Shown here one piece after another: positions 1-62,529 of a stretch of DNA of 62,529 nucleotides (within the stretch, counting starts at the first letter, position 1; every line of letters begins with the position of its first letter). The translations under genes were made by a program, and so were the position numbers. The DNA lies in the NCBI GenBank assembly GCA_963169325.1, contig CAUJEY010000016.1, positions 1-62,529 of the forward strand, written 5' to 3'. The stretch comes from Bacteroidota bacterium (GTDB lineage: Bacteria > Bacteroidota > Bacteroidia > Chitinophagales > Saprospiraceae). The notes under the pieces were generated by a model. It was not told the DNA's origin, did no database searches, and saw only the letters and a list, made by a program, of their open reading frames with translations.

Positions 1-1199
1 ACGGCCGCGCCGGTAAGTCCCATGATCGGGATCAGCCACAGATTGAAAGCAATATTGGCCACGGCCAGCACGCTCAGGGAAACAATCGAGTAGCGGTAAA
101 ATTTTGAATAATACACCAGCTGGTTGTTCAGGCCGCAAGCCATATCCACCAATTTTGCCACGCATAGGAACAACAACACGAATTTGCCCTGCGACACTTC
201 GGCGCTGTTCGGCATTAATTCGTACAGGTTGTCTGCCGATACCCAGATACAGCCGAAAAGCAGCAGGCCGGCAGCCAGCAAGTTGATCGATACTTTTTGG
301 TAAAGGCTGCGCATTTCGGTCCAGTTTTCATCGGCCAGATACCGCGCTACGAAGGACGCGCTGGCGCCGTACAAACTTTTGCCGGGAATTTCCACGGCCG
401 CGGCAATGTTGAGCGCAATGGCATAAATACCGGTCCCTTTTATGGTCGTCAGGCTGCCTACCATCAGGGTATCCGCCTTGGTAGCGAGCAGTAGCGCGAA
501 GCCGGTGATGACGCCGAACACGGCATACCGCGCAATGTCTCCGCGCAATTCCGGTATCAGAAACGACCACTGCGGCCGCCAGTGCCACTCCCCCAACAGC
601 TTCAAATAGATCACCATGCCGATCATCATAAGAAAATAATGCAACAGCAACAGCCATAAGGCAGTCGGGAGGGAAATCCATCCCTGCCAGATGGCGATCA
701 TCTGAAGGGGCAGAAACAATTTCAGGGAAAAGTCAATGAGGATACTGGGGACGACAATCCGCTTAAAATTAATACAATAGGTGCTGAGCACGACTGCCAG
801 GGTGTAAAACAAGGCCAGCGGGATGGTCATCCACAGGTATTCCTGCAAAAGCGGCGAACCGGATGCCAGGGCCGCTTTTATGGGCGCCCAGAAAAGGGCT
901 GCTATAATGACACTGATCCCCCAGCCAGTCAGGCACAGGAGAATCAGCAGCGGCAACATACCGTGATGCCCTTGGGATTTGTCTTGAAATTTTGGAAAAA
1001 AACGAACGGCAACCGTGTGGGCCGACAACGCGAACAAAGGGTAGCCGATGATGCCGATGCCCAATAGATATTGTACCAAACCGTAGGCCTCTACCGCTTC
1101 CCGCTGCGAGTAAATAAATATCGTGCTGGCGGTTCCAATGAGCAGTCCGGTAAAATTTACGATCGAATGTTTGATCCCTTGTCGCTGGATGACGCCCAT
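1..1199 (-). CDS. Polysaccharide biosynthesis flippase (Wzx/MurJ-like), 3' end outside window
   Basis: A multi-membrane-spanning exporter of the lipid-linked oligosaccharide flippase superfamily, expected in the inner membrane moving glycan-lipid intermediates outward. The reading frame stays open from an ATG at 1199 to the window edge, giving 399 codons. It begins MGVIQRQGIKHSIVNFTG, the usual opening of this family in Bacteroidota, and contains many hydrophobic helices such as LLPLLILLCLTGWGISV-like and LWLLLLHYFLMMIGMVIYLK stretches, then a conserved middle with DTLMVGSL and GTGIYAIALNIAAAVEIP. The C-terminal helices are cut off. The ATG follows the TAA of the upstream metalloprotease with no intervening base, so translation is probably coupled. 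The substrate cannot be told from sequence. Confidence 0.85.
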   Translation of the reverse strand, partial: MGVIQRQGIKHSIVNFTGLLIGTASTIFIYSQREAVEAYGLVQYLLGIGIIGYPLFALSAHTVAVRFFPKFQDKSQGHHGMLPLLILLCLTGWGISVIIAALFWAPIKAALASGSPLLQEYLWMTIPLALFYTLAVVLSTYCINFKRIVVPSILIDFSLKLFLPLQMIAIWQGWISLPTALWLLLLHYFLMMIGMVIYLKLLGEWHWRPQWSFLIPELRGDIARYAVFGVITGFALLLATKADTLMVGSLTTIKGTGIYAIALNIAAAVEIPGKSLYGASASFVARYLADENWTEMRSLYQKVSINLLAAGLLLFGCIWVSADNLYELMPNSAEVSQGKFVLLFLCVAKLVDMACGLNNQLVYYSKFYRYSIVSLSVLAVANIAFNLWLIPIMGLTGAA

Positions 1200-2705
1200 T
1201 TATTCCAGGATGGCCAAACGTTTCACCGTCGCGCCTTTTTCATTTTGCACGATTACCAGGTATGCTCCGGCGCTCAGGCCCGCCGTGGGGATTTCGATCT
1301 GATTTTCACCGGTGTATACCCGCGTTTGGTTTTGGTAACAAATACGTCCGGTAGCGTCGCATATTTTTATCACCAGGTCCATACCATCGGTTGAACGAAC
1401 GTTCAGCATGGCGGGGGTGCCGGCGATTGTAATATTTGGCAACAAATCAATGATGGCCGCGCGTTCCAGTTCGTTGGTTGCAGACAGGTTTTTGGTCCGG
1501 AAAACGCCGGTTTGGGCATTGTCAAACGGTTGGCACAAATCCCAGCCGTTGTAAGCGCGCACACGCCAGTACAGGTTGAGGCCGTTCGGCATGGGTTTGT
1601 TTATGGTCAGGCTGGAGCCGTCGATGAGGGTTTGGGAAAAGATAATGGCGCCGAATGAAGGACTGAGGCTGACGTCCGCCGCGTAGTATTTTGCGTTGGG
1701 CACTTTATTCCATTTTAATTCAATCTGGTTGTACTGCACCGGGGTCAGGGTATCGATCGGGCTGATCAGTTCTACCTGGTCGTCGTCATCAATACCGGTG
1801 AGGTGTTGGGTGATTTGCAGGTATTGTTTGTGTTCGTCCTGCAAATTGGCTCGAATAGCAGCGCCTTGTTCTTCACTGAAACGGGAGGCGCAGGCATCGT
1901 TGGCATAGCCCATATACAACGTGGCATCGGAACGAAACGGTACCGTATCCGGGTCGTGCTGAACGGTGTTGCTGCGGAAATCATTGGCGCAGGACCAGCG
2001 GTCGTTCAAATAGTCCGGATCGGTATCGCAGAAGCGGTCCCCAGCAGTAAAGCAATTGGTGCGGTCGGTTTTTTCCACCGCACGGCCATTTACAAAAGTG
2101 GGCGCTGCGTCAGCGTAGTTCCATTCATAATCCTCCCATCCGCTGAAAGGGTGGGGCAGCGAAAAGTGGTGTCCTGCTTCGTGCGCCCAGGTGCTGTTAT
2201 TTTCTTGCGAACAAGTTTTTTTAAAAACAATCGCGTCCTGCCAGGAATAGCCGCAATTGCCGGCCGGATCCTGCACAATAAAGGCATTCAGCCGGTTTTT
2301 AATGCCGGCAGTGACCGTATTGATCATATTGGAACCGCCCGACCAGTCGTGTTCGTACCAGGAAGTTTTTTTGTGAAAACGGATTTCATCGCCCGGTTTC
2401 AGGTAGAACCGGATATGCAGAGGCTCGTATTGCTCATTCATGCCGCAAATCGCGCGAATGGCTTTATCCACCGAAAAATAGCCGCTTCCGTCATCTTTAC
2501 CCACAATATGCACTGTCATAGGTACATAAAGCCAAGCCGTGTCGGCGCCGTCGCGTTCGTACAACGCCGAGTTGCGCTGATACCAATCCAGCCAGGGCGA
2601 AAAACCGGTGTAACCACAGAAGTTGTCGGGCGCAGTTTCCTGGCCAAACGAAAAAACACCGGAAGACAAAAAGCAGAAAAGAAAAACGAACCTGTTGAAT
2701 TGCAT
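1200..2705 (-). CDS. Secreted M43-type zinc metalloprotease with T9SS sorting domain
   Basis: Predicted extracellular metalloendopeptidase of the pappalysin-like (M43) metzincin group. Starting at ATG 2705 the protein opens with a signal peptide (MQFNRFVFLFCFLSSGVFSF); an in-frame ATG at 2735 would add ten polar residues and is less likely. The zinc site HEAGHHFSLPH is at about residues 175-185 (H175, E176, H179, H185), and the Met-turn LYMGYAND follows roughly 100 residues later. Several cysteines suit disulfides outside the cell. A fibronectin-III-like segment follows, and the C-terminus (GLSAGAYLVIV then KRLAIL) has the form of a T9SS type A sorting domain. A paralogue lies just upstream at 2980-4521. 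The flippase gene starts directly at its stop codon. Natural substrate unknown. Confidence 0.88.
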   Translation of the reverse strand: MQFNRFVFLFCFLSSGVFSFGQETAPDNFCGYTGFSPWLDWYQRNSALYERDGADTAWLYVPMTVHIVGKDDGSGYFSVDKAIRAICGMNEQYEPLHIRFYLKPGDEIRFHKKTSWYEHDWSGGSNMINTVTAGIKNRLNAFIVQDPAGNCGYSWQDAIVFKKTCSQENNSTWAHEAGHHFSLPHPFSGWEDYEWNYADAAPTFVNGRAVEKTDRTNCFTAGDRFCDTDPDYLNDRWSCANDFRSNTVQHDPDTVPFRSDATLYMGYANDACASRFSEEQGAAIRANLQDEHKQYLQITQHLTGIDDDDQVELISPIDTLTPVQYNQIELKWNKVPNAKYYAADVSLSPSFGAIIFSQTLIDGSSLTINKPMPNGLNLYWRVRAYNGWDLCQPFDNAQTGVFRTKNLSATNELERAAIIDLLPNITIAGTPAMLNVRSTDGMDLVIKICDATGRICYQNQTRVYTGENQIEIPTAGLSAGAYLVIVQNEKGATVKRLAILE

Positions 2706-2803
2706 TGTGCGGAGGTTTGAATAGTTGGTCGGCAATCGGGGTAAAGGTCGGTATTTCGGTGATATTTATATAGGTGTGGACAGAATGCGCCAGCGGGCGA
2801 CAA

Positions 2804-2978
2804 TTTTAAATGTGGTCAATGTGCTTTAAATGTGGTCAATGTGTTTTAAATGTGGTCAATGTGGTCAATGTGGTCAATGTGGTCACAATTATAAAATTGA
2901 CCACATTGACCACATTTAAAACACATTGACCATATTGATCTCATTGACCACATTTAAAACACATTGACCACATTGATC
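2804..2978. repeat. Palindromic array of 9-bp units (aatgtggtc)
   Basis: The left half carries about seven copies of the 9-mer aatgtggtc, twice interrupted by ctttaa or ttttaa. The right half carries the reverse complement (gaccacatt), again with tttaaaacacattgacc spacers. The centre near 2886-2896 (caattataaaattg) can pair, so the whole ~170 bp could fold into one long imperfect hairpin. It occupies nearly all of the space between the two metalloprotease genes. No ORF or T-run is evident. It could act as a transcription end or mRNA stabiliser; this is inference. Similar arrays of other units occur at 8971, 11763 and 34921. Confidence 0.9.
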
Positions 2979-2979
2979 A

Positions 2980-4521
2980 TTATTCCGCCTGGAGCACGAT
3001 AGTTTGACGAGCCAAACCCGTAGATCCCTGGCAGGTGACAAAATATAAGCCATTGTTCCAATTGGCCGAAGGCAGATTCAGATTAATATTCCGGGCGTTG
3101 AACGGGAGGGTTTCTTGCCATAGCAAACGTCCGGCCACATCATAAACGCGGAACTGGCCGCTTTGGTTGAGCCATTCTGCCGGCGCTTCCACGGTCAGTT
3201 GTTGACCGGGCGCCAAAAGGGTAGGGTAGCAGTGCCAGCCCGCGACGGCTACGTTGTTCAGGCCGGTAACCGGAACAGCCCGGAACTTTTGGGCCGGGGA
3301 AAACGACGTACACGTGGAGGAGTAATTGAAAGGTCGTACCCGCCAGAAAAAGGTAACATTGGCTTGTACATCTCCAATAATGGCAAAGGTGTCGCTCACC
3401 ACTATTTCCACTTCTTTCAGTGGAAAGGAACTCAATCTGGAGGCCTGAACAATATAATGTGTGGCGCCGGGTACGCGCGTCCATTGCAGTAAAGCGCCGG
3501 TAGCCGGGGCATTTTGTTCATTTATCGGCGATATTAAAACGGGAACATCCGTAACCGGCTCATGTTGCGGTTCAAAAACCAGCCAACTGGCCTTTTTGGT
3601 GAGTAGATGGGCGCGCATGATAGCGATCTGTTCGTCGGAAAACCGGTTTTGGCATTGATCGTCGGCGTACGACATATATAAAGTGCCGTCGGAAACAAAC
3701 GTGGCGCCGGTGGGGTCTTTCTGCACGACAAGGCTGTTGCCCTGCGCATTGCAGTCCCAGCGGTAGCTCAGGTAATCCGGCTTGGTATCGCAAATATTAT
3801 CTGCTGCAATGCCGCAATTGCTGCCGTCGACATATTCCACCAGGCCTGTATCGAGTGGCGCCGGGATGGTCGTATCCAGTGTATCATGAAAATAGGTGTA
3901 ATTGTAAAGCAGGGTATCCGGCGTCGGACTGTTGGGGTCGTATAAATTGCCGTCCCAGCCCCTGAAAGGATGCGGCAGTTTTAAGGCATGGCCAATTTCA
4001 TGCGTCCAGGTATGGTCATTCGGGCCGGAACAGGAGTGTGCCATGGCTACGCCGGCATAAGGCAGATTATAGCCGCAGTTGCCGGCCGCCCTCGACATAA
4101 AATAAGCATTTAGTACATCGGGAACATTGTTTGTCAACATCATCTGAACGCCCTGGGCAACAGAGTCGTGCTGATACCAGGCAGAATTATTCAGCAGGTT
4201 CCAGTCGTATTTGCAATAAAACTGGATCGCGGTCGGACCGTAATCATTATTCAGCCGGCACATCGAATTGAGCAGCCGCTCGGGCGAAAACCGTCCACTC
4301 CCGTTATCATTGGCCAACAAATGAAGCTGCATGCCCACATATAAGGTATCGTCGGCATTTTCCGGCAGATCTACCCCATGTGCCAAATAATCAAGGAGCC
4401 AGCGGTCCTTTTCAGGAAGCGTGCCACAGGGGGCAAAATCATACTTCGACGGTTCGTCCTGCGCCTTCAGGGTTTGAATGGAAAAAATAAAAACGACCAG
4501 AAAAAATGTCCAAATTTTCAT
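2980..4521 (-). CDS. Secreted M43-type zinc metalloprotease with T9SS sorting domain (paralogue)
   Basis: A 513-residue paralogue of the neighbouring protease with the same layout: signal peptide MKIWTFFLVVFIFSIQTLKA, a Cys-containing propeptide-like region, zinc site HEIGHALKLPH at about residues 174-184 (H174, E175, H178, H184), Met-turn LYMSYADDQCQNRFS about 110 residues later, a fibronectin-III-like region and a C-terminal T9SS type A domain (FRVYDVAGRLLWQ, then NGLYFVTC). The shared pairs AGNCGY and LYM-Y-DxC show that the two genes arose by duplication. The ATG at 4521 is preceded by AT-rich sequence. Expected to be exported by Sec, then moved across the outer membrane by T9SS. Substrate unknown. 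Confidence 0.88.
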   Translation of the reverse strand: MKIWTFFLVVFIFSIQTLKAQDEPSKYDFAPCGTLPEKDRWLLDYLAHGVDLPENADDTLYVGMQLHLLANDNGSGRFSPERLLNSMCRLNNDYGPTAIQFYCKYDWNLLNNSAWYQHDSVAQGVQMMLTNNVPDVLNAYFMSRAAGNCGYNLPYAGVAMAHSCSGPNDHTWTHEIGHALKLPHPFRGWDGNLYDPNSPTPDTLLYNYTYFHDTLDTTIPAPLDTGLVEYVDGSNCGIAADNICDTKPDYLSYRWDCNAQGNSLVVQKDPTGATFVSDGTLYMSYADDQCQNRFSDEQIAIMRAHLLTKKASWLVFEPQHEPVTDVPVLISPINEQNAPATGALLQWTRVPGATHYIVQASRLSSFPLKEVEIVVSDTFAIIGDVQANVTFFWRVRPFNYSSTCTSFSPAQKFRAVPVTGLNNVAVAGWHCYPTLLAPGQQLTVEAPAEWLNQSGQFRVYDVAGRLLWQETLPFNARNINLNLPSANWNNGLYFVTCQGSTGLARQTIVLQAE

Positions 4522-4585
4522 GAAAATATTTTAACTATAGTATTGAAAATCAAATTATTGTATTTACAAACTGCCCGCCCGCCAC

Positions 4586-5116
4586 CTACTTTCCGATAGT
4601 ACGGTAAATCTGTTTCCGGTGTCGTTGAAAATGAAAACGAAAAAACCGGAGCGTCCCCATCCAGCTGAGCCGGCCGACGAACGGATGGCGGTAAACGGCC
4701 TTGTCGAGCATTTCTTCGGGGAGTTGTTGTAAAAAATCGGTCCATCTTTGCCGGATGTCAAGCCAGCGGTCGCGCGACAGGGCAAGTGTAGTGAAACCCG
4801 GCAGATTTTCGTCACCTACCAGGGCGGGTGCTTTAAACTTGAAGGGCAAATTCAGGTAAAACCAAAGCGAGGCCGCCCGCATCCGCTCTTTGAAACCGGC
4901 TTGATCTAATTTCGGATTAAAACTCATCTTTTTTTGAACATAACTCAGCGAAAGTTCTTCCGTTAAAATCAGATGGTGTACCGTTTGCAACGCCGACCAG
5001 CCGCCGTCGATAGCGGCCATATTCAGTGTGGCGTCGTTGCCGGCAGCCAATTCGTTTAGCAATTGCTCTACCTCCTTTTGGTAAGCGTCGTTGTACCGCA
5101 GAATTTTTGATTTCAT
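4586..5116 (-). CDS. DinB-like putative metal-binding four-helix protein
   Basis: A small cytoplasmic protein of the DinB/YfiT fold, a four-helix bundle that usually binds a divalent metal through three histidines and is often linked to thiol transfer or stress. I place the start at ATG 5116 (MKSKILRYNDAYQKEVEQLL); upstream in-frame codons back to 5164 encode a lysine/phenylalanine-rich stretch that looks untranslated. Helix 2 contains LQTVHHLILTEE and the end contains FHFQRHRKQI, the spacing expected for the histidine ligands. It is divergent from the amidase gene, with about 75 bp between the starts. The exact reaction is not predictable. Confidence 0.75.
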   Translation of the reverse strand: MKSKILRYNDAYQKEVEQLLNELAAGNDATLNMAAIDGGWSALQTVHHLILTEELSLSYVQKKMSFNPKLDQAGFKERMRAASLWFYLNLPFKFKAPALVGDENLPGFTTLALSRDRWLDIRQRWTDFLQQLPEEMLDKAVYRHPFVGRLSWMGTLRFFRFHFQRHRKQIYRTIGK

Positions 5117-5191
5117 GTCATTTTTGAAAAAAAGACTTAAAAATCCGTTCTTTATCTGGAACAAAAAACTTTTTTGCCCAAATTTGCCGGA

Positions 5192-6508
5192 ATGTGTTGT
5201 CTCGCTCTAAATAAACGCCCGATCGGCTTTTTCTCCTTCCGGTTTTTGCCGGTAGTGTTGTGCCTGTTCTTTTTAAACCCGCCTCTTCCGGCAGCCCAAA
5301 AAATTGCCGCAGACCGGTCGCCTGTAAAATCTTTAAAGGCCCCGCCACCGGAGGAGTACCTGAAAGTGCTGACACAACCCGGCGATAACGTGCCGGTACT
5401 GCTGGAACGTTACGGCCTGGCCGGTTACGACTGCAACGTTACCGCCTTTTTTAAAATAAACAAGTTGAAAGAAGATTACCGGCTCAAGCCTAAAGCCGCC
5501 TACCTGATCCCGGTCATGGTGGTGGATTACAACGGCAAAAGTATTCGGTCGACTTTGAAAATTGACGACTGGCAAATCGCTACCCGTATTGATGCCTATA
5601 ATAAGGACGCCCGGGAAAAGGGTCTTCGGGTGCTCAGTTTTATTGAAGACAAAAAACTTTGGGTGCCCTGGCACACCTTGCACTGCCCTTCGGAGACAGC
5701 CCAGGAAGTTGCCGTGGCCGAGGCCCGTATATCGGGGGCAAAAACAGAAATAGCCGAATCCACGGCTGCCCGCGGGAACCGGATTTTTCCGGTTTTTGGT
5801 AAAAAATATGAAAAAACCCCGCTTGCCAGCCGCAAACTTCAAGGTAAAGTTTTCTACATTATCAGTGGGCACGGCGGCCCCGACGGCGGCGCAGAGGGTC
5901 GACGGGCCGGCAATACCCTTTGTGAGGACGAGTACGCCTATGATGTCGCCCTGCGACTGGTGCGTTTGTTGGTCAGCCACGGCGCCACGGCATTTATGAT
6001 CGTACGCGACCCTAACGACGGCATTCGCGACGAGGCTTATTTAAAATGCGATAAAGACGAGGTGGTTTGGGGCGACCAAACGATACCCCTGAACCAAAAG
6101 GAGCGCCTGGGCCAGCGCACCGACCTGATCAACCGGCTGACGGAACGGTATCGGAAAGCCGGTATTACCGATCAAACGATCATCGAAATTCATGTGGACT
6201 CCCGCCACCAACACCGCGAAACGGATGTGTTTTTCTACTACCGCCCCGACAGCGAACCCAGCAAATCCCTGGCCCAGCGCATGCACAATACCTTTCTCCA
6301 AAAGTATTTAAAGGTGCGGGCTCAAAAACAATACAACGGCACTGTTTCGTCCCGGAGCCTGTTCACCCTGCGGGAAACGACCACGCCGGTAGCCGTATAT
6401 ATTGAACTGGGTAATATCCGGAACGATTGGGATCAGCAACGCCTCGTCATCCCCAGCAACCGTCAGGCGCTGGCGAACTGGCTCTGCTCCGCCTTGCTGG
6501 CGAAGTGA
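5192..6508 (+). CDS. N-acetylmuramoyl-L-alanine amidase (Amidase_3 type)
   Basis: A zinc amidase cleaving the bond between N-acetylmuramic acid and L-alanine of peptidoglycan, exported to the periplasm. I choose ATG 5192; the frame opens at a TTG at 5174. The N-terminus has a hydrophobic export segment (FLPVVLCLFFLNPPLPAAQ). The first ~200 residues hold a region of unknown fold with LIPVMVVDYNGKSI that may position the enzyme. The catalytic domain begins near residue 222 with IISGHGGPDGGAEG (zinc His at about 227), followed by CEDEYAYDVALRL (Glu ligand), IIEIHVDSRHQH (second His), and VYIELGNIRNDWDQQRL near the end, matching the family order. No SPOR or LysM domain is visible. It may take part in cell separation. 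Confidence 0.88.
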   Translation: MCCLALNKRPIGFFSFRFLPVVLCLFFLNPPLPAAQKIAADRSPVKSLKAPPPEEYLKVLTQPGDNVPVLLERYGLAGYDCNVTAFFKINKLKEDYRLKPKAAYLIPVMVVDYNGKSIRSTLKIDDWQIATRIDAYNKDAREKGLRVLSFIEDKKLWVPWHTLHCPSETAQEVAVAEARISGAKTEIAESTAARGNRIFPVFGKKYEKTPLASRKLQGKVFYIISGHGGPDGGAEGRRAGNTLCEDEYAYDVALRLVRLLVSHGATAFMIVRDPNDGIRDEAYLKCDKDEVVWGDQTIPLNQKERLGQRTDLINRLTERYRKAGITDQTIIEIHVDSRHQHRETDVFFYYRPDSEPSKSLAQRMHNTFLQKYLKVRAQKQYNGTVSSRSLFTLRETTTPVAVYIELGNIRNDWDQQRLVIPSNRQALANWLCSALLAK

Positions 6509-6512
6509 CTAA

Positions 6513-6667
6513 TGCCGCGTCCGGCAGTTGGCGTATGAATCTGCTGCCCTATTTTCCCTTCCTCTGCGTTGTTCGTCGGTTAAAATATCCCGTATTTCGC
6601 CCTCCTCACGCCTTGATGAAGGAAAAATATGGCGCTCATATTCATACGTCAACTGCCGGACGCAGCA
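6513..6667. repeat. MITE-like element with 28-bp terminal inverted repeats
   Basis: Two arms, 6513-6540 and 6640-6667, are reverse complements at 26 of 28 positions (left tgccgcgtccggcagttggc..., right ending gccggacgcagca). They enclose about 99 bp without a credible ORF. The short flanks cta (6509-6511) and cta (6668-6670) could be a target duplication, but three bases prove little. The element lies between the amidase stop and hemL. It could be a miniature inverted-repeat element, a REP/BIME-like structure or a large terminator. Confidence 0.6.
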
Positions 6668-6740
6668 CTAGGAAAAACTGTTTTTTGTCATATTTTATCT
6701 GCCTGCCTGTGTCCGGGTGGAGTAATCGTACTTTTACAAC

Positions 6741-8066
6741 ATGAATCAGGCGACCTATCCGACTCCCACTTCTTTTACCCGCGCCCACAGCGCCGAACTG
6801 TTTGAAGAAGCCAAACAATACTTCCCCGGCGGGGTACACTCGCCGGTACGCGCGTTTAAAAGCGTGCAGGGCCCGCCCATTTTTTTCGAAAAAGGAGCGG
6901 GATGCCACTTGTATGACGTGGACCGGCAAAAATTTGTGGATTTCTGTTGTTCCTGGGGGCCGCTGATTCTCGGGCACTGCCACCCGGCGGTAGTGCAGCG
7001 GGTACAGGAAACGGTGCTCAACGGCATGTCGTTCGGTACGCCTACGCCGCACGACAACCGCATCGGCAAACTGCTGCTCGACAATCACCGCTACATCGAA
7101 ATGATTCGTTTTGTCAGCAGCGGTACCGAGGCAGTGATGAGCGCACTCCGGCTGGCGCGTGGCGTTACGGGCAAAAGCAAAGTCATCAAATTTGAAGGCT
7201 GTTACCATGGCCACGTCGATTCGCTGCTGGTAAAGGCAGGTTCCGGCCTGGTTACTTTTGGCATCAGCACATCGGCGGGTATTCCGGAGTCGTTTGCCAA
7301 AGAAACCATCGTCGTTCCGCTGGCCGACCCCGAGGCGTTTGAAGCGGCGCTGCAACAACACGCCGGCGACACGGCCTGCGTCATTGTGGAACCTATACCG
7401 GCCAATAACGGACTGTTGTTGCAAGACCGCGCCTTTCTGGCCTTCCTGCGCCAAAAATGCACCGAATACGGGGTACTCCTCATTTTTGATGAGGTCATTT
7501 CCGGTTTCCGGGTGGGTTTTGAAGGCGCAGCGGGCTACTACGATATCCAGCCCGACATCATCACGTTTGGTAAAATTATCGGCGGCGGCATGCCGGTGGG
7601 CGCTTATGCCGCCAGCGCTGCTATTATGAAAAATATCGCCCCGGAGGGCCCGGTATATCAGGCGGGTACGCTGAGCGCCAACCCTGTGGCGATGGCTGCC
7701 GGACTGGCTACCCTGACCGAACTGCTGAAGCCGGGTTTTTACGAAGCCCTGGAGCAAAAAACGGCGCAGTTTACCGGTCGGTTGCAACGGTTTTGCGACG
7801 AAAAAGGCTATGATGTCACCTTTCCGCATATCGGCTCCATTTTCTGGCCGACGTTTACGCACCAACGTATTCAACGCGCCGATGAGATAGACCCTGCACG
7901 GATGGATTATTTCAAAAAAATGCACCTGGAATGCCTGAAACGCGGGGTGTATTTCGGGCCCTCGGGTTATGAAGTAGGATTCATCTCCTCGGCGCACACC
8001 CAGGCTGACCTGGATTTTGCGGTGGAGATGATTTGCCAAAGCCTCGAATCGGCATTTAGGACTTAA
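6741..8066 (+). CDS. hemL: Glutamate-1-semialdehyde 2,1-aminomutase
   Basis: PLP enzyme that converts glutamate-1-semialdehyde to 5-aminolevulinate, the last step of the C5 route to tetrapyrroles; cytoplasmic. At 441 residues it has the family's normal length. Visible signatures: FPGGVHSPVRAFKSV near the N-terminus, SSGTEAVMSALRLARG, the substrate loop KFEGCYHGHVDSLLV, IFDEVISGFRV (Asp for the PLP ring nitrogen) and TFGKIIGGGMPVGAYA with the Schiff-base Lys at about 278. The end of the gene overlaps the convergent cyclase gene by 11 bp. A TACTTTTA sequence at 6729-6736 resembles a -7 box but lies almost at the start codon, so the true promoter is uncertain. Nothing unusual in composition. Confidence 0.97.
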   Translation: MNQATYPTPTSFTRAHSAELFEEAKQYFPGGVHSPVRAFKSVQGPPIFFEKGAGCHLYDVDRQKFVDFCCSWGPLILGHCHPAVVQRVQETVLNGMSFGTPTPHDNRIGKLLLDNHRYIEMIRFVSSGTEAVMSALRLARGVTGKSKVIKFEGCYHGHVDSLLVKAGSGLVTFGISTSAGIPESFAKETIVVPLADPEAFEAALQQHAGDTACVIVEPIPANNGLLLQDRAFLAFLRQKCTEYGVLLIFDEVISGFRVGFEGAAGYYDIQPDIITFGKIIGGGMPVGAYAASAAIMKNIAPEGPVYQAGTLSANPVAMAAGLATLTELLKPGFYEALEQKTAQFTGRLQRFCDEKGYDVTFPHIGSIFWPTFTHQRIQRADEIDPARMDYFKKMHLECLKRGVYFGPSGYEVGFISSAHTQADLDFAVEMICQSLESAFRT

Positions 8067-8880
8067 TGTCTTTTTTTACCCACGCCACAATACGCAAAGG
8101 GCCGCCGCTGCCGCCGGCTATTTTCATTGGAAGCGCCATCACAAAACTGCCTGTCACAGGCAGTTTTTCCAAATTGGCTACATTCTCGAACACGAGAATA
8201 TTTTTGTCTAACAGCACCTGGTGGCTTTTAAAATCCTTCGACTGGCCGTAGTCGATACTCGGGGTGTCGAGTCCGACGGCTTTAATTTTCCGGTTTTTCA
8301 CCAACCAGGCAGCTGCTTCCGGATCTAGTCCGGGGAAATGTAATTTGGGTACCGCTTCCTGGCCGTGTTCATCGGTGCCGAAATAGGTTAATGGGTCAGG
8401 GTAAAACTGTCCGTAACCGGTGTGCAACAGCACAATCGCATCGTCGGCGATTTTGCCGTTTTTATCCTCCCAATTGGTTATGTCGGCGGTGCTGACCAAA
8501 TAATCCCGGTCCTTCAGCGCTTTTTGGGACACATCGACCACAATAGCCATCCCGTTCAGTTTATCCACCGGAATCTGTTCGCAGGTCCAGCGGTTTGCCG
8601 CAAAATGAATGGGCGCATCGAGGTGCGTGCCGCCATGTTCCGGTGCGCAAAACTGGTAGGAGGAATAAAAAAAGCCGCCGGGCGTCTCGCCAAAAGACAG
8701 CGTATCGAGGTGGAAGGAGATTTTGTTGTTGGGCCAGTACAGCGTCGAATCAGAGAAGGCATAGGTGAGGTCGATCCATGTTCCCGTTGAAAAGAGTTCC
8801 GCCGGATTTATCGGCTCGGATTTTTTAGGCGTGCAGGAGAGCAGGGATGTGACAAGGAGGAGGATGCAAAATGATTTCAT
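8056..8880 (-). CDS. Cyclase-family (kynurenine-formamidase-like) lipoprotein
   Basis: A metal-dependent hydrolase of the cyclase family (PF04199 type). Relatives hydrolyse N-formylkynurenine or close polyketide rings, but this member's substrate is unknown. The first residues MKSFCILLLVTSLLSCTPKK form a lipoprotein signal with the acylated Cys at 16, so it should sit in an envelope membrane instead of the cytosol. The metal motif HGGTHLDAPIHF at about residues 82-93 supplies H82, H86, D88 and H92, and a later GLDTPSIDYGQS segment matches the second conserved block of the family. The ATG is at 8880. Its stop overlaps the end of hemL on the other strand. Confidence 0.88.
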   Translation of the reverse strand: MKSFCILLLVTSLLSCTPKKSEPINPAELFSTGTWIDLTYAFSDSTLYWPNNKISFHLDTLSFGETPGGFFYSSYQFCAPEHGGTHLDAPIHFAANRWTCEQIPVDKLNGMAIVVDVSQKALKDRDYLVSTADITNWEDKNGKIADDAIVLLHTGYGQFYPDPLTYFGTDEHGQEAVPKLHFPGLDPEAAAWLVKNRKIKAVGLDTPSIDYGQSKDFKSHQVLLDKNILVFENVANLEKLPVTGSFVMALPMKIAGGSGGPLRIVAWVKKDIKS

Positions 8881-8970
8881 GTGTGTTTATAATAAGTTTT
8901 ATATGAAATAGCAAAGAAGTATTAAAGAGATGCTACTTGATATTCAATTGATTATACCTACCGCATCGGT

Positions 8971-9070
8971 GATTTTAAGATTGCAGATTACATGATTTTT
9001 GATTTTTGATGTGCGTAGAGCGTACCGTGACATCAAAAATCAAAAATCATGTAATCTGCAATCTTAAATC
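8971..9070. repeat. Palindromic element of GATT-type heptads (copy 1)
   Basis: Arms 8971-9012 and 9030-9070 are reverse complements over 41 bp with one bulged T; the 17-nt loop is gcgtagagcgtaccgtg. Each arm consists of short units starting GATT (gattttaa, gattgca, gattacat, gattttt, gattttt). The right arm is identical over 41 nt to 34999-35039. It lies in the 330-bp gap between the cyclase gene start and the M1 peptidase stop. The rest of that gap holds a small 10-bp inverted repeat at 9168-9187 (ttgccgcttt/aaagtggcaa) and no gene that I can see. Confidence 0.92.
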
Positions 9071-9210
9071 CTTTAAAACGGGTTTGTTCTGGCCATGGGG
9101 ATGGGGGAAAATTGTGTGCAGTAATGCGTAGCCAATGCTCGGCGTATGGGGAAGGAGAGGGGAATCATTGCCGCTTTAAAGTGGCAAAATAGTATTAAGT
9201 TAATGCCCCT

Positions 9211-11070
9211 TCATTCCTTCACCCAAACATTATTTTCCAGGTTAACATCCGCCAGTCGGTGTGTCGGGTCAATCTCCACTTTGGCTACCTTTTTTGCTTT
9301 TTCCGGAATTTCAAATTCGTAGGTGGGCTCTACCCAGCGGTGGTCGGGCAGGATGGTTCGGGGCATTTTGGATTCGGCGGGTTTGGCGCCGCGCATACCT
9401 TCCAGCGGCGCATAAAAAATTTCCTGATCGCCGTCGGTGTAAGTCACCACAATATCGAGCGGCATGGCCATGTCGCCGAGGCGTTCGATGATGACCTGCG
9501 TAGTTTTGCGACCTTCTTTTTCTACGGATTTAACGGCGTAGTCGATGGTGTTGGTAGTGTGTACAAAATCTTCTTTGTACCAATCCAGTTCGAGGCCGCT
9601 TTGTTTTTCAAATACGCGGATCAGGTCGTTCGAATTGGGGTGTTTGAATTTCCAGGTATCGAAATACCGGAGCAAACCTTTCGCCACGTTTTCTTCCCCG
9701 ATCACATATTCCAGTTGGCGCATAAACACACAACCTTTTACGTAAGCCGCTATTGAATAGGTATAAATGCTTTTGAAATGGTCGGCGTGCGTGGTCAGGG
9801 GCTCTTCCTTCCCGCTGGTGGCCAGGGTGGTGTAGGCCGAGTAGTTGCCGGCAAAGGGGTTTTCTTCCGCTTTCCGGCTGCCCAGCAGTCCTTCGCGGGC
9901 CAATTCATTTTCCACAATGGTTTCGGCGTAGGAGGTAAACCCTTCGTCCATCCAGCCGTACAAGCTTTCATTGGTGCCGAGTACCATTTGGTACCAGGAG
10001 TGCAGTTGTTCGTGCACAGCCACGCCGATGAGGCTGTTGAGGCCGCGGTTGCCGGTCATGAGCGTCGCCATTGGGTATTCCATACCGCCGTCGCCGCCCT
10101 GGATGAAACTATACTCTCCGTAGGGGTATTTGCCGAAATGTTCGTTCATGATGGTTCGGGCGCGGTTCATCACGGCGGGCAATTGTTCCCACTGGGCATC
10201 GTAGCCTTTTCCTTTTTTCCAGAAAAAACGCATGATCGTGCCGTCGTCGGCGGTGATTTTGGTTTGGGTATATTCCGGATCGGCGGCCCACACGAAATCG
10301 TGTACGTTCAGGGTTTTGAAATGCCAGCTGAGTTTATCGCCGGACGGGCGTTGAATCGGGCTGTTGGCGGCCTCATATCCGTAGCCGACCTCCTGCGGAT
10401 TTTGCAGGTAGCCGCCTGCGGCCACCACGAAGTTTTTATCGATATTAATTTTCACGTCAAAATCGCCCCAAACGCCGTAAAATTCCTGACCGATGTACGG
10501 GTTGGCGTGCCAGCCCTGGTAGTCGTATTCGCAAAGTTTGGGATACCATTGTGCCATGGAATAGGCCACTCCTTCGCGGTTGTTGCGGCCCGAGCGGCGT
10601 ATTTGCACGGGTACCTGGGCGTTCCATGTCATTTCCAGCACGACGCTGCTGTTGGGCAGGATAGGTTCCGCCAGCGTTACTTCGAGGATTGTTTCGTTGG
10701 TTTCAAAGGTCGTTTTTTTGCCGTTTTGAAGCAGGTTGGCGACTTTGATCCAGCCGGTTTCTTCCGGCTTCAGTTTGCTGATGCGGTCTCCAAAGCGGTT
10801 ATTGCCACCGGCCATGGTTCGCGCGCGCACATCCATCATGCTGCCCGGCTGGAAGGCGTTGAAATACAAGTGGTAAAAAATCCGGTGGAGGGTGTCCGGA
10901 CTGTTGTTGTAATAAGTGAGTTTCTGAACGCCGTTGTATTGATGGTTCCGGGCATCCATGTCGATGGTCATTTCGTAGTTGACCCGTTGTTGCCAGCGCT
11001 CGGGCTGGGCTTGTATAAAAGAGGGGCTTAAAAGCAGCCAAACAATGGAAAACAGCGTAATACGATTCAC
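9211..11070 (-). CDS. M1-family zinc aminopeptidase, exported
   Basis: A gluzincin metallopeptidase related to aminopeptidase N, probably periplasmic or outer-surface. Translation appears to begin at GTG 11070, since the signal peptide (NRITLFSIVWLLLSPSFIQAQ) starts right there and no ATG is close. The N-terminal beta domain (residues ~25-250) is followed by the exopeptidase motif GGMEYPMATL and the zinc site HEQLH at about 353-357, with the third ligand Glu in WMDEGFTSYAE at about 376. The C-terminal region is short (619 residues in total), as in Bacteroidota members that lack the long ERAP-type helical domain. No T9SS sorting domain is present. It is divergent from the DUF6580-like gene. 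Substrate preference cannot be read. Confidence 0.92.
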   Translation of the reverse strand: MNRITLFSIVWLLLSPSFIQAQPERWQQRVNYEMTIDMDARNHQYNGVQKLTYYNNSPDTLHRIFYHLYFNAFQPGSMMDVRARTMAGGNNRFGDRISKLKPEETGWIKVANLLQNGKKTTFETNETILEVTLAEPILPNSSVVLEMTWNAQVPVQIRRSGRNNREGVAYSMAQWYPKLCEYDYQGWHANPYIGQEFYGVWGDFDVKINIDKNFVVAAGGYLQNPQEVGYGYEAANSPIQRPSGDKLSWHFKTLNVHDFVWAADPEYTQTKITADDGTIMRFFWKKGKGYDAQWEQLPAVMNRARTIMNEHFGKYPYGEYSFIQGGDGGMEYPMATLMTGNRGLNSLIGVAVHEQLHSWYQMVLGTNESLYGWMDEGFTSYAETIVENELAREGLLGSRKAEENPFAGNYSAYTTLATSGKEEPLTTHADHFKSIYTYSIAAYVKGCVFMRQLEYVIGEENVAKGLLRYFDTWKFKHPNSNDLIRVFEKQSGLELDWYKEDFVHTTNTIDYAVKSVEKEGRKTTQVIIERLGDMAMPLDIVVTYTDGDQEIFYAPLEGMRGAKPAESKMPRTILPDHRWVEPTYEFEIPEKAKKVAKVEIDPTHRLADVNLENNVWVKE

Positions 11071-11167
11071 TTTTTCTAATTTATCGAGTTTAAAAATTCG
11101 GGCAATAATACCGCAATCTCTTTTCAGCGGCGGCCTTTTTTGGAAAAACGCCGCGTATTAGCGACCG

Positions 11168-11194
11168 AGCGTACATTCAAGTACGCTATCTTTG
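11168..11194 (+). promoter_or_regulatory. Candidate promoter -7 box with adjacent hairpin operator
   Basis: TATCTTTG at 11187-11194 matches the Bacteroidota primary-sigma -7 consensus TAnnTTTG and lies 37 bp before the ATG at 11231. Immediately upstream, and sharing one base, is a perfect 7-bp inverted repeat, agcgtac-attcaa-gtacgct (11168-11187), which could be a repressor site. No clear -33 TTTG is visible, so the assignment is tentative. Confidence 0.45.
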
Positions 11195-11230
11195 CGCGGC
11201 TTAACTTATTTTACGCATCAATCTGACATT

Positions 11231-11770
11231 ATGAAAGTTCGCATTGCCTTAGTTCTGGTTATACTTGCTGCACTGACCCGTTTGTTGCCGCATCCACCCA
11301 ATTTTACCCCTATCGCCGCTATCGGTCTGTTCGGAGCGGCTTATTTTGAGCGCCGTTGGCTGGCGCTGATCGTACCGTTCGGGGCTTTGTTCCTGACCGA
11401 TTTGTTCCTGAATAATGTAATTTACAGCAGTTATTACACCGGTTTTACCTGGGTTACCTCCTGGTGGATTTATGCCGCTTTTACCTTGGTGATGGTCGTC
11501 GGCTGGATCATGCTGCGTACACATGTGTCTCCGGTGCGGGTGGTGACGGCCAGTTTAACGGCATCTGCCCTGTTTTTTCTCGTCAGCAATGCGAGTACCT
11601 GGGCTGAAACGCCCCTTTACCCCAAAACATTTGCGGGTCTGATGACCTGCTATGCTGCGGGGTTGCCCTTCGTTGGTAACACCATTTTGGGCGACTTGTT
11701 CTTTTCTGCCGCTTTGTTCGGCGGTTATGCCTGGGCGACACGGCAAAAACTGGCCTACAGTGAGTTATGA
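11231..11770 (+). CDS. DUF6580-like multi-pass membrane protein
   Basis: A membrane protein of about 179 residues with five or six hydrophobic segments, recognised by NFTPIAAIGLFGAAYF near the start and VSNASTWAETPLYPKTFAGLMTCY-type and NTILGDLFFSAALFGGYAW segments later. This resembles the DUF6580 family, which I recall being described as putative transport proteins similar to ECF substrate-binding subunits; no ligand is known. I choose ATG 11231 because translation from there begins straight with a hydrophobic helix; an upstream start at 11192 would add 13 residues and overlap the -7 box. Its TGA lies inside the left arm of the palindromic repeat, suggesting that the repeat has invaded the gene end. 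Confidence 0.7.
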   Translation: MKVRIALVLVILAALTRLLPHPPNFTPIAAIGLFGAAYFERRWLALIVPFGALFLTDLFLNNVIYSSYYTGFTWVTSWWIYAAFTLVMVVGWIMLRTHVSPVRVVTASLTASALFFLVSNASTWAETPLYPKTFAGLMTCYAAGLPFVGNTILGDLFFSAALFGGYAWATRQKLAYSEL

Positions 11771-11893
11771 AGTTATAAGTTATGAGTTATAAGTTATGAG
11801 TTATGCCGAATAAGATAACTCATAACCCTATAACTTATAACCCTATAACTTATAACCCCATAACTCATAACTCCATAACTCATAACTCTTTAT
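11763..11893. repeat. Palindromic array of GTTATGA/GTTATAA heptads
   Basis: Left arm 11763-11804 is six tandem 7-8 bp units (gttatga, gttataa alternating). Right arm 11814-11893 is about ten reverse-complement units (ataactc, ataaccct, ataactt). They are separated by gccgaataa. The array covers the whole space between two genes: its first bases include the TGA of the upstream gene, and it ends one base before the ATG of the thioesterase. If transcribed it would fold into a long hairpin next to the start codon. It is longer on the right, so the arms are not equal copies. Confidence 0.92.
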
Positions 11894-11894
11894 A

Positions 11895-12416
11895 ATGATT
11901 GAGCCTAAAAAAGTCTCCGAAAGCCAAACGGTTATGACAGAAATGGTCATGCCCAACGATACCAACCCGATGGGGAACCTGATGGGCGGCTACTTAATGC
12001 GCTGGATGGATATTGCGGCGGCTATATGTGCCGGCAAACACTGTGAAGCCCATGTGGTAACAGCCGCCGTTGACCATATTTCTTTTCAAAAGCCGATCCG
12101 GGTGGGGGAAGTGATAACACTGGATGCCCGGGTTACCCGCGCGTTCAACTCTTCGGTAGAAATATATGTGGAAGTTTTTGCCAACGATATAAAGGGGCAA
12201 AACCCCCGGCGCTGCAATCACGCCTATTTCACTTTCGTTGCCTTGGACGATGCCCGCAAAATACCGATTGCGATACCGGAGGTGCTTCCTTTGTCCAGTG
12301 AAGAACAAAACTTGTATGAAAGCGCTGCCCATCGCAGGGAAATGCGCCTCATTCTCTCCGGCCGGATCAAAGCAAAGGACGCGACGGAAGTACGGAAGTT
12401 TTTTGCGGATATATGA
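11895..12416 (+). CDS. Acyl-CoA thioesterase (hotdog fold)
   Basis: A cytoplasmic hotdog-fold enzyme of the YciA/BACH-type acyl-CoA hydrolases, releasing free fatty acid and CoA. Visible family features are PNDTNPMGNLMGGYLMRWMD (the HotDog helix, with the conserved Asn/Gly and Asp), AAVDHISFQKPIRVGEV and the RNHAYFTFVALD-like strand, here CNHAYFTFVALDDARK. The 173-residue length fits a single hotdog domain with a short C-terminal tail (ILSGRIKAKDATEVRKFF). It follows the heptad array directly. No dedicated promoter was recognised because the repeat fills the upstream gap. Chain-length preference unknown. Confidence 0.9.
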   Translation: MIEPKKVSESQTVMTEMVMPNDTNPMGNLMGGYLMRWMDIAAAICAGKHCEAHVVTAAVDHISFQKPIRVGEVITLDARVTRAFNSSVEIYVEVFANDIKGQNPRRCNHAYFTFVALDDARKIPIAIPEVLPLSSEEQNLYESAAHRREMRLILSGRIKAKDATEVRKFFADI

Positions 12417-12484
12417 GTTAGAGAAGGTTGCTGGTTTCTGGTTGGAGGGTTACTGGTTGACGACGAGTCCGCAACCTCTTCCAA

Positions 12485-15178
12485 TCACCTGATTTTAAGC
12501 ACTTTTTGTTGAAAAATTTCTTTGTCGTTTTCTAAACGGACGACATACATGCCGCTTGGCCAACCCGAAGTATTGATACGCAAGGGGAAGGCGGATGTAT
12601 TGAAATCCTGGAAAAATGCCCTGCCGGTAGCGTCCAGGATGGTAATGTTAACCTGTTCATGCGGTCGGCCCGGCAAGTCGATAAAAAACCAGTCGTTGGC
12701 CGGTTGCGGGTACACCCGTAAAGGCGCCTGCCTACCCGGCTCATTGGCACTGATCGTCATGTTCATCAGCAGCACGCAATAGTCCTCTACCTGTCCGAAC
12801 TCGAAGGTTTCGCAGGGTGTGGGCGGCGCATCCTGGGGCCCTTTGTATTTCATCAAAATACGCATGCGGGCCAGGGAGGGCGCTCCCCCGGTAGCAGGCG
12901 GCACGACCAACTCCCCGCTCACCTGGGCTTCGCTGGCAAAACCTGGATCGAATGCCAACTCGGCCGGGTCGCTGAAATACCCGTCGCCGTTGTAGTCGAT
13001 ATACACCCGGAAGTACTCTTTGTAGGGCAGCCCCGAAAAACCCGGTGTCAGTGCGATTGGTACGTTCGTTTCCGACCATAGCGTGAGCATGCTGTCCATG
13101 CCGGCGCCGGTGTAATTTTCATAACCGGTCAAGCCTCCGGACGAACGGCTCCAGGGGCCGATTTCCACGCTGGCAATCCACTCGTCGTTGGCCGATTTCC
13201 CTTTAGCTGCGCAGTAAATTTTGTCGGTACAGGCGCCGCAGCCGGCCGTTCGAAAGGTGTGTATATCGGAGAACAAGGCCTCCTGCTGGCCGCACAAGGT
13301 TTGAACCGACACTTCGTATTCCGTACAAGGTGTTAAATCATTCAAAATAAGCGTATTAATGCCGGACAGGTATTCTTTCCAGGCGCCTCCTTTGGGTTGT
13401 ATGCGTAGCCGGTAGCCCGTTGCTGCGGTCAGATTACTCCAGGTCAGGGTAACCGAGGTCGCGGTTATGCCTGAGGCGTCCACCGTAGCCGGCGGGGCGC
13501 AACACCCATCGGTTTGGAAAACGAATGGTATGGTCCAGTCGCTCAGCGAGACGCCGCCGCAATTGGCCCGGAGTGAAATTTCATACATTGTGCAGGCTTC
13601 AAGCCCGGTGAGCAGAAAGGGATTCGGCGCCATCGGCACAAGCGTCCAAATGGGGTCGCCGGATTTGCGCCAGCGCAAATTAACTGATTGAACTGCGGCA
13701 ATCTGCGACCACCGGATGGTGGCTTGTTGAGCATCGACGCCGGTTGCCTGCACACCGAACGGCGCCAGGCAGTTGGCGCATTGGTCCTGATAGTTTTGCA
13801 GCAGGTTGAATAGGTTTAGCCTTCCGCCGGTTACCGTTTTGCCAAGCAGATCAGCATTGGGCGTGGTGCTTTCCAGTAATAAATCCTTCGCCCATTGTGC
13901 TGCCATGGCCGGGTCGGCCCTGGCCATGGCCGACAGGTTGGAACAAGGCGCCGCATAAAGCAAACCGATGGCGCCGCTCACTTGCGGCGCGGCAAAGGAA
14001 GTGCCGGTGTAGGTGCCGTAGGAATTATTGATGCCGGCAGTATAAACATCTTTTCCATAAGCGCCCAGATCGATGCTTAGGGCCCCCCATGCGGCATTGG
14101 ATGCTTTCAGATCGGCGTTGGTCAGGCTGGTCACGGTCACGAGATAATCACTCGGGCAGGCTGTCGGAATATCGCCGGCTACATCCACATTGGAGGGCAT
14201 GTTATCTGTAGCCGCTATACTCAGGATACCTTCGGCGCCCAACGAATCGAAAGCGGCGCACCATAACGGATAGTCCGAAGGCTGGCCCAAAGAGATGCCC
14301 CAGGAACAATTGACGGACACCACGAATGCGCCTTGCTGGCCGTTAGAATCATTATATCTTTTCCGGGCGTTTATCACATAATCATAGGCGGCCAGAATAG
14401 CCGATTCCTGGCTGTTTCCAGCAACAAACATCATTTTTACATCCCAGTTAATTCCGGCGACGCCTTTGCCGTTGTTGCCTTTAGCGCCTGCAAGCGCACT
14501 CACCGGGGTGCCATGCCCGGTCGCTAAGCCGGTAATATTGTCGGTTTGCGCATACACGTTCCAGCCGAGAAAATCATCGGTATAGCCGTTGCCGTCGTTG
14601 TCGATGCTGTCGCCCGGAATTTCCTGATAATTGCGCCACATATTGCCGGTCAAATCTTCGTGGGTATGCTCGATGCCGCCGTCGATGATGGCTACAACAA
14701 TCGTATCGCCTAATGGTGTAAGGCCGCCGGTGGTAATGTTCCAGGCTAAGTCGGAATCAAAATCGGCATTGGCCGTGCCACTGCCCGAGCCGGTATTTAC
14801 ATGTTGCCATTGCTGACTAAAGAAAGGGTCGTTTGGAGTAAGATCAGGTGGGTTTGACCGTTCTTCCAGCAGGCGGTTGTATTGCGCCATCCGGACATCC
14901 GGTTGCCGGCGCAGCCATTCGAGGGCGATGCGTTCGGAAAATTCATCCGTTCCGGTTTCCAGCAACCAAATATTGAGGAATGTGGCAACCTTGCGCTTCA
15001 GGCGAAGGTCTATATCCGGCCACTCCGCTTCGAATCGTTCGATTACCGGTTCCGGCGTGGCGCCGGGGAGCAGGCTTGCCAATATCTGACCGGGTACCCG
15101 GGGCGAATTTTGCCCGTAAATATGGGAGACGGCAGACAGTAAACAAAGGAAAAGCAGCGTACGGTGGATTAACTTCAT
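12485..15178 (-). CDS. Secreted subtilisin-like (S8) protease with FN3, GEVED and T9SS domains
   Basis: An extracellular serine endopeptidase. Starting at ATG 15178 the protein has a signal peptide (MKLIHRTLLFLCLLSAVSHIYGQ); the frame is open to 15295, but that extension is a run of Phe/Leu codons. After a propeptide (to about 120) come the catalytic Asp in VVAIIDGGIEH (~165), His in GHGTPVSALAGA (~222) and Ser in GTSFAAPQVSG (~394). Two fibronectin-III modules, each opening with a Cys-containing segment, follow at about 450-650. Next is a GEVED-type domain (VYIDYNGDGYF, ending FEFGQVEDYC) and a type A sorting domain (VYPQPANDWFFIDL, WPSGMYVVRL). It is divergent from the giant adhesin genes and could process surface proteins, which is inference. 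Confidence 0.93.
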   Translation of the reverse strand: MKLIHRTLLFLCLLSAVSHIYGQNSPRVPGQILASLLPGATPEPVIERFEAEWPDIDLRLKRKVATFLNIWLLETGTDEFSERIALEWLRRQPDVRMAQYNRLLEERSNPPDLTPNDPFFSQQWQHVNTGSGSGTANADFDSDLAWNITTGGLTPLGDTIVVAIIDGGIEHTHEDLTGNMWRNYQEIPGDSIDNDGNGYTDDFLGWNVYAQTDNITGLATGHGTPVSALAGAKGNNGKGVAGINWDVKMMFVAGNSQESAILAAYDYVINARKRYNDSNGQQGAFVVSVNCSWGISLGQPSDYPLWCAAFDSLGAEGILSIAATDNMPSNVDVAGDIPTACPSDYLVTVTSLTNADLKASNAAWGALSIDLGAYGKDVYTAGINNSYGTYTGTSFAAPQVSGAIGLLYAAPCSNLSAMARADPAMAAQWAKDLLLESTTPNADLLGKTVTGGRLNLFNLLQNYQDQCANCLAPFGVQATGVDAQQATIRWSQIAAVQSVNLRWRKSGDPIWTLVPMAPNPFLLTGLEACTMYEISLRANCGGVSLSDWTIPFVFQTDGCCAPPATVDASGITATSVTLTWSNLTAATGYRLRIQPKGGAWKEYLSGINTLILNDLTPCTEYEVSVQTLCGQQEALFSDIHTFRTAGCGACTDKIYCAAKGKSANDEWIASVEIGPWSRSSGGLTGYENYTGAGMDSMLTLWSETNVPIALTPGFSGLPYKEYFRVYIDYNGDGYFSDPAELAFDPGFASEAQVSGELVVPPATGGAPSLARMRILMKYKGPQDAPPTPCETFEFGQVEDYCVLLMNMTISANEPGRQAPLRVYPQPANDWFFIDLPGRPHEQVNITILDATGRAFFQDFNTSAFPLRINTSGWPSGMYVVRLENDKEIFQQKVLKIR

Positions 15179-15316
15179 CTTAAGCTCGATTAAAAACGGG
15201 AACAATGTAAAAAAAGTAAAAAGTGTAAAACACAGATTAAAAGACAAAAATAGAGCAAAGCGAAAGGTCGTAAATTGAAACTGAAAAAGGGGCATAAATT
15301 AGGCAAATATTCTGCT

Positions 15317-15324
15317 TACTTTTG
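15317..15324 (+). promoter_or_regulatory. Candidate -7 box for the first giant adhesin gene
   Basis: TACTTTTG at 15317-15324 fits TAnnTTTG and lies 35 bp before the ATG at 15360, in the divergent space after the subtilase start. No convincing -33 element was seen. Confidence 0.4.
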
Positions 15325-15359
15325 CCAAATGAGGCCGTTTCCGACCAAAAAAGCGTGTA

Positions 15360-18300
15360 ATGTTTAATCGGACCAGAAGGTTATTCCCTCCCCCCGAGCC
15401 CAATAGCGACAGTGTTCCCTGTTCAGTATTCGATATTCAGTCCAATACTGAGTGTCAGCGTTTTTTTGACCAAAGAACACGAGCCGCTGCATTCTCCGGC
15501 ATTTTCCGGCTGCTTCCGGCCGTTAGCCTCCTGCTTATCCTGGCAGCCCGGCTCGGCGCCCAGAACGGGTGTTCGTGTACGAATTGTCCGCAGGTTCTGG
15601 CAGATAACTTCGAAGGCGATTTTTTTATTCAGGTACAAAATGCCGCTAATCCGGTGCTGGGCCAAAACGGCCAGGGTGTGTGCGGCGTAGTGCTGCACTT
15701 CGATCACGAATTTGTCGGTGATCTGCTGATCACCCTGACCTCGCCGGCCGGCCAAACGATCACGCTTGCGGGTCCGACCGGTTTTTTTGGCGAAACGGAC
15801 GGCACCAACTGGGATGTCACTTTCGTGCCCTGCAACACACCGGCCAAACCGGACCCCGGGTTTGCATCCACCTGGGATAATGATCAGAATTGGGGGATTT
15901 TCGGCAATTATACCGGCTCCTATTATCCAAATGCCGGCTGTCTGGAGGATTTTAATACCGGGCCGGTTAATGGCCAGTGGACCTTGACGGTACTGGATGC
16001 ACTGCCGAATGACGTGGGCAATTTTTACAATTATCAAATCATTTTCTGCGACCAGACGGATATCGAATGTTATTCTTGCGAGGCGAATGCGGGCAACCTC
16101 CTGCAATCGGACACGAGTTACTGTGCCGGCGATACAGCACTTTTACTTGACCTCAAACCGACTTATCCGGGGCAGCAGATGCCACCGCCGGCCGGCGCCT
16201 ATTCCTATACCTACATCATCGGTGTAGGGGGCGTAATCACCGGTTACGAGCCCGGGCCCGATTTGAGTGCCTACCCGCCGGGTATGTACACCGTTTGTGG
16301 GCTGTCATACTTCACGAACGACAAAAATAAAATCCCCCTCCCGGACAGTATTTTGACCATAACGGAACTAACGGCGCAACTCAACTCCTCCAGTCCGCCG
16401 TTTTGTGGGAAAATCACCTCCAATTGCTTGAACGTCAATATTTTACCTTTGCCGGAAAATATTACGGATACGGCCACTATCTGCGCGCCCGACTGTTTTA
16501 ATTATTATGATTCGTCCTTTTGCAGCAGCGGTGTCTATACGGTTCCGTTGCAGGAAAATGGCTGCACGTACACCGCCACCCTGTATTTGACCGTGCTGCA
16601 GCCTGTTATCGAAGATATTTATGAAAGTATATGTCCGGGCACTTGTGCACAAACACCCGGTTTCGGGCAGTATTGTGTTGCCGGCGAATATTCCGCAGTC
16701 TTTCCCGGTGCGAACGGCTGTGATAGTATCATTACCTTGCACCTGTCGGTGTTGGATGCTATTGCGTCTATCCCGACGCCCCAGACATTGTCCTGCTCGC
16801 AAACCTCTGTGCCCCTCTCCGGAGCAGGTTCTTCGGCGCCCGGGCCCGGTGTCACCTATCAGTGGACCGCCGGGAATGGCGGCATGTTGAGCGGCGCAAC
16901 CAACCTGATCGATGCCGTGGCTACCGCGGCGGGAACTTATTATTTACAGGTATGTAAAACCGGCGACGGTCTGACCTGCTGCGACACCGCTTTTACCACC
17001 GTCGTAGCCAACCAGAATTTGCCGGCCGTACCGGCGGCCATTACCGGGCCGGGCTTGGTTTGTGCCGGGCAAACTGTTGAATTTCAGGCTGATACTGCCT
17101 TGTTTGCAAATATTTATACCTGGACGACGCCTCCGGGCACCACCCTCAATGCCGGCCAGGGAACGACAATTGTTAACCTCTCCTGGACCACAAATACCAA
17201 TGGAAATATCTGCGTCACGGCTGAAAATGCCTGTGGGAGCAGCGCCCCGGTTTGCCTGCCGGTGGAAGTCATGTTCGTTCCGCCGGCGCCTGTTGTTTCT
17301 GGTCCGGATACCTTGTGCGCCGGCAGTAAATCCGGCTATTCCGTAGTATCAGAACCTGGCGTCACTGGTTACTTGTGGGAAATTACCGGCGGGATAATTC
17401 AGGGAAACCCCGATTCCGCCGTCATTGAAGTGATTTGGAATACTTCCAGCGGCAGTGGGACGCTCTGCGCCCGGGCCCGGAACGGCTGCGGACCCGGCCC
17501 TGCCACTTGCAGGGACATAACCCTGATCGCTGCACCGGAAGTACAGGCCGGCGTGGATAGCGCGGTATGTGGAAATTCGGTTCATTTATATGCCACGCCG
17601 GATTTGCCGGACTCGTCCGGGTACTGGATAGTTATTTCCGGCCCCGGCCAAGCCCTTTTCAGCGATAGCGTCGATGTCAGCGCCTTAGTCAAAGTAACCC
17701 AAACAGGTTCTTATATTTTTAGCCGGGTACATTCCAATGGTGTTTGCACGGTTTCCGATAGTGTCGGTATAACCTTCCATCCCCTTCCCGTAATCGGGCC
17801 TCCTTTGTATGCCTGCGATGCGCTGAATGAAAACTATACGGCAACTATCCCGTTTTCGGGCGGCAGGGCTCCTTACCAGGTGAATGGCATTCCGGTGAGC
17901 GACAATTTTTATATTTCAGGGTTCCTGCCAAGCGGTACGACTTATACCCTGATATTGGTTGATACCTTTGGCTGTTCGGCAACAATGGCAGATTCGTTTG
18001 CTTGCGCCTGCTCCACCTTTGCGGGGATAATGAGCGATCAGTTGCTTCAGGCCTGTGAGGGGCAAACTGTAGTGGCTCAACATTTGGGCGGACAAATCCT
18101 GGATGGCAATGACACGGCATTTTTCCTGTTGCACACCTATTCCGGCGACTCTTTGGGTCAGGTGTTGGCTCAAAATACGACCGGCGAATTCGGGTTTCAA
18201 CCAGGGATGAACTATGAATCCGTGTATTACATTTCTTATGTGGCTGGCAATAGCAGCAATGGAAACCTGGATTTGGCTGATGCCTGCCTGTCGGTGGCGC

Positions 18301-21300
18301 CCGGTCAGCCGGTTGTTTTTTACGCCAATCCGGTAGCTGATGCAGGGGCCGATACCGTGCTTTGTGGTCTTTCTCTTTTATTAAATGCCAACACGGGCAA
18401 TGGCCAGTGGACTTTCGCCTCCTCATCTCCCAGCAGTGTGCTGGATTTTTCCGATTTTAATAATGCTCAAACTACTATAACAGCTGCACAGCCTGGCGCC
18501 TATTTATTAAAATGGGAAATAACGGAAAACGGATGCTCTGATATTGATGAAATGTATATTCAGTTTAATGATATTCCTGTAATAACCGATACTTTGCAGG
18601 TCTGTGGTATTAATAATGAAAACTATACGATACAATTTAATCTGAGTGGAGGAACACCACCTTATACCGTGAATGGCGCTGTTATGGCGGGTTATTTTTT
18701 TGAATCAACGCCGATAATAAGTGGTAATGCCTATACATTTATTGTTTCAGATAGTAATAAATGTATACTGCCGGAAATAACCGGGGCTTATACCTGCGAT
18801 TGTGTCACGGATGCCGGCACCATGAGTTCGCAAACGCTCGCCGTTTGTGCAACGGATACCTTTAAGGCTGTTTCTAATGGCGACTATAAACTGGATGGCA
18901 ACGATGTTGTCGAATATGTACTACATACCGCAGCCGGGCCTGCATTAGGCCAGATATTGGCGCGGAACAAATCGGGCCTGTTTACTTTTGTTGCCGGCAT
19001 GCAATATGACGAGATATATTATGTGTCGCTCGTGGCGGGCAATGCTGATAACGGCTTTCCCGACCCCGGTGATCCGTGTTACGTTGTGTCCGCCGGCCAG
19101 CCGGTCAAATTTCTTCGACCGCCGGTGCCCGATGCCGGTACTGATCGCGCGGTGTGCGGTCTGGAGGTGGAACTGAATGCAACGGGCGGTATTTTTCCCG
19201 GCATATGGACGCTTCAGACGGGTGCGGGTACCGTTGATTTCAGTACCCCCGATTCTACCTTGACTTCCGTAACGGTTGCCGGGGCCGGCATTTATACCTT
19301 TCGCCGGACGGAGTTGAACGGCCAATGCGCGGGTGCCGACGACGTGACGGTTACCTTTCAGGATCGGCCGACAGTAGAAAACCTGAAGGAGCATTGTAAT
19401 GGCACTAATACCGGGTTCACCGTTACTTTCGATCTGACGGGCGGTACCCCGCCTTTTAAGGTAGACGGCTTGAACGGCCTCTTTACCGGCCCGGTCTTTT
19501 TATCTTTGGCGTTGTCCAATAACGTCAGTTATACCTTTACGGTCACCGATGCAAACGGCTGTGCCGCCTCACCGGTTTCCGGTTCCAAATATTGTGTCTG
19601 TACCACGGATGCCGGCTCCATGTCCGTCACGCCGGCGTTTTTTTGTCCGGATCAACCGGCTGTTGCCAACTGGAACGGCGCTGCAGTGACCGATGCCGAC
19701 GATCTGGTTCGTTTTGTGCTGCACGATCAGCCCGGCGCATCGTTGGGCGTGGTTTTAGCGGTAAATGATCAGCCGGTCTTTCCGTTTGCCGCCAATTTGC
19801 AAACCGGTGTTACCTATTATATTTCTGCCATTGCCGGCAACGATATTGGCGGTAATGTGGATATGACTGACCCCTGCTTGTCGGTGGTGCCGGGCGCCCC
19901 GGTTCAATGGAAACCGGCGCCGCTGGCTACCCTGACCGGCGACACTACCATTTGTGCCGGACAAAACGTATCGCTCGGTTTTGCGGGTGTCGGTATTTTC
20001 CCCCTTTCGATTGTTTATCAGGACGGCAACGGCGCCAATTTCAGCTTGTCGCTCCCTGATCAACAACTTCAGCAAGTTGTCATAGCGCCGTTAACCAATA
20101 CCACCTACACCCTTTTACAGGTGACGGACGGCAGTTTGCCGGCATGTACTACCTATTATAATGCCCCGATAACAGTCTGGGTAAATGAACCGGCGCAGGC
20201 CGGTGTAACACCTGCCGACGTAGAAATATGTGAAAACGATCCCCAACTCATTTCGCTGACGGCTTTGCTCCAGGGAGCACTGCAAGGAGGCGAATGGACG
20301 GAAATATCTGAGCCGGCTTCCGGCCCCGGCGCTTTCGATGCCGTGAAGGGGGTATTCAATACGCAGCAGCAGACGCCGGGTATTTACCGGTTTCAGTACC
20401 GTGTAAAAGGGCAGCCCCCTTGTGCGGACGACAGCGTGACGGCTACGATCCTGATTCGCCCGGCACCGTTGGCCGCGGCGGGCCCGGATGTTTTGCTGGA
20501 TTGTGAGCAGCCGGAGCAATGGTTGGGCGATCCGGCGACCTCCGAAGGGCCCGGTATGGTTTACCAGTGGCTATTGAACGGCGTTCTCATCAGTGATGCG
20601 CGGCAATTAGTGGCAGACACTGCGGGTGTTTTTACCCTGCGGGTAAATAATCCATTCGGTTGTTTTGATATTGATGAGGCGCAAGTCAGTTTTGCCGCGC
20701 CACCGCTTGTCGTCCACGGGGTGAAGGTCACTCCGGTTCGTTGTTTTGGAGAAATAAACGGATCGATCGTGCTCGATTCGGTTTCGGGTGGTGTCCTACC
20801 GTTTCGATATGCGCTTGGAAACGATGCTTTTGGCGCAAGCCGGGTGTTTTCAAATTTAGGCCCGGGGGATTATTTTGTCCGGGTACAGGACGCCGCCGGT
20901 TGTGAATGGACGTCGGCTCCATTGACCATCACGTCCCCGCCGGAAATAAAAATTGATTTAGGCGACCAGGCCGAGGCAGCGTTAGGCGACTCAGTGTATC
21001 TAATGCTTGAAACCTCCCTTCCACTGAGTGACCTGGATACCATTATTTGGGCGCCACTGCTTGATTCAACTGCTGCGGGCAAACCTTTTCAAGTGTTTGC
21101 GCCGGGGTATTCCGGTAAAATCCGGGTTACGGTGATTGATTCAAACGGTTGTTTCCAGGAAGACGAGGTGATTTGGCTGGTAAACCGGGAACGCCGGGTT
21201 TATTTTCCGAATATTTTTATGCCTGGGAGCGGCCAAAACGACATATTTTTTATTTCCGCCGGTAATGATGTGGAGGAAGTGGAAATATTCCAAATATTTG

Positions 21301-21482
21301 ACCGTTGGGGCGGCCGGTTTTTTGAATCCCGGCATTTCCACCCCAATAAACCGGCCAATGGATGGGCAGGGGAGTACCGGGGAGCCGATGCGCCGGCGGG
21401 CGTTTACACGTTTTACGCGGTGATTCGGTTTAAGGATGGCGAAAAGGAGGTGTTTGCCGGCGACATAACTTTATTGCGTTGA
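15360..21482 (+). CDS. Giant surface protein with P-domain, repeat modules, SprB repeat and CHU_C end
   Basis: A 2040-residue exported protein. The first 46 residues precede the hydrophobic export segment (LLPAVSLLLILAARLGAQ, ~51-68), so the real start may lie further in. Residues ~84-232 form a proprotein-convertase P-type beta sandwich (FVGDLLITLTSPAGQTITL, then NGQWTLTVLDAL). Cys-containing Ig/PKD-like modules follow. Three long modules of about 265 residues start near 881, 1146 and 1411; each opens with a CxC pair, then AG-MS, and includes a Y-Y-S-VAGN segment. An SprB-like repeat (VTPVRCFGEINGSIVL, ~1790) precedes the C-terminal CHU_C domain (YFPNIFMPGSGQND, IFDRWGG, DAPAGVYTFY). CHU_C directs proteins through the gliding/T9SS export route. 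Likely an adhesin, with no enzyme motif seen. Confidence 0.9.
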   Translation: MFNRTRRLFPPPEPNSDSVPCSVFDIQSNTECQRFFDQRTRAAAFSGIFRLLPAVSLLLILAARLGAQNGCSCTNCPQVLADNFEGDFFIQVQNAANPVLGQNGQGVCGVVLHFDHEFVGDLLITLTSPAGQTITLAGPTGFFGETDGTNWDVTFVPCNTPAKPDPGFASTWDNDQNWGIFGNYTGSYYPNAGCLEDFNTGPVNGQWTLTVLDALPNDVGNFYNYQIIFCDQTDIECYSCEANAGNLLQSDTSYCAGDTALLLDLKPTYPGQQMPPPAGAYSYTYIIGVGGVITGYEPGPDLSAYPPGMYTVCGLSYFTNDKNKIPLPDSILTITELTAQLNSSSPPFCGKITSNCLNVNILPLPENITDTATICAPDCFNYYDSSFCSSGVYTVPLQENGCTYTATLYLTVLQPVIEDIYESICPGTCAQTPGFGQYCVAGEYSAVFPGANGCDSIITLHLSVLDAIASIPTPQTLSCSQTSVPLSGAGSSAPGPGVTYQWTAGNGGMLSGATNLIDAVATAAGTYYLQVCKTGDGLTCCDTAFTTVVANQNLPAVPAAITGPGLVCAGQTVEFQADTALFANIYTWTTPPGTTLNAGQGTTIVNLSWTTNTNGNICVTAENACGSSAPVCLPVEVMFVPPAPVVSGPDTLCAGSKSGYSVVSEPGVTGYLWEITGGIIQGNPDSAVIEVIWNTSSGSGTLCARARNGCGPGPATCRDITLIAAPEVQAGVDSAVCGNSVHLYATPDLPDSSGYWIVISGPGQALFSDSVDVSALVKVTQTGSYIFSRVHSNGVCTVSDSVGITFHPLPVIGPPLYACDALNENYTATIPFSGGRAPYQVNGIPVSDNFYISGFLPSGTTYTLILVDTFGCSATMADSFACACSTFAGIMSDQLLQACEGQTVVAQHLGGQILDGNDTAFFLLHTYSGDSLGQVLAQNTTGEFGFQPGMNYESVYYISYVAGNSSNGNLDLADACLSVAPGQPVVFYANPVADAGADTVLCGLSLLLNANTGNGQWTFASSSPSSVLDFSDFNNAQTTITAAQPGAYLLKWEITENGCSDIDEMYIQFNDIPVITDTLQVCGINNENYTIQFNLSGGTPPYTVNGAVMAGYFFESTPIISGNAYTFIVSDSNKCILPEITGAYTCDCVTDAGTMSSQTLAVCATDTFKAVSNGDYKLDGNDVVEYVLHTAAGPALGQILARNKSGLFTFVAGMQYDEIYYVSLVAGNADNGFPDPGDPCYVVSAGQPVKFLRPPVPDAGTDRAVCGLEVELNATGGIFPGIWTLQTGAGTVDFSTPDSTLTSVTVAGAGIYTFRRTELNGQCAGADDVTVTFQDRPTVENLKEHCNGTNTGFTVTFDLTGGTPPFKVDGLNGLFTGPVFLSLALSNNVSYTFTVTDANGCAASPVSGSKYCVCTTDAGSMSVTPAFFCPDQPAVANWNGAAVTDADDLVRFVLHDQPGASLGVVLAVNDQPVFPFAANLQTGVTYYISAIAGNDIGGNVDMTDPCLSVVPGAPVQWKPAPLATLTGDTTICAGQNVSLGFAGVGIFPLSIVYQDGNGANFSLSLPDQQLQQVVIAPLTNTTYTLLQVTDGSLPACTTYYNAPITVWVNEPAQAGVTPADVEICENDPQLISLTALLQGALQGGEWTEISEPASGPGAFDAVKGVFNTQQQTPGIYRFQYRVKGQPPCADDSVTATILIRPAPLAAAGPDVLLDCEQPEQWLGDPATSEGPGMVYQWLLNGVLISDARQLVADTAGVFTLRVNNPFGCFDIDEAQVSFAAPPLVVHGVKVTPVRCFGEINGSIVLDSVSGGVLPFRYALGNDAFGASRVFSNLGPGDYFVRVQDAAGCEWTSAPLTITSPPEIKIDLGDQAEAALGDSVYLMLETSLPLSDLDTIIWAPLLDSTAAGKPFQVFAPGYSGKIRVTVIDSNGCFQEDEVIWLVNRERRVYFPNIFMPGSGQNDIFFISAGNDVEEVEIFQIFDRWGGRFFESRHFHPNKPANGWAGEYRGADAPAGVYTFYAVIRFKDGEKEVFAGDITLLR

Positions 21483-21897
21483 AAATGTGTTTTTTAAAGT
21501 TTAATTATTTTATGTTATAAAGTAAAAAAACTTGTATTGTGAAGGGAAAGATGAGAAATGGAAGCATTTTTTTGGTTGTATCCAAATGAGCAGGGGAGTT
21601 AAAGTGGCAGAAAAAAGGACGCTCAAAATAAAATTTTTCCTTCCTTTGCAGATGAAACAACGGCAAAACGATTGTTTTACCGTGATTGAAAGTAGAATAT
21701 TTGAAAGGCGATCCCCGACCTGCATCAATATAATACCACATTTCCGCCCAATTCCATCAAATTAAAACAATCTCCGCCTATTATGTTTCCGGGCGGATTT
21801 GGTAATCCGAATTAACCCGTCGTCAGGTTAGCGCGTTTTTTGGCGCGTTGATGCTTTTTTTGATTGTTTGTCAAACTCTTAAACTATACCGGTTTTC
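21483..21897. other. 415-bp AT-rich intergenic stretch, no gene seen
   Basis: Space between the first and second giant genes. It is clearly AT-rich compared with the flanking genes. Short ORFs on both strands lack family features or export signals. Near 21811-21830 a weak 5-bp stem (taacc ... ggtta) is followed by gcgcgttttttggcgcg and a run of Ts at 21855-21861, which might end transcription of the first gene. I could not identify a consensus promoter for the second gene. Confidence 0.5.
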
Positions 21898-24800
21898 ATG
21901 GTAAAAAAACTACTCGTTTTGACGTCAATGCTTTTGATTGTTTTTGAATTAAAAGCGCAACTTCCTCCTCCTTGTCCCACCAACGATTATCCCGCAGCGG
22001 ACCTGTGTGATAATATTTGTATCTACTGTAACTTTAACGGATACATGGGGTCCACGGCCGGTTATTCCGGCCAGACGCCTCCCGGTTTTTGCGGTACGAT
22101 TGAAAATGAGCAATGGTTTGGATTCATTGCAGGCGCTGGAGGGGCTACTTTCACCGCCACTCCGACGAACTGCGCCACGGGGAACGGCGTTCAAATAGCG
22201 CTGTACACCAGTTGCACCAGCACCCCCATCGGTTGTAACGGTGGTACGGCCGGCGGCGGTGCTACTCCGGTGAGCATTACGGCTGCTTTAACGCCCGGGG
22301 TGAACTATTTTTTAATGATTGACGGTTATGCCGGCGACCAGTGTGAATTTACCATTTCGGTTGCCCCGCCTTCGGCCGTTCAGGCGCCCAATGTTGGGAA
22401 TACCGGTCTGCTCGCCGGTGCGATTAATGCTTGCCCGGGCGCTGTTTTGACGTACCAGATTCCGCCGGTTAGCGGAGCGGGCGTTTATGTTTGGAATGCT
22501 CCTGGTGACTGGCTGATTAACGGCCAGTCTCCCCCGGTAAGTTTTCCGGCGCCGGGCGGTAATGTCGTCCAGGTTACCATCGGCAACACGATTGGGAACA
22601 ATCAGCAAATTTGCGTTCAGCCGTTGAACTCCTGCAATGAAGGGGCCCAGGTGTGTAAAAACGTGAATGTACAAAATATTGCTCCCACGATATTGCCGCC
22701 GGCAATAATTTGTTCGGAAGATGTACCGTACACGTTGCCTTGGGGAGATGATGTGTACAACAGTGGATTATATGAAAACACCTATACTTCTTATCAGGGA
22801 TGCGATAGTGTGGTAAAAAAACAAATTACCGTGAAAGCGCCTATTCTTAAATTTTTGGCGCCACAATCTGTCTGTGCCGGCTCTTGTGTCACTATTTGCG
22901 GAGAAGAATATTGTGAAAGCGGCAATTTTGCACATACCTGCGAATCGTTCCAGGGATGCGATAGTATTGTCAACTTTTCTGTGATCGTGCTGGATCCGAT
23001 TGCTGAAATTATTCAAAACGGTATATTATCTTGCAGTAATACTTCAATTCAACTAACCTCAGAGCCATCTCCGGGCACTAAAATATGGAAGAATCTTGCC
23101 GGCCAGGTATTAGGTTCCGGCAACACGCTGACGGTTACGCAGGCCGGCACTTATATTCTGACGATTACTGCTTCGGCCGGTGGGCAATTTTGTATTAAAA
23201 ATGATACGATCGTCATTACAGGAAACACCACGCCGCCTACTGTTTCGACAAGTGGCGGGGTCTTGGGATGCGGCGCTGCACAAGCCCAACTGAATACGAC
23301 AACCAATGCCGCTACCCCGGTATATGCCTGGAGCCCTGCACAGGGCCTGAGTGCCACCAACATTGCAAACCCTGTCGCTACGGCGCCGGGTACCTATACA
23401 GTGGTCGTCACAGACAATGCGACGGGTTGCAGCAATTCTGCAACCGTAACCGTGTCGGGAAATACAACGCCGCCTTCTGCAGCAGCTGCGGGAGGAACGC
23501 TGACCTGTGCGACAACGTCCATTCCTATAAACGCCTCCTCCAATGTGCCTAACGCCACCTTTGCCTGGAGCGGGCCGCCGCCGTTCTCTTCGAACCAGCA
23601 AAACCCGAACGTGTCCGTTTCGGGCACCTACACGGTGACGGTCACGAACCCGACGAACAATTGTACCGCGACTGCTACCACCACGGTATCTCTGAATAAC
23701 ACGGCCCCTGCAGCCAGCGCTACCGGCGGGGTAATCAGTTGTACTACTCCGAATGTGACACTGAACGGGAATTCGCCGACCGGTGGGGTGAGCTACGCGT
23801 GGACCGGACCGAGCGGTTATACTTCTTCCTTTCAAAACCCTGTTGCAGATACTGCCGGCGTTTACACCGTGGTGGTCACTAATCCGACCAACGGCTGTAC
23901 TTCGACCGCTACCACTTCCGTGACCGGTAATACCAATCCGCCCACGGCCGCTGCAACCGGCGGAATAGTAAGTTGCGGTACGCAAAATATCCTGATCAAC
24001 GGCAGTTCCACGACTACCGGCGCTACGTTTGCCTGGGCAGGGCCTAACGGCTTCACGGCCAATATCCCGAACCCATCCGTCAATACCCCCGGTGTGTACA
24101 CCCTTACGGTGACCGGGACCAATAGTTGCACACTAACGGCGACCGCAACGGTAGACGGCGATTTCGATGTGCCGAATGCTTCCGCTACGGGCGGGGTGAT
24201 TACCTGTACGGCATCCAGTACCACCATTACCGGTTCGTCCTCGACGCCGGGAGTTGTATTCAACTGGACCGGCCCAAGCGGGAATCCTTATTCCGGCCCC
24301 ACTCCCACGGTATCGAACATCGGTGTTTATACCTTAACGGTAACTGATCCGACCAATGGTTGTACGACTACTGCAACAGCTTCCGTGGCGCCCGATGCCA
24401 ATGTGCCGAATGTAAGCGCCGCTGGTGGAACGCTGGACTGTAACATTTCCACCATCACGCTCGACGGCGGCTCCACCACAGCGGGTGTTATGCTCAGTTG
24501 GACCGGCCCGAATAACTTTACTTCCACACTTGAAGACCCCGTGATAACGGTATCCGGCACGTATACCCTGACCGTGGTTGACCCAGCCAATGGCTGCACC
24601 GCCGTTGCAACCGCTATTGTGGTGCTGGATGATGACGAACCCGGCGCTACGGCTACGGCCGGAACGGTTACATGTGCCACACCAAGTTTGCCTTTGGCCG
24701 GCTCATCTGCCACGAATAATGTGACATGGGCCTGGACCGGACCGAATACCTTTGTTTCCAACCTGCAAAATCCGACAGTGATGGATGCCGGGGATTATTT

Positions 24801-27800
24801 CCTCGTCGTTACCGGAACAAACGGATGTACGTCCAGCGCCATGGCTACGGTTTTGGCCGATCAGACCCCACCCGTTCCGGCTTCTACCACCGGTACGCTT
24901 ACCTGCGCGCTTACCAGCCTTGCCCTGAACGGCAGTGCTAATGTGCCGGTAACATACTCCTGGGCCGGCCCGAACAATTTCACTTCTACAGACCAAAGCC
25001 CAAGCGTTACGCTACCGGGCGACTATACCCTTACCGCTACTGCGGATAATGGCTGCACCGCTGCTACGACGGTAACCGTTGGGGAAGATATTGCTGCGCC
25101 GGATGTCACTGCCGGCGGCAATACGATCACTTGTTCTGCGCCTCAGGTACCCCTGAGCGGAGGTTCCATCACACCGGGCGCCATTTTTGCCTGGTTGGGG
25201 CCGAATAACTTCAGTTCTGCCGATCCTAATCCCGTTGTGGATGCCAATGGCGGCTATTTACTGACCGTAACCGGCCCGAACGGCTGTACGGCTACGGCAA
25301 CAGCCGATGTATTGTTAGATACCGAAGCGCCGCAGGTAATTGCGCAATCGACAGGCGTATTGACTTGCTCCGCAACTACGATAACCGTGGCTACTACGGC
25401 TACAAATGCGACTTCGCCGATCCAATCCTATCTTTGGAACGACGGTTCCATCGTTGAAGACCTTTCGGTATTGGCGCCCGGTACTTATACCGTAACCGTT
25501 ACTTCTGACAACGGTTGTTCAACTACGGCCTCTGCCGCAGTAACGCAGGATATTGTACCGCCGGCCGTTAGTGCACAAGGGGGTACCTTGACCTGTTTGA
25601 TCACGTCCATCTCTTTGAACGGTGGTTCGATCACACCGGGGGCTACCTTCCTGTGGCAGGGCCCGGGCGGTTACTCCTCTGCTTTGGAGGATCCGAGTAT
25701 CGATGTGGAAGGTACTTATACCCTGACAGTGACCGGCCCGAACGGATGCACGTCCACGGAGTCTGCAACCGTGGTATTGGACGGCGACTTTCCGGATGCT
25801 GTGGCACAATCGAGTAATGACCTGGATTGCAGCCTGATCAATACCACCCTTCAGGCGAACAGTGGTACTCCGGGTGTCACCTATTCCTGGACGGATACTT
25901 CCGGTACGATTGTCGGCAACAGCCAGACTATTACGATCGACTTGCCCGGTGTTTACCAGGTGGCCGTCACTGCGCCGAATGGTTGTGTGACAAACGCAAA
26001 TGTTGCCGTTTTACAAGATATTACCCTGCCGGGTGCAACAGCTACCGGCGATACTATAGATTGCATTTCCGGCCAGACCAGCCTGATCGGCGCCGCACAA
26101 GCTGCGGGCGTTACCTGGAAATGGAGCGGCCCGAATCAGTTTACCTCGAATCAGCAAAATCCGGTGGTTTCTGTGGCAGGCACCTATAATTTAACCGTCA
26201 CGGGCACAAACGGATGTACGTCTACTGCTACGGCTTTTGTAGAAGAAAATAAAGACTCTCCCGAGGTGACCGTTGCCGGTACAGGCACGCTGACCTGCGA
26301 CGTTACCAGCCTACCGCTTTCCGGAACGATCAATACGGCGGGCGCAACAGGCGTCTGGACCAGCCCGGCGGGAGCGGTTATTTCTACCAACGACACGGTA
26401 ACCGTCTCCGCTCCAGGGGTGTATACTTATACCGTAACGGCGTTGAATGGCTGTATTTCAGCACCGACGATAACGATCGCTGAGAACGTGCAAACGCCTC
26501 AAAATGTGGTTGTCAATGGCGGGTTGATTAACTGTAAGACGCCGACTCTTTCGTTAAAAGCGAGCACTTCCACGCCTAACGTGACTTTTGTTTGGTCCGG
26601 TCCGGGTGGCTTTACTTCTACGGAACAAAATCCGCAAACTGATACCAGCGGTACGTATACGGTCTTACTGACCAACCAGGCGAACGGTTGCGAAGCGACG
26701 GCAGTTACTTTTGTTACCGAAGATTTTGTGCAACCTGATATTACCGTGGTTACGGAAACCATTACCTGCACGAAGCCTGCGGTTGTCTTGAACTCCACTA
26801 CCGTGACGTCGAGTGTGGTGTATAATTGGGCCGGCCCGGATATTACCGCTACCAATCAGAAAAAGGCGGACCCAAGCATCACCAAGCCCGGTACCTATAC
26901 GGTTACAATAACCAACCAAATTAATGGATGTACGTCTACGTTTTCCATTGACGTGGATGCAGATGTAACGGCGCCTGATATTTCAACCACAGGTGTTACG
27001 CTTACCTGTACTACCCCGACCAACACGATCACCGGTTCTTCACAAACGCCCGGCGTTACTTTCGCCTGGACGGGGCCCGGCGGCTTCGTGTCCAACCAAC
27101 CCAGTCCGACGGTTACCTTAACCGGGGATTATACGTTGACGGTGACCGCGCCGAACGGTTGCACCAGCACCTCTGTCGCCGCTGTAGTACCAGATGCCAG
27201 TCTTCCGCAAGTTACGGCAACCGGCGGCTTACTGACTTGTGCCATCACCAGCATACAGTTGCAAGCCACGGCAAACAACCCGAGCGTGACTTGGCAATGG
27301 TCGGGCCCGGGCGGCTTTACGTCGACAACGCAGAATCCTGATATTACCGTTGCCGGCAATTACACGGTTGTCGTTACGGCTCCGAACGGATGTACGGCCT
27401 CGACAGCGGTACAGGTTGCGGCAGACACCAATGGGCCGAGTGTTGTTACCAGTGTTCCGGATGAACTCAATTGTACTACCACGCAGGTGTCTTTGAGTGC
27501 CAACGTTGCGGCGCCCGGTTCCTACACCTATCAATGGACCACTCAAACCGGCAATATTATTTCCGGCGCTTTTTCGCAAAGTCCGGTCGTAAGTTCTGCT
27601 GCGGTGTACACGATATTAGTGACCAATCTCGGAAACGGTTGTACTTCCACGAAAGATGTTCCGGTCGTAGTTGATTCGACTACCGTTGCCGGCGCTGTGC
27701 TGGCTGTACGCGATGTTTCATGCTTTGGTAAAACGGACGGTGTGGTCGGCGTGAGCAGTGTGATCGGCGGTACGCCGACCTTCTTATACTCGCTTGATAA

Positions 27801-28473
27801 CCTGCCCTTCGTATCGGGCTCTACCTTTACTTCTCTGCCGCCCGGCGCCCACTCTCTGGTAATACAGGATGCCAACGGTTGCGAATGGGAAACCTCGATC
27901 ACGATTGGCGAGCCGGAAGAATTACTGGTTGAGCTGGGACCGAATGTCACGATCCACCTGGGCCAATCTATTCAACTTGACCTGAATAACACGGTCAATT
28001 ACCCGGACAGGGTAGTACAAACGATCTTCGACCCGTCGAGCATGGACAGCGTATTCTGTCCTACCTGTACGGGGGTGTTATATCCGACTAATTCCTTCCG
28101 GTATTTCATGACCGTGGTGGATTCCAACGGATGTAAAGCAACGGACAATCGCACCATAATCGTGGATAAAACCCGTTGGGTTTATATTCCGAACTCTTTT
28201 GATCCGAATTCGACAGGCGATAACAACCTGCTCTATATTTTCGGGGGAGAAGACGTCGTTCAAATCAAGTCGTTCCGGGTTTTTGATCGTTGGGGTAACG
28301 CTGTGCATGAGTATTTTGACTTCCTGCCGAATACACCTTCATCAGGTTGGGACGGCTCGGTGCGTGGCGACAAAGCAAATCCCGGCGTATACGTGTACTA
28401 TGCGGAAATCCTGTTCAAGGACGGCGAAACGATACTCTACAAAGGGGATGTGACCTTGTTCAGAAATAATTAA
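21898..28473 (+). CDS. Giant repetitive adhesin-like protein with CHU_C end (paralogue A)
   Basis: A 2191-residue exported protein. Order: signal peptide (MVKKLLVLTSMLLIVFELKA), a Cys-rich N-terminal domain of ~135 residues (CDNICIYCNFNGYMGS, QWFGFIAG, YFLMIDGYAGDQCEF), a PKD-like unit, a Cys-paired linker (GCDSVV twice), then about 20 Ig-like repeats of ~78 residues. Each repeat carries a central Cys, a WxGP motif and an ending such as GTYTLTVTGPNGCTSTATA. An SprB-like repeat (VRDVSCFGKTDGVVGV) and the CHU_C domain (WVYIPNSFDPNSTGDNN, VFDRWGNAV, GVYVYYAEI) close the protein. The next gene shares the whole design, so the pair is a tandem duplication. It is followed by a strong terminator. Probable cell-surface adhesin or filament; ligand unknown. 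Confidence 0.9.
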   Translation: MVKKLLVLTSMLLIVFELKAQLPPPCPTNDYPAADLCDNICIYCNFNGYMGSTAGYSGQTPPGFCGTIENEQWFGFIAGAGGATFTATPTNCATGNGVQIALYTSCTSTPIGCNGGTAGGGATPVSITAALTPGVNYFLMIDGYAGDQCEFTISVAPPSAVQAPNVGNTGLLAGAINACPGAVLTYQIPPVSGAGVYVWNAPGDWLINGQSPPVSFPAPGGNVVQVTIGNTIGNNQQICVQPLNSCNEGAQVCKNVNVQNIAPTILPPAIICSEDVPYTLPWGDDVYNSGLYENTYTSYQGCDSVVKKQITVKAPILKFLAPQSVCAGSCVTICGEEYCESGNFAHTCESFQGCDSIVNFSVIVLDPIAEIIQNGILSCSNTSIQLTSEPSPGTKIWKNLAGQVLGSGNTLTVTQAGTYILTITASAGGQFCIKNDTIVITGNTTPPTVSTSGGVLGCGAAQAQLNTTTNAATPVYAWSPAQGLSATNIANPVATAPGTYTVVVTDNATGCSNSATVTVSGNTTPPSAAAAGGTLTCATTSIPINASSNVPNATFAWSGPPPFSSNQQNPNVSVSGTYTVTVTNPTNNCTATATTTVSLNNTAPAASATGGVISCTTPNVTLNGNSPTGGVSYAWTGPSGYTSSFQNPVADTAGVYTVVVTNPTNGCTSTATTSVTGNTNPPTAAATGGIVSCGTQNILINGSSTTTGATFAWAGPNGFTANIPNPSVNTPGVYTLTVTGTNSCTLTATATVDGDFDVPNASATGGVITCTASSTTITGSSSTPGVVFNWTGPSGNPYSGPTPTVSNIGVYTLTVTDPTNGCTTTATASVAPDANVPNVSAAGGTLDCNISTITLDGGSTTAGVMLSWTGPNNFTSTLEDPVITVSGTYTLTVVDPANGCTAVATAIVVLDDDEPGATATAGTVTCATPSLPLAGSSATNNVTWAWTGPNTFVSNLQNPTVMDAGDYFLVVTGTNGCTSSAMATVLADQTPPVPASTTGTLTCALTSLALNGSANVPVTYSWAGPNNFTSTDQSPSVTLPGDYTLTATADNGCTAATTVTVGEDIAAPDVTAGGNTITCSAPQVPLSGGSITPGAIFAWLGPNNFSSADPNPVVDANGGYLLTVTGPNGCTATATADVLLDTEAPQVIAQSTGVLTCSATTITVATTATNATSPIQSYLWNDGSIVEDLSVLAPGTYTVTVTSDNGCSTTASAAVTQDIVPPAVSAQGGTLTCLITSISLNGGSITPGATFLWQGPGGYSSALEDPSIDVEGTYTLTVTGPNGCTSTESATVVLDGDFPDAVAQSSNDLDCSLINTTLQANSGTPGVTYSWTDTSGTIVGNSQTITIDLPGVYQVAVTAPNGCVTNANVAVLQDITLPGATATGDTIDCISGQTSLIGAAQAAGVTWKWSGPNQFTSNQQNPVVSVAGTYNLTVTGTNGCTSTATAFVEENKDSPEVTVAGTGTLTCDVTSLPLSGTINTAGATGVWTSPAGAVISTNDTVTVSAPGVYTYTVTALNGCISAPTITIAENVQTPQNVVVNGGLINCKTPTLSLKASTSTPNVTFVWSGPGGFTSTEQNPQTDTSGTYTVLLTNQANGCEATAVTFVTEDFVQPDITVVTETITCTKPAVVLNSTTVTSSVVYNWAGPDITATNQKKADPSITKPGTYTVTITNQINGCTSTFSIDVDADVTAPDISTTGVTLTCTTPTNTITGSSQTPGVTFAWTGPGGFVSNQPSPTVTLTGDYTLTVTAPNGCTSTSVAAVVPDASLPQVTATGGLLTCAITSIQLQATANNPSVTWQWSGPGGFTSTTQNPDITVAGNYTVVVTAPNGCTASTAVQVAADTNGPSVVTSVPDELNCTTTQVSLSANVAAPGSYTYQWTTQTGNIISGAFSQSPVVSSAAVYTILVTNLGNGCTSTKDVPVVVDSTTVAGAVLAVRDVSCFGKTDGVVGVSSVIGGTPTFLYSLDNLPFVSGSTFTSLPPGAHSLVIQDANGCEWETSITIGEPEELLVELGPNVTIHLGQSIQLDLNNTVNYPDRVVQTIFDPSSMDSVFCPTCTGVLYPTNSFRYFMTVVDSNGCKATDNRTIIVDKTRWVYIPNSFDPNSTGDNNLLYIFGGEDVVQIKSFRVFDRWGNAVHEYFDFLPNTPSSGWDGSVRGDKANPGVYVYYAEILFKDGETILYKGDVTLFRNN
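23000..27690 (+). repeat. About 20 in-frame Ig-like repeats of ~234 bp
   Basis: Tandem coding repeats inside paralogue A. Each unit starts with a two-proline or DxP linker, a GG-x-x-x-C strand (for example ATGGVISCTTPNVTLNG), WTGP or WSGP, and ends NGCTSTATAxV. Units have diverged in sequence but keep length, so the array is old. I counted 20 units by their Cys-containing openings. Confidence 0.85.
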
Positions 28474-28495
28474 TTTCATCGGAATCGTTCTATGA

Positions 28496-28531
28496 AGACC
28501 TCCGCTGCTGACGCGGCGGAGGTCTTTTTTT
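28496..28531 (+). terminator. Intrinsic terminator after paralogue A
   Basis: A perfect 10-bp stem, agacctccgc (28496-28505) with gcggaggtct (28516-28525), a 10-nt loop and seven Ts at 28525-28531. It lies 23 bp after the stop codon of the second giant gene and should separate its transcription from the third. A TATCTCTG (28540-28547), one base off the -7 consensus, follows and may belong to the next gene's promoter. Confidence 0.88.
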
Positions 28532-28568
28532 AATACTGCTATCTCTGTCTCTTAAATTTTAATAACAC

Positions 28569-31500
28569 ATGCTGCGAAAACTACTCCCGTTCGTTCTCAT
28601 TTTCTTTTCGTTTTTGGCTTATGTCAATGCTCAAACCACTCCTCCCTGCCCGACGCCCCCCCCACCGGGAGCGGAATCCTGCCCGACAACTTGCGTTTAC
28701 TGCAATTTTGACGGTTACATGGGGATCAATAACGGTACGCCTTCCGGTGGATCCGTTGTTTGCGGCCAGATCAGTATACATAACGATCAATGGTTTGCTT
28801 TCGTAGCCGGTACGAGCAGTATCACAATTGATATCCTGACCAGCAATTGCGCAAACGGTGATGGGTTGCAAGCGGCTTTTTTTGATGATTGCGCCAGCGA
28901 TGCAATCACCTGCAACGGCGGCAGTGGCGGCGGTGCTGGGATACCGCTTACGCTGTCTTACGGCAGCTTCGTTCCCGGCCAAACCTATTATCTGATGATC
29001 GACGGCTGGACCGGGGATATTTGTAATTATGAAATAAACGTGACGGATGGTTCTGTTTACCCCCCTGCCCCTGCAGCGCCAGATGTGCCGATGGGTCCGC
29101 TCATGGTTTGTCCGGGGGCAACTGTTGTTTACACCATTCCGCCGGTAGAAGGCTCCGGCTATTACCGTTGGACCTCTCCACCCGGTTCCAGCATTAATGG
29201 CGGTAGCAACAACGTATTGTTCGATGCTCCGGAAGGCACGGAAGTAACCATTACTTTCGGTACTGCGGGTGGGCAAGTTTGTGTTCAAACCGGCAACGCC
29301 TGTTTCCCACCCCAAACCAGGTGTATCACGGTGGTCAATCAACCGATTCCACCCACCGTATTACCCCCCATTGTGGTTTGTTACAACGATTTGCCCTATA
29401 TCTGGGAAGAGGCGCCTAATAATGCAATTAGCAGTCCGGGAACATTTACCCTGACTTCGACGCCTTATGATTCGTATTTGGGTTGCGACAGCACGGTACG
29501 ACAGACGATCATTGCAAAACCGCAGATCGTAACGAACCTCGGTTTACTGTTTATATGCGAAGGAACTTGTATGGTGGTAAACGGAACAAGTTATTGTATC
29601 CCTGGAGGGCCATTTCAGGAAACGTATGAATCGTACCAGGGTTGCGATAGTGTCGTGCGGTTTTCGATAGCCATAATACCTACCGTTGCCGTGATTAGTA
29701 CACCGCAAATAATTACTTGTAACACACCGACACTTACGCTGAACAGCAACGGCTCTACCACAGGAGGAGGCGTCACATATTCCTGGACGAATGCTGCCTG
29801 GAATCCAATTGGCAGTCAAACTACACAAACCGTCAATACCGGCGGCGATATTCACCTCATCGTGAGCAATACGGTGGGTACCAAGACCTGTAGAGACACC
29901 GCTACGGTGAGTGTAACGGCCAATAACACACCACCCGGCGTCACGGCACAAGGGGGGATGCTGACCTGCCTGCCCAACGGAAATTCGGTGACGTTGATGG
30001 GGAGTTCACCTACTGCCGGGGTCAATTACTCCTGGACCGGCGCCGGTATTACCCCGGCAAATAAAAATTTACAAAATCCGGTTGTGACGGCTGTAGACAC
30101 CTATGTCCTGACGGTGACTAATCCCACCAACGGCTGTACGTCAACCGCCACGGCTTCCGTGACCGCCAACAATACCCCGCCCTCCGCCACGGCAGCGGGC
30201 GGAACGATTAATTGCGCGCAACCGGCCTTTACCATCAATGGCGGCTCAAACGGCATTACGCCGGCTTATGTGTGGAGCGGCCCCGGGATCAACGCGGGCA
30301 ACATGACACTCGAAGACCCGCCTGTAACCGTACCCGGTATTTATTCCGTAACGGTTACGGATGTGGCTACCGGTTGCACCAATACCGCTTCCACCATAGT
30401 TGATGAAGATACGGCGTTGCCCACGGCTAATGCTGGAACGGATCAAACCATTACCTGCGCCCAAAGCAATGTCACATTGAGCGGTAGCGGTACTCCGGCC
30501 GGCGTCACCTACAATTGGGCAGGCCCTGCATTCCCCCCGGCTAATCCGGCCTTGCCTAACCCGTCGGTTGATCAACCCGGAACCTATATTTTGAATGTAA
30601 CCAATCCGGTAAACGGATGCGTCAAAAGAGATACGGTAGTTGTCGGCGTCTCACTGCTTCCGCCGGCTGCGGATGCCGGCGCGGACAAAACGATTACCTG
30701 TACGACTACAAGTGTCGTTTTGGGTGGAAACGGCTCCAGCCAGGGTGCTGATTTTCAGGCCGTATGGACCGGCCCCGGTATTAACGCCGGCAATGCCAGC
30801 CAATACAATCCGACAGTGAGCGATCCGGGTGCATATACGCTAACGGTTACAAATGTCACAAACGGATGCACTACGACGGACGCTATTACCATAAACCTTA
30901 ACGTCGATCTCCCAACAGCAAATGCCGGGACCGACCAAACGCTGACCTGTACCACAACCTCGGGTGTAACGCTCAGTGGAAACGGCACCCCGGCAGGTAT
31001 AACCTATTTGTGGAGCGGGCCCGGCGTTGGCGCCAACAATGAAACCCAGCAAAACCCGCAGGTTTCACAGGAGGGGCTCTATACCCTTCAGGTGACCGAT
31101 CCGGTGAACGGTTGCACGAGTACCGATCAGGTAGAGGTTTTCCAGGATGCTAACGTACCGGACGCCAGTGCCGGTCCGGATTTGAAATTAAATTGTCAAA
31201 CGACTCTTGTCGATATCAACGGTTCCGGCTCCTCCGCCGGACCGGATATCGTTTACGAATGGACGGGGCCTGGCATCACCCCCAATAATATGAACGACCA
31301 AAGTCCGGCAGGCATCACGCTTCCTGGCACCTATAATTTGACCGTAATCAATACCACCAACAATTGCGAAAACACGGATATCATCGTTATCGCGATCGAT
31401 ACCATTTCACCCAAGGCTGATGCCGGCGCCGACCTGGTGCTCAATTGTTACAACAACGGCGCCGATACCCTGAATGCCTCTGCATCCAGTACCGGTGCGA

Positions 31501-34500
31501 ACTTTACCTACAACTGGGCCGGGCCGGGTATTAATGCCGGAAATCAAACCCTGTTGAATCCGGTAGTATTGCAGCCGGGGAGTTACGATTTGGTGGTAAC
31601 CAATACACAAAACCACTGTACGGCAACCGACCTGGCTGTTGTAGCCGACAATCAGGTACCACCAACAGCCGATGCCGGTAGTAACCAGATTATTAATTGC
31701 GTCGTAACCTCGACGGTCATTGGGGGTAATTCTTCCTCCGGGCCCGATTTTAAGTATGTCTGGACGGGTCCGGGCATTGATGCCGCCAATGAAACGCTGG
31801 CGCAACCGACCGTTGATGCCGCCGGCAACTATCAAATCCTGGTGACGAACACGATAAACGGCTGTACCGCTACCGATGCAAACACGGTGGTGCTCGATGC
31901 CATTTATCCGACCACATCCGCCGGGAACGACCTGACACTCACTTGTACCGATCCGGTCCAGGTATTGGACGGCGCAGCCTCCAGTTCCGGCCCCGATTTT
32001 CAGACACAATGGACCGGTCCGGATATCAATGCAGGTAACACGGGCACCTTATCGCCCAATATTGCCCTGCCCGGCACTTATATCCTGACGATCACTAATT
32101 TAACCAATAGTTGCAAAACCATTGATACGGTTTTGGTCGCGGAGAATAAAGTGGCCCCGGCCGTTTCGGCAGGGCCAGATTTGAGACTTGACTGCCAGAC
32201 GACTACATTGGTGCTCGATGGCAGCGGTTCTTCCGTCGGAACTACCTTTGCCTACCTGTGGAGCGGCCTCGGAATACAACCGGGCGCGGAAACCGAGCAG
32301 AGTCCCACTGTGGATATGCCGGGAACTTATTCCTTGCTGGTTACGGATACGGACAACGGCTGCACGGCCACCGATGATGCCGTTATAACCCAGGATATCG
32401 TTGCGCCGGCTGCCAGTGCAGGATTAGGTATTACCCTGACCTGTGCGCAGAGTACGCTCGCGCTGGATGGCTCCGCCTCTAGCGCGGGTCCCGATTTTGA
32501 GTATCTATGGCAGGGGCCTGGGATAAACACATCCAATTTTAATGTGCAAAATCCGATGGTGAGCGATTCAGGCACCTACCTTCTGACGGTGACCAATATT
32601 CAAAACCATTGCACCACAACGGCCGAGGTGTACGTGGCCAAAGACGGCGATTTTCCGGCGACGAATGCGGGTACCGATCAAACGTTGACCTGTGCGATTG
32701 ATACCCTTCAACTCGATGGCAGCGCTTCGCTCACCGGGCCTGGGATCACCTATTCCTGGAGCGGACCGGGCATTGTGGCAGGGGAAGAAACCAGCGTTAC
32801 GCCTAACGTGTTTACCCCGGGCGCCTATACCTTAACCGTTTCGAATACGAATAACGGCTGTAGCGCTACGGATATCGTCAATGTCGGGCAGGATATTTTA
32901 ACGCCCATCGCAGATGCCGGCACCGATCAGACCCTGACCTGCGCCACCGCTTCGGGTATTACCCTGACGGCAGCCGCTTCCAGTACCGGACCCGACTTTA
33001 CCTTGCTGTGGGGCGGTCCCGGGATCGATGCGAACAACCAAAATTTACTGGAGCCGCTCGTCGCCGTGTCGGGCACGTATACCGTGACGATCACCAATAC
33101 CGTAAACGGCTGTACCAGCACGGATGAAGTAGTAGTGGGTCAGGATCAGAACCTGCCCAGCGCCAGCGCGGGTATCGATCAAACGATCACCTGTGCGGTC
33201 GACAAGGTCGTGCTCGATGCCAGCGGTTCTACCGGAAACGGTACGCTGGAGTTTGGTTGGACTGGTCCGGGTATTAATGCGGGGAACCAATCGGAAGAGT
33301 TACCGACCGTAGATCAACCCGGCGTGTACATCCTGACGGTAACGAATGCGACCACCGGCTGCACCGCCATGGATATGGTGGAGGTATTTCTCGACAACCA
33401 GCCGGCCCAGGCCACGGCCACCGGTGGCACTATTACCTGTACGGCCTTACAAATTACCATTTCGGCTACCAGCTCGATTCCGGGCTCCCTTTTCTCCTGG
33501 ACCGGACCGGATATTGACCTGGGCAATATGAATCTGCAAAATCCGCCTGTGGAAGACCCCGGAAACTACATTGTCGTGGTAACGGCGCCGAACGGTTGTA
33601 CCAGCTCGGCAACAGCGGTGGTCGGCATAGACGCAAATGTACCGACCGGCTCGGTGGAAGGCGCCCAGTTGAATTGCGCTAACAACGGCACCGGTGTTAT
33701 CAGTGGTACGGTAATGACGCCGGGCGCCACTTTTTCCTGGACGGGGCCTAATGGATTTACCTCCACGGTAATGAGCCCTACCGTTACCGTGGCAGGCATT
33801 TACGTGTTTACCATCGTATCGGCCAACGGGTGTAAAAAACCGTATGATGTGGAAGTTACATCCGATTTCACCGCGCCGACGGTTTTGGCCTCGGTAAGTG
33901 ATCAATTGGATTGTAGTACGACATCCGTGACCATTAACGGCGCAGGTACTTCGACCGGCCAGAGTTTCACGTACGCATGGACAACCGCCGACGGCAATAT
34001 CGTTTCAGGAGCCAATACACTGAAACCCGTGGTAGATGCACCTGGACAATACATGTTGTTGGTGACCAATATTTTGAACGGTTGCACCAATTCCACAACC
34101 GTGGGCGTGGTGTATGATCCTTCCGTACCGACGGCCTTCAATCTCAGTGTTCAAAATATTCGTTGTTTCGGCGAGTTGAACGGCTCAATAACGGTAAATA
34201 GCGTGACCGGCGGCACCCAACCTTTCCTGTTCTCGTTCAATGGCGGAACGGCCGCTGGAACGGCACAGTTCACCAAACTTGGCGAAGGGGACTACTCGAT
34301 CATGCTGGAAGACGCGAAAGGCTGCACCCTGGATACGGTGGTTAGTATCACCGCCCCGGGCGCGCTTCAGGTGGACCTCGAAGATGATTTGCTTGTTCCG
34401 CTTGGCACCGGTATCACGGTAACGGCTACCATTACCGGCACCACGCCGGTCGCATCCATTACCTGGAACCCGGTTCCGCCATGCCCGACGGCAGATTGCC

Positions 34501-34907
34501 TGACCTATGATACACTGCCTACCCGCTCGTATTTGCAGGGTATTACCGTGGTGGATATCAACGGCTGCCGTTCCGTCGATCAGCAACTGATACAGGTGGA
34601 CCGCAGCCGGCGCATCTTCGTGCCGAACGTATTCAACCCGAACAGCAGCGATCCGATGAACTCTCAGCTTATGGTGCAGGGCGGCAACGACGTGCGGCGG
34701 ATCAAAACCTGGCAGGTATTCGACCGTTGGGGCAATGCAATTTTCAGTCAGGATGACTTCCAGCCCAATGACGCTACCCATGCCTGGAAAGGCAAAGCCC
34801 GCGGCGATGATGCGCCTATGGCAGTCTACGTCTGGTATATTGAAGTGGAATTTATCGACGGCGAAACCGAGCAGTTTAAAGGAGACGTGACGCTGCTGCG
34901 GAATTAA
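28569..34907 (+). CDS. Giant repetitive adhesin-like protein with CHU_C end (paralogue B)
   Basis: A 2112-residue paralogue of the preceding protein: signal peptide MLRKLLPFVLIFFSFLAYVNA, the same Cys-rich N-terminal domain (CPTTCVYCNFDGYMGI, QWFAFVAG, YYLMIDGWTGDICNYEI), a PKD-like unit, Cys-paired linkers, then about 18 Ig-like repeats averaging 82 residues. Most repeats here use the linker ADAGTDQTLTC and WxGPGI, unlike the ATGG form of paralogue A; the last three revert to the ATGG-like form. An SprB-like repeat (NIRCFGELNGSITV) and CHU_C (IFVPNVFNPNSSDPMN, VFDRWGNAIF, APMAVYVWYIEVEF) end it. It should be exported and surface-attached like its neighbour. Confidence 0.9.
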   Translation: MLRKLLPFVLIFFSFLAYVNAQTTPPCPTPPPPGAESCPTTCVYCNFDGYMGINNGTPSGGSVVCGQISIHNDQWFAFVAGTSSITIDILTSNCANGDGLQAAFFDDCASDAITCNGGSGGGAGIPLTLSYGSFVPGQTYYLMIDGWTGDICNYEINVTDGSVYPPAPAAPDVPMGPLMVCPGATVVYTIPPVEGSGYYRWTSPPGSSINGGSNNVLFDAPEGTEVTITFGTAGGQVCVQTGNACFPPQTRCITVVNQPIPPTVLPPIVVCYNDLPYIWEEAPNNAISSPGTFTLTSTPYDSYLGCDSTVRQTIIAKPQIVTNLGLLFICEGTCMVVNGTSYCIPGGPFQETYESYQGCDSVVRFSIAIIPTVAVISTPQIITCNTPTLTLNSNGSTTGGGVTYSWTNAAWNPIGSQTTQTVNTGGDIHLIVSNTVGTKTCRDTATVSVTANNTPPGVTAQGGMLTCLPNGNSVTLMGSSPTAGVNYSWTGAGITPANKNLQNPVVTAVDTYVLTVTNPTNGCTSTATASVTANNTPPSATAAGGTINCAQPAFTINGGSNGITPAYVWSGPGINAGNMTLEDPPVTVPGIYSVTVTDVATGCTNTASTIVDEDTALPTANAGTDQTITCAQSNVTLSGSGTPAGVTYNWAGPAFPPANPALPNPSVDQPGTYILNVTNPVNGCVKRDTVVVGVSLLPPAADAGADKTITCTTTSVVLGGNGSSQGADFQAVWTGPGINAGNASQYNPTVSDPGAYTLTVTNVTNGCTTTDAITINLNVDLPTANAGTDQTLTCTTTSGVTLSGNGTPAGITYLWSGPGVGANNETQQNPQVSQEGLYTLQVTDPVNGCTSTDQVEVFQDANVPDASAGPDLKLNCQTTLVDINGSGSSAGPDIVYEWTGPGITPNNMNDQSPAGITLPGTYNLTVINTTNNCENTDIIVIAIDTISPKADAGADLVLNCYNNGADTLNASASSTGANFTYNWAGPGINAGNQTLLNPVVLQPGSYDLVVTNTQNHCTATDLAVVADNQVPPTADAGSNQIINCVVTSTVIGGNSSSGPDFKYVWTGPGIDAANETLAQPTVDAAGNYQILVTNTINGCTATDANTVVLDAIYPTTSAGNDLTLTCTDPVQVLDGAASSSGPDFQTQWTGPDINAGNTGTLSPNIALPGTYILTITNLTNSCKTIDTVLVAENKVAPAVSAGPDLRLDCQTTTLVLDGSGSSVGTTFAYLWSGLGIQPGAETEQSPTVDMPGTYSLLVTDTDNGCTATDDAVITQDIVAPAASAGLGITLTCAQSTLALDGSASSAGPDFEYLWQGPGINTSNFNVQNPMVSDSGTYLLTVTNIQNHCTTTAEVYVAKDGDFPATNAGTDQTLTCAIDTLQLDGSASLTGPGITYSWSGPGIVAGEETSVTPNVFTPGAYTLTVSNTNNGCSATDIVNVGQDILTPIADAGTDQTLTCATASGITLTAAASSTGPDFTLLWGGPGIDANNQNLLEPLVAVSGTYTVTITNTVNGCTSTDEVVVGQDQNLPSASAGIDQTITCAVDKVVLDASGSTGNGTLEFGWTGPGINAGNQSEELPTVDQPGVYILTVTNATTGCTAMDMVEVFLDNQPAQATATGGTITCTALQITISATSSIPGSLFSWTGPDIDLGNMNLQNPPVEDPGNYIVVVTAPNGCTSSATAVVGIDANVPTGSVEGAQLNCANNGTGVISGTVMTPGATFSWTGPNGFTSTVMSPTVTVAGIYVFTIVSANGCKKPYDVEVTSDFTAPTVLASVSDQLDCSTTSVTINGAGTSTGQSFTYAWTTADGNIVSGANTLKPVVDAPGQYMLLVTNILNGCTNSTTVGVVYDPSVPTAFNLSVQNIRCFGELNGSITVNSVTGGTQPFLFSFNGGTAAGTAQFTKLGEGDYSIMLEDAKGCTLDTVVSITAPGALQVDLEDDLLVPLGTGITVTATITGTTPVASITWNPVPPCPTADCLTYDTLPTRSYLQGITVVDINGCRSVDQQLIQVDRSRRIFVPNVFNPNSSDPMNSQLMVQGGNDVRRIKTWQVFDRWGNAIFSQDDFQPNDATHAWKGKARGDDAPMAVYVWYIEVEFIDGETEQFKGDVTLLRN
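29690..34130 (+). repeat. About 18 in-frame Ig-like repeats of ~247 bp
   Basis: Tandem coding repeats inside paralogue B. Typical unit: (A/T)DAGTDQTLTC, a Ser/Gly strand, WTGPGINAGN, a Pro-containing strand, then YTLTVTNxxNGCTxTDxV. Units 4-15 share the DAG type; the flanking units resemble paralogue A, suggesting that an inner block was amplified separately. Confidence 0.85.
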
Positions 34908-34920
34908 CCGAAGTTCAGTA

Positions 34921-35066
34921 TGTAGGCCTCAACTATTTTTGATTTAAGATTTAAGATTACATGATTGTTGATTTTTGATGTCGCGGTACACGCTAAGTAC
35001 ATCAAAAATCAAAAATCATGTAATCTGCAATCTTAAATCAAAAATATAAAAATAGTAGGGCCTGCA
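34921..35066. repeat. Palindromic element of GATT-type heptads (copy 2)
   Basis: Core arms 34941-34981 and 34999-35039 surround the loop cgcggtacacgctaagt. The pairing extends outward through actattttt/aaaaatagt to tgtaggcc/ggcctgca-like ends (34921-35066). The right arm is identical over 41 nt to 9030-9070 in copy 1, while the left arm differs by a few bases. The loop is similar to copy 1's loop in reverse orientation. It lies downstream of the third giant gene. Confidence 0.92.
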
Positions 35067-35108
35067 CACGGAACTTGGGTTAAGAATTTTCTCTTATGTG
35101 AATAAGTT

Positions 35109-35160
35109 AGGGGTTGTTTTTTCTCTTTTTGTTTTGGCAGAAATAGAAAAAACAACCCCT
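35109..35160. terminator. Bidirectional hairpin terminator between convergent genes
   Basis: A perfect 16-bp stem: aggggttgttttttct (35109-35124) and its complement (35145-35160) around a 20-nt loop. It contains T-runs on both strands and lies between the third giant gene (+) and the Lrp gene (-), six bases from the latter's stop codon. Confidence 0.8.
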
Positions 35161-35166
35161 CTCTGT

Positions 35167-35640
35167 TTAATCTTCTTCCAAAAAATTTACCGGCCGGCTA
35201 ATACTCTCTTCCAGGGAAATAAACGTTTCCGTTCGTTGGATGCCCGAAATCTTTTGAATTTTATCGTGCAACACCTGGCGCAGGTGATTCGTATCTTTGC
35301 ACACGATTTTGGTAAAAATGCTGTACATACCCGTGGTGTAATTGGCCTCTACAATCTCGGGAATTTGTTTTAGCAGGGCCACCACATCGTCGTAAAGCGA
35401 ACTTTTATCCAGGTGAATACCTAAAAAGGCCGTGATATCGTAGCCTAATTTTTGATAATCCACGGTCAGGCTTGATCCTTTTACGATACCGAGTTGTTCT
35501 AATTTTTTCATCCGAACGTGGATCGTGCCGCTGGAGACAAAAAGTTGTTTGGCGATGTCTGTGTATGGCGTTTTACCGTCTTCCACTAATTTGGCGAGAA
35601 TTTGGCGGTCCAATTGATCAATTTCCGGATGTTCCGTCAT
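35167..35640 (-). CDS. Lrp/AsnC-family transcriptional regulator
   Basis: A 157-residue DNA-binding protein of the feast/famine regulator family. The N-terminal winged helix-turn-helix spans residues 8-60 (IDQLDRQILAKLVEDGKTPYTDIAK, shown in part, then SSGTIHVRMKKLEQLGIVKG). The C-terminal ligand-binding RAM domain covers ~65-150 (YDITAFLGIHL, EANYTTGMYSIFTKIVCKD, IQRTETFISLEESISR). Such proteins form octamers and sense amino acids. It is divergent from the S41 protease gene across a 123-bp AT-rich space where self-regulation would be expected, though I could not fix an operator. Confidence 0.93.
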   Translation of the reverse strand: MTEHPEIDQLDRQILAKLVEDGKTPYTDIAKQLFVSSGTIHVRMKKLEQLGIVKGSSLTVDYQKLGYDITAFLGIHLDKSSLYDDVVALLKQIPEIVEANYTTGMYSIFTKIVCKDTNHLRQVLHDKIQKISGIQRTETFISLEESISRPVNFLEED

Positions 35641-35763
35641 TTGTCAGCGGTTGAATAAAGTCAAAAAAATTGCTATTGCGTTTAAAAAAACACAAGGTAT
35701 TTTAGAAAGTTTTAAAAATAAATTAAATCCACTTAGCGATTTATTAAAAATATTGCCTGTAAT
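35641..35763. promoter_or_regulatory. AT-rich divergent promoter region (Lrp-type regulator / S41 protease)
   Basis: A 123-bp space between two divergent start codons, rich in A and T tracts that suit DNA bending by Lrp-type proteins. No exact TAnnTTTG box could be assigned on either strand, so only the region is annotated. Confidence 0.4.
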
Positions 35764-37401
35764 ATGATTGATCAGACGCCACCTAAATCCCGGGTACAAT
35801 TGCCCCTGATACTTGCCGCCGTATTGGCCGGCGGTATGTTTATCGGGCAGCAACTGCCCCGTTACGAACAAAATGTACGTTTTTTACCGAATAGTTACAA
35901 AACCGGCCAGGTCGCCGGCGCGTTGGATGAAATACTGCGGTACATCGATGCCAAATACGTGGACACGGTGGACCTGGATGCAGTGAAAAAAGGCGCTATC
36001 ACCCACTTGCTCGAACAACTCGATCCGCATTCCGTGTATATCAGCCCGGATGAGCTGCACCACGTGGAAGAAGATATGAGTGGCAATTTCGAGGGTATAG
36101 GCATTGAGTTTCTGGTGGTGGACGACACGATCCAGGTCGTGACGCCGCTGGCAGGCGGCCCCTCCGAGACAGCCGGCATTCAGGCCGGCGATAAAATCGT
36201 CACGATTGCCGATTCGATCGTGGCCGGGGTCAAGGTGAATAATGCTTCCATTTACAAACGATTACGCGGCGCGAAAGGCACCACTGTTAAAATAGGCATC
36301 CTGCGAGGCGTCGAAAAAAACCTGCGTCATTTCAACGTTGTCCGCGATGTCATTCCGGTGCACAGTGTGGATGTGGCTTATATGCTGGACGACCAAACAG
36401 GTTACCTCAAAATCAATCGTTTCAGCGCACCCACATACCAGGAATTTATGGAATCGCTGCGGCCCCTGGTGGAAGAAAAAGGGATGCGAAACCTGGTGCT
36501 CGACCTACGCGGCAACCCCGGCGGTTATCTCAATGAAGCAACCGAACTGCTGAGCCAGTTTTTTGGAGACGGCAAATTGCTGGTGTACACGCAGGGTCGA
36601 ACGGAGGAGCGGCGGGAATACACGAGCAACGGCCGGGCCCGCTTCGATATTCAGAACATTGCCGTCCTGATCGACGAAGGTTCGGCATCCGCCAGCGAAA
36701 TTGTGGCTGGCGCCATACAGGATCACGACCGCGGCTGGGTAGTCGGCCGGCGTTCCTTCGGCAAGGGCCTGGTGCAGGAGCAGTACCCGCTCAGCGACGG
36801 CGGCGCTATCCGGCTCACTGTTTCGCGCTACTACACTCCCAGCGGGCGCAGTATTCAGCGCGATTATAAAAACGGCAAAGACTACGACCACGAAACGGAC
36901 CGGCGCCTGGAAAACGGCGAACTGTCCGATGCCTCCAAAATAACGGTAGAGGACAGCACAAAATACTATACCGGTTCCGGTCGTATCGTATACGGCGGCG
37001 GCGGGATTACGCCCGATGTTTTTATCCCCCTGGATACATCTTATGCCAATGATTATTTCTTCGATGCGCGTCAAAATCTGGCCCAATTCGCCTCCCGCTG
37101 GATGGAAGGACGCGACCGCAGTACTTTGCCGGCCACCGCGGATGCGTTTGTGCGGCAATTCCAGGTAAGCAACCCGGTTTTTGAAGAATTTATAAGCTAT
37201 TTAGAAAAACAAGGGGTGGCGCGCAACGACAAACAACTGGCCGAATGCCAGCCAGAATTGCGGCTGCAACTCAAAGCCCGCATAGCCAAAGCGCTGTTTC
37301 AGGACGAAGGACTGTACAAAGTGTTGAACGACGACGACCCGGCCGTGGAAAAGGCTATACAGGTTTTGAAGAGTGGTGCGCAGGTGGCCAGGCGGCAATA
37401 A
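35764..37401 (+). CDS. C-terminal processing peptidase (S41, CtpA/Prc type)
   Basis: A periplasmic serine protease that trims or degrades proteins from the C-terminus. One N-terminal membrane anchor or signal (VQLPLILAAVLAGGMFIGQQ, ~11-30) is followed by a helical cap, a PDZ domain (~110-195, including GIGIEFLVVDDTIQVVTPL and AGIQAGDKIVTIAD) and the catalytic core: LDLRGNPGGYLNEA, GSASASEIVAGA with Ser ~309, and SFGKGLVQEQ with Lys ~334. The 545-residue length is normal for Bacteroidota CtpA. The C-terminal helical tail is intact. It converges with the ligand-gated channel gene, with one base between the two stop codons. Confidence 0.95.
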   Translation: MIDQTPPKSRVQLPLILAAVLAGGMFIGQQLPRYEQNVRFLPNSYKTGQVAGALDEILRYIDAKYVDTVDLDAVKKGAITHLLEQLDPHSVYISPDELHHVEEDMSGNFEGIGIEFLVVDDTIQVVTPLAGGPSETAGIQAGDKIVTIADSIVAGVKVNNASIYKRLRGAKGTTVKIGILRGVEKNLRHFNVVRDVIPVHSVDVAYMLDDQTGYLKINRFSAPTYQEFMESLRPLVEEKGMRNLVLDLRGNPGGYLNEATELLSQFFGDGKLLVYTQGRTEERREYTSNGRARFDIQNIAVLIDEGSASASEIVAGAIQDHDRGWVVGRRSFGKGLVQEQYPLSDGGAIRLTVSRYYTPSGRSIQRDYKNGKDYDHETDRRLENGELSDASKITVEDSTKYYTGSGRIVYGGGGITPDVFIPLDTSYANDYFFDARQNLAQFASRWMEGRDRSTLPATADAFVRQFQVSNPVFEEFISYLEKQGVARNDKQLAECQPELRLQLKARIAKALFQDEGLYKVLNDDDPAVEKAIQVLKSGAQVARRQ

Positions 37402-37402
37402 G

Positions 37403-39556
37403 TTACGTTTTGTAAATCAAATAAAACAGCATTAAAAACAGGATAAGCAGCAAATACGGAATCCAGACTTTGCTGCTCATTCTAAATATACCCCGTTTTT
37501 TAGCGGCGGCCGATACCGGTCTGCTGCCTACTTTTTGCCGGTCGATGTAGGCGACGTAGATGAAGCAGAAGAAGTTGATCGCCAGCGTGAGCATCAGGAA
37601 AATATAGGCGAGGTTCATTGAATCCGTCGCGGGCGAAATCTGCACAAGGTTGATGGAGTAGGCCACCGTGGCGAGGAAAGAGGTGATGATGAGTTCGCCC
37701 ACTTCTTCAAAAGTGGCTTTGTGGAAAAACAACATGAATATCGGCAGGGCGCTGAACATGATGAAGGGCAGTATCACGAGGATAATGGCCCCCCAGGGTT
37801 CGCGGCTCACGCGCAGGTGGACGTTCAGGGTTTTGTATTTTTCGAAATTCCGGGTGCTGTCAATGGGGTCGAAGGTGGCTTTATAAGGCGACCCGATCGC
37901 GTTCGACACGTTGTTGTCGAGCGTGATGTAATACGCCTCGGTGTTCCAGTCATTCATTTGGAAATCAGCGATTTTATCCCTTACCTGCAGGCGACTGTAG
38001 TCGAAACTGATTTTGATATTGTTGCTCGAACTGAGCGCCTCGATGGGGATTTTGATTTCGTGGCGGTCGAAGGGGAACGCGAACGACACGAAGTTGCCCA
38101 GGAATTGGCCGCTGATGCGGTACAGGCGCAGTACGCTGCCGTTGGTGTCGGGTTCTTCCGCGATGAGGTACCGGGATTCGGGGTCGTTTATGGTGGCAAA
38201 ATCGATGTAGCCTTCTTTTCTGATATAGTTCGAATCTACGATTACCCAATAGAGCAGGTTGCAGTTGAAGGTGTTTTTTCGTATATCTATGTCGTTTATG
38301 TCGACAATGTCGATGCCTACGTGCAGATTGGGGATAGTGTCGCCCTCGGTGTTAATTTGGGTGGGGCAACTGCGGGTGCGGCCATACTGGATGCTGTTGA
38401 AAGCCGGCTCCCGTTTGAGAATCAGCGTACTGTCGAACTCGTATAACTCATTAAAAATCGAAATTTTGCGGTTTTTCAGATTTTTGAAATACGTCACCAA
38501 TGCCGTCCGGTGGGTATGGCCGGCTTTCAATGCCGTTTCAAAAATATTCATGGCATCGTAGCAGCGAAGCAGGGTGTTTTGCGCGGTGCGCACCTGGAAA
38601 AACCGCCCCGGAAACTGCTTGTCAATTTTTTCTTTGAGCAAATGCGGCTCTTCCGGAAGCAATTCTTCGGCAGTTTCATATCGAATAACCGTGTGTCCTT
38701 TTTCTTTAGTCAGGGTCTGCAATTCTGAATCTTTCAGGTTCGTCATGCCTGAAATGCCGACTATGGTTTTGGGCTTAATTTCGCCTTTGCCTGCTTGCTG
38801 CAAGGCGCGTATGACGAGGTTGCCATAGGCGCTGTGCAGGTTGAGCAAAATATATTTTTCCGTTGTCGCGGCCAGCGCCCTTCTTATTTTTCGAATGACC
38901 CGGGGTGTATCTGTTTCCGGCACGAGGTTGTTCACGAGGCTGTCCTGTTTGAGTATCAGCAGCGTATCGCAAGGCAGTCCGTATTTTTCTATAACTTTTT
39001 TAAACTGTTCGTGGAGCAAATAATCGTTTTCGGTGATAAAACCCACGGAAGGCGCCTTCAATACTTTTTGGATAAAATTGGCGAGGTAGAACGGCTGCGG
39101 GTCGTTGGGCTCCATAAAAATGGCGTTGTTGCCAAACAGTGTGTCGTTTTGGTCGGCCGTCATGGAAATCACGGGCAATTGATCGCGGATGATATCGCGT
39201 GCATGGCGGATGTGCCGTCCCCAGGTATTGTCCACGACCAGCGCGATATTCGTGTCGGCCAAAATGCTGTTGTATATCTGCTGAATGGTATCCTCCTGAA
39301 AATCGCATTGAAACGCGCGCAGACGGTATTCATAAGGGTATTCCGGTTGCTGCGAATTATTGATGCGATGCAGATACGCTTCCAGGGCAAGCATGTGCAG
39401 CGAGTCGGAGAAGTTGTTGCGCCGGGCTTTGAGCGGGTCTTCAAAGTTGAATCCCACAAAGGCGACGTATTTCACCGGGCGGTTGAAAATTGATTTTTTG
39501 CAAGCGAAATGCGCCAGGAAAAAGAGCGCGGTCAAGCCAAAAATGATTTTTTGCAT
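37403..39556 (-). CDS. Pentameric ligand-gated ion channel fused to periplasmic-binding domain
   Basis: A 717-residue protein joining a sensor and a channel. After an export or lipid signal (residues 1-19, ending HFAC, not a canonical lipobox), residues ~28-395 read as a type I periplasmic-binding fold (YVAFVGFNF, NIALVVDNTWG, QLPVISMTADQND, SVGFITENDYL, TIVGISGM). Residues ~410-585 match the extracellular domain of prokaryotic pentameric channels: IDIVDINDIDIRKNTF, then the pro-loop SFAFPFDRHEIKI (~492-503), DWNTEAYYI and LNVHLRVSRE. Four membrane segments follow at ~588-611, 619-640, 646-671 and 695-715. By hand alignment to GLIC the M2 helix gives Glu at -2', -1' and 2' (E617, E618, E621) and Leu at 9' (L628), suggesting a cation channel. 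Ligand unknown. A NIPSNAP lipoprotein gene lies 67 bp upstream on the same strand. Confidence 0.9.
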   Translation of the reverse strand: MQKIIFGLTALFFLAHFACKKSIFNRPVKYVAFVGFNFEDPLKARRNNFSDSLHMLALEAYLHRINNSQQPEYPYEYRLRAFQCDFQEDTIQQIYNSILADTNIALVVDNTWGRHIRHARDIIRDQLPVISMTADQNDTLFGNNAIFMEPNDPQPFYLANFIQKVLKAPSVGFITENDYLLHEQFKKVIEKYGLPCDTLLILKQDSLVNNLVPETDTPRVIRKIRRALAATTEKYILLNLHSAYGNLVIRALQQAGKGEIKPKTIVGISGMTNLKDSELQTLTKEKGHTVIRYETAEELLPEEPHLLKEKIDKQFPGRFFQVRTAQNTLLRCYDAMNIFETALKAGHTHRTALVTYFKNLKNRKISIFNELYEFDSTLILKREPAFNSIQYGRTRSCPTQINTEGDTIPNLHVGIDIVDINDIDIRKNTFNCNLLYWVIVDSNYIRKEGYIDFATINDPESRYLIAEEPDTNGSVLRLYRISGQFLGNFVSFAFPFDRHEIKIPIEALSSSNNIKISFDYSRLQVRDKIADFQMNDWNTEAYYITLDNNVSNAIGSPYKATFDPIDSTRNFEKYKTLNVHLRVSREPWGAIILVILPFIMFSALPIFMLFFHKATFEEVGELIITSFLATVAYSINLVQISPATDSMNLAYIFLMLTLAINFFCFIYVAYIDRQKVGSRPVSAAAKKRGIFRMSSKVWIPYLLLILFLMLFYLIYKT

Positions 39557-39623
39557 TGGCGGGCCTGAAAATTGATTAGCAATATTCAGGTGTCAAAGAT
39601 AGAAAAAGGATGGCTGGAAAAGG

Positions 39624-40439
39624 TCAGAAATCGGAATAGCCGGTCGGGTGCAGCAGGTAGCTGTCTATTTTCGATACATTCCGCGGTTTGTATTCGGGTA
39701 GCGCCGTCATGGTTTTCCATTCCGGGCTATCTCCGAATGCCTTCCAGTGCGCCGCTCTGGCCGCCGCGTTGTCGAAACAAATCATATATACCAGGTTCGG
39801 CATATGGGCTCCGGACAATGCTGATCCGTAAAAAACGGCGTTGAACCCGAGTTTCCGGAACAGGCCGATTTCATCCGCCACATTGAACATGTGTACTTTA
39901 TTGACATGGAGTTTTTCCGTGGCGCTTTCGTAGCTGCGTATTTCGTAAACCCGTTCGTTGCGCGGCGTTTTGATGTTCGGAACCTCCATCCGGGGGTTTC
40001 CGCTGAACGCGGACAGCCAACTGATTTCCATCCGTTGGTAGGGTGGGGTGTCGTTTGTGGCGTTCCAGTAGGCTGCGCCGGAGGTCTCGTGTTGCTTGTC
40101 GTTTTGCAGGGTTTGCGGCAGTTGGGCCAGCGCATCCAGCGAGCGGGCGGGAATCAACACGAATATCCGTTTTCCGGCATTGGCCGTATCACTTTCCAGA
40201 GGTTTGAATACGCCGATGTTGCTCCAGCCGGCCCGGTGCAGAGTAGGCAGAAAGGCCTGTTGCAGATAGTTGTCGACGAGTTGTTCCTGGGTTTTGTCCT
40301 TGATGTGGTAGGTTCGGAGTTCGTAAAAATCGCCTTGAGCGGTTGTTTTTGAGGTTTTGGAGGGGGTTGAACAGCCGGTAAGGAAGAAGGGAATCAATAT
40401 GACCAGGCCGATGAAAATGCGAAGTTGATTGTTATCCAT
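39624..40439 (-). CDS. NIPSNAP-family lipoprotein
   Basis: A 271-residue envelope lipoprotein: N-terminal helix LRIFIGLVILIPFFLTGCST with lipobox LTGC (Cys ~23). It contains two ferredoxin-like NIPSNAP domains, residues ~36-130 (FYELRTYHIKDKT, LHRAGWSNIGVFKPLES) and ~163-265 (VYEIRSYESATEKLHVNKV, LVYMICFDNAAARAAHWKAF). NIPSNAP proteins occur in bacteria and mitochondria and have no agreed biochemical role. The gene precedes the ligand-gated channel in the same direction with 67 bp between, so the two could be one transcript. The start ATG at 40439 gives the complete signal. Confidence 0.9.
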   Translation of the reverse strand: MDNNQLRIFIGLVILIPFFLTGCSTPSKTSKTTAQGDFYELRTYHIKDKTQEQLVDNYLQQAFLPTLHRAGWSNIGVFKPLESDTANAGKRIFVLIPARSLDALAQLPQTLQNDKQHETSGAAYWNATNDTPPYQRMEISWLSAFSGNPRMEVPNIKTPRNERVYEIRSYESATEKLHVNKVHMFNVADEIGLFRKLGFNAVFYGSALSGAHMPNLVYMICFDNAAARAAHWKAFGDSPEWKTMTALPEYKPRNVSKIDSYLLHPTGYSDF

Positions 40440-40527
40440 GATTGACCATTTAGTACGCTTTTTACTCCTTGCTCATTTTCAAATTGGATGCATTAGAATA
40501 TCAGTAAAGGTGTGGAACGGTGCTTAA

Positions 40528-41346
40528 TCACTCACCGGTCGAGTATTGCCTGAATTTATCTTTCGCATGTGTCTCGTCGATGACTTCAAAACTGGAATAA
40601 TCTGCCTCCTTTATCGGCTCGTCATAGCGGTAGACACGGTTTTTGTCTTTCGCGAAACTATTGTTCAGCGGCGCAAAGGACTTGGTATCGGCGTCTTTTA
40701 TCTCCATGCCGTTGAAATAGACGCGTCGTTTGTCTTTAAAGTAGGAATCGCTCGCCGAGGAGTCGATCAGTTCGAAAGTAGCCGGATCGGCTTCCGACAG
40801 CACATTGTACGTCACCATCACCACATCGGTAGACTTGTAGGTTCCATGCAAGCTGCCGAGTTTGACGAAATGCCCCGCATCGCGTGAAATCAGGTCGTTT
40901 TGGTAATAAACGCGCGCTTTATCCCGGATCAGAAAACCCTCCCTGGGCAGGAATTCAACGGTGGCGGGGTCGGCTTCGGGTATTTTGCTGCTTTTGAAAT
41001 ACACGTGGTTTTTATCTTTAGCAAAATTGCCGTCCAGCGCTTCGAAAGTGGCCGCGTCGGTCGTGAAGAAATACTGGTGGTAGTATGCGTATTTTTTGTC
41101 TTTCGCGTAATGCCTGTTCAAAATGCTAAACGTGGCATAATCCGCCTCCGCAATAGTGTGGTCTTCTATGGAAATGAGGCCTAAAAAGGCGCCCCGGTAA
41201 ATCACTTCGCCTTTATCCGATTTGATATACCCCGAAACGGGATTTTTTTCTTTTGATTTACAGCCGTTTATGACAAAAATTGAGCTCCAGAAAAAAATCA
41301 ATATCCGGAAAGGAAGTAAAAAAAATGTTTTGAGCAAAGATGCCAT
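40528..41346 (-). CDS. DKNYY-type repeat lipoprotein
   Basis: A 272-residue exported protein made of about six short repeats of the DKNYY type: xYAKDKKYAYYHQ, FAKDKNHVYFKS, IRDKARVYYQND, FKDKRRVYFNGM, FAKDKNRVYRYD, each followed by ADxxTFExL. A hydrophobic N-terminus ends INGCKSKEK, resembling a lipoprotein signal (Cys ~29). Such repeats probably form a beta-rich surface, but function is unknown. It is 89 bp upstream of the NIPSNAP gene on the same strand; whether they share a transcript is unclear. Confidence 0.8.
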   Translation of the reverse strand: MASLLKTFFLLPFRILIFFWSSIFVINGCKSKEKNPVSGYIKSDKGEVIYRGAFLGLISIEDHTIAEADYATFSILNRHYAKDKKYAYYHQYFFTTDAATFEALDGNFAKDKNHVYFKSSKIPEADPATVEFLPREGFLIRDKARVYYQNDLISRDAGHFVKLGSLHGTYKSTDVVMVTYNVLSEADPATFELIDSSASDSYFKDKRRVYFNGMEIKDADTKSFAPLNNSFAKDKNRVYRYDEPIKEADYSSFEVIDETHAKDKFRQYSTGE

Positions 41347-41453
41347 GACAAGAGCAATACGGGTTTAAAGTAGAGACAAATGTCGGATAATATCGGTTTG
41401 CTAGATTGTTTTTGAGCACACTACATTTTCCCGACATGCTTAACCGGCATCTT

Positions 41454-41702
41454 TCATTTCAGCAATTTCTCCCCGCTGTTTTTTTCCGGAAAATTAAGCT
41501 TCAGGTAATTGTAGAAACGTCGCATGTTGGCATCTTCAAAGACGGTTTCTTCGCCGGAGTTGGTGAATATGTGCAGTTCGTATCCCTTTGGAACTTTATC
41601 AACGTAATAGTGGCGCATGTCTTCCCAGGCGAAATACTGTGTTTTTGGATTGCCGGCGGGACGTTTTCCAATTTTTTCTGAATTTGCTACAAATCTAACC
41701 GA
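41454..41702 (-). pseudogene. Orphan coding fragment, C-terminal part of a lost protein
   Basis: An open frame of 82 codons bounded by TAG (41703-41705) and TGA (41454-41456). Its translation is protein-like (TQYFAWEDMRHYYVDKVP, GYELHIFTNSGEETVFED, MRRFYNYLKLNFPEKN) but has no start codon before the internal ATG that would give only ~55 residues. It overlaps the 3' end of the MBOAT gene by 8 bp in the +1 frame, so it is either a 3' remnant of another gene or a tail cut off by a frameshift. The pattern W-D---YY----GYEL-I----GE---F resembles bacterial PH-like domains; that is a guess. Confidence 0.5.
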
Positions 41703-42669
41703 CTACGGCGATACTTAATATCAAATTTCTCAAGGGTGTCACCACCAATTCAATGAAATTACGGTGAAAAAGTAAGGGCATAGGTAATAACAGCCAACCG
41801 AACACCCAAATTCGGGACCACACGGAGTGGTTAATGATATTTTGCACCCACGCCGATTCGTTTTCTGCATACATCACCAAGCCGTGTATTATAAAGTACG
41901 ACAAGGGCAGGCCATATCCTGAATTTACGGGGAAGGAGATGGCAATTTCATGTAGCAAACCGGATAACAAAAAGGAACAAAACATAGCAATTTTTATCCC
42001 ATATCTATCTTTTAGTGGTCTGTATGCGACGATCGCTGTCATCTCCGAAAAGGCCAGGTTCCACCTTTTACCCCAAAATTCTTTCAACGATTTTGCCTTG
42101 TAGGGCGAAATAAAAAGTTCTTTTACATTGACCCCCAAAAGCCGCCAAATGGCAGCGCTTAAATTTAATATTCCAAAATGCAGGATGAGGCTCAGCCCAA
42201 CCAGCATGGTAAGATCAGACAGGAAATAGATGTTAAATGATTGGTTTTCAATATATTTTGAAGCAATAAGAAGGCCCAGCCCAAGCAGTATTCTGGAAAT
42301 GCCAATGGCGACAAGTCGTGCTGCCTTTGTCAGGGGTTTTGAGATGAATTGCTCAAACAAGGCCGGTCGCATGCCGAACCATCCCGAGGCAAACACCAAC
42401 CATTGTATAAAATTCATTGCAGGTTTTCCGTGATATGTTTCTACCAATACAATGGATTTCATGGCAATTAATTGCAAGGACGCAATAGCAACCATTCTGT
42501 ATAAAGCGGGCGCTCCCGTTGTTGTGTAAATAGAGAACAAGGTGGTTAGTATGATTATAAACCACGAGATAGTTCTTGCAATCGTTTTATTTTTTATAAA
42601 GCCAAGAAAATAACCCGCTAATAACAAAAAGACAGCCCAACTGACCAAATAATACATCGTTATATCCAT
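41695..42669 (-). CDS. MBOAT-family acyltransferase, wax-synthase-like
   Basis: A 324-residue polytopic membrane enzyme related to plant-type wax ester synthases. Such enzymes transfer an acyl group from acyl-CoA to an alcohol. Key features: SLKEFWGKRWN (~194-204), the family's active-site loop, and LLSGLLHEIAIS with the catalytic His at ~240 inside a helix. About eight hydrophobic helices surround these. The first ATG (42669) lies within the upstream gene; a second (42657) starts three bases after its stop and is equally possible. By eye, base composition is lower in GC than the neighbouring secreted-protein genes, as it is for its partner, suggesting that the two moved together. Confidence 0.82.
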   Translation of the reverse strand: MDITMYYLVSWAVFLLLAGYFLGFIKNKTIARTISWFIIILTTLFSIYTTTGAPALYRMVAIASLQLIAMKSIVLVETYHGKPAMNFIQWLVFASGWFGMRPALFEQFISKPLTKAARLVAIGISRILLGLGLLIASKYIENQSFNIYFLSDLTMLVGLSLILHFGILNLSAAIWRLLGVNVKELFISPYKAKSLKEFWGKRWNLAFSEMTAIVAYRPLKDRYGIKIAMFCSFLLSGLLHEIAISFPVNSGYGLPLSYFIIHGLVMYAENESAWVQNIINHSVWSRIWVFGWLLLPMPLLFHRNFIELVVTPLRNLILSIAVVG

Positions 42670-43088
42670 GCGGAATTATACAGGAATGCGGCGAAATAAA
42701 CCAGGGTAAAGAGTACGAACAGCGATATCAGCCCGATTTCGCCTATAGTGAAAAACAATCCTTTGGGCGCATCAGTTTTGTCAAAATAGAAAAATTGGAT
42801 TACTATCCTGGCGAGCCAGTATAAGGCAATAAACAAGGTGAGGCTTTTGGCCAAAAACGATTGATTCAACAAGTCGCCGGCGCCAAGGATGGATACAAGA
42901 CCAAAGCTGAAATTAATGACCAAAATATACCCTGCATAGGTCCAGAACATTTGCCGGAGCAGCGGCTGCAAATGCGCCAACCCCTTTTTCCAGTTTAGCA
43001 CGCGGGGAATGATCAGACTACCCAATGTCAGGATAATATGACCGATACCGCAGCAAAAGATCATTAATTTCAGCGTGTCGACCTGCAT
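42660..43088 (-). CDS. Small four-helix membrane protein next to MBOAT gene
   Basis: A 142-residue protein with four predicted membrane helices (LMIFCCGIGHIILTLGSLI, FWTYAGYILVINFSFGLVSI, KSLTLFIALYWLARIVIQFF, GEIGLISLFVLFTLVYFAAF). I do not recognise the family. Its stop overlaps the first possible start of the MBOAT gene by 10 bp, so the two are very likely co-translated and may act together in the membrane. No catalytic motif is visible. Confidence 0.65.
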   Translation of the reverse strand: MQVDTLKLMIFCCGIGHIILTLGSLIIPRVLNWKKGLAHLQPLLRQMFWTYAGYILVINFSFGLVSILGAGDLLNQSFLAKSLTLFIALYWLARIVIQFFYFDKTDAPKGLFFTIGEIGLISLFVLFTLVYFAAFLYNSAWI

Positions 43089-43153
43089 ACGTTGAGTTTT
43101 TTTGCTTAATTATTTATTGACTCATTTCTAAAACAGCCACAGCGATCCTCGCC

Positions 43154-46100
43154 TCAGTGCTGCAACACAAACCGCGCTGCATGCCGCACCCCGTTTTCAG
43201 CCGTCAAATGCAGCGTATACAAACCATCCGCCAGTCCAACGGGCAAACGAAGGGCGTATGGCGATTCGCCGGCCGGAACGGAAATCAGTTGCACCTGTTG
43301 TCCCTGGGCATTAAATACACGCAGTTGTACCTTTTCACCCGACCAGGCAGCGAGGTCCACGTAAAGTTCGCCGGCATTGGGGTTGGGGAACAGTCGGGGC
43401 GCGGGTCGGTCTGTCAAAAGTACCTGGGTACGGTGGGCCGCTTTGTTTCCGGTAGGCGTCACCCCGACCGGGCAATTGAATGTATTCAGGTGCGCCTCGT
43501 AAAACGTTTGTGGAGCGAGCCGGGTGGTGATGTGGATGTAATCGGGCGCCGACTGTGCGGGTAACGTGTATTCGAAGATGTCCGATTGCCCGTTGGCGAT
43601 GCTGTCGGTCGTGGATTTAAATCGGATGGAATAGAACGGCGAATAGTTCGGATTGCGCACCTCGTATTTCCGGCCGGTTTCGCCTTCGTAAACGGACAAG
43701 TTTGCCGGCGCCATGGCCGTAACGCCATTGGGCAACTGAACCGCGGTGTAGATGAACTTATCCGTACACTTGTTCGTCACGCGGATGCGGTATGTCCGGT
43801 TTTTCGCCGCGTCGGCCGTGATGGTCAGCAGTTCGTATTTCAAACAGCCGATTTCCTTAATATCGCAGGCCAGGGCTTCCCGGATGATCACATCGAAACA
43901 ACAGGCGGCCGAATTGCCGCAACTGTCTTGTGCGCTGTAGCACACCGACGTCGTACCGGGCGGGAAAGCGGCGCCTGAGGGCAGCCCGGCCGTCAGCGAC
44001 AGCGAAATCCCCGGGCAGGGACAATCGGAACCGGCTACGGGAAGTTGATAGGTGGCCACTGTCGGCCCGGCGCCGGGCGCCACGGCGATGTTGACGGCCG
44101 GCGGGCAGTTGACGGTCACCGTTGAGGGCGCCGGAGTCAAGAAGTGCAAAGTATACGTCACGACCGTGTCGCAGCCGGCGATGCCGGGGAGAGTATCCAG
44201 TACAGTGCCCGGTTGGGTGTAGGTATTGCCGCCGACAACGACCGATTCGCCGGGACAAAAGGCGATACTCTCTGCCCGTGTGGGCAGGGACAGTACGGTC
44301 AGCGTGTAGGTCACCACCGTGTCGCACCCAGTCGTCCCGGGAATCGTATCCGTCACTGTGCCTGCCTGTGTGTATGTGTTGCCGCCGATGATGACCGATT
44401 CGCCCGCACAAAAGGCGATACTTTCTGCCCGCGTGAGCAGGGGCAGTAGGGTCAGGGTGTAGGTGACGACCGTGTCGCAGCCAGTCGTTCCGGGAATCGT
44501 ATCCGTCACCGTGCCCGTCTGCGTGTACGTGTTGCCGCCGATAACGACCGATTCGCCCGCGCAGAAAGCGATACTCTCTGCCCGCGTGGGCAGGGGCCGT
44601 ACAGTCAGTGTGTAGGTCACCACCGTGTCGCATCCCATCGTTCCGGGAATCGTATCCGTCACCATTCCTGCCTGGGTATACGTGTTGCCGCCGATGACGA
44701 CCGATGCGCCCACGCAGAAAGCGATGCTCTCCGCCCGTGTGGGCAAGGGCACTACGGTCAGGGTGTAGGTCACGACCGTGTCGCAGCCAGTCGTGCCGGG
44801 GAGGGTATCCAGCACCGTGCCCGCCTGGGTATAAGTGTTGCCGCCGATGACGACCGATTCGCCCGAACAAAACGCGATGCTCTCCGCCCGCGTGAACAGG
44901 GGCAGTACGGTGAGCGTGTATGTCGCCACCGTGTCGCAGCCGGTTGTGCCGGGAATGGTATCCACCACGGTGCCGGATTGCGTGTAGGTATTGCCGCCGA
45001 TAACAACGGATTCGCCCACGCAGAAGGAGATGTTTTCCGCACGGGCAGGCAGCGGTAAAAATTTCAGATTGGTGATCACCACACTGTCGCAGCCATAGAT
45101 GTTGCTGAAAACAGATGTAATCGTTTGGTCGGTATTGACCAACTGGCCATTAATTTCTATGGGTTCGTTGGCGCACTGCGTAAAGGTAAAAATAGTCGTA
45201 TCGGTTGGATAAACCGTTATAGTGACGCTATCGGTATACAGGCAAACGGGCATGTCGGGAACCGTTTTTGTAGCGACCAGGGTGTACGTCGTGGTGGTTG
45301 ACGGCGACGCCACGGGGTTGGGACTGGCCGGGTCATTCAGTGCAGTTGCAGGGCTCCATTGGTAGGTGTCGAATCCGGGGGTAGCCTCAAGGAGTATTGA
45401 CCTGCCGGCACAAATAGTCGTATCGGCGCCCGCAGATATAGGCAGATCTGGGCACGGGCAGGGGTTGCTGCAATAGATCACCGATTCCGAGCTGGTTTCG
45501 GCCGGAACGGCGTCCAGTGCCGCCAGCGACATCCCGTGGTCAAACACGTTGTAGTTTTGCACATTTTGCACATTGGGCAGGTCAATCGCCTCCACCGAAA
45601 TCGGTTGTGTAAAATCACAGTCCAAATCGGTTTCGCCGTTCTGGTCCAATTTGATCAACAGCAGATCGTTAAACGCGTAGCTGTCGGAGGCCATGGTCAG
45701 GTACAGAAAACCGTTGCGTTCCATGACGTTCCGGGTGATGTTCCGGCCGGAGGTGCCCAGGCGTTTGGCCCATTGCACCTGGCCTTGTTTATCGGTTTTG
45801 ATCAATACACTGTATCCAAAATCACCCAAAGCGGATTGGTACAGATTGGCCACTATGTAGTAGCCGGTAGCCGTTGGCACGATCGCCGTGGCCCAGGGCC
45901 GGTCGAAGCCGTCGACCACGTATTGTTTGGTCCATACCACATCGCCGGTGAGGCTGGTCTTGGCCACGACGAGTTCCACCGGACCGTCGAGATACACGTT
46001 GAATCCGTCTAAATCGCCCGATGCCAGCACCGTGATTCCGTCGTTGTCCACCACGGGTTTTATCGGATACATGCGGGTTGAATTGGGCCCGTTATTCGAA

Positions 46101-47419
46101 ACAATGGTGTTTTGCCACAAAAATGCGCCGTTGTTCGGATCATGAGCGAACACGGAAGCCTGAAACCCGTCGTAATAGCGCCGGCAGGTACCATACAGCG
46201 TGCCGTTGAACAGTGTGGAATAATAATCGCCGCTGTCGCCGGACAGATCATACCCGTTTATGGCGCCGGTATTTTTGTCCAGCCGCATCAGGTGCGTATA
46301 GCCGCCCGAAGTAATGCCGGTCAGCACACAGGTTTGGTCATCCAGGGCGTGTATTTGCGTATTTGCCGCGCTGGGTATGTATTGGACCCAGACAAAATTA
46401 TGGCCGGCCGTATTATACCGGAATGCTACGCCACGCAGGTCGCTTTGGGCAAACGCCTCTGGATAGGCCACCCCGATCAGGTCGCCTGACTGGGCATCCA
46501 CAAACATATCGCTGATTTGCACCACGTCGCCGCCCAGCCGGAAGGCCCGGGCCCACAGGGGGGCGCCTCCGGGGTCGAAACGGACGATGACCGTACTGTC
46601 GTTGCGCAGCCCCGTGGCAAAAAAATCGCCGTTGGGGTGCGGGAAAATATTGGGCCGCGAACCGCCCATATCGGCCAGCGACTGGATAAAGGTATTGTTG
46701 CAGGGAGGTTCCGGCAGGCAGGGGACGATACAGCAGGAGTCCTGCGCGCCGATTTGGCTAAAACAAATATCGTCAATGCCAAAATCGGTGTAGTGATCTC
46801 CGGCTGTCTGATTAATGGCGATGGCATAGGGGCCGGTAAACGTAGTGGGGCAGGTCCAGGTAAACGAATGATTGACCCAAGGTAAAGTCGGCTGAACGAT
46901 ATTTACCGTCTGCATCAGCGTGGGGCTGCCGTTGTCGTACATGACGACCTCTACATTAAAATTTTGCTGGCCCGGCGGGTAAACGCTGGCTGTCCAAAAC
47001 GAAAACCAATAGGTCATGCCCGGCACAATATTTACAGGCTGGCTCCAAATATTCGCCGGGTACGAAGGGTCCCCGTCGATAACCAAAAAACGTCCGCCGG
47101 CATTGCCCGTCGTATGATCAAAAACGGAGGGCCAACCGCTGCAATGAATCTGGAAGTTGTTGCCCACCCAATAGCTACCCGCTGAACATGGAATATTGGG
47201 AGACAATCCGGAAGAAAAACCGGTATATCCGGCTGAAAAAGTGCCGTTAACGAGTAAACTCGCTTGCAGGGTACCCCCATTCTGGCAAGCACAGGAATCG
47301 CCGGCCGGCATCTGGTTGGTAGTTCCGTTGGTTTGGGCCGCCCATTGCGCAAACGTGAAATTCGGAGTGAACGCAAAAAAAGCGAATACAAGCAGGGCTT
47401 TGGAAAACGCAAGGGGCAT
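43154..47419 (-). CDS. Large T9SS-secreted protein with propeller, near-identical repeats and HYR
   Basis: About 1421 residues from ATG 47419, which starts a clean signal peptide (MPLAFSKALLVFAFFAFTPN); an in-frame ATG at 47488 adds 23 residues. Domains in order: a carbohydrate-binding-like jelly roll (IWSQPVNIVPGMTYWFSF, FGIDDICF), a beta-propeller-like region with VRFDPGGAPLWAR and VLIKTDKQGQVQWAKRLG motifs, a PKD-like unit (DTTICAGRSILLEA), six almost identical 51-residue repeats (ESVVIGGNTYTQ, TGCDTVVTYTLTV), an HYR-like module (GTTSVCYSAQDSCGNSA), a domain with KCTDKFIYTAVQLPNGV, and a type A sorting domain (LFPNPNAGELYVDL, LADGLYTLHL). It probably acts outside the cell; no enzyme site was found. 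Confidence 0.88.
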   Translation of the reverse strand: MPLAFSKALLVFAFFAFTPNFTFAQWAAQTNGTTNQMPAGDSCACQNGGTLQASLLVNGTFSAGYTGFSSGLSPNIPCSAGSYWVGNNFQIHCSGWPSVFDHTTGNAGGRFLVIDGDPSYPANIWSQPVNIVPGMTYWFSFWTASVYPPGQQNFNVEVVMYDNGSPTLMQTVNIVQPTLPWVNHSFTWTCPTTFTGPYAIAINQTAGDHYTDFGIDDICFSQIGAQDSCCIVPCLPEPPCNNTFIQSLADMGGSRPNIFPHPNGDFFATGLRNDSTVIVRFDPGGAPLWARAFRLGGDVVQISDMFVDAQSGDLIGVAYPEAFAQSDLRGVAFRYNTAGHNFVWVQYIPSAANTQIHALDDQTCVLTGITSGGYTHLMRLDKNTGAINGYDLSGDSGDYYSTLFNGTLYGTCRRYYDGFQASVFAHDPNNGAFLWQNTIVSNNGPNSTRMYPIKPVVDNDGITVLASGDLDGFNVYLDGPVELVVAKTSLTGDVVWTKQYVVDGFDRPWATAIVPTATGYYIVANLYQSALGDFGYSVLIKTDKQGQVQWAKRLGTSGRNITRNVMERNGFLYLTMASDSYAFNDLLLIKLDQNGETDLDCDFTQPISVEAIDLPNVQNVQNYNVFDHGMSLAALDAVPAETSSESVIYCSNPCPCPDLPISAGADTTICAGRSILLEATPGFDTYQWSPATALNDPASPNPVASPSTTTTYTLVATKTVPDMPVCLYTDSVTITVYPTDTTIFTFTQCANEPIEINGQLVNTDQTITSVFSNIYGCDSVVITNLKFLPLPARAENISFCVGESVVIGGNTYTQSGTVVDTIPGTTGCDTVATYTLTVLPLFTRAESIAFCSGESVVIGGNTYTQAGTVLDTLPGTTGCDTVVTYTLTVVPLPTRAESIAFCVGASVVIGGNTYTQAGMVTDTIPGTMGCDTVVTYTLTVRPLPTRAESIAFCAGESVVIGGNTYTQTGTVTDTIPGTTGCDTVVTYTLTLLPLLTRAESIAFCAGESVIIGGNTYTQAGTVTDTIPGTTGCDTVVTYTLTVLSLPTRAESIAFCPGESVVVGGNTYTQPGTVLDTLPGIAGCDTVVTYTLHFLTPAPSTVTVNCPPAVNIAVAPGAGPTVATYQLPVAGSDCPCPGISLSLTAGLPSGAAFPPGTTSVCYSAQDSCGNSAACCFDVIIREALACDIKEIGCLKYELLTITADAAKNRTYRIRVTNKCTDKFIYTAVQLPNGVTAMAPANLSVYEGETGRKYEVRNPNYSPFYSIRFKSTTDSIANGQSDIFEYTLPAQSAPDYIHITTRLAPQTFYEAHLNTFNCPVGVTPTGNKAAHRTQVLLTDRPAPRLFPNPNAGELYVDLAAWSGEKVQLRVFNAQGQQVQLISVPAGESPYALRLPVGLADGLYTLHLTAENGVRHAARFVLQH
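44145..45040 (-). repeat. Six 153-bp near-identical coding repeats
   Basis: Tandem units of 153 bp (51 codons) inside the gene at 43154-47419; the base-level match between units is high (for example the gtgtcgcagccagtcgt core recurs at 153-bp steps). Each encodes RAESIAFCxGESVVIGGN, TYTQxGTV, DTIPGTTGCDTVVTYTLTV. The close identity points to recent duplication or gene conversion. Confidence 0.9.
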
Positions 47420-47532
47420 GTGCTTTAGGGTAAGTTCGCCAAACAGGTGGCTGGATTGGGAGAATGGGAAAAGATTGGGGTTTCTCATATTTTGGTTGGT
47501 GTTGTTTTCAAATTTGGGTGAAGGGGGCCGGG

Positions 47533-47564
47533 CAATTGTATAATGCGGCTGGTTTGGAATGCAA
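47533..47564 (-). promoter_or_regulatory. Candidate promoter for the 1421-residue secreted protein
   Basis: Read on the minus strand, TTG (47564-47562) is followed after 21 bases by TACAATTG (47540-47533), one base off TAnnTTTG, at a spacing typical for Bacteroidota promoters. Confidence 0.35.
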
Positions 47565-47607
47565 GGGGGAGGGAAAACTTAAATGTTGTGACCGCATGGG
47601 CGGACTA

Positions 47608-48648
47608 TTATAGTCCTTTTATCAGTCCGGGATGCCTTTTTAAGGCATTGGCAACCCATGGTTTTTGCAATAAAGCAGTTGCGCTTTTACCTTCCGAAAC
47701 TTTATAAGCGACACGTTTTTCAGAGAAAGTATATGATTCCTTGAATTCGTAGGGATTATCCGTTTCGCTCAGGGGCAAAAGATCGAAATTCTCCAGATAT
47801 TTGGTAAAATTGACGAGAAGGTTGATCCAGATATTTAATATTTGTTCGCGCAAAATTCCGGTTTTTTCAAGCATGGAATATTCACACTGCGAATTTCTCT
47901 CAAAAGCCATTGTCTCGACATACCATTTTTTTAGTTGTTTGTTATATCCTACCGCCCATGAACGCCGCCCTGCTAAGAAGTGATGCTGATTGACCTCAAT
48001 GAAATTCAGAGCGAATTTAAATGCGGTTACCTGATCCATCATTCCGCTGGTAATTGCCTTGACTGCCAGATTTTTAACGTTCTCTATTTCCTGTTCTTCA
48101 GCCCAATTTCTTTTTAAAGTCGATCCGAAAAAACTTAATCCGTCATCCAGCATTTCTATGGACACCCAATCCTTGTGAAATATGCCTCCCAACACAGAAA
48201 AATTTGGAGTTATAAGAAAAACTTTAGGGACAATCAATTGCAGCAGCGGACTGTCGTAAATTGTTAATAATTTTTCGTGACTGCCGCCGGTACTAAACAT
48301 CAAAGTTTTTTTTCCATTGTATTTGTAATCGCTAAAACCTATTTTGGCTACATTGTGTCGATTGAATATATGATAGAATTTCTCGAAAAAAAAAGTGTTA
48401 AATGATTTTATGGATGATTCTGTAGGACTCTTTGAATGGTTGAAGTAACCTATAAAATGATTGACGTGGTAATTCCCAACACCATCCGTGTATACTTTTT
48501 TTTCTGTAAAATCCCCTTTTTTACCATAAACGGGTATCTCCAGATCTCGTGCGGCCTTGGGTACCATGTTGCCATTTCCTCCGGACGGTTTAGCCGGAGC
48601 GGTATTGGCATAGCCGCCCGGAGGGTTTGAAAAGTTGCTGTATGACAT
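47608..48648 (-). CDS. Uncharacterised protein, second gene of unknown two-gene operon
   Basis: A 346-residue protein that I do not recognise. The N-terminus is Gly/Asn/Pro-rich and probably disordered (MSYSNFSNPPGGYANT to about 30). A mixed alpha/beta body follows, with KIGFSDYKYNGKKTLMF, LLQLIVPKVFLITPNFS and a helical half containing ILNIWINLLVNFTKYLEN. There is no signal peptide, so it is presumably cytoplasmic. The ATG lies one base after the stop of the 964-residue gene, implying coupled translation and a shared role. By eye its GC content is lower than that of the surrounding secreted-protein genes. Confidence 0.7.
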   Translation of the reverse strand: MSYSNFSNPPGGYANTAPAKPSGGNGNMVPKAARDLEIPVYGKKGDFTEKKVYTDGVGNYHVNHFIGYFNHSKSPTESSIKSFNTFFFEKFYHIFNRHNVAKIGFSDYKYNGKKTLMFSTGGSHEKLLTIYDSPLLQLIVPKVFLITPNFSVLGGIFHKDWVSIEMLDDGLSFFGSTLKRNWAEEQEIENVKNLAVKAITSGMMDQVTAFKFALNFIEVNQHHFLAGRRSWAVGYNKQLKKWYVETMAFERNSQCEYSMLEKTGILREQILNIWINLLVNFTKYLENFDLLPLSETDNPYEFKESYTFSEKRVAYKVSEGKSATALLQKPWVANALKRHPGLIKGL

Positions 48649-48649
48649 A

Positions 48650-51544
48650 TTATTGATCTTTACATTCTTTTAACGGATAACAGGGCAGGCAGGGCGATTT
48701 TTCTCTGAGAAAAGTCAAGGTTGTCGGAACTATGACTTCCCATGGCGCTCCGATAAAGACAGCCCCGGTCGACCACTTCATATTGAGATTGGCATTCGGA
48801 TCGCTGCTGCCTTCATAGTTTCTGTCGATCGTAATGAACCAGGAGGTGAAATTGGAGATTGCGCTGTTTAATTGAATGTCAACGATTTTGTATACCTTGC
48901 AATCCAGAATTATTTCACGGTCAATATCGGCGTTGATATGCAGCATATTCAAGCCTGCGACTATTGGCGGATTTGCATTGGAGTTGGCAAAGGTCCAATA
49001 ATGGTTAGTGCCGTTTAACGTTACGACGTTTTGTCCGTTTACCGCATCTATCCGTCCTTCCCGTTCCGTAAAATAGTGTGCTTTTTGCTCTTTAATCTCC
49101 TGCGCCATGGAAACATATTGCGGATCGTTGGGTAGGGGCGGAATGCCCGACTGCCCCCATATCTCGCCGGTACTAAGAAAGTATTGAACGTAGTTGTAAA
49201 AACCATCCCGTACAGGGACAAGCACCCGGCAGCTACCGGCAGACAAAAATTTATGAAAGATCAAATCGTTCGACTCTTCTCTGATTTTATCTTTCCAAGT
49301 ACATTTTCTGCCCCAGAAATATGGATAGAAAACATAGGTCATCAGGTTCCAGTTGAAAGCTTGTTCGAAAAATTGGATAAATTTACCTTCTTCTTCTGCT
49401 TCCCGTATGTCCATTTCCGGATAACCACAAGGCTTTACTCTGCTTTTCATGGCATCGAATTTATCGAAAAACTGACAGGTTATATACGAAATAACCATTC
49501 GTTTCAATTCGGTTCTTTCGACTTCACGATTTACGAATGGATTTCTGTTGTAAAAACCCGCTTTTCTTTCCGCTTCTTTTAATTCGAATTCCTTGAGTTC
49601 CTTTTCATATTTTTCCAATTCGGTCTCATATTTTTCGAGTTGTTTTTCATAGTCCGCTATTATTTTTTCATATACCAACAGCTGCCATTGAATTTTTAGT
49701 TCGTCTTTCAACGCACAGCGAACACGTAAAAGCCATGTGAATTGTGTCACATCCCAGGTATGCACGACAACGTTTTGGTTGCCTTCAAGAGGTGGGAGCG
49801 TGGAATGAAGCACCTGGCTCCCCCCTTTAACATCTGAAACATTATGTCCGTATGGTCCTAATGTGGCACTGATAGAAACCCCGCCGCCCGAATTGTAGTT
49901 TAGCCGGATGATAGTGGCGAACATTTCAAGTGAATAATAACTGGCAGGAATAGTGCAGGGGAAATTAAAAATATGTGAGCCGGAACCGCCATCCGCCGGA
50001 TCTCCCATTTCGCCTTCCAGTCTCACAACAACATCTTTTAAGAAATCCGGTGGGGGCGGCATATCCTTGAGAAGGTATTGGAGCATGATATCCTTATAAT
50101 TTTCGGGCGTAATGGATTTGGGATCGATCGCCGGGCGTTGAGGCATAACCGGTTTAACGCCTCCAAATTTGTTTTCCAACAATTTCTTGAACAAGGAAGA
50201 TGGCTCAGGCAGATAAATATTTAGCGCCGCTTTTTTTCCGTAATTAAGAACCTGCGTCTTTATGATTTTATTGACATACAAGTACTGGCCGGAGAGATTG
50301 GAGCCGCTTTCATTTTTAAATGTGTGCAGATTGGTTTCTTCCGTTTCAAATAATCTTTTCGTGGAGGCCAATCTTTTTATCCTTTCTTCTATATTTTTTG
50401 TTGCCTTTTCCAGAACTTCCCTGGAATAATCCCGCACGTCCTTATTTGTAATAGATTTGGATTCGCTCCCACTCAGATTAGTCGTTGAGTTGGTTCCAAA
50501 CGCTAGATTCGCTCCGCTGATGGGTATCCCGAAGGACGAATTGGTAGTCAGGCCTGCATCCCAGGCGCTGTCTTTTTTGGTTACACTTTCTATTTCCTGC
50601 TTCAGGGAGGATTTTTCTTCCGTCTGTAAGTTCCTTTCTTCGAAAGTTGATCTGATCTGTTCTGTTTCGACGAATTCTTCAGTTCTTTCCAACCGGCGGT
50701 GCGTTGATTCGAGGGTTTCACCGTCAAGGACATTGCGTATAAAGGATAATTCCCCGCTCTTATAACACTTCAATTCTTCCCTTACAACCATAAGATCGAC
50801 TACCTGGAGCCGAATGTTTGCACAACAAGTACCCTGGTCGATGCACGCTTCGTTCTGTTTACAATTGCAATCGCCGTCATCTACGCAGCCTGCCGGAGGA
50901 ATAACCTCATAAGGCCTGATGGAAGGATGGTTTTCCAAAAATGGAAAGTTGTTATCTTGAACAGGTTTTATATCACAGGGGTCTAACTTGTTGAAGAAAC
51001 AGGAGGGCAACAGTACCGGTCGTTCAAAATATGGACTTAGCGTGCTTTGCGGCAGGTCAAAATTATATTTTAAACAATCTTCTACGAAGTTTACAGATTT
51101 CAGAACAAATTGATAATCGATATTGCCTTTATAACTCAGGTTTTTAAAATAAGCGAGACAGAGTAAGGTGTCTGCAACAGCAGTTCGGGCAGAACTGTAT
51201 GCATGTTTTTCTTTATTCAGGGCTTTCAGAACATTCGAATCTTTTACAATTTGATATGCTTCATTTTTATCGAGTTGATTGCCGAGAGCGAGGAAACGGT
51301 TGAAGACATAAGCCCATTCCTTGCCCAGACCGTTGAGGTCTTTTAATGATTGAGCGCCCTTCAAAAATTCAAACATACTGATTCTCAACTCCTCCTTCAG
51401 GTTCTGTCGGCAAAGGGTTAGCCAATCTTTGAAAAGATTCGATTGATAGGTTTCGGGGTGCGAATGAATTCCCAAGGTGTTGATGTCGTTTTGACTTAAA
51501 GCCTCGGGCGGCCTTACTGTGTAAACTCTGAGAAGTTCTGTCAT
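48650..51544 (-). CDS. Large uncharacterised protein with coiled coil and conserved WGRK block
   Basis: About 964 residues from ATG 51544 (MTELLRVYTVRPPEALSQND); the frame is open to 51601, but the extra 19 residues are Lys/Asn-rich. No export signal. A helical N-terminal part (to ~200) precedes a Cys cluster with about eight Cys (CVDDGDCNCKQNEACIDQG). Next come YKSGELSFIRNVLDGE, a Glu/Arg-rich helix with RRLERTEEFVETEQIRSTFE, a Ser/Gly/Asn stretch, and a block ending YGKKAALNIYLPEPS. A clear coiled coil (~618-661, repeating YEKQLEKYETELEKYEKEL) leads to FNWNLMTYVFYPYFWGRK (~727-744), VPVRDGFYNYVQYFLSTGEIW and MAQEIKEQ. I recall this last set of motifs from large hypothetical proteins of unrelated bacteria; no function is known to me. 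Confidence 0.75.
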   Translation of the reverse strand: MTELLRVYTVRPPEALSQNDINTLGIHSHPETYQSNLFKDWLTLCRQNLKEELRISMFEFLKGAQSLKDLNGLGKEWAYVFNRFLALGNQLDKNEAYQIVKDSNVLKALNKEKHAYSSARTAVADTLLCLAYFKNLSYKGNIDYQFVLKSVNFVEDCLKYNFDLPQSTLSPYFERPVLLPSCFFNKLDPCDIKPVQDNNFPFLENHPSIRPYEVIPPAGCVDDGDCNCKQNEACIDQGTCCANIRLQVVDLMVVREELKCYKSGELSFIRNVLDGETLESTHRRLERTEEFVETEQIRSTFEERNLQTEEKSSLKQEIESVTKKDSAWDAGLTTNSSFGIPISGANLAFGTNSTTNLSGSESKSITNKDVRDYSREVLEKATKNIEERIKRLASTKRLFETEETNLHTFKNESGSNLSGQYLYVNKIIKTQVLNYGKKAALNIYLPEPSSLFKKLLENKFGGVKPVMPQRPAIDPKSITPENYKDIMLQYLLKDMPPPPDFLKDVVVRLEGEMGDPADGGSGSHIFNFPCTIPASYYSLEMFATIIRLNYNSGGGVSISATLGPYGHNVSDVKGGSQVLHSTLPPLEGNQNVVVHTWDVTQFTWLLRVRCALKDELKIQWQLLVYEKIIADYEKQLEKYETELEKYEKELKEFELKEAERKAGFYNRNPFVNREVERTELKRMVISYITCQFFDKFDAMKSRVKPCGYPEMDIREAEEEGKFIQFFEQAFNWNLMTYVFYPYFWGRKCTWKDKIREESNDLIFHKFLSAGSCRVLVPVRDGFYNYVQYFLSTGEIWGQSGIPPLPNDPQYVSMAQEIKEQKAHYFTEREGRIDAVNGQNVVTLNGTNHYWTFANSNANPPIVAGLNMLHINADIDREIILDCKVYKIVDIQLNSAISNFTSWFITIDRNYEGSSDPNANLNMKWSTGAVFIGAPWEVIVPTTLTFLREKSPCLPCYPLKECKDQ

Positions 51545-51659
51545 GTTAATAAAGTTTTTATTATTGGCTTGCTGATGCTTTTTAAGTAATATGATCATCA
51601 CCCATCCCCAGACAATTATTAGTATTGTTACTTTGGAATGGCGGTGGTTGCCATCTGTA

Positions 51660-53393
51660 TTACTGCTTCATCACTTTTTCCACCCATACCGGCACGCCGT
51701 CCAAAGTAACCTGAACATAATACATACCGGCCGGCAGCGCACTTACCGGCAGCTGGTGCATACGCAGTCCTTTGGGTAAGCGCTCCTGATGGAGCAGCCT
51801 TCCGTGAATGTCGAGTATTCGTACGGCGCCTGCTTGCGGAATTTCGCCCTGAAATGCAAGGGTAAGCGATCCGGAAGCAGGATTTGGAAACAGGAAAATA
51901 CCTTGTTTCATGCCTGGGTTTTGTGCGGAAACGGTGAATTTGGCCGTATCCAGCAGGGTGTAAGCGTCGGTAATCAATTCGCCATAGAGGTCGTCCTTAT
52001 CGTCGCTGGCCCAAAAGGCGCCGGTTGACTTTTCACTGCCCAGGGGTAGCCCCGTCCACTGAAAAGCGATTCGAAAGTTCTGGCTGCCCGGGTCGGTTGA
52101 GCCCGAAGGGGTCAGTTCGTTTGAACGCAAGCCAATCCATTTGAAGCCTTGCGGTGGCGGGGTGATACCCTCTATTTTTGTCTTTACCTGGTTATTTGGT
52201 GTGAGGGCGACGGTATTTCCCATGGCATCCACCACGGGATTACCCAGGGAGTCGGTCAGTGTTATCGTAGGCGCGGGGAGCGATTCGGGCAGCAACAGCC
52301 CTTTCTCCAGGTGATACATCGCGGTAGCCGGGGAGCCTCCCGTGGAGGAACAACTGTAATATATCTCCCAAACTATAGCCACCGTTTGGCCGTTGCCGTC
52401 CAGGTAATAGGTACAGGTGGCTGATTGAATTTCATATTGCACCGCCGCGCGCACGGAGGGCGTGTCGGCGATGATTTTTTCAAAACAAAGCTGCCCCTGG
52501 GCATTCCGCTCTTCGGCCAACATCGAAACCGGGTAGTCTCCATTGGCAGCGTAGGTGTGCATTGTCATGCCGCCGCCTCCGAACGGCCCGTTTGCCGTTT
52601 GCCCGTCGCCCCAGATGATCCAGGCAATGGAATCACAGGCGGGCAAGTCGCCGATGTTGACGGTTACCTTACGCAGTGCTTTATCCGTTGTGACAGACAC
52701 GGCATTTGTCACGGCGTTGGAAAAAGTATTGAAATCGGCGCAACAGGAGTCGAAAGCCGGGGCGATGCACATCCAGTCCACCCCTGTTTCGTTGCCGATC
52801 ACCACGTCAAGGTCGCCATCCTGCAAATAGGGCAGGATGTTGTTGGTTGGGAAAGCAGCGGGCAGGTTGCCGAGTTGAAGCGTAAAAGTGGCGTCCTGGT
52901 TGGGATTCCAATTGCCGGCCGCCCCCGGAAGTTGACTGAGGTTTGCGCCGGTAATAAATGTGGCGCCCTCAAAAAAGGCGATGAAATCGGTGTTGGTTTG
53001 CCCTGCCGGCGCCGCCTTTGCCCGGAACCGGAGCACAGCGGCGCTCACGCTGCCCCCACTGGTTGGAAACGTGAGCTGATGCATGAAAAACGCGTTTTGG
53101 TCAATCGGATCGTTGTTGCATTTGGAAGCGCCCGGGAAGTTGTCGAATTCGATCAGCTCAAAACACGGGCTTGCGCCGTATTGGGTCGTGATCCAGTTGA
53201 ACAGGGCAGGATCGGGTTTCACCGGCTCTTCCGGGCATGCATAGTTGTCGCTGAGCCCAAAACAGTACTCCTGCACCGGCTGGGCGCCGAGTGATAGCCG
53301 CATGATCATGCAAATGAGCGCGACGGATAAAATGCGTGGGGAAATGCAGCGGGATATACCGGTATGTTTGGATATGGAATAGAGCGTTTTCAT
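51660..53393 (-). CDS. T9SS-secreted protein with PKD-like domain
   Basis: A 577-residue exported protein. After a positively charged start the hydrophobic segment ILSVALICMIMRLSLGAQ serves as signal. The middle has a beta-rich region (VLRFRAKAAPAG, LPYLQDGDLDVVIGNETG) and a PKD-like unit (SIAWIIWGDGQT, then HTYAANGDYPVSML). The C-terminus is a type A sorting domain (IFLFPNPASGSLTLAFQ, VRILDIHGRLLHQ, LPAGMYYVQVTLDG). Cysteines are frequent. It is 44 bp downstream of the 1480-residue gene and probably shares its transcript. Substrate or partner unknown. Confidence 0.85.
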   Translation of the reverse strand: MKTLYSISKHTGISRCISPRILSVALICMIMRLSLGAQPVQEYCFGLSDNYACPEEPVKPDPALFNWITTQYGASPCFELIEFDNFPGASKCNNDPIDQNAFFMHQLTFPTSGGSVSAAVLRFRAKAAPAGQTNTDFIAFFEGATFITGANLSQLPGAAGNWNPNQDATFTLQLGNLPAAFPTNNILPYLQDGDLDVVIGNETGVDWMCIAPAFDSCCADFNTFSNAVTNAVSVTTDKALRKVTVNIGDLPACDSIAWIIWGDGQTANGPFGGGGMTMHTYAANGDYPVSMLAEERNAQGQLCFEKIIADTPSVRAAVQYEIQSATCTYYLDGNGQTVAIVWEIYYSCSSTGGSPATAMYHLEKGLLLPESLPAPTITLTDSLGNPVVDAMGNTVALTPNNQVKTKIEGITPPPQGFKWIGLRSNELTPSGSTDPGSQNFRIAFQWTGLPLGSEKSTGAFWASDDKDDLYGELITDAYTLLDTAKFTVSAQNPGMKQGIFLFPNPASGSLTLAFQGEIPQAGAVRILDIHGRLLHQERLPKGLRMHQLPVSALPAGMYYVQVTLDGVPVWVEKVMKQ

Positions 53394-53437
53394 AATTGAT
53401 GATCTTTTCGTTCATGAATGAATGATAGTAAACGATA

Positions 53438-56400
53438 TTACCTTAACACATTTTCATACAGATAATCCAACTCATGTTTTGTTTCATACTGGTCGAGCAG
53501 GTGATACTTGCGTTTCCATATCCAGAAGGTGTAAGTTTTCCGGAATTTAAATATTTTTATGGTAAATGTTTTGGATTTACCCTGTATGTATTCCCGTTGT
53601 AAGTTGCGCATACCGGAACTTACCCCGCATTTATTATAAACATCGTCGGACGTGATTACCCGGGATTCTTCGAAATTCCTGGCGCCCGAGAAGTTGGTTT
53701 TTTCATAATCCGGCGCGTTCATAAACGACCCTGTTTTTGCAGTGTAATGATCAGCGGCACTCTGAATAAAAGAGTAGTGATTGTCATATCTTTTCAAGGC
53801 GTCATAGGACGGAACACCCGGGAATCGCGCAAAGCGAACCGGTTGCACCATGCCGGTCGGTGAAAGCCAGGGAATGGCGCCGGAGGAGGCAAACAGATAT
53901 TTGACCACGGCGATATAGGGTTGAAGCGCATTTTCGAGTACAAATCCGCCCGGCAAACTTTGGTTAAGCAGCTTATCCGCCACCAGAAGGTCGAGTTTCT
54001 GATCCAGGTAATACCGGACGGCCCTGGATTTGTCGATGCCCATGTCATACAATCGTTCATTCAGCAATGCTGCGAATTGCAGCGCTTTGGGATTGCCGGT
54101 ATTCAATGCTGCGGCGAGGCCGGCAATAGTGGCAATCCCTATTTTGGGAAAATACCGGTCGAGATAATTTTTCCGTCCGTCCGTATTGGGCGCCTGGCTT
54201 TCAACGCACAATACGCCGTCGTCGAATCCATGGTGGATAGCGTGCTTGGCAATTAGGCTGATAGCTTTATTTACAGTGGCATTTTTCGTGCCGTCTGATC
54301 CAAAATTGGTTGGATGACCGCCGGATAAAGTCAGTACACACACGGGCACCCGTTCCATGAACGGCTTCCACAAGGTTTTGGTAATGGCCATATCCAACAG
54401 CTCAGAAGTAAACAACCAGGGTGCGGGGCCGGGGACATTAAACCCGAAGAAAGATTCAACGATTTCGGTGGCATATTGGATTGGCGTTGTCGCCGCGGCA
54501 GCCATCAGGGCAAGCGTGGCGTAGTTACTGCCCCCGAAAGCTCCGGATATGGCCACGTGCAGTTTGCAGCGATCGGCAATGAAACTGACATCCCCTAACG
54601 TCAGGCTTAAAGGCGGATAACGGGTGAGATTGCTTGTAGTCAATACGATATCCGTCAGCGGCGCCCCGTCGGAGTGAGAAATAATGATAAAACCGTTGTG
54701 TCCGAAGGTGTTTTTGGGTCTTGATTCGCCTGGATTGCAGTTGATCACCCCGGTACCATTGAGCATAGCATTGGCAATTTGCTCCATCACGGAGTGGGCG
54801 CCGAATACAAAATTCTGGGTGGCGGGGTGCGATACCACCAGGTACCTGTTCGTGTACGTTCCGTTTTGATTGACAACAAAGGTGGCTGGACTTACAGTTG
54901 TTTTCAAATACTGGCCGGTATGCGTATTCCAATATTCATAAGCGCCCCGTTTCCAATAGCCGTTATAAAATGGACTCCGGTTGGCCGGCCAGGTAGTTGA
55001 TGCGCCTGGGTCGCCATTTATTCTGTCCATTAAGGCATCGGTTCTTAAACCGTGTACAAAAATAATATCGTATCCGTTAAACGGGCTGTTGGGGTCGTTG
55101 GGCGGCGGGCCTTGGGGCGTCAAACTACGGCAATCGAACGAAAAGGCGCCGAGGGCGGCCATGCTGTCAAGCAGGTTGAGATTGGCGTGCGACAATTCCA
55201 GCGAGTCCTGAAAATGCCCCAGATCGGCCATCAGGGTGGAATCATTGATCCCGAGGGAATCCATCAGGTAAATGTTCAGGGAGTCGTTGTTGATGAAATC
55301 CAGAAGTTCTTCCGGGAGTTCGCCGCCGAGCGATTCGCAGGAGTCGGCACAGAGTTCATACCAGGTGTCCACGCCGCTGGGCGCCGGATTGCAGTAGCCG
55401 TAAATATCGTTCACGCTCCCCATATCGATGAACACGTCCTCTTCCACGGGTGGGCAACCAGGATCCAGCTGGCCGAAAGGGGGAATGATCTGACCGGCTG
55501 AATCGAGCGTCGCCAGATAACAGGGGATGGAGTCATTGACTTCGACCAGGCAAATATTGTCGATGTCGGCAAAGGAGAGGACAGATTCGCCGTTTTCAAC
55601 GGTAATAGCGATGTTGTTGTAATTCTTTCCGGCGCGCCAGCGGTGGAAAACAAAGGTCGTCCAGTCGTCGCAGGCTGCTACCCTCCCCGAAACGTCGATA
55701 ACGGCGATATCCTGCTCCGGTTTAGGGTGGTTGCCACCCGTTGGGAGGGTGTTGTTAAACGCCATGGCCCGAATTTTTACATAAGGTATCGGTGAGGGTG
55801 GCATTTTCGCTATCCTTACGCAAATGCTTAATTCATACACTTTTCCTTTCGTTATCGGGGCAGACAGTTGTTGATAAATCGCGCCTCCTGAAGTTTTGTT
55901 TCCTGAAAGCAGGATATAACCCTGGTCGGCGTAACCGAAGTCGGAAACCGCTACCGGGGCGCCGTATCCCGCTTGCCAGTTGGCGACCGACCCTGGCGCC
56001 GGCATGGGGCCGGGCGCCAAACCTTGGGTGAAACCCGGATTCTGGATCAGATTTCCGGGACAGGGAAATGCACAGGAAACGGTCACGGTAAACGAACAGG
56101 TCGCGGTGTTGCCACAACTGTCTCCGGCCGTGTAGGTGATCGTTGATACGCCCAGATCGAAGGTCAGACCGCTGGCATCGTTTTGCCCTGCGGCGACGGT
56201 ACTGCCCGTCACCGCATAACTGATTTGCGCGTTGCAGTTGTCGGATACCGACAGCCATTTCAGGTTGTTCACTTTTGCGGTGCAGGAATCCGGGTTTGTA
56301 GCGTTGACCGATACGTTGGCCGGGCAGGTGATGGTTGGGGGCACATTGTCCGTAACGGTAAACTCCTGAGTGATGTCGGCCGTGGTACCGTCGGCGCAGG

Positions 56401-57880
56401 TCACCGATACGCAGAACTCGACCGGCTTGCACAATGGGATTTGTTGAGTGATGCATGAGGTTGTCTGCCCGCTGCACCACTGATAGGTATATGGGCCGGG
56501 GCCCGAGCCGCCGGCGCATACCTGTACCAGGCCGCATGGGTCCAGCTGGGTGAGTTGTAATGTTACGCCACAGGGTTCGTTTGTGCAGGTGATTTCCTGC
56601 TGCCAATTGAGGGCAAACGACTGGGTAATATTGACGGCTGCCGGCGCCGGCACTGCTTCTGCCGTGAAGAGTTGCGGCCCATTTGGAATCGGGTCGGCAA
56701 AAAATAAAGTTGCGGTGTCCTTGCTTACCGAGCAGGCATCGTTCAGGTCCAGGTCGCTGACCGAGATATTTGCGCAGGTTTGCCCGAAGCCGTTGGGCAA
56801 TATCCGGGTATCGGTGAAGGCGAGCTGATTCGAACCTGTTTTCCAGGCCGAGCCACCGGCTTGGCCGGTGCCGGCATGGAGGTATTTTACCCAGGCGACA
56901 AACAGGCCGTTGGCGCCGTTGTCGCGCAGTTTGGCGATTACCGCGCGCGATTGTCCGCCGAAAGTTCCGGTACCCACCGCGTAAATATCGCCCGGTTGGC
57001 CTTCCCACACCTGACTGACGGTGGCGAGCGGAAGTATACGCACTTCCCACTCCAGCGGAATCAGGTTAGCCCCGAACTTCTGCAGGTATGCCTGGTTATT
57101 GGCCAGATTGGTAGCTGCGGCGTAAAATCCACCGGAGCTGTTCGCTTCCACGTCGCGGTATACCCGATCGTCCACCTGAACGGCGTCGGTGGTCATCTCG
57201 CCGGTATTGTCTACCGTATAGATCAGGCCAAACTGGGCATCGTTGCCGGCCAGGAGCAGGCCTCCGCCGGGAACGGCCACCAAATCCCGAAAAAATTCAT
57301 CATCAGCAGCGCTGATATAGTATTTTTTCCAGTTCAGCGTGCCTGTGGCAGAGAAGTTCCACAACGACATATTTTCCCAGGTGGATGTGGCCCCGGGCTG
57401 GTTTTCGCTGCCTGCCACGTAGTACGAGCCGGCTTGTTCCACCACCCTGTTGAAAAAGTCCCGTCCCGGATGATCATACGACTTCAGCCAGGCAAAGGCC
57501 CCGTTGCGGGTGACCCTGCCAATAATGCTCCGGGTGGTCGGATCAAAAGGTAACGAGTAGCCGACCACCATCAGGTCGCCGCCGGGCAACAATAAGGCGT
57601 CGGCCCACGCAGAAGGCGTGGCCATGCTGAGGGTCCATTGGTGCGCGCCGTTGGCGTCGAGGCGGGTGACTGTTGCGCGAAATGCGGCGCCGTCGGTGGG
57701 TTCATCCTGCCCAAGCACGTAGTAGAATGTGCCGTCTTTCACCACCTTTGAAAAGGTGTTTTCGAAGGCGGTGCCATAATGTTTTTGAAAAACCTGTGCA
57801 AATATGGCGGTGTTGCTCAACATTACGAGGGCGGAAAAGGCCCAACTGCGAAGCGTAGAAAAGGAGGAAAGGTGTTGCAT
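53438..57880 (-). CDS. Large secreted multi-domain protein with alpha/beta-hydrolase-like region
   Basis: A 1480-residue exported protein (signal LRSWAFSALVMLSNTAIFAQ). Residues ~40-400 have propeller-type repeats (TVTRLDANGAHQWTLSM, GRVTRNGAFAWLKSYD). An HYR-like module (~507-600, PPTITCPANVSVNATNPD and TITYTAGDSCGNTATCSF) and a carbohydrate-binding-like jelly roll (~605-790) follow. Residues ~930-1260 resemble an alpha/beta hydrolase: DIIFVHGLRTD as the oxyanion strand and GFIIISHSDGAPLTDIVL with a possible nucleophile Ser in HSDGA (~1067), a variant of GxSxG. The C-terminus (FKFRKTYTFWIWKRKYHL, YENVLR) lacks a T9SS sorting domain, which is unusual next to so many T9SS genes. Enzyme activity is inferred. 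Confidence 0.8.
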   Translation of the reverse strand: MQHLSSFSTLRSWAFSALVMLSNTAIFAQVFQKHYGTAFENTFSKVVKDGTFYYVLGQDEPTDGAAFRATVTRLDANGAHQWTLSMATPSAWADALLLPGGDLMVVGYSLPFDPTTRSIIGRVTRNGAFAWLKSYDHPGRDFFNRVVEQAGSYYVAGSENQPGATSTWENMSLWNFSATGTLNWKKYYISAADDEFFRDLVAVPGGGLLLAGNDAQFGLIYTVDNTGEMTTDAVQVDDRVYRDVEANSSGGFYAAATNLANNQAYLQKFGANLIPLEWEVRILPLATVSQVWEGQPGDIYAVGTGTFGGQSRAVIAKLRDNGANGLFVAWVKYLHAGTGQAGGSAWKTGSNQLAFTDTRILPNGFGQTCANISVSDLDLNDACSVSKDTATLFFADPIPNGPQLFTAEAVPAPAAVNITQSFALNWQQEITCTNEPCGVTLQLTQLDPCGLVQVCAGGSGPGPYTYQWCSGQTTSCITQQIPLCKPVEFCVSVTCADGTTADITQEFTVTDNVPPTITCPANVSVNATNPDSCTAKVNNLKWLSVSDNCNAQISYAVTGSTVAAGQNDASGLTFDLGVSTITYTAGDSCGNTATCSFTVTVSCAFPCPGNLIQNPGFTQGLAPGPMPAPGSVANWQAGYGAPVAVSDFGYADQGYILLSGNKTSGGAIYQQLSAPITKGKVYELSICVRIAKMPPSPIPYVKIRAMAFNNTLPTGGNHPKPEQDIAVIDVSGRVAACDDWTTFVFHRWRAGKNYNNIAITVENGESVLSFADIDNICLVEVNDSIPCYLATLDSAGQIIPPFGQLDPGCPPVEEDVFIDMGSVNDIYGYCNPAPSGVDTWYELCADSCESLGGELPEELLDFINNDSLNIYLMDSLGINDSTLMADLGHFQDSLELSHANLNLLDSMAALGAFSFDCRSLTPQGPPPNDPNSPFNGYDIIFVHGLRTDALMDRINGDPGASTTWPANRSPFYNGYWKRGAYEYWNTHTGQYLKTTVSPATFVVNQNGTYTNRYLVVSHPATQNFVFGAHSVMEQIANAMLNGTGVINCNPGESRPKNTFGHNGFIIISHSDGAPLTDIVLTTSNLTRYPPLSLTLGDVSFIADRCKLHVAISGAFGGSNYATLALMAAAATTPIQYATEIVESFFGFNVPGPAPWLFTSELLDMAITKTLWKPFMERVPVCVLTLSGGHPTNFGSDGTKNATVNKAISLIAKHAIHHGFDDGVLCVESQAPNTDGRKNYLDRYFPKIGIATIAGLAAALNTGNPKALQFAALLNERLYDMGIDKSRAVRYYLDQKLDLLVADKLLNQSLPGGFVLENALQPYIAVVKYLFASSGAIPWLSPTGMVQPVRFARFPGVPSYDALKRYDNHYSFIQSAADHYTAKTGSFMNAPDYEKTNFSGARNFEESRVITSDDVYNKCGVSSGMRNLQREYIQGKSKTFTIKIFKFRKTYTFWIWKRKYHLLDQYETKHELDYLYENVLR

Positions 57881-58063
57881 TTGACAGATTTATTTAGTAT
57901 TTTAGCAATGGAAGGGCTACAAAGTATATTGTTGAGAAAGTCGTCGACAGGTTACCGGAGAAAGTAAATTTTAGGGAATCATCGTATAGCCTTATAATGC
58001 TATCTGCCTGAAATGCAAGCCTCCGAAACCTCATCTAATGAAAAAATTAGTATGAGTTGCCCG

Positions 58064-60781
58064 CTACTTCCGTCCCTGCCATACAAACCAGGCCAGCATA
58101 ATGATCAGGGCGGGAATTGCCCACCATGCCCAACGGAAATTCCTGCTGACCGCCTCTTCGCTCCCCACCAGTACCTGCCCCGCCCAAAAGAACGGATGCC
58201 GCCGCTCGGCCTCGGCGCGTTGCAGAAAATTCAGTTTGGCAGCACGCAGGGCTTCGTCCTTGCTTTTGCCGTCCTTCAGGAAGCGCAGGAAAGTGGCGGT
58301 GATGTCGTTAGTTTCGCGGCTGGGCACTTCCCAGAGGTTGGCTGTGATCGTGGGGCATCCGGCCAGGGCGAAAGCGCGGGAAAGGCTCATCACCCCTTCG
58401 CCGCGATATACCTTTCCGCTGCCTGTGTTGCAGGCCGAGAGGATGGTCAATTGTGTCGATAAGTCCATTTGGCTGATTTCCAGTGTATTGAGCAGCCGAA
58501 TGCTGTCGCCTGGGGCGGGAAAGGCCAGTCCGGTGCGGGTTCGGTCGCGGGGATCGAGCAGGCCGTGCATGGCGAGGTGGAGTATCCCGAAGCGGCCGGC
58601 TTCGCGCTGGAACAGGGCTTTGTCCACTGCGGGGCCCTGCCATGCCTGGCCGCCCCATGCTTCTGTCGCGGCTGTTACGGCAGCGCGGGCTTCGGGCAGG
58701 TCGCCCAGACCGGCGCCCAGTGTGGCCATCGGCTGCGATGCGGCCGGGTATTGCGGGGCAAAACCGCCGTATGCCGTGTTTCCGCTCCTCACTTTATTCC
58801 GGGCTTGCCACCACAAGGCCCCCGACCAGTGGTAACTAATGGCGTAATCCTGCACTAAAAACCGGCCGCCGGGCGCCGGCAATGCCTCGAAGGGCACCGC
58901 CCAGAGCGGCCCGTCGGGTATGATAAACAGACGTTTTATCTGCCCCGTACTTTCCAGCAGCGGGGCGCAAAACAGGCTGTACAGCGGCGCTGCAGCGGCC
59001 GAATAAGCCTCCGGAGGGCGCCGCCAGTCGGTGAGAGCGGCGCGCAGCGAATCAATAGCCTGATCCACGGCTGCATCGTGTGGAATAACGCGTACGTCGA
59101 GCCGGTTTTTGCCGACGGCAAAAGCGATAATGGCGCTGTCGCCCCAGAAATACTGGAGCAGTAGCGCGTCATTTGTCAGGGCCTGCTGAAGGGCGGCCAC
59201 CGGCACGCTCTGCGTCTGCCGGCGCGCTTTCGCGAGCAAGGGTGCCTGTTGCTCCATTTCGCGCCGCAGCGCCTCCAGGCGCCGTGTGGCGGCCAGCAGG
59301 CTGTCGGGTCGGCCGGCTTCTTCCCAAAACGCCATGGTCGAGCGGGCCAGTTTTTCCTGCCAAAGCAGGCTGTCCGGAAGCCGGGCGTCGCGCCGCAAGT
59401 CTTTTTCCATAAGATTGGCCTTCAGAATGCCGGATTTGGCATGTTCGGCCAAGGCGTAGGCTTCAGCCAGGCGCCCCTGCCCCGGTTCGGTGTGTTCCTG
59501 GTCGAGGGCAATCCGGATACCGGTTTCGTATGCGGAGTAGGCATAGTCCACGGCATCCTGCCCCGATTCGCCGCTGACAGTCAGGCGCAGGGTATCGAGT
59601 GCGGCCGCGGCCGCAGAAATCGTGGCCCGGGCCTCAGTCAGGCGTTGTCTGTTGCCTGTCCGGGCGTACAGGGTGTGCAGTGCCCGCGCCTTGTCGCGCA
59701 GGAGTATGACCGGCCAGAAATCGGCTTTTAGCCCGTCGCCGGGGTTGTCGGCCGGATAATCGGGGCGAACGGCGGGAAAGAAGTTGTGCAGGGCTTGCTG
59801 GAATTCCTGCAAGGCTGCTTCGGGCTTCCGCCGTTCTAGCAGGGCTTGACCGTGATACCAGCGGGCCACGCCGGAGTCGCGCGCGGTAGGGGAGTGTTGC
59901 AGGGCCAGCAGATATTGGCGGTCGGCTTCGAGGGTGTCGCCCAAGCGCTCGGCACAACGGCCCATGATGCGGGCTACGTCGGCGGCACAATCCGTCTGTC
60001 GGCAATAATCCCGGAAATGCCCCAGGGCGTCGCGGTACAGGCGTTGGTCGGCGTCGGTCCAGCCCAAGCTATAGGCCAGGTCGGCCTTTCGGTTCGGGTC
60101 GGCCACTGCCATTTGCCGGTAGTAGTGGCGGGCGGTATCGAATTCGAACAGGTAGCGGCTGATGTCGCCCAGGTTATTGCAGGCCTCCGAAATATTCCAG
60201 GTATCTCCCTCTTGTTGGAGGAGCGGCAGCGCGGTGAGGTAGTATTGCCGGGCGGCACGATAATCGCCCTGTTGTTTGAGGGCGTAGCCGAGGTTCATGT
60301 AGGCTGTGCCGACACCGGCGGTGCAGCCATGACGCTGGAGGCGGGTGAGGTTTTGTTCGTAGTACCAGGCGCCTTGTTCATAATCCCCCGCATTCAAACA
60401 GCCAAAACCGATCAGGCCGTACAATTTGGCCGTAATGCTGTCGTCGATGGTTTGCCCTTGTATCTGGGGAATTAATTGTATGACCGCCTGACGGGCCTGG
60501 CGGTGTTCTTTTTGCGCCATGGTACGCAGACGTATAACCTTATAATAACTGATTCGGTCTCCATTCTCCTGAAAAAGGATGGAGATCGAATCTGAAAAAC
60601 GGATAAGCTCCTGATACTGGTCGGCATCGTACAATAGTTGAAGACGGTTCAATAATTCCTTCGAATCAATCTTACCCGGCGGAATTTTCGCTTGTTGCGC
60701 CAATACCCAAAATGCAAAACAGGCAAAGGCCGTTGCGGCCAGTGCCCGTGTAAAAAACCGTATTTTTTTATTCAATATCAT
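58064..60781 (-). CDS. TPR-CHAT caspase-like protease with C-terminal membrane anchor
   Basis: A 905-residue protein: N-terminal hydrophobic signal or anchor (LAATAFACFAFWVLAQQ), a tetratricopeptide-rich region (~40-420; YMNLGYALKQQGDYRAARQY, ACNNLGDISRYLFEFD), a helical linker, then a CHAT domain (~600-870). The caspase-like dyad is visible: His ~739 in ILHLAMHGLLD and Cys ~784 in LTILSACNTGSG, followed by GEGVMSLSRAFALAGC. One membrane helix (WWAIPALIIMLAWFVW) ends the protein. Intact active-site residues suggest a working cysteine protease; TPRs probably bind a partner. Its ATG overlaps the stop of the upstream T9SS cargo gene (ATGA), so the two are made together. Most of the chain should be periplasmic. 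Confidence 0.92.
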   Translation of the reverse strand: MILNKKIRFFTRALAATAFACFAFWVLAQQAKIPPGKIDSKELLNRLQLLYDADQYQELIRFSDSISILFQENGDRISYYKVIRLRTMAQKEHRQARQAVIQLIPQIQGQTIDDSITAKLYGLIGFGCLNAGDYEQGAWYYEQNLTRLQRHGCTAGVGTAYMNLGYALKQQGDYRAARQYYLTALPLLQQEGDTWNISEACNNLGDISRYLFEFDTARHYYRQMAVADPNRKADLAYSLGWTDADQRLYRDALGHFRDYCRQTDCAADVARIMGRCAERLGDTLEADRQYLLALQHSPTARDSGVARWYHGQALLERRKPEAALQEFQQALHNFFPAVRPDYPADNPGDGLKADFWPVILLRDKARALHTLYARTGNRQRLTEARATISAAAAALDTLRLTVSGESGQDAVDYAYSAYETGIRIALDQEHTEPGQGRLAEAYALAEHAKSGILKANLMEKDLRRDARLPDSLLWQEKLARSTMAFWEEAGRPDSLLAATRRLEALRREMEQQAPLLAKARRQTQSVPVAALQQALTNDALLLQYFWGDSAIIAFAVGKNRLDVRVIPHDAAVDQAIDSLRAALTDWRRPPEAYSAAAAPLYSLFCAPLLESTGQIKRLFIIPDGPLWAVPFEALPAPGGRFLVQDYAISYHWSGALWWQARNKVRSGNTAYGGFAPQYPAASQPMATLGAGLGDLPEARAAVTAATEAWGGQAWQGPAVDKALFQREAGRFGILHLAMHGLLDPRDRTRTGLAFPAPGDSIRLLNTLEISQMDLSTQLTILSACNTGSGKVYRGEGVMSLSRAFALAGCPTITANLWEVPSRETNDITATFLRFLKDGKSKDEALRAAKLNFLQRAEAERRHPFFWAGQVLVGSEEAVSRNFRWAWWAIPALIIMLAWFVWQGRK

Positions 60782-62313
60782 CGAAATTTTAACACCTTCC
60801 TGACCACCCCTCCCTTGCCGGTGCGCACACCGGCCAGATAAATACCGGCAGGCGCTTCGGGAGCCTCCCAGGTAAATTGCTGCGGCCCCGCCGGAAAGTC
60901 GCCCGAAGCGATCGTTTGCAGCACTTTCCCAGCCATATCCCGGATGTCGACAACCAGTCGGCCGCTTTCCGCCATGTCGAAACGAATCTCGATGTGATCG
61001 GTGCAGGGATTAGGCGCAATGGTAACCTCCCCATTTAAGCCTGATTCTTCCGATGTGCCGACATAGCAATCGGGCACGTCGCTGACCAGAACCGTGGCAA
61101 TATTGGTTTTAATATTGGCAAGCGGCCCGATACTCCCATAGAACACTATGTCCGTTTCGTTGTCAAATGCAGTACTGACGTTAGGTTTGGTCAGCACGGT
61201 AAAACTAAACTCGTAGTTCGTTTGGTCGTAGTTGTAGGTAGGGTTTGTTTGGTTTATTCCCGGAAGCCCGAGGTTGTTGAACTTGACCGTTTTAGTGGAC
61301 GTGGCAGACGGAGCGGGCCAGGTATAGGTGGTAGCGCCACTGGGGTCGGGTATGTTGCCGGGGCTGAATGTTTGTGCCTGCAGATCCGATACCAGTACGT
61401 CCGTCACGTCCACCTGGTCAACTTTTGCATTTCCGTCGTTATGAAACCGCACGGTATAGGTGAGTTGCACGGCCGGCTGGCCGGGGCAGATTGTTTCGAT
61501 GTCGACCGTTTTTTTGTTCGGATCGTGCGGTTCGCCGGCTGTCTCGTACCGGAGCATAACAGTGTCGGGAAGTTGGGTGCAAACGCGGCCGATGGCTTGT
61601 ATAAGTATCGGTTCCCTAATCTGGGTTTTAGACTTCAATTTTAAAAATACGTGTTGATTATTGAGGCCGTTGTTCAGGTTGAGAATCCTGGCATCGATTT
61701 TACCCGCACCGGGCTGGGCGGTAAGCATTTCGTTGTTGAAGGCAAAATTTTGCACCAGTTCCAGTTGTGCCGGATTGAAGGTTAATTCCACACCGTCGGT
61801 TCCCGGATTACAAAGCGGCAAGTTTTGAGGTTTATAAGAAAAAATGAGAAAAGTTTCATTATTGGGCGAAAAGTCCCAGCTTCTGCTGATCTGCCAGGTT
61901 TTACCTGGTGGAAAATAATACGGTTCGGGCGCCGTGGCGGTGAGTCCGCCGGAGAAAGCAGCGTATGCCGGCGGAGGATTGCCGGTACCGCCTTTTCTGG
62001 CCACATAAGTCTGAATATCATTCGGCCCGGTAGGGGCGTTGGCATAAGGCCGCCATTGGACGGTGTCGGTTCCTGCGACAACACTGAAATTATTGACAGA
62101 AACAGCTTTTTGGCGGTATTGCCCGTCCGGAAAAATCCAGGTGATCAGGTCGGACTGGGCAAGTGCCGGCGTTCCAATACTCAGATTGGGGGCGATTTTA
62201 TATCCGTAAGCATTTACACCCGATACGGGAGTGTGTTCCTGGGAAATAAGGTAATCCTGCGCCTGGGCGAGTTGGAGGCTCGCTGCCATTAAAAGAAGGA
62301 GGCTGAATTTCAT
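60778..62313 (-). CDS. T9SS cargo protein coupled to the CHAT protease gene
   Basis: A 511-residue exported protein; ATG 62313 starts a tidy signal peptide (MKFSLLLLMAASLQLAQAQ), and an ATG three codons earlier is also possible. The centre (~180-410) holds beta-rich DUF11-like modules (VQLTYTVRFHNDGNAKVDQV, DVTDVLVSDLQAQTFSPG). The C-terminus is a type A sorting domain (VTIAPNPCTDHIEIRFD, VVDIRDMAGKVLQTI, APAGIYLAGV). Its TGA overlaps the ATG of the TPR-CHAT gene by four bases. The gene may encode a surface ligand or substrate of the CHAT protease; that is inferred from coupling only. An IS left end lies 77 bp upstream of its start. Confidence 0.87.
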   Translation of the reverse strand: MKFSLLLLMAASLQLAQAQDYLISQEHTPVSGVNAYGYKIAPNLSIGTPALAQSDLITWIFPDGQYRQKAVSVNNFSVVAGTDTVQWRPYANAPTGPNDIQTYVARKGGTGNPPPAYAAFSGGLTATAPEPYYFPPGKTWQISRSWDFSPNNETFLIFSYKPQNLPLCNPGTDGVELTFNPAQLELVQNFAFNNEMLTAQPGAGKIDARILNLNNGLNNQHVFLKLKSKTQIREPILIQAIGRVCTQLPDTVMLRYETAGEPHDPNKKTVDIETICPGQPAVQLTYTVRFHNDGNAKVDQVDVTDVLVSDLQAQTFSPGNIPDPSGATTYTWPAPSATSTKTVKFNNLGLPGINQTNPTYNYDQTNYEFSFTVLTKPNVSTAFDNETDIVFYGSIGPLANIKTNIATVLVSDVPDCYVGTSEESGLNGEVTIAPNPCTDHIEIRFDMAESGRLVVDIRDMAGKVLQTIASGDFPAGPQQFTWEAPEAPAGIYLAGVRTGKGGVVRKVLKFR

Positions 62314-62389
62314 ATTGGTCATTTAAAATAGAGGATAGGAATATGTGTTATGGTGGGGCACGTTGGCCTTTATGCTTTCACAAAACTAA

Positions 62390-62529
62390 GAGCATGTTTA
62401 AAAATTTCAGGGTAGGATAAAAAAGGCCATCGGCGTATCTTGTAAGCGACCAAACTTATTAGATATGCAACCGCAATTTGAACGGCTCACCGATGACCAG
62501 TGGAAAGGTATAAAACACTTTTTTAACAG
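62390..62529 (+). mobile_element. Left end of an IS5-like insertion sequence
   Basis: The sequence gagcatgtttaaaaatttca beginning at 62390 matches the terminal inverted repeat typical of IS5-group elements in Bacteroidota. A transposase start follows 75 bp later. The right end is outside the window, so target duplication cannot be checked; the preceding bases are actaa. Confidence 0.75.
62465..62529 (+). CDS. IS5-family transposase, N-terminal 21 codons only
   Basis: Frame open from ATG 62465 to the window edge, reading MQPQFERLTDDQWKGIKHFF. The pattern FERLTDDQW is the usual N-terminal opening of the DUF4096 region of IS5-type transposases. The DDE domain is outside the window. It is divergent from the T9SS cargo/CHAT operon. 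Confidence 0.8.
   Translation, partial: MQPQFERLTDDQWKGIKHFFN

Follow-up and report, generated by a model that had tools for sequence, protein, structure and literature searches.

An open reading frame (ORF) in a Saprospiraceae genome raises the question of whether a pentameric ligand-gated ion channel (pLGIC) can carry a periplasmic-binding protein (PBP) of its own and what such a protein may sense. An earlier note, made from the letters of this DNA, had claimed a channel fused to a periplasmic-binding domain at positions 37403-39556 of the window, i.e., the whole stretch of 62,529 nucleotides that was analyzed. The ORF is indeed present, lies on the minus strand (37403..39556 including the stop codon, 37406-39556 without it), and encodes a protein of 717 amino acids.

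Domain identity and order of the fusion protein

Computational analyses revealed that the protein starts with a signal peptide region (residues 1-23; 39488..39556), followed by a type I periplasmic-binding or Venus-flytrap domain (residues 24-372; 38441..39487), which was recognized by Pfam, AF2, Foldseek, and hhalign. A linker (residues 373-407; 38336..38440) fills the stretch between the matched domains and leads to the pLGIC extracellular domain (ECD; residues 408-586; 37799..38335), assigned by phmmer, hhalign, and column counts. Four membrane helices complete the protein, and all parts are encoded on the minus strand. M1 (about residues 587-613; 37718..37798) and M3 (about residues 645-676; 37529..37624) were placed by alignment to the channel GLIC and by AF2, M2 (about residues 616-639; 37640..37711) by an ungapped GLIC alignment, from which it is predicted to line the pore, and M4 (about residues 698-716; 37409..37465), which is preceded by a short, variable M3-M4 loop, by AF2. 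Both halves are thus as the note had claimed, and they occur together in a conserved family. The PBP-like half, which the note placed at about residues 28-395, is present with a slightly shorter range, about 24-372 plus the linker.

The fusion is no artifact of assembly, given that the protein is a member of a conserved family: 21 full-length family sequences rule out a misassembly, and the single open frame without internal stop in each of these 21 rows rules out two overlapping genes. In the window, a convergent S41 peptidase gene (35764-37401) ends with only 1 base between it and the channel ORF, and a NIPSNAP-family gene lies upstream of the channel gene on the same strand (39624-40439). 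Further away, three consecutive large ORFs of 2040, 2191, and 2112 amino acids are found at 15360-34907 on the plus strand; the 2112-amino-acid product, a relative of the 2040-amino-acid one, harbors PKD, SprB-repeat, and CHU_C type IX secretion domains. A phage or plasmid origin of the channel gene was rejected, with no tblastn match at an E value of ≤1 in phage and plasmid collections and with no relative among 39 candidates picked from viral contigs. PADLOC likewise yielded no match at an E value of ≤1 that would indicate a defense system.

The C-terminal half was identified as a pLGIC by sequence and profile comparisons. With the single sequence as a query, phmmer matched a GLIC-type chain in the PDB over residues 473-714 (E value, 5.7e-5), and the best 60 of 90 sequences at an E value of ≤10 comprised 58 GLIC chains or GLIC chimeras and two entries named "pH gated chloride channel." A profile built from 14 channel-half sequences matched 71 distinct PDB sequences at an E value of ≤0.01 (best, 4.2e-5), of which the best 60 are all GLIC by name. 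Furthermore, hhalign aligned the channel half with seven short pLGICs of Saprospiraceae (E value, 1.6e-9; probability, 96.3), and a reverse search with the profile of these short pLGICs over 150 genomes of the family recovered the window gene (E value, 1.7e-10). The similarity to GLIC-type channels, which the note had based on alignment by hand, is therefore beyond chance. The channel-family hidden Markov model match that the note had proposed as a check was not obtained with Pfam, whose channel models (Neur_chan_LBD and Neur_chan_memb) matched neither the window protein nor 13 aligned relatives. A search of its own genome with the Pfam membrane domain (PF02932) gave no match but was uninformative, since 14 controls stayed silent as well, and NCBIfam LIC reached an E value of only 0.062 on the window protein. 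We regard this miss of the curated models as outweighed by the sequence and profile similarity to GLIC and the short pLGICs.

In low-confidence AF2 models based on a 14-row alignment, four helices followed the ECD both in the full-length model (mean pLDDT, 60; pTM, 0.46; ECD blocks, about 25-43) and in the channel-only model (mean pLDDT, 47; pTM, 0.29; ECD, 30-60). Of the layout of a beta-sandwich plus four helices, whose absence the note had named as a refutation, the helices were predicted, and AF2 did not resolve the ECD fold. The 50 best Foldseek rows for the weak channel-only model were all pLGICs (best E value, 1.3e-4), and GLIC, ELIC, the nAChR, 5-HT3, GABA-A, and glycine receptors, and DeCLIC were among the matches listed. 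Since the query TM-scores against these pLGICs were 0.18-0.32, we take this result as support and not as proof.

For the N-terminal half, the Pfam model Peripla_BP_6 matched the window protein with an E value of 4.9e-5, which is below the curated cutoff. The same model matched 4 of 14 aligned members at an E value of ≤1 (in two of the 14, the flytrap is missing or mostly missing), and ANF_receptor matched one of the 14 (6.7e-4). Other weak Pfam matches in these members, such as DUF7250 in five and Lactate_perm in one (9.5e-4), were taken as chance. Searched by sequence with the PBP profile, the PDB yielded no chain at an E value of ≤0.1. The AF2 model of the flytrap half, with 10-residue block means of 52-91, matched LivJ-like proteins, GABA-B, and the N-terminal domains (NTDs) of GluA receptors in Foldseek (E values from 2.3e-13; probability, 1.00). 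Moreover, hhalign aligned the flytrap with a set consisting of LivJ, LivK, three Azospirillum flytraps, and a LivJ-type protein from another Saprospiraceae locus (see below), with an E value of 1.9e-5 and a probability of 77.7.

Conserved coupling and pore residues

Column counts over the 21 full-length members revealed that 47 of the 343 flytrap columns counted are invariant, including D109-G113, A134, D135, N137, T175, E176, D178, Y179, N239, and H241. These residues form conserved blocks, among them DNTWG (109-113), ADQN (134-137), TE-DY (175-179), and N-H (239-241), which in the hhalign alignment fall near LivJ contact positions. LivJ holds the backbone of its amino acid through Ser79, Ala100, and Thr102. 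These contacts are not kept in the family: in the alignment, Ser79 corresponds to the invariant Gly113 and the Ala100-Thr102 loop to an invariant ADxN. Judging by these columns, the putative cleft is therefore likely conserved yet not of the canonical amino-acid type. This mismatch bears on the type of ligand and not on the flytrap fold.

Conservation climbs from the flytrap toward the pore. The mean majority identity in the 21 full-length members is 0.67 in the flytrap, 0.83 in the ECD, 0.91 in M1-M3, and 0.95 in M2, with 0.49 in the signal peptide, 0.72 in the linker, 0.36 in the M3-M4 loop, and 0.65 in M4. Among the eight regions compared, M2 ranks first, with 18 of its 29 columns being invariant. 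The prime positions of its residues are given in the GLIC register. At the start of M2, E618 (-1') and G620 (1') are found in 21/21 members, E617 (-2') in 19/21, and V619 (0') in 18/21; E621 (2'), T625 (6'), L628 (9'), and I635 (16') are each present in all 21. The invariant Glu at -1' and 2' together with Leu 9' predict a cation pore. Selectivity for cations is usually conferred by a Glu immediately ahead of M2, according to PMC549065. The Glu at 2' is absent from the aligned GLIC chains and from the short pLGIC relatives and could, as we infer, favor divalent ions.

The elements named in the note were all found: the Pro-loop FPFDRHEIKI (starting at residue 494), the strand LRVSRE (residues 581-586) before M1, and the four membrane segments, which AF2 modeled as helices at residues 587-610, 616-640, 645-676, and 698-716. 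F494, P495, F496, and D497 of the Pro-loop are invariant in 21/21 full-length members, as are the pre-M1 Arg585 as well as W588 and G589. A Pro-loop with an invariant Pro and with an Asp pairing with the pre-M1 Arg is described as a pLGIC feature in the part of PMC4795631 consulted. The disulfide Cys pair that would flank the loop is absent around residues 480-510 of the family alignment. The protein is therefore a Pro-loop receptor, and the note's assignment to the Cys-loop superfamily is right only in the loose sense of that term.

Distribution of the family and related proteins

We next analyzed where the fusion occurs. A contig search of genomes found 13 related loci. Overall, 38 sequences were collected from 40 loci, and 13 were dropped since their last 300 residues were identical to those of another sequence, leaving 25 non-identical sequences, namely 21 full-length and 4 partial ones (L010, L014, L044, and L046). 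L014/L043 and L046 share a genome (G866) and could represent two fragments of a single gene. In the Saprospiraceae genus of the window, 24 of 42 genomes carry the fusion gene, 21 of them with a full-length copy; genome G852, which has a short pLGIC only, was left out of this count. Outside the genus, no long match was found in 199 genomes of the family (112 genera), 348 of the order (151 genera), and 395 of the phylum (171 genera), in samples that overlap and with few candidates scored per genome, so that absence is not proven. The matches outside the genus were two short pLGICs (G020 and G056) and one match of 41 positions in a frame of 62 amino acids (G640). One sequence, L010 (JAKLJF010000636.1), is titled Thermoanaerobaculia. 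Since it agrees with a copy from the window's genus in every one of its final 300 residues, its title or binning is probably wrong.

The gene neighborhoods vary between loci, and neither a conserved operon nor a conserved partner was found: the commonest neighbor, a downstream cluster, occurs in 4 of 14 loci, some of which end at contig edges. With no neighbor common to more than 4 of the 14, the note's description of the receptor as self-contained held. The genome of the window (G000) also encodes two short pLGICs, on contig C139 at 208-1149 (L002/L062) and on contig C348 at 11157-11975 (L083), which brings the number of pLGIC genes in this bacterium to three; hetero-oligomers are therefore possible. 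Short Saprospiraceae pLGICs (L002 and six others) share the ECD and transmembrane domain (TMD) superfamily with the fusion, as seen in the hhalign comparison above, but differ in being without a PBP and in having Asp -2', Arg 0', and Ser 2' in M2.

In other Saprospiraceae, three frames of about 715-720 amino acids, L080 (34-2190, plus strand), L081 (1192-3348, minus strand), and L082 (13-2157, plus strand), carry Cache-type sensor domains before the pLGIC, assigned by Pfam in L080 and L081 and by resemblance in L082. An ORF overlapping the end of the L080 frame resembles binding proteins of the LivJ type, with 18% identity to LivJ itself.

A different combination was observed in Azospirillum. 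Four plasmid records contain eight pLGIC-like matches, and the four in long frames (1033-1168 amino acids) each combine a PBP-I with a pLGIC-like ECD and a pore of the MscS type: L057 (7-3210, plus strand), L059 (148-3363, minus strand), L060 (151-3249, minus strand), and L061 (91-3393, plus strand), carried on plasmids NZ_CP054621.1, NZ_CP012915.1, and NC_013856.1. Pfam MS_channel_2nd matched the three proteins scanned with E values of 3.5e-15 to 4.3e-18, and L059 is 87% identical to L057; L061 additionally carries a cNMP-binding domain. These proteins share with the window family a PBP-I followed by a pLGIC-like ECD, which hhalign aligned colinearly (E value, 1.2e-6; probability, 90.7), but have the MscS-type pore in place of M1-M4. 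On common descent of the two PBP-ECD fusions, the comparisons disagree: the halves alone aligned with weaker E values (ECD-TMD, 1.3e-4; PBP, 3.5e-4), a single BLASTP gave nothing significant, and the ECD of the Azospirillum proteins matches the short pLGICs better (E value, 2.5e-13). In the literature searched, nothing was found on a Cys-loop-type ligand-binding domain (LBD) joined to a mechanosensitive-type channel. Furthermore, on plasmid pAB510b of Azospirillum sp. B510 (L051, 1-6246), a short pLGIC gene (2842-3882) lies in a same-strand gene run with an alanine racemase and two ABC substrate-binding proteins, a context that hints at amino-acid or peptide sensing.

Among characterized channels, GLIC resembles the window protein in its ECD-TMD match (the phmmer E value of 5.7e-5), the Pro-loop, the pre-M1 Arg, and the ungapped M2 with Glu -2'. 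It differs in having Thr 2' and Ile 9' in the alignment, at about 15-17% identity, and presumably in having no extra N-terminal domain. Animal ionotropic glutamate receptors stack a flytrap on an LBD and a pore, and their GluA NTDs were matched by the flytrap model in Foldseek. The parallel is one of logic only: these receptors are tetramers, and their pore and LBD are unrelated to those of a pLGIC.

A PBP-I fused to a channel of this kind is not new, in line with the note's statement that a few prokaryotic channels with PBP-like N-terminal domains had been noted before. PBP-I fused ART-LGICs were described in 2004 in the alphaproteobacteria Magnetospirillum magnetotacticum and Bradyrhizobium japonicum, according to the sections of Tasneem et al. 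consulted (PMC549065), where these channels were proposed to be chemotactic receptors. Compared by the published description in those sections, they share the order of parts, PBP-I to LBD to four transmembrane segments, and belong to another phylum. The architecture of PBP-I plus pLGIC has thus been known since 2004, and the Saprospiraceae form is a variant of it. DeCLIC is also a prokaryotic pLGIC with an additional periplasmic NTD, but this NTD consists of two jelly-roll lobes binding Ca2+ and is not a flytrap (PMC9897478 and PMC12664993, as excerpted). In the excerpt of the latter, a 2025 paper, DeCLIC is called the only pLGIC with a partially characterized N-terminal domain. The portion of a 2016 survey consulted (PMC4795631) does not mention "periplasmic," "PBP," or "N-terminal domain." Our literature search, which covered few subscription papers and judged by titles and the starts of abstracts, found nothing on a Saprospiraceae ligand-gated ion channel and nothing on the PBP-pLGIC family beyond the 2004 paper.

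Possible function of the fusion

Taken together, we consider it probable that the gene encodes a pLGIC subunit of the Pro-loop type with a type I PBP ahead of the usual LBD, forming a self-contained, flytrap-gated cation channel of the inner membrane. Five subunits would assemble into an inner-membrane pore with five flytraps on its periplasmic side. There, a small solute would close the flytrap as the primary sensor, and the movement would pass through the ECD to M2 via coupling between Pro-loop D497 and pre-M1 R585. The pore, presumably selective for cations, with Glu rings at -2', -1', and 2' and Leu 9' as its gate, would then open or close.

The main rival to flytrap closure driving the pore is that the flytrap is a mere allosteric modulator or an assembly domain, comparable to the ATDs of AMPA receptors or the NTD of DeCLIC, and that an agonist such as protons, Ca2+, or an amine binds to the ECD. 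We regard this as the less likely option, though one to be taken seriously: no large domain is less conserved than the flytrap, Ser79, through which LivJ contacts its amino acid, has Gly113 as its counterpart in the alignment, and the closest solved channel, GLIC, is proton gated. The NTD of DeCLIC affects gating kinetics, as stated in the excerpt of PMC9897478. Against a mere modulator, the pattern of invariant flytrap columns suggests that a binding cleft has been kept, and closure of the flytrap by a periplasmic solute is the most likely reading.

Far less probable is that the channel half is a degenerate, non-conducting pLGIC scaffold and the protein a membrane-tethered binding protein. 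The divergence of this half from the curated Pfam models would fit such a loss, but M2 is so strongly kept (0.95, with 18/29 invariant columns) that a dead pore is not expected. Between these two in likelihood, and still doubtful, stands a lipid-anchored channel with its N terminus in the outer membrane. Such a protein would extend across the periplasm and sense envelope spacing or stress plus a ligand. Cys19 closes the signal peptide in all 22 members that have an N terminus (three of the 25 sequences lack it and were left out), whereas by eye 6 of 7 short pLGICs end the signal peptide in Ala-Gln instead, L048 being different. A lipid anchor at Cys19 is thus possible. However, a strict lipobox is found in only 5 of the 22 members; His, Tyr, or Gln is common at position -3, and two members have Arg at -1. 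Some short pLGICs also carry a Cys inside the signal peptide, but away from its end, and the reach to the outer membrane is an estimate from domain heights and not from a model.

Little is known about the physiology of bacterial pLGICs. A channel with its own binding protein makes a natural agonist directly accessible, starting from the soluble flytrap, and, in parallel to animal glutamate receptors, could show how a clamshell motion drives a pentameric pore. A bolder and rather improbable extension would be a flytrap-gated channel restricted to one genus, lipid anchored and passing cations, perhaps divalent ones, with the N terminus fixing the position of the sensor in the outer or inner membrane, and with PBP-I plus pLGIC-ECD as a portable module on two unrelated pores. 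If true, this module would sit on a four-helix pore in Saprospiraceae and on an MscS-type pore in Azospirillum.
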